Part shown: in pieces, positions 1 through 38,253 of the stretch | Numbering within the stretch: the first letter of the stretch is position 1 | Layout: each line of letters opens with the position of its first letter | Position numbers and translations under genes: made by a program | Source: Eggerthellaceae bacterium | GTDB lineage: Bacteria; Actinomycetota; Coriobacteriia; Coriobacteriales; Eggerthellaceae | Reading direction: 5' to 3' | NCBI GenBank assembly: GCA_030533105.1 | Contig: JAUNJT010000004.1 | Location: forward strand, 1-38,253 | Length of the DNA: 38,253 nucleotides | The notes under the pieces: model-generated | What the model was told of the DNA's origin: nothing | The model's database searches: none | The model's input: only the letters and a program-made list of their open reading frames with translations

Positions 1-537
1 AAGATAGCCGTGTGCACCGTGGAGCTCGACACCGTCGATGCCGGCTTTCTGCGCGCGAACCGTTGCATCGACAAAGCACTGGATGACTTCGTGGATTTCA
101 TCGACTGTCATCGCGCGTGTAGGTGCATGGGTGAGAGCGGACTCCTGGCCGGACGGGGACAAGGTAAGCCCGTCAGCCTCAGAGTAATACTCGCCCTGGT
201 TGCCGGAATGATAAATCTCGATCATGACCACGCCGCCCTCTGCGTGAACCGCATCGGCGAGCTTCTTAAGTTCGGGAATCGCATCATCGGTGGTAACGAG
301 GAACTGGCGGGAGTTGCCGCCACCGCGCACGCCAATCGGGCCGCCGGGCACGACCGGCATGCATTCGGTGAGAACTAAGCCGATACCGCCCTTGGCGCGC
401 TCGGCATAAAATGCGCTTTCACGATCGGTGCATTTGCCGTTCTCATCGCAATATGAAAGGCCCATGGGCTCATTCACAATCCTGTTTTTTACCTCCAAGG
501 TACCGATCTTAATCGGCTTGAAAAGATTGTCGAACAT
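1..537 (-). CDS. Old Yellow Enzyme family NADH:flavin oxidoreductase, N-terminal part (cut by window edge)
   Basis: Reading the minus strand from ATG at 537 gives 179 codons open to the window edge, so the C-terminal part is missing. The protein begins MFDNLFKPIKIGTLEVKNRI, the usual opening of the 2,4-dienoyl-CoA reductase/BaiCD/FadH type of Old Yellow Enzyme. It also has a PMGLSYCDENG segment, YAERAKGGIGLVLTE, IEIYHSGNQG and GIDGVELHGAHGYL, which are strands of the FMN-binding TIM barrel. A ribosome site AAGGAGG (revcomp of 548-554) precedes the start. Larger family members carry a C-terminal 4Fe-4S, FAD and NAD region; whether this one does cannot be seen. The substrate is unknown; enoates, dienoyl-CoA or bile-acid/steroid-type enones are the family's range. 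The family call is firm, the substrate is not. Confidence 0.9.
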   Translation of the reverse strand, partial: MFDNLFKPIKIGTLEVKNRIVNEPMGLSYCDENGKCTDRESAFYAERAKGGIGLVLTECMPVVPGGPIGVRGGGNSRQFLVTTDDAIPELKKLADAVHAEGGVVMIEIYHSGNQGEYYSEADGLTLSPSGQESALTHAPTRAMTVDEIHEVIQCFVDATVRAQKAGIDGVELHGAHGYL

Positions 538-611
538 ATGCGGTTCTACCTCCTTATCCCAATTGACTAACACAATAAATGACCAAAAAAGCCTTCTAAA
601 CGCTTCATTTC

Positions 612-658
612 ATCATAGCATTTCCAGACACCGAATGGTATTTGTTTACAGCTGTAAA
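612..658 (-). promoter_or_regulatory. Extended -10 promoter with 14-bp palindromic operator candidate upstream of the flavin oxidoreductase
   Basis: On the minus strand TGCTATGAT (revcomp of 612-620) is an extended -10 (TGn plus TATGAT). A perfect 14-bp palindrome, TTTACAGCTGTAAA, lies at 645-658, centred about 46 bases upstream of the expected start site. No good -35 hexamer is present at 17 bases. An extended -10, a missing -35 and a dyad near -45 together fit an activator-dependent promoter. This is inference; the regulator is unknown. Confidence 0.45.
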
Positions 659-724
659 ATGACGTTTTCCCAAGCTGCCATATTGACGCGTGGGTTTCCG
701 AACAGGCTATCGGACGATTCTCTT

Positions 725-997
725 TTATCCGCCGGCAATCGAGGGAATGAGCGCGATTTCGTCGCACTCAGCGAGTTTCGTAGCCACACCATCGAGATGC
801 TCGATGTACCGACCGTTCACCATGATGGCGATGTAATCACTCGCATCCGTTTCATCCTCGTTCATGAGAACGATACGAAACTTCGGCCATCGTTCCGATA
901 ACTCTTTCAGAAGCGCCAGGACATCTTGCTGCACAGGTATTTCGCAGGACTTGCACCCAGCGATTTCGCGATATGTTGCAAAGAACTGAACGTGCAT
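725..997 (-). CDS. MoaD/ThiS-family ubiquitin-like sulfur carrier protein
   Basis: A 90-residue protein starting MHVQFFATYREIAG and ending SIAGG. The beta-grasp size, the opening HVQFFATYREIAG strand and the C-terminal Gly-Gly are typical of MoaD/ThiS sulfur carriers, in which the tail is adenylated and thiocarboxylated by a MoeB/ThiF-type E1-like enzyme. ATG at 997 is chosen because GGAGG (1004-1008) lies 6 bases upstream; a TTG at 1003 would abut that site. No moaE, moeB, thiF or molybdoenzyme gene is nearby. The gene lies between purL's terminator and the flavin oxidoreductase. It could serve molybdopterin, tungstopterin or another sulfur-transfer pathway; the sequence does not decide. Confidence 0.8.
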   Translation of the reverse strand: MHVQFFATYREIAGCKSCEIPVQQDVLALLKELSERWPKFRIVLMNEDETDASDYIAIMVNGRYIEHLDGVATKLAECDEIALIPSIAGG

Positions 998-1037
998 TGA
1001 CAACCTCCAAACAGGCGAGCCGAAGAGGACGGAATCC

Positions 1038-1079
1038 TAAAAGCATGGCATCCGAAGCAATGCGCTTGGATGCCATGCT
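1038..1079 (-). terminator. Rho-independent terminator of purL
   Basis: A perfect 12-bp stem AGCATGGCATCC / GGATGCCATGCT (1042-1053 and 1068-1079), with further AAGC/GCTT pairing inside, is followed on the minus strand by TTTTA. It starts just past the purL stop and separates purL from the MoaD-like gene. Confidence 0.85.
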
Positions 1080-1087
1080 ATCACAGC

Positions 1088-4000
1088 TTATGCAAAGTAC
1101 GCGACGCCGCCTTCGAAGATAGGTTGGAACGTATTACCCGCAACATTCTTATACAAGCCATCGGCCGCACGCTCTGAGTGGCCCATCTTGCCCAGGATGC
1201 GACCATCGAGGCTCGTGATGCCCTCGATCGCCCAGTCGGAGCCGTTGGGATTCACGTCCAGATCCATGGATGGCTGACCGAATTCATCGACGTACTGCGT
1301 TGCGATCTGCCCCGCATAGGACAATTGCCGCAGCAGGCCTTCCGGCGCAGTAAAGCGCCCTTCGCCATGGCTGATGGCAACCGTATGGATATCCCCCACA
1401 TTGCACAAACTCAGCCACGGAGACACCGAACTGGCGATGCGCGTACGCACGAGACGGCTTTGGTGACGACCGATGCTGTTGAAGGTCAGTGTCGGATAAT
1501 TGGGCTCCATGTCGACGATGTCGCCGAAGGGAACCAGGCCGAGTTTAACCAGTGCCTGGAAACCGTTGCAGATGCCCAGCATCAGACCTTCGCGCTCATG
1601 CAGCAGATCGCGCACCGCCTCGGTCACCCACGGCGAACGGAAGAAAGCTGTAATCAGCTTGGCGGAGCCGTCAGGTTCGTCGCCGCCGCTGAAACCACCA
1701 GGGATCATGATGATCTGGCTTTGCTTGATGGCATCGGCAAGCGCCTGCGTGCTTTCTGCAACCGCTTCGGGAGAGAGATTGTTGATGACGAGCGTCGTCG
1801 GCAATGCGCCTGCGCGACGGAACGCACGCGCGGTATCGTACTCGCAATTGGTTCCGGGGAACACGGGGATGATGACGCGCGGCTTCGCGAAATTCTCGCT
1901 GAAGACGAGCGGAGGCTGCGAATCGTATGTTTGCTGCTTGACCTCATCGCCCGCACCACGATACGGGAACACAGGCTCGAGCTTGCTCTCCCATGCTTCC
2001 TGCAGCGCGGCAAGATCGATGACTTCACCCGCGATGCTCCACTGATAGGCTTCGGTCACGCTGCCCAACTCGATGACCTGCATGTTCGCAGTACTCTTAG
2101 GCAGCGAAGCGTCCTCGGGTAGTTCCGCAATGAAGCTGCCATACGCTGGGCAGAACAGGCACTCGGAATCGAACGCCTCATCGAATGCGATACCGAGCCC
2201 GTTGCCGGCGCACATCTTGAACAGCGCTTCTGCCGCGCAACCGTATCCTATTGTCGCAATGGCGCGAACCGGTGCGGCTTCGCCAGCTTCTTCCGCCTTG
2301 CCGGCAGCAGCTGTGAGCGTCTCAACGGCATCGATCGCATCGAGCAAGCCGTCCTTGCACGGAATCAAACCATCATAGACAGGTTTCAGGGCCACGATGC
2401 GGCTTCCCGCCTGCTTGAATTCAGGCGACATCACGCGATGGATCGACCCGACTGCCGTAGCAAAGCTCACCAAAGTCGGTGGAACATCCAAATCCTCGAA
2501 GCTTCCACTCATGGAATCCTTGCCACCGATAGAACCCACGCCCAAATCGACTTGCGCCATCAGGGAGCCGAGTAACGCAGCCGTGGGCTTGCCCCAACGC
2601 GCCGGGTCGGCGCCGAGTTTCTCGAAATACTCTTGGAAGGTCAGATAAGCTTCATGATGGTCGAACCCTGCTGCCACAAGTTTGGCCACGCTTTCGACCA
2701 CGGCGAGATACGCGCCTTGATATTGGTTCGCAGATGAAAGATACGGGTTGAAGCCCCAGGCCATGCCGCTGCACGTGGTCGTCTCGCCATCGACGGGCAG
2801 CTTCGCGACCATCGCCATGGACGGTGTAAGCTGACGTTTGCCGCCGAAGGGCATGAGCACGGTAGCCGCACCGATAGTCGAGTCGAAGCGCTCCGAAAGG
2901 CCCTTGTTCGAGCACACGTTCAGGTCGCTGAGCACCGCTTCCATGCGTTCGGCCAGCGTATCACCTTCCCATACGCGCTCATACGTGCCTTGCTCGCCGA
3001 CTTTCACGGTCATATGCTTCGGCGCGCCGTTGCTACCGAGGAATGCACGGCTCACGTCAACGATCGTGTCACCTGCCCATTGCATCCGTACGCGCTCATC
3101 GTCGGTTACCACGGCAACCGGCGTCGCTTCGAGATTCTCCTCATGCGCCATGGCGATGAAGGCGTCAACGTCCTCGGCAGCCAAAGCGACCGCCATGCGC
3201 TCCTGGCTCTCGGAAATCGCAAGCTCGGTTCCGTCGAGACCCTCGTATTTCTTGGGAACGCGATCGAGCTCGATGGACAGACCGTTCGCAAGCTCGCCGA
3301 TGGCGACCGATACGCCGCCCGCACCGAAATCGTTGCAACGCTTTATCAACTTGCATGCGTCTTCGCGACGGAAAAGACGCTGCAGTTTGCGCTCGACAGG
3401 CGGATTGCCTTTCTGCACCTCTGCACCACATGTGGCAAGACTCGTCTTCTTATGGGCCTTCGAGGATCCTGTCGCACCGCCGATGCCATCGCGGCCAGTA
3501 CGTCCACCCAAGAGCACGACCACATCGCCAGGCGCAGGTTCTTCGCGACGCACATGGCTGGAAGGCGTTGCGCCTACGACAGCGCCGATCTCCATGCGCT
3601 TCGCCGCATAACCTGGATGGTACAGCTCGTTGACCTGACCTGTAGCTAGGCCGATCTGATTACCGTAGGAAGAATAGCCCGCTGCCGCCGTCATAACCAG
3701 CTTGCGCTGTGGAAGCTTACCGGAAATCGTCTGATCAACAGGTACGAGCGGATCGGCAGCACCGGTTACGCGCATCGCCTGATACACATAGCTGCGCCCC
3801 GAAAGAGGATCGCGGATCGCACCGCCGACGCAGGTCGCCGCACCGCCGAAGGGCTCGATCTCGGTCGGATGATTGTGCGTTTCGTTCTTGAACAGGTACA
3901 GCCAGTCCTGCTCTTCACCGTCGACATCGCATTTGACCTTCACGGTGCAAGCATTGATTTCGTCGGACTCGTCAAGGTTCTTTAAGATACCTTTCGCCTT

Positions 4001-4828
4001 CAGGTATTTCGCACCGATCGTACCCATGTCCATCAAGCACACGGGCTTCTCTTCGCGACCGAGTTCCTTACGCAGCTCGAGGTAACGCACAAATGCGGCG
4101 CATACTTGCTCATCCTCGATAGCGATATCCTCGAGTTCGGTGTTGAATGTGGTATGACGGCAATGATCGGACCAGTACGTGTCGATCATCTTGATCTCGG
4201 TGATGGTGGGGTCACGTTTCTCGCCAGCGAAATACTCCTGGCAGAATGTGATGTCAGCCAAATCCATGGCCAGCCCGCGCGCATCGATGAATGCGGCGAG
4301 CTCATCGCTCGTCATCTCGCGGAAGCCGTCGAGTATCTCGACCTTATCGGGCACAACGTACTCCATGGCAAGCGTCTCGGGAAGCTCTAGACTCGCCTCG
4401 CGTGCCTCGACTGGGTTGATGACGTACGCCTTGATGGCATCCACATCTTGCTCGCTGAGCTCGCCCGAAAGCACGTACACGGTCGCACTGCGCACTAATG
4501 GGCGCTCGCCGCACGAGATCAGCTGGATGCATTCGCTCGCCGAGTCGGCGCGCTGATCGAACTGCCCGGGCAGGTACTCAACCGCAAAGAGCGCCTCATC
4601 GGTGAGTTCGGGAAGCTCGCGCATGGCAACGTCGCTCTGCGGTTCGCTGAACACAGTGTTGATGCATTGCTCGAACAGTTCGCTCGAGATGCCCTCGACG
4701 TCGTAACGGTTGATAAGCCGAACACCCTGCAAACCCGCGATGCCGACGATGTCGTGCAATTCGCCTGAAAGACCCTGCGCTGCAACATCGAAGCCTGGCC
4801 TTTTCTCCACATAGATCCGCGAAACCAT
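1088..4828 (-). CDS. purL: Phosphoribosylformylglycinamidine synthase, single-chain type
   Basis: A 1246-residue enzyme for the fourth step of purine synthesis, converting FGAR, glutamine and ATP to FGAM. One chain holds an N-terminal PurS-like part, two AIR-synthase-type halves (KNETHNHPTEIEPFGGAAT; DFGAGGVSVAIGELANG; GSIGGKDSMSG) and a C-terminal class I glutamine amidotransferase. In the last part VIIPVFPGTNCEYDTARAF and GICNGFQ (catalytic Cys1087) are visible, with HGEGRF further on. The length fits the large bacterial form rather than the split PurL/PurQ/PurS. The frame stays open 20 codons further upstream, but ATG at 4828 starts MVSRIYVEKRPGF, the family's usual N-terminus, after AAAGGGAAGAG. 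No other purine gene is in the window. No riboswitch or clear promoter was recognised upstream. Confidence 0.97.
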   Translation of the reverse strand: MVSRIYVEKRPGFDVAAQGLSGELHDIVGIAGLQGVRLINRYDVEGISSELFEQCINTVFSEPQSDVAMRELPELTDEALFAVEYLPGQFDQRADSASECIQLISCGERPLVRSATVYVLSGELSEQDVDAIKAYVINPVEAREASLELPETLAMEYVVPDKVEILDGFREMTSDELAAFIDARGLAMDLADITFCQEYFAGEKRDPTITEIKMIDTYWSDHCRHTTFNTELEDIAIEDEQVCAAFVRYLELRKELGREEKPVCLMDMGTIGAKYLKAKGILKNLDESDEINACTVKVKCDVDGEEQDWLYLFKNETHNHPTEIEPFGGAATCVGGAIRDPLSGRSYVYQAMRVTGAADPLVPVDQTISGKLPQRKLVMTAAAGYSSYGNQIGLATGQVNELYHPGYAAKRMEIGAVVGATPSSHVRREEPAPGDVVVLLGGRTGRDGIGGATGSSKAHKKTSLATCGAEVQKGNPPVERKLQRLFRREDACKLIKRCNDFGAGGVSVAIGELANGLSIELDRVPKKYEGLDGTELAISESQERMAVALAAEDVDAFIAMAHEENLEATPVAVVTDDERVRMQWAGDTIVDVSRAFLGSNGAPKHMTVKVGEQGTYERVWEGDTLAERMEAVLSDLNVCSNKGLSERFDSTIGAATVLMPFGGKRQLTPSMAMVAKLPVDGETTTCSGMAWGFNPYLSSANQYQGAYLAVVESVAKLVAAGFDHHEAYLTFQEYFEKLGADPARWGKPTAALLGSLMAQVDLGVGSIGGKDSMSGSFEDLDVPPTLVSFATAVGSIHRVMSPEFKQAGSRIVALKPVYDGLIPCKDGLLDAIDAVETLTAAAGKAEEAGEAAPVRAIATIGYGCAAEALFKMCAGNGLGIAFDEAFDSECLFCPAYGSFIAELPEDASLPKSTANMQVIELGSVTEAYQWSIAGEVIDLAALQEAWESKLEPVFPYRGAGDEVKQQTYDSQPPLVFSENFAKPRVIIPVFPGTNCEYDTARAFRRAGALPTTLVINNLSPEAVAESTQALADAIKQSQIIMIPGGFSGGDEPDGSAKLITAFFRSPWVTEAVRDLLHEREGLMLGICNGFQALVKLGLVPFGDIVDMEPNYPTLTFNSIGRHQSRLVRTRIASSVSPWLSLCNVGDIHTVAISHGEGRFTAPEGLLRQLSYAGQIATQYVDEFGQPSMDLDVNPNGSDWAIEGITSLDGRILGKMGHSERAADGLYKNVAGNTFQPIFEGGVAYFA

Positions 4829-4949
4829 CGTGCACTCTTCCCTTTCGAATGTCGCTGTATGAAACGCCTTGGTCGGCGATGGACGCATCGAAAACCTGTC
4901 GCGCGATGCATCTCAGACCGCAAAAAATGTCTACTCACACCCTATCACG

Positions 4950-4974
4950 AAAAGGGGCGCACCGCAGTGCGCCC
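4950..4974 (-). terminator. Terminator of the two-helix membrane protein gene
   Basis: An 8-bp GC-rich stem GGGCGCAC / GTGCGCCC (4955-4962 and 4967-4974) with a CGCA loop is followed on the minus strand by CTTTTC. It lies 45 bases past the stop of the gene ending at 5019. The U-run is short, so confidence is moderate. Confidence 0.65.
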
Positions 4975-5018
4975 TCGGTATCTTTCATTGTTGTTTTGCT
5001 GACGGAGCGGAAGAAACC

Positions 5019-5645
5019 TTACTTCCAGAATTGCCAGCTCTTCTTAGCAGGCTCATCCTCCAAAGGAGCGACTTTCTCGCCACGGGCGATTGCCTCGCGC
5101 CTCTCGGCACGGCGGGCATTCTCCTCGGCCTTTTTCGTCTTCTCGTACTTACGCTCTGCCTTAGTCTTGACCGCGCCGGCACCGTGCTCGGCTTCCCAAC
5201 GCTTACGCTCCTTGCGCACAGGGCCGAAATCGACGATCAATGCCGCGATCAAGAAACCCCAGCCTGCGAACAGGATGGCATAGAAGAGAGCTTCGTTCGC
5301 CGTTTCGGTGAACCATGATTGTCCGATGGCGACGATTGCCATGCAGACTATCGCGATGCCGATGAGAACCCACCAGAGCTTTCGCAGCGACTTGTAACGT
5401 TCTGAGTTCGGCTTATCATAGCGATAGCTGTTCTGCGGATTCTCTGCCTTCTTCTTTTTCTCTTCGGCTTTCGCAGCCTTCTTCTCGGCACGCGTCTTCG
5501 GCTTGCGCTCGGATGCCAGTACGACCGATGAAGCAGCCTTGCTCTTCGGCTTCAGCGATGCTGCGCTTTTGCGGTAATACGAGCCCTTGTCCTTTTCAGA
5601 CGGATCTTCAATCGGCTCAAGATCGAGTTTTTCACGAATGCCCAT
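5019..5645 (-). CDS. Conserved-looking membrane protein of unknown function, two transmembrane helices
   Basis: A 208-residue protein I do not recognise. Residues 1-88 are polar and very rich in lysine, alanine and glutamate (RAEKKAAKAEEKKKKAE). Two hydrophobic helices follow at about 90-108 (LWWVLIGIAIVCMAIVAIG) and 119-140 (ALFYAILFAGWGFLIAALIV). The C-terminal 65 residues are again charged and probably helical, ending KKSWQFWK. Both charged tails would face the cytoplasm with a short external loop. The start has AAGGAG a few bases upstream. It is transcribed alone, with its own good promoter and terminator. No enzymatic motif is visible; a scaffolding or nucleic-acid-contacting role would be speculation. 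Confidence 0.75.
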   Translation of the reverse strand: MGIREKLDLEPIEDPSEKDKGSYYRKSAASLKPKSKAASSVVLASERKPKTRAEKKAAKAEEKKKKAENPQNSYRYDKPNSERYKSLRKLWWVLIGIAIVCMAIVAIGQSWFTETANEALFYAILFAGWGFLIAALIVDFGPVRKERKRWEAEHGAGAVKTKAERKYEKTKKAEENARRAERREAIARGEKVAPLEDEPAKKSWQFWK

Positions 5646-5705
5646 ATATGATTCTCCTTATGTGCAGCGCTTACGCGCTTTTGCATGTTATGAGTGCGTC
5701 CGAAA

Positions 5706-5734
5706 ATTGTAGCGCAAGCGCACGACAATGTCAG
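5706..5734 (-). promoter_or_regulatory. Sigma70-type promoter of the two-helix membrane protein gene
   Basis: On the minus strand, CTGACA (5729-5734) and TACAAT (5706-5711) are separated by exactly 17 bases. Each hexamer matches consensus at five of six positions. The expected start near 5699 leaves a leader of about 54 bases containing a small GCGC-based hairpin (AGCGC-GTAA-GCGCT). Confidence 0.7.
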
Positions 5735-5757
5735 CTGCGAATACGGGAATCGGAAAA

Positions 5758-7266
5758 CTATCGGTTGGCGCGTTTCCCCAGTCTCCGCTGTTGGCGTGCA
5801 GCCTCACGTTGCTGCGCCAACTCGCGCTCCTTGCTGTAAAGCGGCAGATGGATGATGAAGCGCGCACCCTCATCCTTTTTACCTTGCACTTCTACCCAAC
5901 CGCCGTGTCGATCGACGATCTCCTTAACCACCGAAAGGCCGATTCCCAAACCGCCGCTTTCACGATTGCGTCCTGCCTCGGCGCGCCAGAAGCGCGAGAA
6001 TACCATCTTGGCCTCTTCGGGTGTGAGCCCAATACCGGTATCCTGCACCATGATCGATGCCATGATCTCGCCTTTGTACACCTTGACGGTGATCATGCCG
6101 CCCTCGGGCGTATAACGAACCGCATTCGAGATCAGGTTCGCCGTCGCCTGCCTGATCATGTCGGCGTCGCCGCGCACGAGCACGTCGTTTTCCGCTTCGT
6201 AGACCATCTCGAGTCCCGAATCAACCACGAATGCCTCATGCGCACCGATAATGCTTGAGACCAATTCGCCTACGTTGACGATCTCGTTTTTCATAGGCGT
6301 TGAGCGATTCTCCAAACGCGAGAGCTTCAGCAGCGCATCGACAAGCCTGCTTAAACGCTCGACTTCCGAGTTGACCGTGGCAAGCCTTTCCTCGTCGGGC
6401 TCGAATACGCCATCGACCATCGCTTCGACGGTCGAGCGGATTGCCATGAGTGGCGTGCGCAACTCATGAGCGACATCGGTTGTAAGGCGCCGTTCGAGTT
6501 TGCGGTCCTTCTCAACCGATTCCGCCATGGCGTCGAAGGTCTCACCCAACTGAGAGATCTCGTCATCGCCTTGCAAACCTGTTCGAGCAGTCAAATCACC
6601 GCTACCGATAGCTTTCGCGGTTTCCGTCATACGTTTGATCGGCCGCACCAAGCTGCGTGCGAACAAAAAACCGATGCCCGAAGCAAGCACGATGGCTAAC
6701 ACCGACGCAATGGCCATGGCTTGATAGGAATTCTCTCGGAAAGCGAGGTCGGTCTGACGCAGCAGGCCATCCGACCCGTAAACCCAAACCCGCACGAGGC
6801 CGACTGATTCGCCGTTTACCATGATGTCTGCCGTTGCGACGTTATCAGGGTCTGAGGGCGCTAAAGAGCGGGCTGCGATTCCCTGCTCCGGATTGACGAC
6901 GTTCGTGGAATCATAGCGAGTGGTGCCCGTGCTGTCGACGACGATGATGCCGACGCCTGGATACGTCACGCCCACATACGCGGCAGCCGATACCGTTTCG
7001 GTCGTCCACCCGTCTTCCTCAACGAAACGCTCCGCGATGCGCTCAGCCGTCGAATCGGCGGTTATCTGCATGTTCTCACGCGTGTATGTCTGGAAATGCT
7101 GTTCCCATACAAACGCCAGGAAGCCTGCCGCCACAAGTGCGGTCATCAGTGCGATAAGAGCGAACGAACAGGTCATTCGCGTGGTATACGACAGGTTTCC
7201 CCACCACGACTTCACTTTGCCGTGCTGGCTCGACGCGGAATTGTCGGACTTCTTTCGTTTCATCAT
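5758..7266 (-). CDS. Membrane-bound sensor histidine kinase (HAMP, class I)
   Basis: A 502-residue kinase paired with the response regulator just upstream. The first transmembrane helix is at about 32-54 and the second at 183-204, with an extracytoplasmic sensing region of some 130 residues between them. A HAMP linker (LVRPIKRMTETAKAIGSGDL) follows. The HisKA helix carries DVAHELRTPL with phospho-acceptor His267. The ATPase domain shows ANLISNAVRYTPEGG (N box), QDTGIGL (G1) and GGLGIGLSVVKEI (G2). The architecture resembles the PhoR/ResE/BaeS group. Two adjacent ATGs mark the start and the ribosome site is weak, so translation may depend on readthrough from the regulator gene 57 bases upstream. 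The signal sensed cannot be read from sequence. Confidence 0.93.
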   Translation of the reverse strand: MMKRKKSDNSASSQHGKVKSWWGNLSYTTRMTCSFALIALMTALVAAGFLAFVWEQHFQTYTRENMQITADSTAERIAERFVEEDGWTTETVSAAAYVGVTYPGVGIIVVDSTGTTRYDSTNVVNPEQGIAARSLAPSDPDNVATADIMVNGESVGLVRVWVYGSDGLLRQTDLAFRENSYQAMAIASVLAIVLASGIGFLFARSLVRPIKRMTETAKAIGSGDLTARTGLQGDDEISQLGETFDAMAESVEKDRKLERRLTTDVAHELRTPLMAIRSTVEAMVDGVFEPDEERLATVNSEVERLSRLVDALLKLSRLENRSTPMKNEIVNVGELVSSIIGAHEAFVVDSGLEMVYEAENDVLVRGDADMIRQATANLISNAVRYTPEGGMITVKVYKGEIMASIMVQDTGIGLTPEEAKMVFSRFWRAEAGRNRESGGLGIGLSVVKEIVDRHGGWVEVQGKKDEGARFIIHLPLYSKERELAQQREAARQQRRLGKRANR

Positions 7267-7323
7267 GTGCGAAGGCTTACGCTAATCCGGTGGCGTTTTC
7301 AGATCACCCGCACGTAATGGATG

Positions 7324-8031
7324 CTAGGCGGTTTTCGAGGGATCCTCGAAACGATAGCCTACACCATGGACCGTATGCAACCAACGAGGATTACGCGGAT
7401 TGTCGCCAATTTTCGCGCGCAGGTTCTTCACGTGAGAGTCGATTGTACGCTCGTATCCTTCGAAATCGTATCCAAGAACCTTCTCGACCAACTCCATACG
7501 GGAATATACACGGCCGGGATAACGCGAAAGCGTAGTCAAAAGCTTGAATTCGCTTGCGGTCAAATCGACTTCCTTGCCGCTCACCATGACCTTGTGACCA
7601 GAAACATCGATGGTCAGCTCGCCAAACTCGAGAACCTCACGCTGAGGCTCCGAGTCGGCATGTACACGGCGGAGCAATGCGCGAACGCGCGCAACGAGCT
7701 CGCGCGGGCTGAAGGGCTTGATCAAATAGTCGTCTGCTCCAAGCTCAAGACCGATGATGCGGTCTTCCACCTCGCCCTTTGCGGTCAGCATGATTATCGG
7801 CACATCGGAGTTATCGCGGATAGCACGGCAGACGCGTTCACCCGGAACGCGTGGAAGCATCAAGTCGAGAATCACCAAATCGAAATGATGCTTGCCGAAC
7901 TCCTCGAGCGCCTCCTGGCCATCGCCAACACCGGTAACCCAGTAGTTCTCACGCTCAAGATAAGCCGCAACCGCATCGCGGATGGCCTTCTCGTCTTCAA
8001 CCAACAGAATCCTACGTGTTTCGTTGCTCAT
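7324..8031 (-). CDS. OmpR/PhoB-family response regulator
   Basis: A 235-residue DNA-binding regulator. The receiver domain (1-120) has the acidic pair in LLVEDEKA, phospho-acceptor Asp56 in LVILDLMLP, and the conserved threonine and lysine in IIMLTAKG. The C-terminal winged helix shows LTASEFKLLTTLSRYPGRV, the recognition region YERTIDSHVKNLRAKIG and the final wing HTVHGVGYRFE. ATG at 8031 is used because AAGGAGA sits 6 bases upstream; an upstream in-frame ATG at 8055 lacks this. It forms an operon with the sensor kinase. It is divergent from the Tat-protein redox cluster across 124 bases, so that cluster is a natural candidate target (inference). Confidence 0.94.
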   Translation of the reverse strand: MSNETRRILLVEDEKAIRDAVAAYLERENYWVTGVGDGQEALEEFGKHHFDLVILDLMLPRVPGERVCRAIRDNSDVPIIMLTAKGEVEDRIIGLELGADDYLIKPFSPRELVARVRALLRRVHADSEPQREVLEFGELTIDVSGHKVMVSGKEVDLTASEFKLLTTLSRYPGRVYSRMELVEKVLGYDFEGYERTIDSHVKNLRAKIGDNPRNPRWLHTVHGVGYRFEDPSKTA

Positions 8032-8095
8032 GTGCTTCTCCTTACCATTACCCATAAGCGCAAGGTATCTTGCTTTGGGACCATATTCTGCGTTT

Positions 8096-8104
8096 ATTGT
8101 ATCA
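8096..8104 (-). promoter_or_regulatory. Extended -10 promoter of the two-component operon
   Basis: The minus strand reads TGATACAAT (revcomp of 8096-8104), an extended -10 (TGn plus TACAAT). It lies about 65 bases upstream of the regulator's ATG. No convincing -35 is seen. The region also has to carry the divergent promoter of the gene at 8156. Confidence 0.5.
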
Positions 8105-8155
8105 AATCAAGTGCCCGCCCCATTTTTTGCACCCGAAATGACACAATATTCCCCT

Positions 8156-9613
8156 ATGGCATCGAAAAAACGCGTACATACCAGCTTCACATCGGGCGGG
8201 AAGCACCGCACCGCGCGCCTGCGAGCAGCTGTCCGAGCACAGGAAAGCTCGCTTGATCAAGTCGCCGTCAACGTCCCGACCAAACTGGGCGACGTGGTGT
8301 TAACGAGGCGCCATCTGCTTATCGGGGCAGCAGGTGTCGTAGCCGTCGCGGGCATAGGCGTCGGAAGCTCGGTAATCTCCAAGCAATTCGGAGATGAAGC
8401 AAGCCTCGACATTCTATCCGTTCCCACCGCATCGGTGACATCCATGGCCGACTTCGAGCAGGTCGATGCTGACGAGTACATGTACTTGGATTCTGAATAC
8501 GAACTCCCCTACGGAACGCTTTTGTGGGCAAATGGGTCGATGGCGGCATGCCTGATTCCCGGCGATACGGGCAGCCCCTTAAACCGTCTCGGTGTTCTGT
8601 TCCTCTCGTCCGGTTACTGCCCCGTCGTGCTCAACAAGGCGGTCGGTTCGTCTGACGGATTCGAAATCTTCGATGCACGCGGCAGCGAAACCGGCTTGAT
8701 CTGGACCGAGGTAAACATCCTTGAAGGAACATGGCGCGTATATGGCGCCGTCCTTGATGATGACGTGCTTGGCGAGCCTGTCTTGCTCGAAGAGGGAGAT
8801 AGCGAATGGGAGACGCCAACACTTGCTGCAGTAGGCCCCTATGTTTATTGGCAGCTGTTGCCGAGCCTTTCAGGAACGCATACCGCCGAGCAATCGGTGC
8901 TCAAAAAAGCCCGAGTCGGCACGACAATCTCCTCGGTCGTTTATCAGTCGACGGGTCGCATGGCAACCGCCCCGACCACGACGGCAGAAGGCGTCATCAT
9001 CTCGCCCCGCGCAAACGCGGAGGGCATGTATTACCAGCTCACGAACCTGCGAGCAAAAGATGATGCCATCATCGACACCATGGTCCTCCCCCGATCAATG
9101 AGGCCTCTGGAGGTCGGGTATGGCACGAATGGCTTCAATTTCTCATTCGACGCCATCTACAACTACGGCGATGGCATTTCGAATCTCGGCACATACACGC
9201 CGCTTGAAAAGCGCGTGCTCAAAGAACCCGCTGTCGAAACGCCTTCCGAACAACAGGAATCGTCATCCCGCTCAATCGAGGAAACGCCCGCATCGCCACT
9301 GGCTTCCCAGACATTCACGCCAAAGTCGTATAGTGACTCCCCGTGGTTCGCTCTGAACCGCACCCCGAGTGCGCCAGCCTGCTGGTGCGGAAATCTGTTC
9401 ATGATCAAATCGACGCACGTCGTATGCGGCGTCAACATGGAGAATAAGCAGTATTTCACGCTCGATACGCACAGCGGGTCGCCCGATTACGGCGATTACC
9501 TGGCAACCACAGGCATAAGCGACTACGTGGTTACGTACACGAATATCGACGATAATCCCATCGATGGCGACCGAATGTATTGCACACTCGTCAAGGTCTA
9601 TGCACCCTACTAA
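8156..9613 (+). CDS. Tat-signal/membrane-anchored extracytoplasmic protein, propeller-like, function unknown
   Basis: A 485-residue protein. The N-terminal 50 residues are basic, followed by TRRHLLIGAAGVVAVAGIG (about 50-68), a twin-arginine motif plus hydrophobic segment. It is therefore probably exported or anchored by Tat, although the motif sits unusually far in. The remainder is rich in Tyr, Trp, Gly and Thr, with repeating strand patterns such as GTLLWANGS, TWRVYGAV and YVYWQLLPSL that suggest a beta-propeller. A Ser/Glu/Pro-rich linker follows near residues 355-385. A final segment has several cysteines (ACWCGN, VVCGVN, MYCTLV). In-frame ATGs occur at 8138 and 8156 and neither has a good ribosome site. 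It lies 23 bases before the Fe-S protein gene. No homologue with known function is recognised. Confidence 0.8.
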   Translation: MASKKRVHTSFTSGGKHRTARLRAAVRAQESSLDQVAVNVPTKLGDVVLTRRHLLIGAAGVVAVAGIGVGSSVISKQFGDEASLDILSVPTASVTSMADFEQVDADEYMYLDSEYELPYGTLLWANGSMAACLIPGDTGSPLNRLGVLFLSSGYCPVVLNKAVGSSDGFEIFDARGSETGLIWTEVNILEGTWRVYGAVLDDDVLGEPVLLEEGDSEWETPTLAAVGPYVYWQLLPSLSGTHTAEQSVLKKARVGTTISSVVYQSTGRMATAPTTTAEGVIISPRANAEGMYYQLTNLRAKDDAIIDTMVLPRSMRPLEVGYGTNGFNFSFDAIYNYGDGISNLGTYTPLEKRVLKEPAVETPSEQQESSSRSIEETPASPLASQTFTPKSYSDSPWFALNRTPSAPACWCGNLFMIKSTHVVCGVNMENKQYFTLDTHSGSPDYGDYLATTGISDYVVTYTNIDDNPIDGDRMYCTLVKVYAPY

Positions 9614-9636
9614 GCAACTCTGAAAGGAACAGCGTA

Positions 9637-10869
9637 ATGAGTTTGCTCGAACGTTCATCGACATACTGGAAATTCGCAGGACAGTGCGCCCAGTGCGGGT
9701 CATGCACGAAAGCGTGTTCCTCGCTTACGAACAACGATGTGACGCTCGGTCAAATCGCGCAGATGATGCTTGCAGCTGAACGCGCCTCTTCAACCAAAGA
9801 AGAGCTTCGCGACGCTATCGCCGCAAACGAACGCCTCGTCAAAGCTATTCGCGGATGCTTCTTCTGCACCACATGCAAGAACACCTGCTTCGCGCACAAT
9901 GATGTCTGCGACCTGATCTATAACGCACGCGCTGATTTCCAGGACCTCGGTCTTATAGAACCTGATTCTTGGATCGGCGTGCAGGTCGACAAGGAATGGG
10001 ATACGTTCACCGCGTATCGCGCCATCTACGGCATCGGTTATCCCGACCAGATACGGCACGTCCTGACGACCACGCACGAACCGGAATCCGATTGCGATAT
10101 CGCGTTCTTCCCCGGATGCACGCTTGCAGCATACGGTCCCGAGCTGACCGTCGAGATCTTCGATGCCGTCCAGGAACTCGGAGGCAAGACGACGCTCATC
10201 GACCACTGCTGCGGCTCACCGCTCAAGAGCAACGGATTCTACGATCGCGCAATTGCGTTGTGCGACCTGATCGCTGAAGAAATCACCTTCTCCGGTGCCA
10301 AGCAACTCGTGTGCGTATGCCCCGGATGCGCCAACGCCATGCGCAGAACCTTCGATCGCAACGGCATCACCGATGTCGAGATCGTGAGCCTGTCGAAATT
10401 CCTTAGCGAACATGGCTTCGAGCCGAAGCGCAGTTTGCCCGATGGCAAGATCTTCCTTTCGAAAGCATGCCAGGATCGCGATGGACGCTATCTTGAGGAA
10501 ACGAGCAAGCTTCTCGGCATCGATAGAGACGAAGCAGCGATCTATCATGGTTGCTGCGGAGCAGGCGGCGCGGTAAGCTCATACGATCCCGAACGCCAAC
10601 AGAAACGCATCGAGAAGAAGCTTTCGTTCGCAACCGACGATTCAACGGTCGTCTCGATGTGCCCCACATGTACATATACGTATGGAAGCTATCTGCTCGA
10701 AGAACCTCGTCCCATCGATAACAAGCACTATACGGAACTGCTCTTCGAGAATCAGTTCGACTGGAAAACCGTCAAGGATCAGGTGGATAGCATGTGGACG
10801 GGCGATTATGCCGTTTGGCTCGCGATGACATTCCGTTATGCACCCGAGATGAAGCAAGCGTCGAAGTAG
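9637..10869 (+). CDS. Two-CCG-domain Fe-S oxidoreductase (HdrB/GlpC/LutA-like)
   Basis: A 410-residue cytoplasmic electron-transfer protein. An N-terminal ferredoxin-like part has two cysteine clusters: CAQCGSCTKAC (Cys17, 20, 23, 27) and CFFCTTCKNTC (Cys74, 77, 80, 84). Together they can bind two 4Fe-4S centres. Two CCG domains follow, with FFPGCTLAAYG...HCCGSPLKS and KACQDRDG...HGCCGAGGAV, as in heterodisulfide reductase HdrB, GlpC and lactate/glycolate oxidase subunits. ATG at 9637 follows AAAGGA by 9 bases. It is directly followed by an FAD/NAD oxidoreductase gene, so electrons probably pass between the flavin of that protein and these Fe-S centres. The terminal donor or acceptor is unknown; no HdrA, HdrC or dehydrogenase gene is adjacent. 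Confidence 0.9.
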   Translation: MSLLERSSTYWKFAGQCAQCGSCTKACSSLTNNDVTLGQIAQMMLAAERASSTKEELRDAIAANERLVKAIRGCFFCTTCKNTCFAHNDVCDLIYNARADFQDLGLIEPDSWIGVQVDKEWDTFTAYRAIYGIGYPDQIRHVLTTTHEPESDCDIAFFPGCTLAAYGPELTVEIFDAVQELGGKTTLIDHCCGSPLKSNGFYDRAIALCDLIAEEITFSGAKQLVCVCPGCANAMRRTFDRNGITDVEIVSLSKFLSEHGFEPKRSLPDGKIFLSKACQDRDGRYLEETSKLLGIDRDEAAIYHGCCGAGGAVSSYDPERQQKRIEKKLSFATDDSTVVSMCPTCTYTYGSYLLEEPRPIDNKHYTELLFENQFDWKTVKDQVDSMWTGDYAVWLAMTFRYAPEMKQASK

Positions 10870-10890
10870 CGGAAAGGTTAGGTGAGACAC

Positions 10891-12195
10891 ATGGATTTCA
10901 ACAATAGCGCGTGCGCATCCTCGCCATCCGACCCGACCGTCGCCATCATCGGATACGGAACCGCAGGTGTGAATGCATTGATCGCGCTCCGCACGCACGG
11001 GTTCGACGGTCGCGTCATCATCTTCTCCGACACCGATACGCTACCCTACAGCCCTATCCTGACTTCGTACTATGCGGGCGGCATGAAGCCTTATGAAGCG
11101 GTCTTCCCGTGGAGTAAGGAGGAGCTCGATGCCCTCGGTGCCGAAGTGCGCCTTGATTGCCCTGTCACCAAGCTCGATCCTGTTGCGCATACCATCAGTA
11201 CCCCCGAAGGCGACTTCGCCTACACCAAATGCGTTATCGCATCAGGTGCAAAGGCGCATTGCGCAGGGTTCCCGCAATTCGAGGGCTTCTCGCCGCTTGT
11301 ACTGCGTACCTTGGACGAGGCGGAACGTCTCAGGCAGGCGTTGCTCGACCCTGCCTGCAAGCGCATCCTCATAAGCGGCGCCTCCATGATCGCCCTCAAG
11401 GCAGCTGAGGCATGCCTCAATCGCGGCATCAACACTACGCTTGTGGGCATGAACCCCCACGTACTCGACTTCAACGCATTCCCCGAAACGGCAATGCGCG
11501 TCGAAGCGGCTTTACGCGACTATGGCATGACATTGCGTCTGGGCATGGTCATCAAGGAAGTGAGATTCGCTGACGATGCCGATGCTGCGAAGGGGTGCCT
11601 TGAGGTAACGTTCTCAAACGGCGATAAAGACTTCTTCGACAACATCATCGTCGCGCACGGCGTCCGCTCGAGCCTCGAGTTCCTTGAGAAAGATGCCCTC
11701 GAACTCGACAGGGCCCTTGTCGTTGACGAATACATGCGCACAAGCGACCCTGACATCTACGCCGCGGGAGATGTCGCACAAGCTTTCGAACTCACGTCTG
11801 GAGAAAAGCGCATCGTCGGCATCTGGAAAAGCGCTGCTTTGCAAGGCGCCTGCGCAGGTGAAGCGATTGCAGCAGAACTGGCAGGAAAAGATATAAAAGA
11901 AGCCACACCGTATCCGGGTGCAATAGCGACGAACACGATCGTCATCCGCGATACGCTGTTCATCTCCGCAGGAACACTTGAGCTTAGCGAAAGACGCCAC
12001 ACCGAGTCGCACGAGATCGATGACATGCTCGTCATGACCGTCATCGAAGAGGATGACCAGAAAAACCGGTATCTCGTAGGATTCAATATCGCTTGCGACC
12101 ACGATGAGCGCGGAGGAGATGCTTACGACCTCGGTGCCATGCTCACCATGCGCATCGAGCAAGATAGCGAAAAACGTTTTCCACCCGCTATTTAG
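10891..12195 (+). CDS. FAD/NAD(P)-dependent oxidoreductase, pyridine-nucleotide-disulfide reductase fold
   Basis: A 434-residue flavoprotein. The FAD-binding Rossmann motif is AIIGYGTAGVNAL (GxGxxG at 21-26). YSPILTSYYAGG resembles the LPYSPxxL region of NirB/rubredoxin-reductase-like enzymes. The NAD region is near KRILISGASMIALKAAEACL, where GASMIA departs from the usual GxGxxG (the third glycine is alanine). The second FAD contact is TSDPDIYAAGDVAQ. ATG at 10891 follows AGGTGA; a GTG at 10882 is a possible alternative. It sits 21 bases after the Fe-S gene in the same unit. Its 3' end overlaps the convergent hydantoinase gene by 8 bases. The redox partner is probably the Fe-S protein (inference). 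Confidence 0.88.
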   Translation: MDFNNSACASSPSDPTVAIIGYGTAGVNALIALRTHGFDGRVIIFSDTDTLPYSPILTSYYAGGMKPYEAVFPWSKEELDALGAEVRLDCPVTKLDPVAHTISTPEGDFAYTKCVIASGAKAHCAGFPQFEGFSPLVLRTLDEAERLRQALLDPACKRILISGASMIALKAAEACLNRGINTTLVGMNPHVLDFNAFPETAMRVEAALRDYGMTLRLGMVIKEVRFADDADAAKGCLEVTFSNGDKDFFDNIIVAHGVRSSLEFLEKDALELDRALVVDEYMRTSDPDIYAAGDVAQAFELTSGEKRIVGIWKSAALQGACAGEAIAAELAGKDIKEATPYPGAIATNTIVIRDTLFISAGTLELSERRHTESHEIDDMLVMTVIEEDDQKNRYLVGFNIACDHDERGGDAYDLGAMLTMRIEQDSEKRFPPAI

Positions 12196-14257
12196 GTCTC
12201 GCGGTCGCCGTCACAATCGACTTGAACAGAAGAGCCACTCCGGACGCAGATGAATTCTCTTCGTCCCATGTAATCGTGATCTCGATCTCTCCCGTAGCTC
12301 CACGTTGCCGTGCCTTTTGCTCTGCATCCTTTTTCGCATGCTGGCAGGCAAGGTTCTCTGCCGCATCGCGATCCTTGATATACACTCGCTTGTCACCAAG
12401 CAACACCGCATAGCCCTTGATGCCGTTGGGACCCCAATCGGCAGCAACGATAACCGAAGATTGGGCGATAATGCGCGCTGAAATCGCACCGATGGCGTTC
12501 GCAACCTCTGCGTGCTCGGGAATGATGCATTCGGTTCCTAGGGCGGCTGCCACATCGGGAAGGAAGATGTGCGTCGGCGCGCCGACGCCGATAAGCGGAG
12601 CGGTCGCAAGGAAATCAAGACCGATCAAAGGCTTCTTCGTGTTGAAGGGAACACGCCCGCTCTTCTTCACATAGTCCCATTGCGTATCGAATGCCTTCAA
12701 GACCTCGGTAGGCACGCCATTCGCGAACGCGCGCGGAAATTGCTGTTCGAGCAGGATGCGTACGACGTTCAAGAAGAGCTTGCGCTTCACGAGGTCGTAC
12801 ACGTCATCGCACAAGGCAGAGAGGTGGAATACTTTCTGGTCGGTCTTGCCATCAGCGCTCCGTTGCCACGTGGAATAACGCTCGACGACCTTGCACACAT
12901 AGGTCGCAGCCAGCTCGCTTGCATGCGTATCGAACGCATCGAAGTCTCCACGGATATGCATGATATCCGTAGGCGTCAACCCGCACCTCATGACGATGCC
13001 TTCCGTTTCGAGGCGCTCGGCGATGCGGCCTACGCCAAGATCGTAAGGCTCGAAGTACTTCTGGTCACCGATGACCATCGGGCCGTCTCGGAGCACCTCG
13101 ATAAGGCGCTTCTCGTTCTTCGAGTAATTATCGAGACATTGCGGATCGCGGGCGAGATACAGCACTTCGTACAGCTCGCGACGCACCCACATCCCTCCAT
13201 CATCGAGCAGTTTCTTGAACGACTCGCACAGTTCAGGCCAGCGTGATGCAGCCATGCAAATCGGCTCGACACGACGTTCGCTCAAAAACAGCTCGTCGCT
13301 CCCGATTTTCACTGCACTGTCTCCGCCAAGGCCGAACGTATCGATGTACACACCCGGAATCTGCGTGCGCCAGTTCCCGATGCGGATACCTTTCGTCTTA
13401 ATCGGCGTACCCTGTTCGATAAGGGAGATATCGGTTGTCGTTCCGCCCATATCCACAATGAGCGCCGTATCGCAACCCACCAGATGGCAACACCCCTGCA
13501 CGCTTGCCGCAGGGCCGCTCACCATGGTCTCGACGGGCGTTTGACGTGTTTGCTCTTCGCCCATGAGCGATCCATCGCTTCGTACGATGGACACGGAAGC
13601 GTTCACACCACGGTCGCGAAGCGCACGCTCCACGGAATCGAGGAAGTCTTCGATGGTGGGCAGAAGGCGCGCATTCAAAATCGCCGTTGCGCCACGTTCC
13701 ATCATATTGAGCTTGTTCACGAGCTCGCTGGCCATGATGATGGGCACATGGTACTTTCCGGCAAGAGCCTTCTTGCCAGCACGCTCGACGACCGCGCCAT
13801 TGCGCGCCGCATTCATCTCAACGATGCCGAAGGCCTGTGCCTCCTTAAGCCAATCCTCGTTCTCTTCAATGAATGCGTCCCAATCAGGTTGGACGACAGA
13901 ACTGCCATCGAACTCGCCGGTCACATCGATGCAGCGCACATCGTCATACGAGAACCCATATCGCACGGGAGCGTCGATACGATGGAGCACCGATTCATTC
14001 GTGCCCACGAGCACAAGCCGTGCGCGACCGCCTTTCCCCTCGACGCAAGCATTAGTTGCAAGAGTCGTTGAAAGAACAACCTGACGCGCTTCTCCCAGTA
14101 ATTCAACGGGTAAGGAATCGAGTGCCGCACAGATGCCGATGGAAAGATCCTCTTTCGTCGTTCGGGCTTTGCCTTTTGCAATAACCTCTTTTTTGTCCAT
14201 ATCGTATGCGACTGCATCCGTATACGTTCCACCTGTATCGATGCCGATTCCTATCAT
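12188..14257 (-). CDS. Hydantoinase/oxoprolinase family protein (HyuA-like)
   Basis: A 689-residue member of the ASKHA-fold hydantoinase A/oxoprolinase family. It opens with IGIGIDTGGTYTDAVAYD and has STTLATNACVEGKGG, GPAASVQGCCHLVGCDTALIVDMGGTTTDISLIEQG and DTFGLGGDSAVKIG, all typical phosphate and metal loops. Family members hydrolyse or carboxylate cyclic amides, hydantoins, 5-oxoproline or ketones using ATP, usually with a separate HyuB subunit. No hyuB is present here, as also occurs in stand-alone homologues. The start at 14257 is the natural N-terminus, but its ribosome site is poor. It is the last gene of galE-trkA-hyuA, 21 bases after trkA. The substrate cannot be assigned. Confidence 0.88.
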   Translation of the reverse strand: MIGIGIDTGGTYTDAVAYDMDKKEVIAKGKARTTKEDLSIGICAALDSLPVELLGEARQVVLSTTLATNACVEGKGGRARLVLVGTNESVLHRIDAPVRYGFSYDDVRCIDVTGEFDGSSVVQPDWDAFIEENEDWLKEAQAFGIVEMNAARNGAVVERAGKKALAGKYHVPIIMASELVNKLNMMERGATAILNARLLPTIEDFLDSVERALRDRGVNASVSIVRSDGSLMGEEQTRQTPVETMVSGPAASVQGCCHLVGCDTALIVDMGGTTTDISLIEQGTPIKTKGIRIGNWRTQIPGVYIDTFGLGGDSAVKIGSDELFLSERRVEPICMAASRWPELCESFKKLLDDGGMWVRRELYEVLYLARDPQCLDNYSKNEKRLIEVLRDGPMVIGDQKYFEPYDLGVGRIAERLETEGIVMRCGLTPTDIMHIRGDFDAFDTHASELAATYVCKVVERYSTWQRSADGKTDQKVFHLSALCDDVYDLVKRKLFLNVVRILLEQQFPRAFANGVPTEVLKAFDTQWDYVKKSGRVPFNTKKPLIGLDFLATAPLIGVGAPTHIFLPDVAAALGTECIIPEHAEVANAIGAISARIIAQSSVIVAADWGPNGIKGYAVLLGDKRVYIKDRDAAENLACQHAKKDAEQKARQRGATGEIEITITWDEENSSASGVALLFKSIVTATARPK

Positions 14258-14278
14258 GCTTGTTACTCGTTTCTCGTC

Positions 14279-14950
14279 CTACAGCGAGCGTAATGCCGTG
14301 CGAGCGGCATCGAGCTCATCGCTATTCGTGGCGATAATGACCTTATCACCTGGGAAGATGACTGACTCCGGCGTATACAGCTCGGTATCGTCCTTCGTCG
14401 AAATGGCCACGATCAAGCAGCCGGGGGGCAGCGGAACGCTCGAGGCGAGCACTCCTTCCTTCTCGGAATGCTGACGAAAACGCGGGATGGCTACCTCTGA
14501 CAGCAGCACGTTGCCATGCGAAAGCGAATTCACCGCGCTCATGGAACCCAAGAGCGCTTCCTCCTCGATCAGGTTCGCGATAAGCACCGTTGACGAAACG
14601 CTTTCGATGCCGACCGAACGGAAGATGCGCATGTTCTGCGGGCTGTTCACGCGCGCTACGCAGCGGGGCACATTAAATACGCGCTGCGCGATTTGGCATG
14701 CGACCAGATTGCTTTCATCCTGACCTGTGGTCGCAACGAAAACCTCGGCACGACGGATACCCGCATCCTCTTGATAACGCGAGTCGCACCCATCGCCTTG
14801 AATGACCATGTAACGTCCTTCGAGCACGATGGAAAGACGATCAGCCGTCCTTCTGTCCTTCTCGATGACAACTACTTCGTTCCCGCTTTTCAAAAGCACT
14901 GATGCAAGGTACTCTCCGACCTTGCCTCCACCAACGATTACGACATACAT
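14279..14950 (-). CDS. trkA: TrkA-type potassium channel/transport regulatory protein (RCK domain)
   Basis: A 223-residue cytoplasmic gating subunit. An N-terminal RCK Rossmann domain binds NAD(H) or a nucleotide: YVVIVGGGKVGEYLASVL with GGGKVG at 7-12, then VVVIEKD. VIQGDGCD and ATTGQDESNLVACQIAQ follow. The C-terminal RCK_C (TrkA_C) part is about 135-223, with PESVIFPGDKVIIATN. AGGAGA lies upstream of ATG 14950. The single-RCK size resembles KtrA/half-length TrkA, which acts as an oligomer on a TrkH/KtrB channel. No channel gene is in the window, so its partner must be elsewhere. It is co-transcribed with galE (27 bases) and hyuA. Confidence 0.88.
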   Translation of the reverse strand: MYVVIVGGGKVGEYLASVLLKSGNEVVVIEKDRRTADRLSIVLEGRYMVIQGDGCDSRYQEDAGIRRAEVFVATTGQDESNLVACQIAQRVFNVPRCVARVNSPQNMRIFRSVGIESVSSTVLIANLIEEEALLGSMSAVNSLSHGNVLLSEVAIPRFRQHSEKEGVLASSVPLPPGCLIVAISTKDDTELYTPESVIFPGDKVIIATNSDELDAARTALRSL

Positions 14951-14977
14951 CTGTAGGATTCTCCTCTCGAAAGAACC

Positions 14978-16108
14978 TTACGCCGAAGCGTATCCGTCCG
15001 GATTCGTCGATTGCCAGCGCCAGCTATCCTGGCACATACGCGCCAGGTCATATTCGGCAACCCAGCCCAACTCGTCGCGCGCTTTGTCGCACGCTGCATA
15101 ATTCTCCGCTATATCACCAGCACGGCGCGGCATGATCTTGTACGGCAATGCATGACCGCACGCCTGCTCGAATGCATGAATGACATCGAGCACGCTCGAT
15201 CCACGGCCGGTACCAAGATTGAAGATGCCCACGCCGCTACGCATTCCATCTTCTGCCTGTGCTCCTTGAACGGACCCTATACCTATCGCCTCGCCCGTTC
15301 CAACGCGTCCCGCCATCCAATCGAGCGCAGCGACATGGCCACGCGCCAAATCGACCACGTGGATGTAATCGCGCACACCCGTGCCATCGGGCGTCGGATA
15401 ATCGTCGCCGAATACGCCGACGCACTCCAGCTTGCCCACTGCAACCTGCGCTACATATGGAAGAAGGTTGTTGGGAATGCCCTTCGGGTCTTCGCCGATA
15501 AGGCCGCTTTCATGCGCTCCGATCGGGTTGAAGTACCGCAATAGCACCACGTTCCACTCAGGATCGCCACCATATAGATCGCTTAAGATCTGCTCGAGCA
15601 TGCTCTTGGTCTGCCCGTAGGGATTGGTCGGCGTATGCTTCGGACAGCTTTCGGTGATGGGTACGAACTCCGGCTCGCCGTATACGGTAGCGCTCGAGCT
15701 GAACACTATGTTCTTCACATCGTGATTGCGTGCTACATCGCACAGGATAAGCGTGCCAGCGATATTGTTCCAGTAATACTCGAGCGGCTTGCGAACGCTT
15801 TCACCAACCGCTTTGAAGCCTGCGAAGTGGATGATGGCGTCGATGGGATTCTCGCTGAAAACGACTTCGAGAGCATCCCTGTCGAGAATGCTCGCTTGCA
15901 CGAAACGCAGTTGGTTCTCATCCGCCCCTGTGATCTGACGTACACGATCGAGTGCCACGCTGCTCGAATTGCTCAAGTCGTCGACGACCACGACGCGATA
16001 ACCGCGTTCAAGCAGTTCCACAACTGTGTGACTGCCGATGAAACCGGCTCCGCCGGTCACTAGGATGCAGCAATCTTTTGCGGCTTTCGCGAGACTCCGG
16101 TTCGCCAT
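14978..16108 (-). CDS. galE: UDP-glucose 4-epimerase
   Basis: A 376-residue extended short-chain dehydrogenase that interconverts UDP-glucose and UDP-galactose. The NAD-binding motif is [11 protein letters not shown] (GGAGFIG at 19-25). The catalytic residues are the serine in [10 protein letters not shown] and Tyr164/Lys168 in [30 protein letters not shown] and [18 protein letters not shown] are further signatures. The start has a near-perfect AAGGAGG 6 bases before ATG 16108. The protein is somewhat longer than the common 330-340 residues because of an N-terminal extension of about 12 residues and an inserted segment near 275-290 ([13 protein letters not shown]). It heads the galE-trkA-hyuA operon. 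Likely role: galactose metabolism or cell-surface sugar supply. Confidence 0.95.
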   Translation of the reverse strand: [376 protein letters not shown]

Positions 16109-16156
16109 GACGACCTCCTTGGCTTTTTAGCCCTTGCGCCCTTCCTTCGACTCGGG

Positions 16157-16178
16157 CTCAACATGTGTTGAGATTATC
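16157..16178 (-). promoter_or_regulatory. Inverted repeat overlapping a presumed -10/start site upstream of galE
   Basis: CTCAACA-TG-TGTTGAG at 16157-16172 is a 7-bp inverted repeat with a 2-bp centre. Directly upstream on the minus strand lies GATAAT (16173-16178), a plausible -10 without a clear -35. The dyad would cover the transcription start, the place of a repressor operator. Its core, AACATGTGTT, resembles a degenerate Gram-positive LexA box (GAAC-N4-GTTC), but both outer bases differ, so a different repressor is at least as likely. Confidence 0.35.
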
Positions 16179-16202
16179 GCACCTCGCCATTATGACTGAA
16201 AG

Positions 16203-16236
16203 AAAAAAGATGCGACATGGTAATTCTTGTCGCATC
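16203..16236 (-). terminator. Rho-independent terminator of the peptidoglycan hydrolase gene
   Basis: A 9-bp stem GATGCGACA / TGTCGCATC (16209-16217 and 16228-16236) is followed on the minus strand by six T residues (16203-16208) and more pyrimidines. It isolates the hydrolase gene from galE. Confidence 0.88.
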
Positions 16237-16288
16237 CACAATCGCGTCATACAGGCTTCTGGCTGGCACTCGATTCCAATAGCCATAT

Positions 16289-17482
16289 TTAATAGAGAAC
16301 CACGCCGCCAAGCCATCCCCAACGGGGCGAAACGTTATACCAGCTTATCCAGTCCGAAATCGGGGTCCTCGCGATGTAGCCGATGTTCTCCATCACGATA
16401 CCGTCGCCAATGTAGATGCCGACGTGACCATAGACTAGGCCTGCCCATCCTCCCTTCGGATTGGTACCGACCGCAACGATCATGCCTGGCTGCAACTCCG
16501 AAAGGTCGGAACTGTAGCACCAGTTGGCATACATATCGTTCGCGTTGCCGTTGAAGCGCCCGACACCCGCGTTGTTGAACACGTAGGTCACCCAGGCAGC
16601 ACACAGGTTGTAGCCCGGGCTTCCCGTGGAATAGCACGCGGCGATGACGTCGGAAAGAGAGCCCTCACCCGTGACCACCAAATCAGGTGCCTCGTAGCCG
16701 AGCTCGGCGTAAGACATGTTGTTCGCCCATGCGTTGCGCGCCGCGGCTTCGGCGGCCGCACGCGCAGCGAGCTCCCGGTCATACTGCTCGGTCAGCTTCT
16801 TGACTTCGTCGTCGAGGCTATCGAGCAGTTCCTGGGTTTCCGTCTGCTTGGCGGTCAGATTCTGCATCTGCTCTTCGAGCTGCGCGCTGAGTTCCTCGAG
16901 CGCAGCCATATCGGATTCGAGCTGAGCCTTGCGCTGGTTGAGCTCTTCCTTGATCTGACGCACCGAATCGATCAGCGACATCTTCTGCATGTTGATGCGC
17001 TCGACGTAACGCCACATCGAGATGAACGATTCGAACGACTGCGACGACATGAGCACATCGAGGAAACCGACGGAGTCCGACTTGTAGCTTTCCACCGCGA
17101 AATCCGAGAGCTGCTCTTGATGCACTGCAAGCTCTTTCTCCTTTTGGGCGATGAGCTCCTCGGCTTCGCGTATGCTTTCGCGCGTTGCATCGATCTTCTC
17201 TTGCGTTTCGACTTGCTGCGCGCTGATTGCCGAACACTCGGCAATCAGGCCGTCAAGTTGCGCCTGAACCTCTTCGAAGCGCTCTTTTGCAGCATTCAAA
17301 TCGCTTTCGGTATCAGCATAGGCGGTTTGGGTGAATGCGGGCAGGGGAAGCATGGCGACAATAAGGCACAATGAGGCGAGCACGCAGATGACCGCGTTGC
17401 GGAATGCGATGGATGCGCTACGTGTTGAACATTCGGCGGGCATGCAGCGACTGGATGATGAGCGCCCCCGTGCATGTGTCAT
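16289..17482 (-). CDS. Secreted coiled-coil peptidoglycan hydrolase, PcsB-like with C-terminal CHAP/NlpC-type domain
   Basis: A 397-residue exported protein. A signal peptide spans about 27-56 (VICVLASLCLIVAMLPLP, then TAYA-D as probable cleavage). Residues 59-265 form a long coiled coil with many Glu, Gln and Leu heptads, as in PcsB and other FtsEX-dependent hydrolases. The C-terminal region (about 275-397) looks like a papain-fold CHAP or NlpC/P60 amidase/endopeptidase. GYNLCAAWVTYV supplies the nucleophile Cys294 and YGHVGIYIGDG supplies His353. AGAAGG precedes the start. It is monocistronic with a strong terminator. Likely role: daughter-cell separation or wall remodelling, held inactive by the coiled coil until activated (family knowledge). 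Confidence 0.87.
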   Translation of the reverse strand: MTHARGRSSSSRCMPAECSTRSASIAFRNAVICVLASLCLIVAMLPLPAFTQTAYADTESDLNAAKERFEEVQAQLDGLIAECSAISAQQVETQEKIDATRESIREAEELIAQKEKELAVHQEQLSDFAVESYKSDSVGFLDVLMSSQSFESFISMWRYVERINMQKMSLIDSVRQIKEELNQRKAQLESDMAALEELSAQLEEQMQNLTAKQTETQELLDSLDDEVKKLTEQYDRELAARAAAEAAARNAWANNMSYAELGYEAPDLVVTGEGSLSDVIAACYSTGSPGYNLCAAWVTYVFNNAGVGRFNGNANDMYANWCYSSDLSELQPGMIVAVGTNPKGGWAGLVYGHVGIYIGDGIVMENIGYIARTPISDWISWYNVSPRWGWLGGVVLY

Positions 17483-17582
17483 AAGCTACCTTCTGACAGA
17501 GCGTGTACGTCTGGGTTGCCTGCTAGGATACCGCATGCTCGCCGAAGCGTTCAAGGAACTCCACGGCATCAATAGAAACATG

Positions 17583-18977
17583 CTATTGAAGTGCGGAATC
17601 GTTGGCCGCCAAAGCCTGCTTATCAATTCGTCTCACGCATACGAAATATGCGATGACCATGCCGATCAAAGCGGCTACCCAACTCAACCCGTACGCAATG
17701 AGCAGGCATTCATAGGTCGGCCACATCGCAAATGCGGTATATACCCACCCGATACGCAAAACGCAGATGCCTACCACGCAGATGGCGGCGGGCGTCATCG
17801 ACCAACCGTGACCGCGCAGAGCGCCCGAATAGATCTCGATCAAACCACAGACGATCTCGAATGATGTGACGTAATAGATGCGGATGTTCGAGAATTCGAT
17901 GACCTCGGGATCGGAAGAGAACAGCCCCGAGAAGAACGACGCGAAAAGCACGATGAACGCGCTCGCGACGCCGATGAACAGCGTCAAAAGCAGCGTTGAC
18001 CACCGAACGATGCTGCGGCAACGCGGATAGTTTCCTGCGCCATGATTCTGACTGACGAAGGTCATCGCACCCTGCCCGAATGCAGCGGCAATCATGTAGC
18101 ACATGATCTCCATGTTGAGCGCGGCAGTGCTACCTGCAACGACCTGCGAACCGAGCTCGTTGAGACCTACCTGAATGATCACGTTCGAGAGCGAGAACAT
18201 CAAACCTTGAATGCCCGCAGGAACCCCAAGCGCGAATATCCTGCAGAACAGCGGCCAATCGAAGCAAAGCTTCTTAAGCTCAACGCGCACCTCATCGGTC
18301 TCGCGGAAGAGGATCACGAGCAAGGCGATGGAGCTTACCGCGTTCGCGATGACCGTCGCAAGCGCCACGCCGTTCGCATCCATCCCCAGCCCCACGACGA
18401 ACGCGATGTTTAAGACGACATTGATAATGCCCGCAATGACAAGCACGATAAACGGTCGCCGCGTGTCGCCCTTGCTACGTAAGATCGCCGAGGTGAAATT
18501 CAAGAGCATGATGAACGGCGCGCCGAGCAGATAGATCGTCAGATAGGTGTGCGCCATGTCGAAGATGTTTTCGGGCGTTTGCATCCAACCGAGCATCACG
18601 TCGACGAGCAAGGGCCCGGCAATCCCAACGATGATGCCGCTGATGAACGCAACGACGATGGAGGTGTGCACCGCACGGCTGACACCGTGCGCATCCCCTT
18701 TGCCGAGCAGGTTGGCAACCACTACGTTCGTGCCAACCGATAAGCCGACGAAGATGTTGACGACCAGGTTCGTAAGCGGCGCGTTCACGCCTACCGCTGA
18801 AAGCGCTTCGCTGCTTGAGAACTGCCCCACAATCGCAATATCCGTCACGTTGAACAACTGCTGGAGCAAATTCGTTGCCGCAAGGGGCAACGCAAAGCGC
18901 AGCAAACCCTTCCAGATATTGCAATGCAGCATATCTATCTGGTTTTTCTTGCGTTGCGTCTTTGCCTGCGTTCCCAT
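17583..18977 (-). CDS. MATE-family multidrug/toxin extrusion transporter
   Basis: A 464-residue membrane protein with about 12 helices, in two homologous halves. It begins with WKGLLRFALPLAATNLLQQLFNVTDIAIVGQFSS, the typical MATE first helix and loop, and contains NAPLTNLVVNIFVGLSVGTNVVVANLLG and FGQGAMTFVSQNHGAGNYPR in the second half. It exports cationic or drug-like compounds using a Na+ or H+ gradient. The start is uncertain: ATG 19001, ATG 18977 and ATG 18932 are in frame and none has a clear ribosome site. ATG 18977 is chosen because it gives a basic N-terminal tail before helix 1. It is not closely related to the second MATE protein in this window. Confidence 0.92.
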   Translation of the reverse strand: MGTQAKTQRKKNQIDMLHCNIWKGLLRFALPLAATNLLQQLFNVTDIAIVGQFSSSEALSAVGVNAPLTNLVVNIFVGLSVGTNVVVANLLGKGDAHGVSRAVHTSIVVAFISGIIVGIAGPLLVDVMLGWMQTPENIFDMAHTYLTIYLLGAPFIMLLNFTSAILRSKGDTRRPFIVLVIAGIINVVLNIAFVVGLGMDANGVALATVIANAVSSIALLVILFRETDEVRVELKKLCFDWPLFCRIFALGVPAGIQGLMFSLSNVIIQVGLNELGSQVVAGSTAALNMEIMCYMIAAAFGQGAMTFVSQNHGAGNYPRCRSIVRWSTLLLTLFIGVASAFIVLFASFFSGLFSSDPEVIEFSNIRIYYVTSFEIVCGLIEIYSGALRGHGWSMTPAAICVVGICVLRIGWVYTAFAMWPTYECLLIAYGLSWVAALIGMVIAYFVCVRRIDKQALAANDSALQ

Positions 18978-19120
18978 AGTTTTGCAGCATAACACGCCCA
19001 TGCAGGTTAAGGGCTCTACGCTTTTTTCGCGTAATTAGTTGAATCGGTCTGTGCGCATCCTGCAAATTGGCTATGATATGCACGAAAACACATTTTCGAA
19101 CACGCGGGAAAGGAGACGCT

Positions 19121-20026
19121 ATGATTTGCGCAAGTTGCGGAACAGAGATTCCTGACGATTCTATCTTGTGCCCGAACTGCGGAAGCGACCCCATCGCAAC
19201 GGTCTCGGCCGTAGTCGAAGAACCTGCTCCTGCCAAGAGCGCGAGCAACCAAGCACCCATCAACTACTCTAAGCTCAGCAAAGCCCAATACAAAGATGCG
19301 AAGGCGGCTTACAAGGCTGCGCGCAAAGCCGCGGGCAAATCCCGCGCCCCGCTGGTAGTTCTTTGCATCATCCTCGCCCTTGCGCTCGCAGCAGGCGGTG
19401 CAGTTGCAGCCTGGTTCTATTTCAACCCGAAGGTTGAGAACCTCACTAATGAGAACAAGGAGCTCCAAACTCAGGTTGAGAAGCTCACCACCGAGAACAA
19501 AGAGCTTTCTCAGAAAATCGCCGAATACGAGAAGGACGGCAACAACGTTACGCCCTCCAATCCCGATACAACTAACCCGTTGATCGGCGCATGGAAGGTT
19601 GACAGCTTCGACAACACCACCATGAATCCTGCATGTTATGGCGGAAAGGCAAAGCAGGCTTCGGTGCGTGTGAACATCAAGGAAATCGATGCGACAAAGG
19701 GAACCATCATCGCCGATCTTTCAGTTGTGTATCACGGCCACGAACGCAACAAGCAGAAGGGCGACATGGATTCCTCTACCGACGATGTCGTTCTTGAGTA
19801 CACCAACGTCGAAGGAACCTATGCGGACGATGCATTTACGTTCGAGCTTCCTGTTGATAGCAAGTACGGAAACAACTCCGGCATCGTGGTTTCCGGCCTT
19901 ATGACGACCTCCGATGCAACCAGCGTTTTGGGGAACTCGACGAGCTCCTCATTCCAGCTTTCGGTCAAGAGCTACTATCAGTCGCTGACCAACGCCATCA
20001 CCGATACGTACATCATGAAGAACTAG
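19121..20026 (+). CDS. Zinc-ribbon membrane protein with coiled coil and extracytoplasmic domain, function unknown
   Basis: A 301-residue protein. An N-terminal zinc ribbon has CxxC pairs at Cys3/Cys6 (CASC) and Cys17/Cys20 (CPNC). A basic linker leads to one transmembrane helix at about 77-100. A short coiled coil follows at 105-138, built from a repeated pattern (LTNENKEL, LTTENKEL). A C-terminal domain of about 150 residues begins PLIGAWKVDSFD and is beta-rich, resembling the lipocalin-like or DUF-type domains of other zinc-ribbon membrane proteins. AAGGAG is 5 bases upstream of ATG 19121. The 5' leader contains a small CGAAAA/TTTTCG hairpin (19083-19098). I cannot name the family. The topology puts the zinc ribbon inside and the beta domain outside, consistent with a stress or envelope sensor (inference). 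Confidence 0.8.
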   Translation: MICASCGTEIPDDSILCPNCGSDPIATVSAVVEEPAPAKSASNQAPINYSKLSKAQYKDAKAAYKAARKAAGKSRAPLVVLCIILALALAAGGAVAAWFYFNPKVENLTNENKELQTQVEKLTTENKELSQKIAEYEKDGNNVTPSNPDTTNPLIGAWKVDSFDNTTMNPACYGGKAKQASVRVNIKEIDATKGTIIADLSVVYHGHERNKQKGDMDSSTDDVVLEYTNVEGTYADDAFTFELPVDSKYGNNSGIVVSGLMTTSDATSVLGNSTSSSFQLSVKSYYQSLTNAITDTYIMKN

Positions 20027-20042
20027 CGGGCAAGAATCGCAA

Positions 20043-21329
20043 ATGACGGCATCTGCCAACACGCTAACTCGCCAGGCGCTTTCCCGAAAGCGCCTGGTTC
20101 TTTTAGCATTGGGCATGATCTGCCTGTTGTTCATCGGACTGATTTACGGCTATTCGATGTTCGTCCTGCCCATGAAGGAAGACTTCGGGCTTGATGATAT
20201 CGGGCCCGTCTTCTACATCATGATGGTTGCGTTTTGCATCGGCACCCTGAGCTGCTCTTTCTTGCTCAAGCGTTTCGCTCCACGAACCATGATGATTGCC
20301 GCGGCCATCCTTTTCGCAATAGCGTTCTGCTCTACCGGCATGCTCGGCAAGAGCGTGGGCGTCCCCGTGCTGTATGTAAGTTACGCGATCATCGGTGGTC
20401 TTGCATCTGGTGTCGGCTACACCGGCATCGTCGGAACCGTCGTCCCTTGGTTTCCCGATAGAACCGGTCTCGCATCAGGTCTTTTGCTGCTCGGATTCGG
20501 TATTTCAAGCTTGCTTTTAGGTAACATCGTCCTCGCGATGCGTGCGGTCACGGGCTCCATCGGCACGGTCTTCGTCGGTGTCGGCATCGCAGGTGCCGTG
20601 CTCTCGCTTTTACTTGCTGCGCTACTCACGCGTCCGCCTGTGAATATCGCACAAATCATGGCAACGGGTTCAGGCAGCGATGCCGAAACGCCCAGCGAAG
20701 CAGAACGCTACGACCCATCGATCCATTTCGAAAACGACAGCGTACTTAAAACGCCGATCTTCATCGTCTACTTCGTGGCGTTCACGCTCGTGTCCGTCAT
20801 GGGTCTCGGTGTCATCGGATCGATTGCCAGCGACGGCATGATGCTCGGTCTGAGCGAGCTTTTCTCCTCAACGCTCGTCGGTCTGGTCGCCCTGAGCAAC
20901 GGGCTTATCCGCATCGTCTTAGGTGCGCTCATCGATCGTAAGGGCACCCCATTCACCTATATCTTCGAAGCCGTGGTCACCCTGCTGGGCATGCTTTGCA
21001 TCCTCGCAGCGTTTATCTTCGAACTGCCCACGCTCTATGTGATCGGCGCGCTTTCTTCCGTCGTAGCTTACAACCCAGTGCTTTCGTCTGCATTCGTCCG
21101 ACTTCGTTTCGGGCCGAAGCGCTACCCCATCAATCTAGCCATCATCAATCTCTGCGTTCTCCCGGCAGCGCTCATCAACATCGTGCTTTCCAACATTCTC
21201 GGCCCCGATGCGCGTTTCGAATTCTTTATCATCGCCACTATCAACCTCGTCCTCACGCTCATAGCTTCCCTCATCTTCAGAAAGCTCTGGAGAAAGGATT
21301 TCACAGGCATCGATTCCGTGAAGAAGTAA
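20043..21329 (+). CDS. MFS transporter, oxalate:formate antiporter (OFA)-like
   Basis: A 428-residue, 12-helix major facilitator. The first helix region RKRLVLLALGMICLLFIG then YGYSMFVLPMKEDFGL matches the OFA-type opening (Gx-Y-S-x-F). The loop 2-3 stretch KRFAPRTMM and PWFPDRTGLASGLLLLGFG correspond to the characteristic cytoplasmic and helix 5 motifs. Such carriers exchange small organic acids; the substrate is not evident. ATG 20043 lies 16 bases after the zinc-ribbon gene's stop but has no good ribosome site. The next in-frame ATG (20115) would remove the positively charged residues before helix 1. The codons at 20072-20106 form a terminator-like hairpin, listed separately. No terminator was found after the gene, which converges on a MATE gene. 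Confidence 0.88.
   Translation: MTASANTLTRQALSRKRLVLLALGMICLLFIGLIYGYSMFVLPMKEDFGLDDIGPVFYIMMVAFCIGTLSCSFLLKRFAPRTMMIAAAILFAIAFCSTGMLGKSVGVPVLYVSYAIIGGLASGVGYTGIVGTVVPWFPDRTGLASGLLLLGFGISSLLLGNIVLAMRAVTGSIGTVFVGVGIAGAVLSLLLAALLTRPPVNIAQIMATGSGSDAETPSEAERYDPSIHFENDSVLKTPIFIVYFVAFTLVSVMGLGVIGSIASDGMMLGLSELFSSTLVGLVALSNGLIRIVLGALIDRKGTPFTYIFEAVVTLLGMLCILAAFIFELPTLYVIGALSSVVAYNPVLSSAFVRLRFGPKRYPINLAIINLCVLPAALINIVLSNILGPDARFEFFIIATINLVLTLIASLIFRKLWRKDFTGIDSVKK
20072..20106 (+). terminator. Strong terminator-like hairpin inside the start of the MFS gene
   Basis: CCAGGCGCTTT (20072-20082) pairs perfectly with AAAGCGCCTGG (20087-20097) around a CCCG loop. It is followed by TTCTTTTAG. This has the form of an intrinsic terminator, 45 bases after the zinc-ribbon protein's stop codon, yet it lies within codons 10-22 of the MFS reading frame. 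Confidence 0.7.
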
Positions 21330-21396
21330 GGTCCAGCAAGAATCCCGGTAGCAAAACAGTGTTCGTGAAGCGTTTGCGCGCCAAACGGATTACCCG

Positions 21397-23010
21397 TTAG
21401 GACTGAGCCATCTCCTGCTCGGATTCGCTGTTCGGCATGATCTTCGGCAGGATGTAACCCTCTTTGCGCCACCGCAGAAGCTTGCGCAGTTCGATGACCA
21501 CGAAGACCGCCGTGACCAGAACGGAGCACAAGTCCGCAGCTGGCACGCACGCAGCGACGCCATACAGCCCGTCCACGCCAAACAGCTCGATAGCAAGGTT
21601 CGGAATGATGAAATAGAACGGAATCAGGAAGATGACCTGACGGGTCAATACCAGAATCGCCGACTTCAACGGCTGTCCGCTTGCCTGGAAGTAGTTCGAA
21701 CCAACTGCTTGGAAGCCGACCAGCGGGAACATCACGGTATAGATGAGCAAGGCGATGTTGGAGAATTCCTCCAGCTCGCCCGTAACGCCGAACAGCACCA
21801 CGATAGGATTCGAGAAAAGACGCGTTATGATCAGCCAGAACGTGCCCATAATCACAGCAGTGATAACCGTGATCTTGTAGGTCTTCAGCACGCGATCCCA
21901 ATTCGATGCGCCGTAATTGAATCCGAATAGCGGCTGCGCGCCCATCGTCAGACCGATGAACGGAGAGAATGCGAACCAGGAAACCTTCTGCGCTACGCCG
22001 AGCGATGCCAGCGCGCCTTGCACACCGATGGGGCTCAACGCTCCATAGTAGCCGGCAACTTGATTGAAGACGATGTTCACGACCGTCGAGGCAACTTGCA
22101 TGCAGAACGGTGCCAGACCCAAGGTGAGTATCTTGAGCATGAGACGCAGGTTCGGCTTGCAGCAACGCCACCGCAATTTGAAAGGCGTGTTCTTGTTAGC
22201 AGTAAAGAACCAGATGACGGGCACCATGCCGATTGCCTGTCCGCAGATGTTCGCCCACGCGCTTCCAGCAACGCCCCAATTTAAGACAAGTACGAACCAG
22301 TAGTTGAAGATAATGCACATGATCGTGCCGATTACCGAGGTCATCAGCGAGAACACGGGGCGTCCAGCCGTCCTGATGAAGTGACTCAAACCCCAACCGA
22401 CCGATTGGAACGCAAAGAAGATGCAGGTGATTTGCACGAAGGTCTTCGTCTTATCCCAAAGGATGTCGGGTGTACCGATGACGGTCAGCACAGGACCGAT
22501 GAACACGATGGCAATAACGGCAACGATAGCGGAAATAGCGAAAAGCAATACCGCCGAATTGCCGAGCGTACGCTCCACCTGCTCCTTATCGCCCTGTCCA
22601 AGCTGAATGGCGGCAAGGGAGTTGCCGCCTTGACCGGCGATCATCGAGCACGCGATGAGAACGGTCATCACAGGAAGTGCAAGAGTGGTAACTGCAACGC
22701 CCGAGCCATCAGGAAGTGCTTGACCGAGGAAGGCGGTGTCGATAAGGTTGTACAGCGAGCTGAACACCATGCTGATGACACCCGGAATGGAGAACTCCAC
22801 AAGCAGCTTGCCAATCGAGTCCCGACCGAGACGCGTCGGGTCTTTTTTCTGCGCTTTCCGCGCAGCGCGCCGCGCCGCACGTGAGTCTGCAGGTGAGGCA
22901 GGAGCGGGAACGCCTTCGGGTTCGCCGACCACTTGAAGAGCATCATTCACCGGCGCTTCATGAAGCGCAACCGTATCCTCCTCGATGCCTTTTCGAGCTT
23001 GCTCGGACAT
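21397..23010 (-). CDS. MATE-family efflux transporter (MepA-like)
   Basis: A 537-residue transporter with a long polar N-terminus (about 60 residues, Ala/Arg/Lys-rich, RAARRAARKAQKKDP) before about 12 helices. The core opens IGKLLVEFSIPGVISMVFSSLYNLIDTAFLGQALP, a MATE signature. GGNSLAAIQLGQGDKEQVER and FSPFIGLTMGAQPLFGFNYGAS follow and resemble the MepA group. It probably exports drugs or metabolites with ion antiport. It is the last gene of a lipoprotein-eamA-kinase-MATE operon, starting 23 bases after the kinase stop. The ribosome site before ATG 23010 is weak. The basic N-terminal extension is longer than usual for the family. Confidence 0.92.
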   Translation of the reverse strand: MSEQARKGIEEDTVALHEAPVNDALQVVGEPEGVPAPASPADSRAARRAARKAQKKDPTRLGRDSIGKLLVEFSIPGVISMVFSSLYNLIDTAFLGQALPDGSGVAVTTLALPVMTVLIACSMIAGQGGNSLAAIQLGQGDKEQVERTLGNSAVLLFAISAIVAVIAIVFIGPVLTVIGTPDILWDKTKTFVQITCIFFAFQSVGWGLSHFIRTAGRPVFSLMTSVIGTIMCIIFNYWFVLVLNWGVAGSAWANICGQAIGMVPVIWFFTANKNTPFKLRWRCCKPNLRLMLKILTLGLAPFCMQVASTVVNIVFNQVAGYYGALSPIGVQGALASLGVAQKVSWFAFSPFIGLTMGAQPLFGFNYGASNWDRVLKTYKITVITAVIMGTFWLIITRLFSNPIVVLFGVTGELEEFSNIALLIYTVMFPLVGFQAVGSNYFQASGQPLKSAILVLTRQVIFLIPFYFIIPNLAIELFGVDGLYGVAACVPAADLCSVLVTAVFVVIELRKLLRWRKEGYILPKIMPNSESEQEMAQS

Positions 23011-23033
23011 ATATGCTCGGTTTCTTCGAAAAA

Positions 23034-23561
23034 CTACTTAACGGTAAGGGCGTCGGCCACCTTGCGCGCCGCCGCCGTAATGCTCAAATCGTTAACGTCG
23101 ATGGTGAGCTCAGCGTACTTCTCGTACAGTGGGCGACGCTCATCGTACAGCTCGCGCATGCTCATACCCACGCCGCCTTTTAAGACCACGCCGCGTTCGC
23201 TGAAATCGCTCAGACGTTTTACCAGCGTTTCGTACGAGATCTTCAGATACACAACGATGCCAATGGTCTTGAGATGGTTCATGGCCGCTTCGGAATACAC
23301 GGCGCTACCACCCGTTGCGATGACGGTGTTCTCGGCGGTGATCTCGCTTAGGATCTGGTTCTCGACTTCGATGAACCCATCAGGACCCAGCGAATCGATG
23401 ATCTTCTGCAGCGTCTTGTCGCACTGATTCTGGATGATCAGGTCGGCATCGATGAACGACTTATTCATGATCTTCGCCAGAACGATGCCAAGCGTTGATT
23501 TGCCCGCGCCCGGCATACCGATGAGGATGACATTTTGATTCTGCGCGCCCGTAATCACCAT
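23034..23561 (-). CDS. Shikimate-kinase-like P-loop kinase, divergent
   Basis: A 175-residue protein of the shikimate kinase fold. Walker A is LIGMPGAGKSTLG (GMPGAGKST at 15-23). The DxD-like segment is FIDADLIIQ. VIATGGSAVYSEA stands in place of the usual ATGGG, SERGVVL supplies a lid arginine, and RRPLYEKYAELTID matches the RxPLYxxxA motif. The substrate-binding FRxxE of true shikimate kinases is replaced by GFIEVE, so the key arginine is missing. The same variant pattern is, to my recollection, common in clostridial proteins annotated as shikimate kinase. It may phosphorylate another small alcohol. It lies between two transporter genes (9 and 23 base gaps) rather than with other aro genes. 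Kinase fold is sure; the shikimate reaction is uncertain. Confidence 0.8.
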   Translation of the reverse strand: MVITGAQNQNVILIGMPGAGKSTLGIVLAKIMNKSFIDADLIIQNQCDKTLQKIIDSLGPDGFIEVENQILSEITAENTVIATGGSAVYSEAAMNHLKTIGIVVYLKISYETLVKRLSDFSERGVVLKGGVGMSMRELYDERRPLYEKYAELTIDVNDLSITAAARKVADALTVK

Positions 23562-23570
23562 GGGACCAAC

Positions 23571-24497
23571 TCACTTCTCTTGCAACGATTTTCTATTCTC
23601 GGGAAAAGCTTCGCTGACCACTATAGCAACAAATACCAAGACGAACCCCACAATCAGGCGAATGCTGATTTGCTCGCCATAGATGAGCACGGAGAACAGC
23701 ACGCCGAACACCGCTTCGAGACTGAGTAGTAGCGAGGCTTGGGACGGGGGCACATGAGCCTGCGCCACGTTTTGGAACAATAGCGCCGCACAAGACGCAA
23801 ATACGACGAGATAGACCATGTCCCAAAGGAAATCGCTTGAAAGCACAGAGAGGTCAGGGAGCGGCTCGATAGCGAAACCGATAAGCAGACCCCATACACC
23901 CATGGCAAGGAACTGATACATGGTGAGCACAACCATATCGCGACCTTCGGAGAATTTCGCAACGAAGATGATGTGCACGGCGAACCATACTGCGCCCACG
24001 AGGGTCATCATATCGCCAAAGTTCGCCGACAAGTCGCTATCAAGCGAGACCAATCCGATGCCCGCGATGCAAAGCACGGCTGCGACGATGTTGTGAATAC
24101 CTGGACGTCTACGTGCGACGATCCACCAACCGAAAGGCACGATGACGACATACGTCGCAGTAATGAACGCGTTCTTGCCGGGTGTGGTGTTAGCAACCCC
24201 GATGGTCTGGAACCAGTACGCCAAAAAGAGCAAGGTGCCTAAAACCAGGCCTTTCACCACCATGTCGCGGCAAAACGTCGCACGCACGCGCTTGACGAAC
24301 ACGAGACACAAAAGCACGCTCGCGCACAAAAAGCGCACGCCGATAAGCAGCGCTGGTGGAATCACCTCAACGGTGTTCTTCATGACAACGAAGCTCAAGC
24401 CCCAGATAATGGTGGCAAGAACGAGCATCAGCTGGTAAACCACCAGCGGGATCTTTCTATGTTCGGTTATGTTTGCCACTGAGCGATTCAGCGCCAA
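23571..24497 (-). CDS. EamA/DMT-family transporter
   Basis: A 308-residue membrane protein with ten predicted helices in two EamA repeats. The first repeat begins with LMLVLATIIWGLSFVVMKNTVEVIPP and contains RFLCASVLLCLVF. The second has VGAVWFAVHIIFVAKFSEG and ends PPSQASLLLSLEAVFGVLFSVLIYGE, a classic DMT motif in the ninth helix. Members export amino acids or other metabolites. The frame opens with TTG at 24497; a GTG at 24479 is also possible, and neither has a strong ribosome site. It is 23 bases from the upstream lipoprotein gene and 9 from the kinase gene. The substrate is unknown. Confidence 0.9.
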   Translation of the reverse strand: MALNRSVANITEHRKIPLVVYQLMLVLATIIWGLSFVVMKNTVEVIPPALLIGVRFLCASVLLCLVFVKRVRATFCRDMVVKGLVLGTLLFLAYWFQTIGVANTTPGKNAFITATYVVIVPFGWWIVARRRPGIHNIVAAVLCIAGIGLVSLDSDLSANFGDMMTLVGAVWFAVHIIFVAKFSEGRDMVVLTMYQFLAMGVWGLLIGFAIEPLPDLSVLSSDFLWDMVYLVVFASCAALLFQNVAQAHVPPSQASLLLSLEAVFGVLFSVLIYGEQISIRLIVGFVLVFVAIVVSEAFPENRKSLQEK

Positions 24498-24520
24498 TCG
24501 CTATGCGGCGATTCTGAGAA

Positions 24521-25087
24521 TCACGCGACATCACCCTGCAACGGCACGAAGGAAGCATCTGCCATCTGCACAAGCGTTTCGAATGATGCACCGTCATCCA
24601 TGCTGAGGTTATACAGGATTCCAGGCACTGCATCAATCCACGCGATGAACCCGACCTTGCCGGCTACGAAGCACAACGCGGAACGGTCTTTCACAATCTG
24701 AGTGCCAATGGTATCCCATGTGTAATTCATGCCCGAGATGTCGATATCGGCATAGGTTGCTTGATCGCTCTTCGCCTTGCTTGTATCAATAGCAAGATCC
24801 GTCAAACTGGTTGCCTGAGCACGCAGATTCGCCTGCTTGCCGTCGAGCGTGAATCGCATTTCGGCGATGGGGTTCTCGACCTTGTAAATGAAGTACTTGA
24901 CATCCGTTGCGCCTTCAGGAGCGGGCAAATCGATGCCTGTTGCTTCAACAATGCCTTGCTGTGTGCTTTCTTCCATGGGATTGGCGATCTGCTGGCTGCC
25001 GCCAGTCTTCTGACCTTGCGAAGAGCTGCATGCCGCAAGACAGCAGGTGATCATGAGCGCTGCAAGTACGAATGCAAGTCGTTTCAT
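24521..25087 (-). CDS. Lipoprotein of unknown function
   Basis: A 188-residue exported lipoprotein. The signal peptide MKRLAFVLAALMITCCLAAC ends in a lipobox with Cys20 as the lipidated residue; SSSQGQKTGGSQQ is a flexible spacer. The mature part has alternating strands (VKYFIYKVENPIAEMRFTLDG; ALCFVAGKVGFIAWIDAVPGILYNLSMDDG) that suggest a compact alpha/beta or beta domain. I do not recognise the family. AAAGGA is 8 bases before ATG 25087. It is the first gene of the lipoprotein-eamA-kinase-MATE unit and is divergent from the B12-controlled operon. No metal ligand cluster or catalytic motif is visible. Confidence 0.83.
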   Translation of the reverse strand: MKRLAFVLAALMITCCLAACSSSQGQKTGGSQQIANPMEESTQQGIVEATGIDLPAPEGATDVKYFIYKVENPIAEMRFTLDGKQANLRAQATSLTDLAIDTSKAKSDQATYADIDISGMNYTWDTIGTQIVKDRSALCFVAGKVGFIAWIDAVPGILYNLSMDDGASFETLVQMADASFVPLQGDVA

Positions 25088-25156
25088 TGGTCGTCCTTTC
25101 TTTTGGGATGGAGCCTAGGTGTATTGACAGATAAGCGAGTGTTTCATGCAAAGACG

Positions 25157-25185
25157 ATTGTATTCAAAATGCATGTCCTGGTAAA
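25157..25185 (-). promoter_or_regulatory. Promoter candidate of the lipoprotein-eamA-kinase-MATE operon
   Basis: On the minus strand TTTACC (25180-25185) and TACAAT (25157-25162) are 17 bases apart. The -10 matches at five of six positions, the -35 at four. The expected leader is about 65 bases. Confidence 0.5.
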
Positions 25186-25277
25186 CCTTTGCTGAACACA
25201 CGGCAACATCGTTGGATACATGGTGTTTCCAGGCTTTCTAAAACCCCTTCTCACCTGCAGTGAGCATCCCGTTTAGC

Positions 25278-25306
25278 TTGTAAGTTCCACCCGCAAACGT
25301 TATATT
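25278..25306 (+). promoter_or_regulatory. Sigma70-type promoter of the cobalamin operon
   Basis: TTGTAA (25278-25283) and TATATT (25301-25306) are separated by exactly 17 bases, placing the start near 25313, just before the riboswitch. The spacing and position make this the best candidate for the whole operon. Confidence 0.65.
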
Positions 25307-25329
25307 GAAGGGTAGCGTTTTTCTGAGAT

Positions 25330-25430
25330 GAAACGCCGAAAACAGGCATGGGAATACAGGGAAGCAGGTGCAAATCCTGCGCAGTGCCGCTACTGTGAGA
25401 CCCGCAGGGTCAAGCCAGATCGCTGCTCCT
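25330..25430 (+). promoter_or_regulatory. Cobalamin (B12) riboswitch
   Basis: The leader contains the conserved core in order: AGGGAAGCAGGTGCAAATCC (25358-25377), then GCAGTGCCGCTACTGTGAGA, a GACCCGCAGGGTC hairpin, and AAGCCAGATCGCTGC. These correspond to the GGGAA-GGTGnAAnTCC, GCnGnnCCGCnACTGT and GCCAG boxes of the cobalamin riboswitch family (Rfam RF00174). The aptamer normally binds adenosyl- or aqua/methylcobalamin and switches the downstream operon off. Here the operon is cobalamin synthesis with a lipoprotein gene first, as expected. The exact ends are approximate. A further hairpin AAGCAC/GTGCTT (25438-25469) follows and may belong to the aptamer's peripheral arm or the switch. Confidence 0.93.
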
Positions 25431-25477
25431 ACTGCGGAAGCACGCTGCTACGAGTCATAGCAAGTGCTTGGCACCGT

Positions 25478-25552
25478 CGAACCGCTTCGGAAACGCAAGC
25501 GACCGACAGATGCCTTTCTTTCCGTTTCTCCCCTGCCTCGCGGTTTGTTTTT
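25478..25552 (+). terminator. Possible riboswitch-controlled terminator
   Basis: CGAACCGC (25478-25485) can pair with GCGGTTTG (25540-25547, one G-U), and inside it GAAACG (25490-25495) with CGTTTC (25523-25528). TTTTTA follows at 25548-25553. This two-part stem after the aptamer, 42 bases before the first gene, is a plausible expression platform. The large internal loop lowers confidence. Confidence 0.4.
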
Positions 25553-25594
25553 ATCCGCTGCGTGTATCGGGATGAGTTGGTAGAAAGGGTCATC

Positions 25595-26026
25595 ATGAAG
25601 AGAATCGCCGCGCTTTTGGTTGCTTCAGCGCTCGTGTTCGGAGCATTGTTCGCCATATCTGGCTGCTCATCAAGTTCGTCGAGCGTGAAGGTGGAAAACG
25701 GCATCGCTGCAAACGGCACATACACCGTTGCCGTAACGCTTGAAGGCGGTACCGGCAAGGCTACCGTCAAATCCCCTGCAAAGCTCAAATCCGAAAACGG
25801 AGCGATGGTTGCGACCATCGTTTGGAGCAGCAGCAACTATGACCTGATGATCGTGGATGGCGCAGAGCTCAGGCCGAGCACCACCGACGGCGGTTCGACA
25901 TTCGAAGTGCCGGTAAGCGCGCTCGACACGCCCATCGCAGTCCAAGCAGAAACGACCGCGATGAGTCAACCGCACATCATCGACTACAAGCTCACATTCG
26001 ACTCGAAATCGCTGAAAGCCGCATAG
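25595..26026 (+). CDS. Small NEAT-like lipoprotein, first gene of the B12-regulated operon
   Basis: A 143-residue lipoprotein. The signal peptide has lipobox ISGC with Cys24, followed by a serine-rich spacer. The single domain (about 40-137) reads GTYTVAVTLEGGTGKATV, SPAKL, TIVWSSSNYDLMIVDGAEL, FEVPVSALDTPIAV and TTAMSQPHIIDYKLTFD. This strand pattern resembles the immunoglobulin-like NEAT haem-binding domain. I also recall the WSSxNYDxMIVDG motif from domains attached to Clostridia FecCD-type uptake systems. ATG 25595 follows GAAAGGG; the frame continues upstream through the riboswitch but that part is RNA. It is 5 bases from cbiD. Likely role: surface capture of a corrinoid, haem or metal complex for the ABC importer at the operon's end. 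The ligand is inference. Confidence 0.8.
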   Translation: MKRIAALLVASALVFGALFAISGCSSSSSSVKVENGIAANGTYTVAVTLEGGTGKATVKSPAKLKSENGAMVATIVWSSSNYDLMIVDGAELRPSTTDGGSTFEVPVSALDTPIAVQAETTAMSQPHIIDYKLTFDSKSLKAA

Positions 26027-26031
26027 GGAAC

Positions 26032-27201
26032 ATGGCGTTTGAGGAATACACCTATTCAGGCACGGAACGGCTTCGTCGCGGATACACCACCGGCACGTGC
26101 GCCACGCTGGCTGCCAAGGCCGGCTGTATCGCATTGCTGACAGGCCAAGCTCCCCAAATCGTATCGGTTATGACCCCTGCGGGTATCGAGGTGACCGTCG
26201 AGCCGATTTTGGTTAGCACGTCAGCAGATGAAGCCACCTTCGGCGTCATAAAGGATGCGGGCGACGATTACGATGTCACGAACGGTGCCGAGGTCCGCTG
26301 CACCGTGCGGTTCATTGAATCGGGCATTGACATCGACGGCGGCTCCGGCGTCGGACGCGTAACGGCAAAAGGTCTCAATCAGCCTCCGGGAAACGCCGCC
26401 ATCAATTCAGGTTCTCGAAAGCAAATCCAAGCCGCTGTCCAAGAATGCCTCGATACGTTCGATTGCCTCAAGGGCATCAGCGTAGTAGTTGAAGTGGTCA
26501 ATGGAGAGGAAATCGCCAAAAAGACCTTCAATCCTTCAATCGGCATTGAAGGAGGCATCTCCATCATCGGCACAACCGGCATCGTGGAACCACGAAGCTT
26601 GAAAGCATTGAAAGATGCTCTTGAGGTCGAGATTCGATATCAAGCAGCACAGGGACACAAAAACGTAATCGTGACACCGGGCAACTACGGTGAGTCGTTC
26701 TCGCTATCGCTCGAGCTTCCTCCCAACATGCCTTTGATCAAATGCGCGAACTTCATCGGTGAAACGCTGGACTGCATCGCCATCAATGGTTTCGAGAACG
26801 TTCTGCTCATAGGCCATATCGGAAAGCTCGTCAAGGTTGCTGGAAGCATCATGGACACGCATTCGCGTATGGCAGATTGCAGACGCGAGATATTCGCGGC
26901 GCATGCAGCATGGTGCGGAGCATCAACCGAGACCATTCACGAGCTGTTCGACTCGATGACGACCGATGCCTGCATCAAGATACTCGATGACGTGAACCTA
27001 CGCGACCAAGTGATCGAGCGCATCGCCCAAGCCGTGCAAGGAGCCGCCGATCGCCGCATTGGAGAGTTCGTCCGCATCGGCGTGATCATTTTCTCGAACG
27101 TTTACGGGCTTTTGGCTGTCACTCCCGAAGCTCAGGCAATAATCGACGATTGGAATGCAAACGGTATCGAAGATGCCGATGACGGAAAGGCGAACCAGTG
27201 A
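26032..27201 (+). CDS. cbiD: Cobalt-precorrin-5B C1-methyltransferase
   Basis: A 389-residue enzyme that methylates C1 of the corrin ring in the anaerobic pathway, using SAM. The signature RRGYTTGTCATLAAKAG is at 15-31, close to the N-terminus. GSGVGRVTAKGLNQPPGNAAIN, GGISIIGTTGIVEPRS, VTPGNYGE and LLIGHIGKLVKVAGSIMDTHSRMAD are the other conserved blocks of CbiD. The length is normal. ATG 26032 comes 5 bases after the lipoprotein stop with AGGGAAC close upstream. Its TGA overlaps the GTG start of cbiF by 4 bases, so translation of the two is probably coupled. Confidence 0.97.
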   Translation: MAFEEYTYSGTERLRRGYTTGTCATLAAKAGCIALLTGQAPQIVSVMTPAGIEVTVEPILVSTSADEATFGVIKDAGDDYDVTNGAEVRCTVRFIESGIDIDGGSGVGRVTAKGLNQPPGNAAINSGSRKQIQAAVQECLDTFDCLKGISVVVEVVNGEEIAKKTFNPSIGIEGGISIIGTTGIVEPRSLKALKDALEVEIRYQAAQGHKNVIVTPGNYGESFSLSLELPPNMPLIKCANFIGETLDCIAINGFENVLLIGHIGKLVKVAGSIMDTHSRMADCRREIFAAHAAWCGASTETIHELFDSMTTDACIKILDDVNLRDQVIERIAQAVQGAADRRIGEFVRIGVIIFSNVYGLLAVTPEAQAIIDDWNANGIEDADDGKANQ

Positions 27202-28001
27202 TTGATTTCGTAGGTGCAGGAAGCGGTGCCGCCGACCTCATCACCGTGAGGGGGAAAACCCTGCTTGAGCAGGCGGATGTCATCATCTATGCGGGAAGCT
27301 TGGTCAACCCCGCGCTGCTCGACTACGCGAAACCCGACTGCGTTATCTACAACAGCGCGAAGATGACGCTCGAAGACGTGCTTGATGTGATGTTCGATGC
27401 CGAAGCACAGGGAAAGCGTACCGTGCGATTGCATACGGGCGACCCGTGCCTGTACGGCGCAATCCGCGAGCAGATGGATGTGCTTGATGAAAAGGGCATC
27501 CCCTATACGTATACACCAGGCGTTTCGAGTTTCTGCGGTGCTGCAGCCGCACTCAAGGCGGAATATACACTTCCGAACGTCTCGCAAAGCGTGATCATCA
27601 CGCGCATGGAAGGACGCACTCCGGTTCCCGAGGGCGAAGCCATGAGAAAGATGGCGAGCCACGGCTGCTCGATGGTCATCTTCCTTTCGGCAAGCTTGCT
27701 TGATGCCTTGCAAGATGAGCTCATCGCAGGAGGAGCGTATACGGCCGATACGCCGGCAGCTCTCGTGTACAAGGCGACATGGCCCGATGAGCGCGTCGCC
27801 TATTGCACGGTAGGCACGATTGCGCAAACCGCACGTGAGAACAATATGACCAAGACCACCCTCGTTTGCGTGGGAGGCTTCCTCGGTTCCGAATACGACC
27901 GTTCTAAACTCTATGATCCGACCTTCTCGACGGAATTCCGCGCAGCGAGCAGCCACGCAGTTGCAAGCGCTGGCAACGTTGACGCGACCGATAAGGACTA
28001 G
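27198..28001 (+). CDS. cbiF: Cobalt-precorrin-4 C11-methyltransferase
   Basis: A 267-residue SAM-dependent tetrapyrrole methylase acting at C11. It begins IDFVGAGSGAADLITVRG, the CbiF form of the family's VGxGPGxxxLLT motif. ADVIIYAGSLVNPALL, RLHTGDPCLYGAIREQ (the GDP loop), YTPGVSSFCGAAAAL and IITRMEGRTPVPEGE are typical. The start is GTG at 27198 inside the end of cbiD (GTGA overlap), with GGAAAGG upstream. A short C-terminal tail after GSEYDRSKLYDPTFSTEFR is Ala/Ser-rich and probably unstructured. Confidence 0.96.
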   Translation: MIDFVGAGSGAADLITVRGKTLLEQADVIIYAGSLVNPALLDYAKPDCVIYNSAKMTLEDVLDVMFDAEAQGKRTVRLHTGDPCLYGAIREQMDVLDEKGIPYTYTPGVSSFCGAAAALKAEYTLPNVSQSVIITRMEGRTPVPEGEAMRKMASHGCSMVIFLSASLLDALQDELIAGGAYTADTPAALVYKATWPDERVAYCTVGTIAQTARENNMTKTTLVCVGGFLGSEYDRSKLYDPTFSTEFRAASSHAVASAGNVDATDKD

Positions 28002-28004
28002 CAC

Positions 28005-29012
28005 ATGGCCGACATCCGCCTCATAGCGTTCACCCAGAAAGGGCTCGAACTCTCAAAGCGAATCGCCGATGGCCTCATGTCAACCGGTGATGATGCTTCA
28101 TGCGCGAAGGGCTTCGGCGAAGGCAAGGTCAACCATCACCAGTGGACTGCTGAAGCATTCGCCGAGGCGGATGCGCTCGTATTCGTTTCGGCAACGGGCA
28201 TCGCAGTCAGGAGCATCGCCCCTTACGTGGTGGCCAAGGATCAAGACCCGGCCGTCATCGTGATAGACGAAGGCGCCAACTATTGCATCCCGCTTTTAAG
28301 CGGGCACATCGGCGGGGCGAATGCCCTCGCGAAGCGTATCTGCGCTATCACGGGTGCTGCCTTCGCCGTCACGACCGCATCGGATGTAAACGGCGTGTTC
28401 GCAGTTGACACCTGGGCAACCGAGCAGGGTCTCAAGGTATTGAACACGCCCGCCATCAAGGACGTGACCTCACGCTTGCTCGCAGGCGAAACGGTGACGT
28501 TCGAAAGCGAGCTTCCCATCATCGGCATGCTGCCAAAAGGCGTTGAAACCGTTCTCGGCGATCAAGCTGCCGACATTCATATCGGCATCCACCCGAACGT
28601 GACGGGGCTGAACCTCATCCCCCGTATCGCCATCGTCGGTATCGGCTGCCGAAAAGGTACCGAGCAAGCACGCATCGCGGATGCTTTCACAACGTTCTTG
28701 CGCGAAAACAACGTCGTGCGGGAAGCGATCTGCACCATCGCGAGCATTGACCTGAAGAAGGACGAGCCAGGCCTCGTAGCATTCGCGCAAGATGCCGGCC
28801 TGCCGTTCCAGACATTCAGCGAAACCGAGCTCAATGCCCTTGAAGGCGCGTTCAGCTCATCGGATTTCGTTCAGGGAGTCACCGGCGTCAGCTGCGTCTG
28901 CGAACGCGCAAGCGTAGCAGCGGGAGGCGTACTCGCGATTCCGAAAACCGTTATCGATGGCATCACCTTCGCATTAGCGGTGAAGCCTTGCACATTGAAC
29001 TGGAGTGATTAG
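28005..29012 (+). CDS. cbiG: Cobalt-precorrin-5A hydrolase
   Basis: A 335-residue enzyme that opens the delta-lactone of cobalt-precorrin-5A and releases the C20 carbon as acetaldehyde. The N-terminal and middle parts have AFTQKGLELSKRI, FVSATGIAVRSIAPYV, VIDEGANYCIPLLSGHIGGANALA and ASDVNGVFAVDTWA. The C-terminal CbiG_C domain begins AIVGIGCRKGTEQARI and includes TIASIDLKKDEPGLVAFA. It is unfused, unlike the CbiG-CbiH or CbiGF fusions of some anaerobes. It starts 3 bases after cbiF with AAGGA before the ATG. Confidence 0.96.
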   Translation: MADIRLIAFTQKGLELSKRIADGLMSTGDDASCAKGFGEGKVNHHQWTAEAFAEADALVFVSATGIAVRSIAPYVVAKDQDPAVIVIDEGANYCIPLLSGHIGGANALAKRICAITGAAFAVTTASDVNGVFAVDTWATEQGLKVLNTPAIKDVTSRLLAGETVTFESELPIIGMLPKGVETVLGDQAADIHIGIHPNVTGLNLIPRIAIVGIGCRKGTEQARIADAFTTFLRENNVVREAICTIASIDLKKDEPGLVAFAQDAGLPFQTFSETELNALEGAFSSSDFVQGVTGVSCVCERASVAAGGVLAIPKTVIDGITFALAVKPCTLNWSD

Positions 29013-29015
29013 CCT

Positions 29016-29771
29016 ATGAGCGGAACCTTGCACATCGTCGGACTTGGCCCGGGCAATGAACGCTTCATGACCCAAGCAGCGATTGAGACTTTGAAAAACG
29101 CCGATATCATCTGCGGCTACCATGTTTACACGGCTCTGGCAAGCGCCGTCGTGCCTGACACACCCGTATTCACCACACCGATGCGCAAGGAAATCGACCG
29201 CTGTCGCGAGGCTTTGCGTCTGGCGAGCGAGGGCAAGGACGTCGCGATGGTCTGCAGCGGCGATGCAGGCGTCTATGGCATGGCGGGACTCATCATGGAA
29301 CTCGCCCATGAATTCGACCCAGTCGACATCGACGTGGTCTGTGGGGTCACGGCAGCGCTTTCAGGTGCAGCGGTCCTCGGTGCACCTTTGACGAATGACT
29401 TCTGTACGATTTCGCTCTCCGACCAGCTCACTCCATGGGAGGAAATTGAAAAACGCCTGCATGCGGCCGGCGAAGCGGATTTCTGCATCGCGCTTTATAA
29501 CCCTATGAGCCGCCATCGCCCGCTGCACCTGCAAAAGGCATGCGATATCCTGCTTGAGCACCGCAATCCCGAAACGGTCTGCGGCGTCGTTCGTCAAATC
29601 GGACGCGACGACCAGTCCTTCTGGATCGGCACACTTGCAAAGCTACGCGATTACGAATGCGACATGTTCTGCACTGCGTTTGTCGGCAATGAGAAAACGC
29701 GCATCATCGATGGCAGGATGGTCACGCCACGTGGCTACGAGAAGAAACCAGAGATGGGGTCGACGGACTGA
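29016..29771 (+). CDS. cbiH: Cobalt-factor III / precorrin-3B C17-methyltransferase
   Basis: A 251-residue SAM-dependent methylase that methylates C17 with ring contraction. It opens LHIVGLGPGNERFMTQAA (the VGxGPG motif), then ADIICGYHVYTAL, MRKEIDRCREAL, AMVCSGDAGVYGMAGL, DVVCGVTAALSGAAVLGAPL and FCIALYNPMSRHRP. GYxxY and the YNPxSxxR segment are specific for CobJ/CbiH within the family. It begins 3 bases after cbiG with a TGGAGTGA ribosome site, and its TGA shares one base with the cbiJ start. Confidence 0.96.
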   Translation: MSGTLHIVGLGPGNERFMTQAAIETLKNADIICGYHVYTALASAVVPDTPVFTTPMRKEIDRCREALRLASEGKDVAMVCSGDAGVYGMAGLIMELAHEFDPVDIDVVCGVTAALSGAAVLGAPLTNDFCTISLSDQLTPWEEIEKRLHAAGEADFCIALYNPMSRHRPLHLQKACDILLEHRNPETVCGVVRQIGRDDQSFWIGTLAKLRDYECDMFCTAFVGNEKTRIIDGRMVTPRGYEKKPEMGSTD

Positions 29772-30517
29772 TGCGGGTACTTCTGTTCAGTGGTACAACC
29801 GAGGGTAAGGAACTTGCGATTCGCTTGGCGAACGCAGGCGTTTCGACCTACGTAAGCGTGGCAAGCGAAGTCGGTGCACGTAGCATGCCGACCGATGTCG
29901 ATAGACTCGAAACCATCGTCGGGCCATTGACCTATGAGGAAAAGCTCGAACTGTTCAAGGACTTCGATGTGATCGTCGATGCTACGCACCCGTTCGCAAA
30001 GTCCATCAGCACGCATGTCAAGGAAGCCGCCGATGCTACAGGCAAGCCGCTCATCCGAGTAGTGCGCGAACCCTCCGATTTGACCGGATGCCTGGTTGTG
30101 CCCACGCTCGAGGAGGCGATTGCACTCATTCCCGATGATGCCATCGTGTTGACGACCACAGGTAGCAAGCAGATCGGCGCCTATACCGTATTGCCGCGAT
30201 TCGCCGAACGCATATACGCACGCGTTCTCGATGATGCGGCATCTGTCGACGCATGCCATGAGGCAGGTCTTACCGATGACCACATCATCGCTAAGCGCGG
30301 TCCGTTCTCTCTTGAGGACAACATCAATGACATCGACCTCTTCGGCATCACGGCTCTTGTTACGAAAGATAGCGGCGCGGCAGGCGGTTTTCCCGAAAAA
30401 GCAGAAGCCTGTCGACAGCGCAACATCACGTGCATCGCCATCGCGCGACCGGACGAATCGGATGACGGCTTGTATCCCGATAGCGCGTTCGATGTGATCA
30501 TGGGTTATAGGAGATAG
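29771..30517 (+). CDS. cbiJ: Cobalt-precorrin-6A reductase
   Basis: A 248-residue NAD(P)H-dependent reductase. It begins RVLLFSGTTEGKELAIRLA, the CobK/CbiJ nucleotide-binding start. Further blocks are FDVIVDATHPFAKSISTHV, PLIRVVREPS, VLTTTGSKQIGAYTVLP, IIAKRGPFSLEDNI and LVTKDSGAAGGFPEKAEAC. All fit the family. The ATG overlaps the cbiH stop (TGATG), so the two are translationally coupled. Confidence 0.95.
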   Translation: MRVLLFSGTTEGKELAIRLANAGVSTYVSVASEVGARSMPTDVDRLETIVGPLTYEEKLELFKDFDVIVDATHPFAKSISTHVKEAADATGKPLIRVVREPSDLTGCLVVPTLEEAIALIPDDAIVLTTTGSKQIGAYTVLPRFAERIYARVLDDAASVDACHEAGLTDDHIIAKRGPFSLEDNINDIDLFGITALVTKDSGAAGGFPEKAEACRQRNITCIAIARPDESDDGLYPDSAFDVIMGYRR

Positions 30518-30519
30518 CT

Positions 30520-31815
30520 ATGATGATTTGGATAGTCGGCATCGGCATGGGTGATGCATCCACAATGACTGCGCAGGCAGCGCAAGCTATTCAGGATGCC
30601 GATGTGCTCGTCGGTGCCAAACGCATGCTCGAAAGCGCGCAGGCAGCAAGGATGGCAGCTGGCAAAGAAGCAGCTGCGGAATTGAAGGCTATTTCGCCAA
30701 ACGCCATCGTCAACGCCATCGAAGCGGCCGACGATGCAGAGCGCTTCGCAATCTTATGTTCAGGCGATACGGGCTTCTACAGCTTAGCGACCAGCGTCAC
30801 CCGCACGATCAACGAACGCTTGCCGCACGCCAACGTCGAGCTTGTTCCCGGCATCACCACCGTACAGTACTTCGCATCCAAACTCACCAAACCTTGGCAA
30901 AGCGTCGCACTTGCGAGCGCGCACGGCAAAACGTGCAACGTGCTGGGCATGGTGTTATCGCATGAGCAGGTCTTCCTGCTTACGGGTGGTGAATTAACAC
31001 CACAGACGATCATTCGCGAGCTTGCAGACTGCGGCCTGGGATTCTGTGAAGTCGCCATTGGCGAGCGCCTCTCATATGAGGACGAATGCATTACCACGGG
31101 AACCGCTGCCGAACTGCTCGAGCGCGAGTTCGACTCTTTGTCCGCGATTTGGATTTCCCGCGGACAGCTGTGCGATGACGAAGTCGCCGCGTACGCAGGC
31201 TTCCCCGGCATTCCCGATGACGCGTTTATTCGCGGAGCCATACCGATGACCAAGCGCGATATCCGCGCGTTGTGCACATCCAAAATGCGCGTGGCGAACG
31301 ATGAGGTCGTATGGGATATCGGTGCAGGCACGGGTTCGATCAGCATCGAAGCCGCATGCATGCAGCCCACCGCCCGCGTGTATGCCATAGAATTCAAGGA
31401 GGAAGGTTGCTCGCTCATCGAGCAGAACCGTGTGCGTTTCGGCGCATATAACGTCACTGTCGTGCAAGGTCGAGCGCCTATGGCGCTTGTCAACCTTCCT
31501 GCGCCTGACGTCGCATTCATCGGTGGAAGCACTGGCGGGCTTGCGCAAATCGTCGATGCGGTGCTTGCTGCGAACAAACAGGCGCGCATCGTCATCTCTG
31601 CCATCACGCTCGAAACCATCGCGCAAACCCAAGCGCTGCTCGCCGATCTTGCCGAACGCGGCGCAATCGATGGCTATCAAGCAACCCAGATCTCGGTCGC
31701 CACATCGCACGAAGCAGGTCGATATCACCTCATGACTGCCGAGAACCCGATCTTGGTGTTCGAAGCACACGGATCTGCCGCGCAAAACGACCCAAGAGAA
31801 GAAACGGATGCGTGA
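30520..31815 (+). CDS. cbiET: Fused cobalt-precorrin-7 C5-methyltransferase / C15-methyltransferase (decarboxylating)
   Basis: A 431-residue fusion. Residues 1 to about 210 are CbiE: IWIVGIGMGDASTMTAQA, ADVLVGAKRMLE, ILCSGDTGFYSLATSV, LVPGITTVQYFASKL, ALASAHGK and VFLLTGGELTP. Residues about 235-420 are CbiT, with GAIPMTKRDIRALCTSKM, the SAM loop WDIGAGTGSISIEAA (GAGTG at 268-272), and DVAFIGGSTGGLAQIVDA. The fusion corresponds to CobL of the aerobic pathway and carries out the last ring methylations and decarboxylation. It starts 2 bases after cbiJ with GGAGA upstream; ATG codons lie at 30520 and 30523. The last 4 bases overlap cbiA. Confidence 0.95.
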   Translation: MMIWIVGIGMGDASTMTAQAAQAIQDADVLVGAKRMLESAQAARMAAGKEAAAELKAISPNAIVNAIEAADDAERFAILCSGDTGFYSLATSVTRTINERLPHANVELVPGITTVQYFASKLTKPWQSVALASAHGKTCNVLGMVLSHEQVFLLTGGELTPQTIIRELADCGLGFCEVAIGERLSYEDECITTGTAAELLEREFDSLSAIWISRGQLCDDEVAAYAGFPGIPDDAFIRGAIPMTKRDIRALCTSKMRVANDEVVWDIGAGTGSISIEAACMQPTARVYAIEFKEEGCSLIEQNRVRFGAYNVTVVQGRAPMALVNLPAPDVAFIGGSTGGLAQIVDAVLAANKQARIVISAITLETIAQTQALLADLAERGAIDGYQATQISVATSHEAGRYHLMTAENPILVFEAHGSAAQNDPREETDA

Positions 31816-33200
31816 ATCTGATGAGCCTGTGCGCCACACCCCGCATTCTGATCTCCGCCGTCTCGAGCGGATCGGGAAAGACGACCATCACGAGTGGCCT
31901 GTTGCGTTGCCTTGCGCGACGCGGCATGAAACTAGAAGCCTACAAGTGCGGCCCCGACTACATCGACCCGATGTTCCACAAGCGCGTGCTCGATACGCCG
32001 TGCCGCAACCTCGACCTTTTCTTCTCGACGGAAGACGAAGTGAGAACCCTTTTCGGCCAAAGCTCGCAAAACGCTGAGCTTGCCGTACTCGAGGGCGTCA
32101 TGGGCTTTTTCGATGGGTTGGGTGGCACGACGACGCAGGCCAGCGCCTATCATCTGGCAAGAACAACGCACACGCCCGTCATCCTTATCGCGGATGGGCG
32201 CGGCACCTCGCTTACGCTCGCCTCGGTGATCAAGGGCGTGCAAGAGTTCCGCGAGCAAACCCATATCGCCGGCGTCATCGTCAACCGTTGTTCGAAAAGC
32301 GCCTATTCCCTCATCTCGCGCGCCGTTGAATCGGAGTGCGATATCCCCGTACTCGGCTACGTGCCGGTTGAGCACGATGCGGTACTTGAAAGCAGGCACT
32401 TGGGTCTGATCACCGCTGACGAGGTCACCGACTTGCAAGCACGCATCGATAAGATGGCAGATTTGCTCGATGACTCTGTAGATGTCGATGGGCTCATCGC
32501 CATCGCAAGAGATGCCGAACCGTTCGAGTACGAACCATTCGAAATCGAGCCCATCGTCCAGAACGCACCCGTCATCGCAGTAGCGAACGACAACGCTTTC
32601 TGCTTCTATTACGAAGAGAGCCTTGAGCGGCTGCGCCAACTCGGCGCTACGATCGTCGGCTTCTCTCCTTTGCATGACGAGAAGCTACCCGAAGACGCAG
32701 ACGCGCTCTACTTCGGTGGCGGTTATCCTGAACTGTATGCCAAGGAGCTTTCCGCAAACGAAGCGATGCTCGCATCGGTAAGGCATGCATGCGGAACCGG
32801 CATGCCCATCTTCGCCGAATGCGGCGGCTTCCTCTATCTTAAAGAACACCTGACCGATTTAGAGGGCATCGAGTGGCCGCTGGCAGGCATCTTGCCTGGC
32901 GGTGCCCACTATACAGGCAAGCTCTCACGCTTCGGATATATCGAGCTCGCAGCGCAGCAAGCAGGCTTCGCTGCGCAAATAGGTGAAACCTTCAGGGCGC
33001 ACGAATTCCATTATTACGATAGCGATGAGAATGGTACGGCCTTCCATGCCAGAAAGCCCCTTTCAAAGCGCAATTGGGATTGCTGTTATTCGGATAATCA
33101 TCTGTTCGCGGGCTTTCCGCATCTATACCTACCCGCCGCACCTCGTTTCGCCGAGAACTTCGTTCGAGCCGCCTCGGCGTTCAAGGAGGCAAAAGGGTAA
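31812..33200 (+). CDS. cbiA: Cobyrinate a,c-diamide synthase
   Basis: A 462-residue glutamine-dependent amidase for the a and c side chains. The ATP-binding part has ILISAVSSGSGKTTITSGLL and YKCGPDYIDPMFH. LEGVMGFFDGLGG and VIVNRC are also present. The C-terminal triad glutamine amidotransferase part contains YFGGGYPELYAKEL and FAECGGFLYL, with nucleophile Cys337, then FRAHEFHYYD. The GTG start at 31812 overlaps the cbiET stop by 4 bases; ATG 31821 is an alternative with slightly better position. It ends with a TAATG junction to cbiB. Confidence 0.96.
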   Translation: MNLMSLCATPRILISAVSSGSGKTTITSGLLRCLARRGMKLEAYKCGPDYIDPMFHKRVLDTPCRNLDLFFSTEDEVRTLFGQSSQNAELAVLEGVMGFFDGLGGTTTQASAYHLARTTHTPVILIADGRGTSLTLASVIKGVQEFREQTHIAGVIVNRCSKSAYSLISRAVESECDIPVLGYVPVEHDAVLESRHLGLITADEVTDLQARIDKMADLLDDSVDVDGLIAIARDAEPFEYEPFEIEPIVQNAPVIAVANDNAFCFYYEESLERLRQLGATIVGFSPLHDEKLPEDADALYFGGGYPELYAKELSANEAMLASVRHACGTGMPIFAECGGFLYLKEHLTDLEGIEWPLAGILPGGAHYTGKLSRFGYIELAAQQAGFAAQIGETFRAHEFHYYDSDENGTAFHARKPLSKRNWDCCYSDNHLFAGFPHLYLPAAPRFAENFVRAASAFKEAKG

Positions 33201-34183
33201 TGAAGCTCATCCTCGCGTGCATCGTTGGAGTCGCACTCGACTTCGCACTCGGAGAGCGCTTAAGCGCCATCTGCCCCGCTGTGCTCTTCGGCAAGCTCAT
33301 CGCTGCACTCGAGCCCGCACTTCGCAAACGTTTCCCCGCCACCAAGCAAGGCGAACGTACAACCGGCATCCTTCTAGTGCTCATCGTGTGCGTCATCGCC
33401 TTTGTCGTGCCTTGGGCGATACTTATGCTCTGCGGATTGATCTGGGAATGGCTTCCTGTCATCATTTCGGCGTTCTGGCTCTACCAGATCGTTGCAACAA
33501 AGGGTCTGGCGGATGCCGGCATGACGGTTTACAACGCACTCGCATCAGGTGACCTGGAGGCCTCAAGGAAAGCCGTAGGAATGATCGTCGGCAGGGATAC
33601 CGACCGCCTAGACGAAGCGGGCGTCGTTCGAGGCACCGTCGAAACCATCGCCGAGAACACTTCGGATGGCATCATCGCCCCTGTCTTCTGGTTCGTTATC
33701 GGCGGCGCTCCCCTCGCGATGCTCTACAAGGCCATCAACACCATGGATTCCATGATCGGTTACAAGAATGACCAGTACCGCTATTTCGGGACATGCGCGG
33801 CGCTTTTGGATGATGTCGTCAACTGGATTCCCGCGCGACTGAGCGCATTCGCCCTCATGTTCTCCGCTCTCTTCGTCAAAGATGCCGATGCATCGCGCGC
33901 CTTTAAGATCTGGCGTCGCGACCGTCGTAAGTCCCCTTCGCCGAACTCCGCACAAACCGAAAGCGTTGTTGCCGGCGCGCTCGGCGTGAAGCTGCTTGGA
34001 CCCATGTATTACTTCGGCGTCCTGCATGACAAGGAATTCATCGGCGATGAGGTGCGCGCCATCGAGCCCGACGATATCAAGCGGACCAATCGTCTCATGT
34101 ACGGTGCGGTTATCGCATCCACGCTTGTGTTCTGCGCAATTAGGCTTGCCTTGCAATTCGCCATCGGAGGGGAGGTGCTTTAG
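33200..34183 (+). CDS. cbiB: Adenosylcobinamide-phosphate synthase
   Basis: A 327-residue membrane enzyme that attaches (R)-1-aminopropan-2-ol phosphate to adenosylcobyric acid. It starts LACIVGVALDFALGERL, with helices near 54-95. The conserved segments are GRDTDRLDEAGVVRGTVETIAENTSDGIIAPVFW, LAMLYKAINTMDSMIGYKND and YFGTCAALLDDVVNWIPARL. The family is called CbiB or CobD depending on the species; here cbiB is used because the next gene is the decarboxylase. AGGAGG lies upstream and the ATG overlaps the cbiA stop by one base. Confidence 0.95.
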   Translation: MKLILACIVGVALDFALGERLSAICPAVLFGKLIAALEPALRKRFPATKQGERTTGILLVLIVCVIAFVVPWAILMLCGLIWEWLPVIISAFWLYQIVATKGLADAGMTVYNALASGDLEASRKAVGMIVGRDTDRLDEAGVVRGTVETIAENTSDGIIAPVFWFVIGGAPLAMLYKAINTMDSMIGYKNDQYRYFGTCAALLDDVVNWIPARLSAFALMFSALFVKDADASRAFKIWRRDRRKSPSPNSAQTESVVAGALGVKLLGPMYYFGVLHDKEFIGDEVRAIEPDDIKRTNRLMYGAVIASTLVFCAIRLALQFAIGGEVL

Positions 34184-35242
34184 ATGCTCGACCACGGTGG
34201 GGATATCCAAGGTTTCGTCGATGAGTTCGGTTACGAACCGCTCGATTTCTCCGCAAACGTTTCGCCTCTAGGGCTTCCCGATGAAGTAGTAAAGGCGATT
34301 GAGGGATGCATCGCGGGCCTTGCCGCATATCCCGATCCGCTATGCCGCAAGCTGACCTGTGCACTTGGTGCACATCATGGCATCGACCCCACGCACATCC
34401 TGTGCGGGAACGGCTGCTCTGACCTAATTTATCGTATCGCTCGCGTGCTCGAGCCGAAGCGCGCATTGCTCGCTGCTCCGACCTTCTCGGAATATGCAAC
34501 GGCATTGTCGCAGGTCAATTGCGATATCAAACGTCATTATCTAGCACCCGGCACTGGCTACGCCCTCGATGAATCCTTCATCGCTGCCATCACCGATGAC
34601 ATCGATGTGGTGTTCATCTGCCAACCCAACAATCCGTGCGGGCTCGTCACGCCACGCGACGTGGTCGAACGGGCATTGGCCCGCTGCAACGAAATCGATG
34701 CCTGGCTCATCGTCGACGAATGTTTCATCGAATTCATCGATGACCCTTCCGCTACGACCATGGAATCGCACATTGCCGATAGCGAGAAGCTCATCATCTT
34801 GAAAGCATTCACGAAGCTCTACGGCATGGCGGGCCTTCGTTTGGGATATCTGCTCGGCACCGACGCAGCACTCATCGATCGGCTGCGCAACGCCGAGCAG
34901 CCTTGGGCCGTTTCCACCGTTGCACAGACCGCAGGCATCGCAGCGCTTTCCAGCACAGGCTATGTGGAGAAGCTACGCGAGCTTGTACAAGCCGAGCGCG
35001 CATTCATGAAGGAAAAGCTTGCCCAACTCGGCATCCGCGCACAAGGCGAAGCGAACTACCTGTTCTTCGAATTGAACGATGGTGGCGAACTCGTCAGCCA
35101 CCTAAGGCACCATGGCATCCTCATCCGCGACTGCTCGAATTTCCCCGGCCTTGGGGTGGGCAGCTATCGCGTCGCGATTCTCTCGCACGAGAAGAATGAA
35201 AAACTCATTGCGGCTCTCGCCGATGCTTTGCAGGAGAAGTGA
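34184..35242 (+). CDS. cobD: L-threonine-O-3-phosphate decarboxylase (PLP, aminotransferase fold)
   Basis: A 352-residue PLP enzyme of the histidinol-phosphate aminotransferase fold, making aminopropanol phosphate for cbiB. It begins LDHGGDIQGFVDEFGYEPLDFSANV, the CobD/CobC hallmark start. The pyridoxal-lysine motif is KAFTKLYGMAGLRLGY, with Lys211 as Schiff-base residue. FICQPNNPCGLVTPRD and WLIVDECFIEFIDD flank the cofactor. Position directly after cbiB, with no gap, makes the decarboxylase call much more likely than a histidine-pathway aminotransferase. GGAGG lies upstream. Confidence 0.93.
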   Translation: MLDHGGDIQGFVDEFGYEPLDFSANVSPLGLPDEVVKAIEGCIAGLAAYPDPLCRKLTCALGAHHGIDPTHILCGNGCSDLIYRIARVLEPKRALLAAPTFSEYATALSQVNCDIKRHYLAPGTGYALDESFIAAITDDIDVVFICQPNNPCGLVTPRDVVERALARCNEIDAWLIVDECFIEFIDDPSATTMESHIADSEKLIILKAFTKLYGMAGLRLGYLLGTDAALIDRLRNAEQPWAVSTVAQTAGIAALSSTGYVEKLRELVQAERAFMKEKLAQLGIRAQGEANYLFFELNDGGELVSHLRHHGILIRDCSNFPGLGVGSYRVAILSHEKNEKLIAALADALQEK

Positions 35243-35243
35243 T

Positions 35244-36764
35244 ATGACGAAAGCAATCATGATACAAGGCACCACGTCCGATGCTGGCAAGAGCTACACC
35301 GTTGCCGCGTTGTGCCGCATCCTCAAGCGCAGGGGTTATTCTCCCGCGCCGTTTAAGAGCCAGAACATGGCCTTGAACAGCTTCATCACGCACGATGGCA
35401 TGGAGATGGGCCGCGCGCAGGTCATGCAGGCAGAAGCGGCGGGCATCGAGCCCGACGTGGCCATGAATCCGATTCTGCTCAAGCCGACCGGCGATACGGG
35501 AAGCCAGATCATCGTCAACGGACAGGTACTCGACAACATGTCGGCCGTCGATTATTTTGCATTCAAGCACACGCTGAAACCTCAGATTCGCGCGGCGTTT
35601 GCGAAACTCGCAGAAACCCATGACATCATCGTCATCGAAGGAGCGGGATCACCTGCTGAAATCAACCTGAAGAGCGATGATATCGTTAACATGGGCGTTG
35701 CAAAGATGTTCAACGCGCCCGTGCTCATCGTTGGTGACATCGACCGTGGCGGCGTGTTCGCAAGCTTGTACGGCACCATCGCCCTGCTCGAGGACGACGA
35801 GCGTGCTCTGGTCAAAGGAACGATCATCAACAAGTTCCGCGGCGATGAGTCGCTGCTCACGCCCGGCCTCGACAAACTGGAAGAGCTGTGCGGCGTTCCG
35901 TGCCTCGGTGTCGTACCCTATTTGCGACTCGACATCGACGACGAGGATTCGCTTTCCAGCCGCATCGTGCAGTACGAGGCAACGCCTGGCATAATCGATG
36001 TGGCTGTCATCAGGCTTCCGCACGTCAGCAACTTCACCGACCTCAATCCACTCGAACGTTATCGCCAGGTATCGGTACGTTATGTCGACAGGCTCAGTCG
36101 CCTCGGTCAGCCCGACCTCATCGTCATCCCCGGCGCGAAGAACACGCTGTTCGACCTCGCATGGCTCAAAGAGCAAGGCCTTGCTGAAGCGATTTGCGCA
36201 TGCGCAGCGGCAGGCACCATCATTCTCGGCATCTGCGGTGGCTATCAGATCCTTGGTGAGACCATCGACGACCCCGATGGCATGGAAGCTGGCGGCATGG
36301 CGGAAGGCCTCGGGCTTCTGCCGGTCGCTACCGTCTTCACAACAGAGAAGACCCAGACGCGCGTCCATGCGTGCACGCACGCATTCTCCGAGCCGCTTGA
36401 AACGCTTTCGAACACCACGCTTACCGGTTACGAAATCCACATGGGCTCTACGACGCTCGCCCCAGATGCGCAAGCGTTCGCGACCATCGTCGATGCGGCA
36501 ACGGGAGAAGAGAAGCTCGACGGATGCGTGAGCGGTAACATCATGGGCACCTACTGCCACGGCTTGTTCGAAGACGGTAGCTTCGTACAGGCGCTTGTCT
36601 CGCTTCTGTGCAAGCGAACGGGCGTGGCAGATGAAGGTTCGCCTGAATTGAGTTTCGCGGACTATAAGGAATCCCAATACGATGCGCTGGCCGATGCGGT
36701 CGAGGCTGCTTTGGATATGGACAAACTCATGCGTATCATCGAGGAGGGTGTATGCAACGAATAG
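35244..36764 (+). CDS. cbiP: Cobyric acid synthase
   Basis: A 506-residue enzyme (also called CobQ) that amidates the b, d, e and g side chains. The ATP loop is IMIQGTTSDAGKSYTVAALC. FKSQNMALNSFIT and MGRAQVMQAEAAGIEPDVAMNPILLKP follow, all family hallmarks. The C-terminal GATase has GICGGYQILGE with nucleophile Cys331, LTGYEIHMG and GTYCHGLFEDG. The frame is open upstream, but ATG 35244 follows AGGAGAAG and the cobD stop by one base. Its last 13 bases overlap cbiC. Confidence 0.96.
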   Translation: MTKAIMIQGTTSDAGKSYTVAALCRILKRRGYSPAPFKSQNMALNSFITHDGMEMGRAQVMQAEAAGIEPDVAMNPILLKPTGDTGSQIIVNGQVLDNMSAVDYFAFKHTLKPQIRAAFAKLAETHDIIVIEGAGSPAEINLKSDDIVNMGVAKMFNAPVLIVGDIDRGGVFASLYGTIALLEDDERALVKGTIINKFRGDESLLTPGLDKLEELCGVPCLGVVPYLRLDIDDEDSLSSRIVQYEATPGIIDVAVIRLPHVSNFTDLNPLERYRQVSVRYVDRLSRLGQPDLIVIPGAKNTLFDLAWLKEQGLAEAICACAAAGTIILGICGGYQILGETIDDPDGMEAGGMAEGLGLLPVATVFTTEKTQTRVHACTHAFSEPLETLSNTTLTGYEIHMGSTTLAPDAQAFATIVDAATGEEKLDGCVSGNIMGTYCHGLFEDGSFVQALVSLLCKRTGVADEGSPELSFADYKESQYDALADAVEAALDMDKLMRIIEEGVCNE

Positions 36765-37411
36765 GAATGCTGCAAATCGAGAACGTGCTGCCAAATGATA
36801 TCGAACGGCGAAGCATGCAAATCATCGATGAGGAGCTGAGCGCGCAAGGCATCACGCTCGATCCTGCCCAGGCACCGGTCATAAAGCGGTGCATTCACAC
36901 ATCTGCCGATTTCGATTATGCGCGTAACCTCGCGTTTTCGCCGCATGCTCTCGAAGCGGGCATCGAAGCTCTCAAAGCCGGTTGCACCATCGTCACCGAT
37001 ACGAAGATGGCATATAGCGGCATCAGCAAACCGACGCTCGCGAAGCTCGGTTGCCAGGCCGCATGCTTCATCGCCGATGAAGATGTTGCACGACGCGCGA
37101 AGGAATCCGGCTGCACGCGTTCGACAATCTGCATGGATAAGGCCGCCGAGGTCGAGGGCGATGTGATCATCGCCATCGGCAACGCGCCGACCGCACTCAT
37201 CCGCGTCGCAGAACTGATCGATGAAGGTAAGCTCAAACCCAAGCTGGTCATCGGAGCTCCCGTTGGTTTTGTGAACGTCGAGGTCAGTAAAGAAATCATC
37301 ATGGAGCGCAATGTAGAGTATATCGTCGCACGCGGGCGCAAGGGCGGCAGCAACATCGCAGCTTGCATTGTAAACGCACTGCTCTATCTCGCGACGGGAA
37401 GGAGCCTGTAA
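36752..37411 (+). CDS. cbiC: Cobalt-precorrin-8 methylmutase
   Basis: A 219-residue enzyme that moves the C11 methyl to C12, forming cobyrinic acid. The catalytic histidine is His49 in KRCIHTSADFDYA. TIVTDTKMAYSGISK, IAIGNAPTALIRVAELID, VIGAPVGFVNVEVSKE and VARGRKGGSNIAACIVNALL are the conserved blocks. GGAGG is close upstream of ATG 36752, which lies inside the end of cbiP. It is placed after the amidases although it acts before them, so gene order does not follow pathway order. Confidence 0.96.
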   Translation: MQRIGMLQIENVLPNDIERRSMQIIDEELSAQGITLDPAQAPVIKRCIHTSADFDYARNLAFSPHALEAGIEALKAGCTIVTDTKMAYSGISKPTLAKLGCQAACFIADEDVARRAKESGCTRSTICMDKAAEVEGDVIIAIGNAPTALIRVAELIDEGKLKPKLVIGAPVGFVNVEVSKEIIMERNVEYIVARGRKGGSNIAACIVNALLYLATGRSL

Positions 37412-37417
37412 GCACGT

Positions 37418-38253
37418 ATGGCTAACGAACTCACAAAGCAACAAAGGAAATCGCGCTCGGTCATCGCGTTCGTGATCCTGTTCGTGGCGTTGATTGCATT
37501 CTTCATCGTCAACGTCATAGCGGGCAGCGTGAACATGTCCATGTCAGACGTTCTCGCGGTTTTCTCAGGAAACGGCGATTCGCTGTATTCCGATATTATC
37601 TTGCAAATGCGCATCCCGCGCGCACTCGCTGCCATCATCCTCGGTGGCGCGCTAGCGCTTGCTGGCTATCTTCTGCAAACCTTCTTCCATAACCCGATTG
37701 CCGGCCCGTTCGTCCTCGGTATCTCGAGCGGCGCAAAGCTCATCATCGCGATTTGCATGGTGTTCGCCCTTCAGGCTGGCATCAAGATGTCATCCACTTT
37801 GATGATCATCGCGGCATTCCTTGGCGCGATGATGGCCATGGGTTTCGTCCTTGTTCTCTCGAAACGCATCAAGGGACAGGGCATGCTCATCGTTGGCGGC
37901 GTTATGATCGGCTACATCTGCAGCGCAATCACCGAGCTCATCATCACCTTCGCCAATGATTCGGATATCGTGAATCTGCACAATTGGTCGCTCGGTAGCT
38001 TCAGTGGTATCACCTGGAGCAACGTTTCAGTTTCGTTCATCGTCGTCATGGCCGCATCGATTGCCGTATTTATGCTCTCGAAACCCATTTCGGCATATCA
38101 GCTCGGTGAGAACTATGCAGCCAACGTCGGCGTGAACGTCAAGGTATTCCGGGCACTGCTCGTCTTGCTATCCAGCTTGCTTGCAGCATGCGTCACCGCA
38201 TTCGCAGGTCCGATCTCGTTCGTCGGCATCGCCGTCCCGCAGCTGATCAAAGG
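37418..38253 (+). CDS. FecCD/BtuC-family ABC transporter permease (cut by window edge)
   Basis: The first 278 residues of a FecCD-type permease; the rest lies outside the window. A polar N-terminus (MANELTKQQRKSRS) precedes hydrophobic helices. RIPRALAAIILGGALALAGYL, then QTFFHNPIAGPFVLGISSGAKL, is the family signature. AYQLGENYAANVGVNV and AFAGPISFVGIAVPQLIK, next to the ATPase-contact loop, are also typical. It starts 6 bases after cbiC; the GGAAGGAG site is 13 bases away. The family imports Fe-siderophores, haem, cobalamin or cobinamide. Placement in a B12-switched operon favours corrinoid or cobalt-complex uptake (inference). The binding protein and ATPase would be expected next. Confidence 0.93.
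   Translation, partial: MANELTKQQRKSRSVIAFVILFVALIAFFIVNVIAGSVNMSMSDVLAVFSGNGDSLYSDIILQMRIPRALAAIILGGALALAGYLLQTFFHNPIAGPFVLGISSGAKLIIAICMVFALQAGIKMSSTLMIIAAFLGAMMAMGFVLVLSKRIKGQGMLIVGGVMIGYICSAITELIITFANDSDIVNLHNWSLGSFSGITWSNVSVSFIVVMAASIAVFMLSKPISAYQLGENYAANVGVNVKVFRALLVLLSSLLAACVTAFAGPISFVGIAVPQLIK

Follow-up and report, generated by a model that had tools for sequence, protein, structure and literature searches.

The window examined here is the whole 38,253-nucleotide stretch (contig C102; GenBank JAUNJT010000004.1) of an Eggerthellaceae bacterium assembly that comprises 1,667,957 bases and is 89% complete. Three open reading frames on the forward strand start at positions 8156, 9637, and 10891 and end at 9613, 10869, and 12195, respectively, leaving gaps of 23 bases between the Tat-signal gene and the Fe-S gene and of 21 bases between the Fe-S gene and the flavoprotein gene. 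This layout agrees with the earlier note, which had described three same-direction genes 21 to 23 bases apart. The features of the region are as follows:

5758..7266, reverse strand: histidine kinase, conserved neighbour of the Tat gene (profile match, neighbourhood)
7324..8055, reverse strand: OmpR-type response regulator, conserved neighbour of the Tat gene (profile match, neighbourhood)
8156..9613, forward strand: Tat-signal protein, 485 amino acids, probably outside the pair and associated with the two-component genes (homologue distribution, neighbourhood, motif)
9637..10869, forward strand: Fe-S protein, 410 amino acids, subunit 1 of the pair, with an HdrC-like dicluster part and an HdrB-like double CCG part (profiles, motifs)
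9685..9888, forward strand: two CxxCxxCxxxC motifs, C17-C27 and C74-C84, predicted to hold two cubane [4Fe-4S] clusters
10117..10329, forward strand: CCG motif 1, with C161, C191, C192, C228, and C231 (motif, alignment)
10468..10671, forward strand: CCG motif 2, with C278, C306, C307, C342, and C345 (motif; CPTC aligns with CPFC of HdrB)
10891..12195, forward strand: ferredoxin-reductase-type FAD protein, 434 amino acids, subunit 2 of the pair (profiles, motifs, fold)
11374..11400, forward strand: altered nucleotide loop SGASMIALK, residues 162-170
11446..11460, forward strand: G186-x3-H190, with Gly where NADH enzymes have Asp or Glu (alignment)

The Fe-S protein matches the CCG domain model PF02754 at 52.2 bits (cut-off, 20.6), and Fer4-type Pfam models match its first part below their cut-offs. 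Among the 39 listed homologues, sequence patterns recovered the dicluster motifs in 38, the first CCG motif in 37, and the second in 35. Five sequences were partly missed by the patterns; L131 lacks its 5′ end, and L126, L127, L128, and L132 hold the ten cysteines by inspection. In the full-length homologues of this set, both CCG motifs carry five cysteines each. Motifs and PF02754 together bear out the earlier description of eight ferredoxin-type cysteines and two CCG domains. A profile search retrieved HdrB at 5.7e-6 and placed C342-P-T-C345 on the C-P-F-C of HdrB (counted as C231 and C234); the similarity is weak, and the third match of the same list, an engineered repeat protein at 3.9e-5, is a chance match. 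An excerpt of PMC13083937 describes Cys81 and Cys234 of HdrB as bridging the catalytic irons and EtfD as an electron conductor only, in which His and Thr replace the Hdr cysteines. Because the CCG cysteines are kept here, unlike the His/Thr of EtfD, the Fe-S subunit would by this criterion be of the catalytic Hdr kind. The hydropathy maxima over 19 residues (0.97 for the Fe-S protein and 1.46 for the flavoprotein) indicate no membrane segment in either chain.

The flavoprotein matches Pyr_redox_2 at 156 bits, and its FAD motifs are present in 37/37 listed homologues. By profile, AorC is its nearest relative of solved structure (E value, 1.7e-41); according to an excerpt of PMC10413684, AorC transfers electrons from Fe-S clusters to NAD or back. 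Fold prediction was carried out on L098, a natural fusion in which both proteins lie in one open frame of 825 amino acids. The domains of this model are good and the docking of its halves is unreliable, because the mean pLDDT is 87.7 but the pTM is 0.57. The fold-search matches listed for the fusion model all concern the flavoprotein half, which aligns with the NADH-dependent ferredoxin reductase 3ef6 at a Z score of 41.0 and an rmsd of 2.2 over 377 residues (many rows were tied). In the model, the flavoprotein has a ferredoxin-reductase fold over its whole chain.

The GASMIA sequence pointed out in the NAD loop of the flavoprotein proved to be part of a family-wide change, found in 37/37 listed homologues. 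All of them carry G-x-S-(M/L)-x-x-L-K and Gly-x3-His; a pattern search recovered 36, and L124, which reads AGTSMVALK, was recognized by eye. The third loop glycine of AorC, putidaredoxin reductase, and BphA4 is mostly Ala in the homologues, and the invariant Gly aligns with Glu in AorC, Asp in putidaredoxin reductase, and Glu in BphA4. PDB entry titles report an engineered NADPH-using TPNOX and BphA4 variants, with changes at the same loop and Gly places, and the flavoprotein perhaps uses NADPH rather than NADH. It may also have lost nucleotide binding; nucleotide use is unproven since the loop departs from that of NADH binders in all 37 listed homologues. Four listed flavoproteins (L121, L124, L126, and L132) read G-R-S at the specificity site, where TPNOX has A-R-S, and they come from exactly the four loci in which the two genes converge or stand in reversed order. 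In a midpoint-rooted tree these four flavoproteins group in one clade with a support of 1.0; the Fe-S proteins of these loci branch early and form no clade.

Close Fe-S homologues, defined by 58% identity or more, occur in 14/60 genomes, the window's own included, and weaker relatives occur in 36/60. The flavoprotein gene adjoins the Fe-S gene in all 14 carriers. A scan of genome contigs, overlapping the 60-genome set, returned at least 42 loci, 38 of them from Coriobacteriia, and among the matches listed the flavoprotein is adjacent in 36 of these 38. In those 36 listed loci it lies downstream in the same direction in 32 (the L098 fusion counted among them), converges with the Fe-S gene in 3 (L121, L124, and L126), and lies upstream in 1 (L132). 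L129 has a convergent flavoprotein fragment at the contig end, and no flavoprotein match lies within about 5 kb in L128. The four non-Coriobacteriia loci L134 to L137, with Fe-S proteins 20 to 24% identical, likewise gave no flavoprotein match. Fe-S relatives of 31 to 35% identity in L016 and L069 to L074 also have no flavoprotein nearby; since L128 and these seven loci do without one, the Fe-S fold appears to work without a flavoprotein as well. A radical-SAM/acetyltransferase gene is close to the Fe-S relative in L069, L070, and L072.

The distances among homologues of the two proteins correlate (r = 0.76 over 35 loci), a value that co-evolution and shared descent could each explain. The best relatives among the matches listed are two Eggerthellaceae metagenome-assembled genomes with Fe-S proteins 94 and 92% identical, one of them from goat jejunum. 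In the goat jejunum relative, a frameshift, either real or an assembly error, interrupts the Fe-S gene (L097, 10001-11229) close to the 3′ end. Plasmid records gave four weak matches, none reaching 80% coverage. The conserved adjacency and the motifs uphold the earlier reading of an Fe-S protein and a flavoprotein as a redox pair of the HdrB/GlpC kind, and the two form a genuine conserved oxidoreductase module. No description of this pair was found in the literature with the limited search terms used.

Clustering of open frames across the 38 listed loci found no conserved third gene beside the pair. It recovered the pair itself, frames overlapping it, and a few genes that recur in 4 to 7 loci without a fixed position, namely, FAD synthetase, acetate kinase, cyclophilin, a PP-loop protein, an ABC ATPase, FeoB, and TrkA. 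A hydantoinase/oxoprolinase-like gene (12188-14257, reverse strand) converges on the flavoprotein gene with an 8-base overlap in the window, and among the 38 listed pair loci it occurs only in the two from the window's genus. Anaerobic cobalamin biosynthesis genes (CbiD, CbiG, CbiJ, CbiB, CbiC, and others) lie on the forward strand of the window at 26032-37411. A cobalamin link to the pair was considered and rejected (CbiD in 7/14 carriers versus 11/46 other genomes).

The earlier note had joined all three genes into one redox unit, in which the exported Tat protein would serve as a sensor, a carrier, or the outer half of the system. The genes share a direction and a 23-base gap, the arrangement is maintained in three species of one genus, and, where the note had counted a promoter and terminator of the Tat gene's own as a refutation, the stretch between the Tat and Fe-S genes contains no forward-strand terminator-like site; a promoter scan was uninformative (2 sites versus 2.2 in shuffles). 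A common transcript of the Tat gene and the pair is possible in the window's genus. The distribution of homologues, however, makes a three-gene unit highly improbable. The Tat family matches 57/60 genomes against 14/60 for the pair, and the co-occurrence check suggested by the note finds the pair kept together and the Tat gene elsewhere, the scattering that the note had named as a refutation: of the 14 carriers, 3 (G000, G001, and G002, all of one genus) have the Tat homologue next to the pair, 10 have it on another contig, and 1 (G023) gave no Tat match. The match in G046 is a fragment only. Positions were scored by contig rather than by distance because the genomes are drafts.

The neighbourhood of the Tat gene points the same way. 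In a sample of 20 loci from 20 other genomes, mostly best matches, a response regulator and a histidine kinase are found near the Tat gene in 19 (the exception is L094), and neither an Fe-S nor a flavoprotein gene is found in any. Loci from the same bacterial family as the window have both two-component genes in 15/16 cases, in all 15 divergent from the Tat gene, and those from other families have them in 4/4 cases, in the same direction as the Tat gene (about 3 kb away in L093). TrkA and purine genes border this block in several sampled loci. Since the 20 sampled loci hold no redox genes, the pair, together with the hydantoinase-like gene, stands between Tat and TrkA in the window's genus only. 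The three-gene unit was therefore rejected, as Tat positions are scattered and Tat loci hold two-component genes instead.

The description of the Tat protein as exported and cysteine containing holds, with the Tat-like motif TRRHLLIGA at residues 50-58, but its six cysteines, a further point against a redox role in the unit, are not conserved (the best is kept in 17/22 aligned members). The Pfam TAT_signal model matches 12/22 family members and not the window's own protein. Because a lipobox-like cysteine follows the signal in four members from other bacterial families (L090 to L093), the Tat protein is probably envelope anchored. The family is exported, lacks a Pfam domain, and stands beside an MtrA-like response regulator and a kinase (window 5758-9613; L075 to L093); the best NCBIfam match of the window's response regulator is MtrA, at 238 of the 300 bits of the cut-off. 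This gene position recalls that of LpqB in other Actinobacteria, where LpqB is the partner of MtrAB. No Gmad1 match in support of an LpqB-like identity was found in 21 genomes, the probability was 0.3% when hhalign compared the Tat family to 9 LpqB-like frames, left untrimmed, and the single-sequence model of the Tat protein was unusable (mean pLDDT, 32). Taken together, the Tat protein is probably only a local neighbour of the oxidoreductase and belongs with the adjoining two-component system.

With the HdrBC and HdrD core, the Fe-S protein shares the dicluster part, the two CCG motifs with five cysteines each, and the CPxC cysteines aligned with those of HdrB. The pair differs from heterodisulfide reductases in having a Pyr_redox_2 flavoprotein of the ferredoxin-reductase type in place of HdrA or HdrE, in its weak sequence similarity (22.7 bits against the cut-off of 345 for the NCBIfam HdrB equivalog TIGR03288), and in its host, a bacterium of the Coriobacteriia. 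The statement that HdrA and HdrC are missing is thus right in that the partner is not HdrA, but an HdrC-like dicluster part does exist, fused to the HdrB-like part. The flavoprotein resembles AorC and the NADH-dependent ferredoxin reductases (BphA4, TodA, and putidaredoxin reductase) in its whole fold and FAD motifs, and departs from them in the altered loop, in the invariant Gly that replaces Asp or Glu at the second-strand end of the NAD domain, and in its HdrBC-like partner. The NCBIfam family NF045663 (pyridine nucleotide-disulfide oxidoreductase/dicluster-binding protein) likewise combines flavin, dicluster, and CCG parts, but in one chain with the flavin domain first, and the Fe-S protein scores 85.2 bits against its cut-off of 530. 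Of 296 genomes from the phylum, a single one passes this cut-off, and it is not the window's; there (G235, contig C5, L095), a full NF045663 protein has the flavin domain fused ahead of the dicluster and CCG parts. GlpC, LdhH, TfrB, and EtfD share the dicluster and CCG layout alongside a flavoprotein, but the Fe-S protein lies far below the model cut-offs of the first three (for the GlpC equivalog models, 49.9 of 278 and 30.1 of 279.9 bits) and has no transmembrane region, unlike EtfD, which the excerpt of PMC13083937 presents as a membrane protein with changed cluster ligands. The pair looks like the core of a heterodisulfide reductase with a flavoprotein similar to ferredoxin reductases as its driver.

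On balance, we favor the view that the pair is a soluble, cytoplasmic, NAD(P)H-linked HdrBC-like oxidoreductase acting on a disulfide or a similar soluble substrate. From the observed gene structure, conservation, and motifs, we infer each electron-transfer step as follows. The FAD would exchange hydride with a nicotinamide nucleotide, probably NADPH over NADH, and electrons would then move singly, by way of the two cubane clusters, to two noncubane clusters of the HdrB type, with cysteines aligned to the bridging ones of HdrB. There, a disulfide or a similar soluble substrate would be reduced or, in the opposite direction, formed, with the flavoprotein standing in for HdrA. The neighbourhood of the pair in the 38 listed loci gives no hint of the acceptor. 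A more specific version is possible but tentative: a new class of NADPH-driven disulfide reductases in Coriobacteriia, in which the flavoprotein would pass electrons straight to a catalytic HdrBC core, with neither HdrA nor electron bifurcation, and a small-molecule or protein disulfide would be reduced.

Two other roles are compatible with parts of the evidence. The pair could act in the manner of GlpC or EtfD, the flavoprotein oxidizing a nucleotide or another donor and the Fe-S protein only relaying electrons to membrane menaquinone. Weak matches of the Fe-S protein to the GlpC, LdhH, and TfrB models (30 to 70 bits), a profile match to the 1042-amino-acid iron-sulfur-binding reductase 9ojn_A (E value, 0.0016; by its length probably EtfD), and the presence of UbiA-type prenyltransferases in 10/14 carriers are consistent with such a role, but the lack of a membrane segment and of a conserved membrane neighbour, together with CCG cysteines of the Hdr rather than the EtfD kind, makes it unlikely. 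UbiA is, moreover, missing in 4/14 carriers, including G007 (98% complete) and G057 (94%); the remaining two are incomplete genomes (G000, 89%, and G002, 66%). Menaquinone dependence of the pair was rejected, as UbiA is also found in 37/46 noncarriers and is thus not enriched in carriers. The pair could instead lack its own substrate and supply electrons to an enzyme encoded elsewhere, in the way that AorB is served by AorA and AorC. Two genes without a conserved third in the listed loci would suit such an accessory, the excerpt of PMC10413684 presents AorC, the closest solved relative by profile, as a subunit of this sort, and among NCBIfam models a phenylglyoxylate dehydrogenase subunit scores highest (179 bits; cut-off, 475). 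The CCG motifs, however, retain Hdr-type cysteines that a mere conduit does not need, and we regard this role as unlikely as well.

The analysis singles out two genes as one testable enzyme and removes the Tat gene from it. If the pair is a nicotinamide-driven reductase of the Hdr type, then a noncubane disulfide-reducing core would be run by a simple two-gene bacterial module, and an unrecognised disulfide/thiol pool would be implied in Eggerthellaceae and their relatives.
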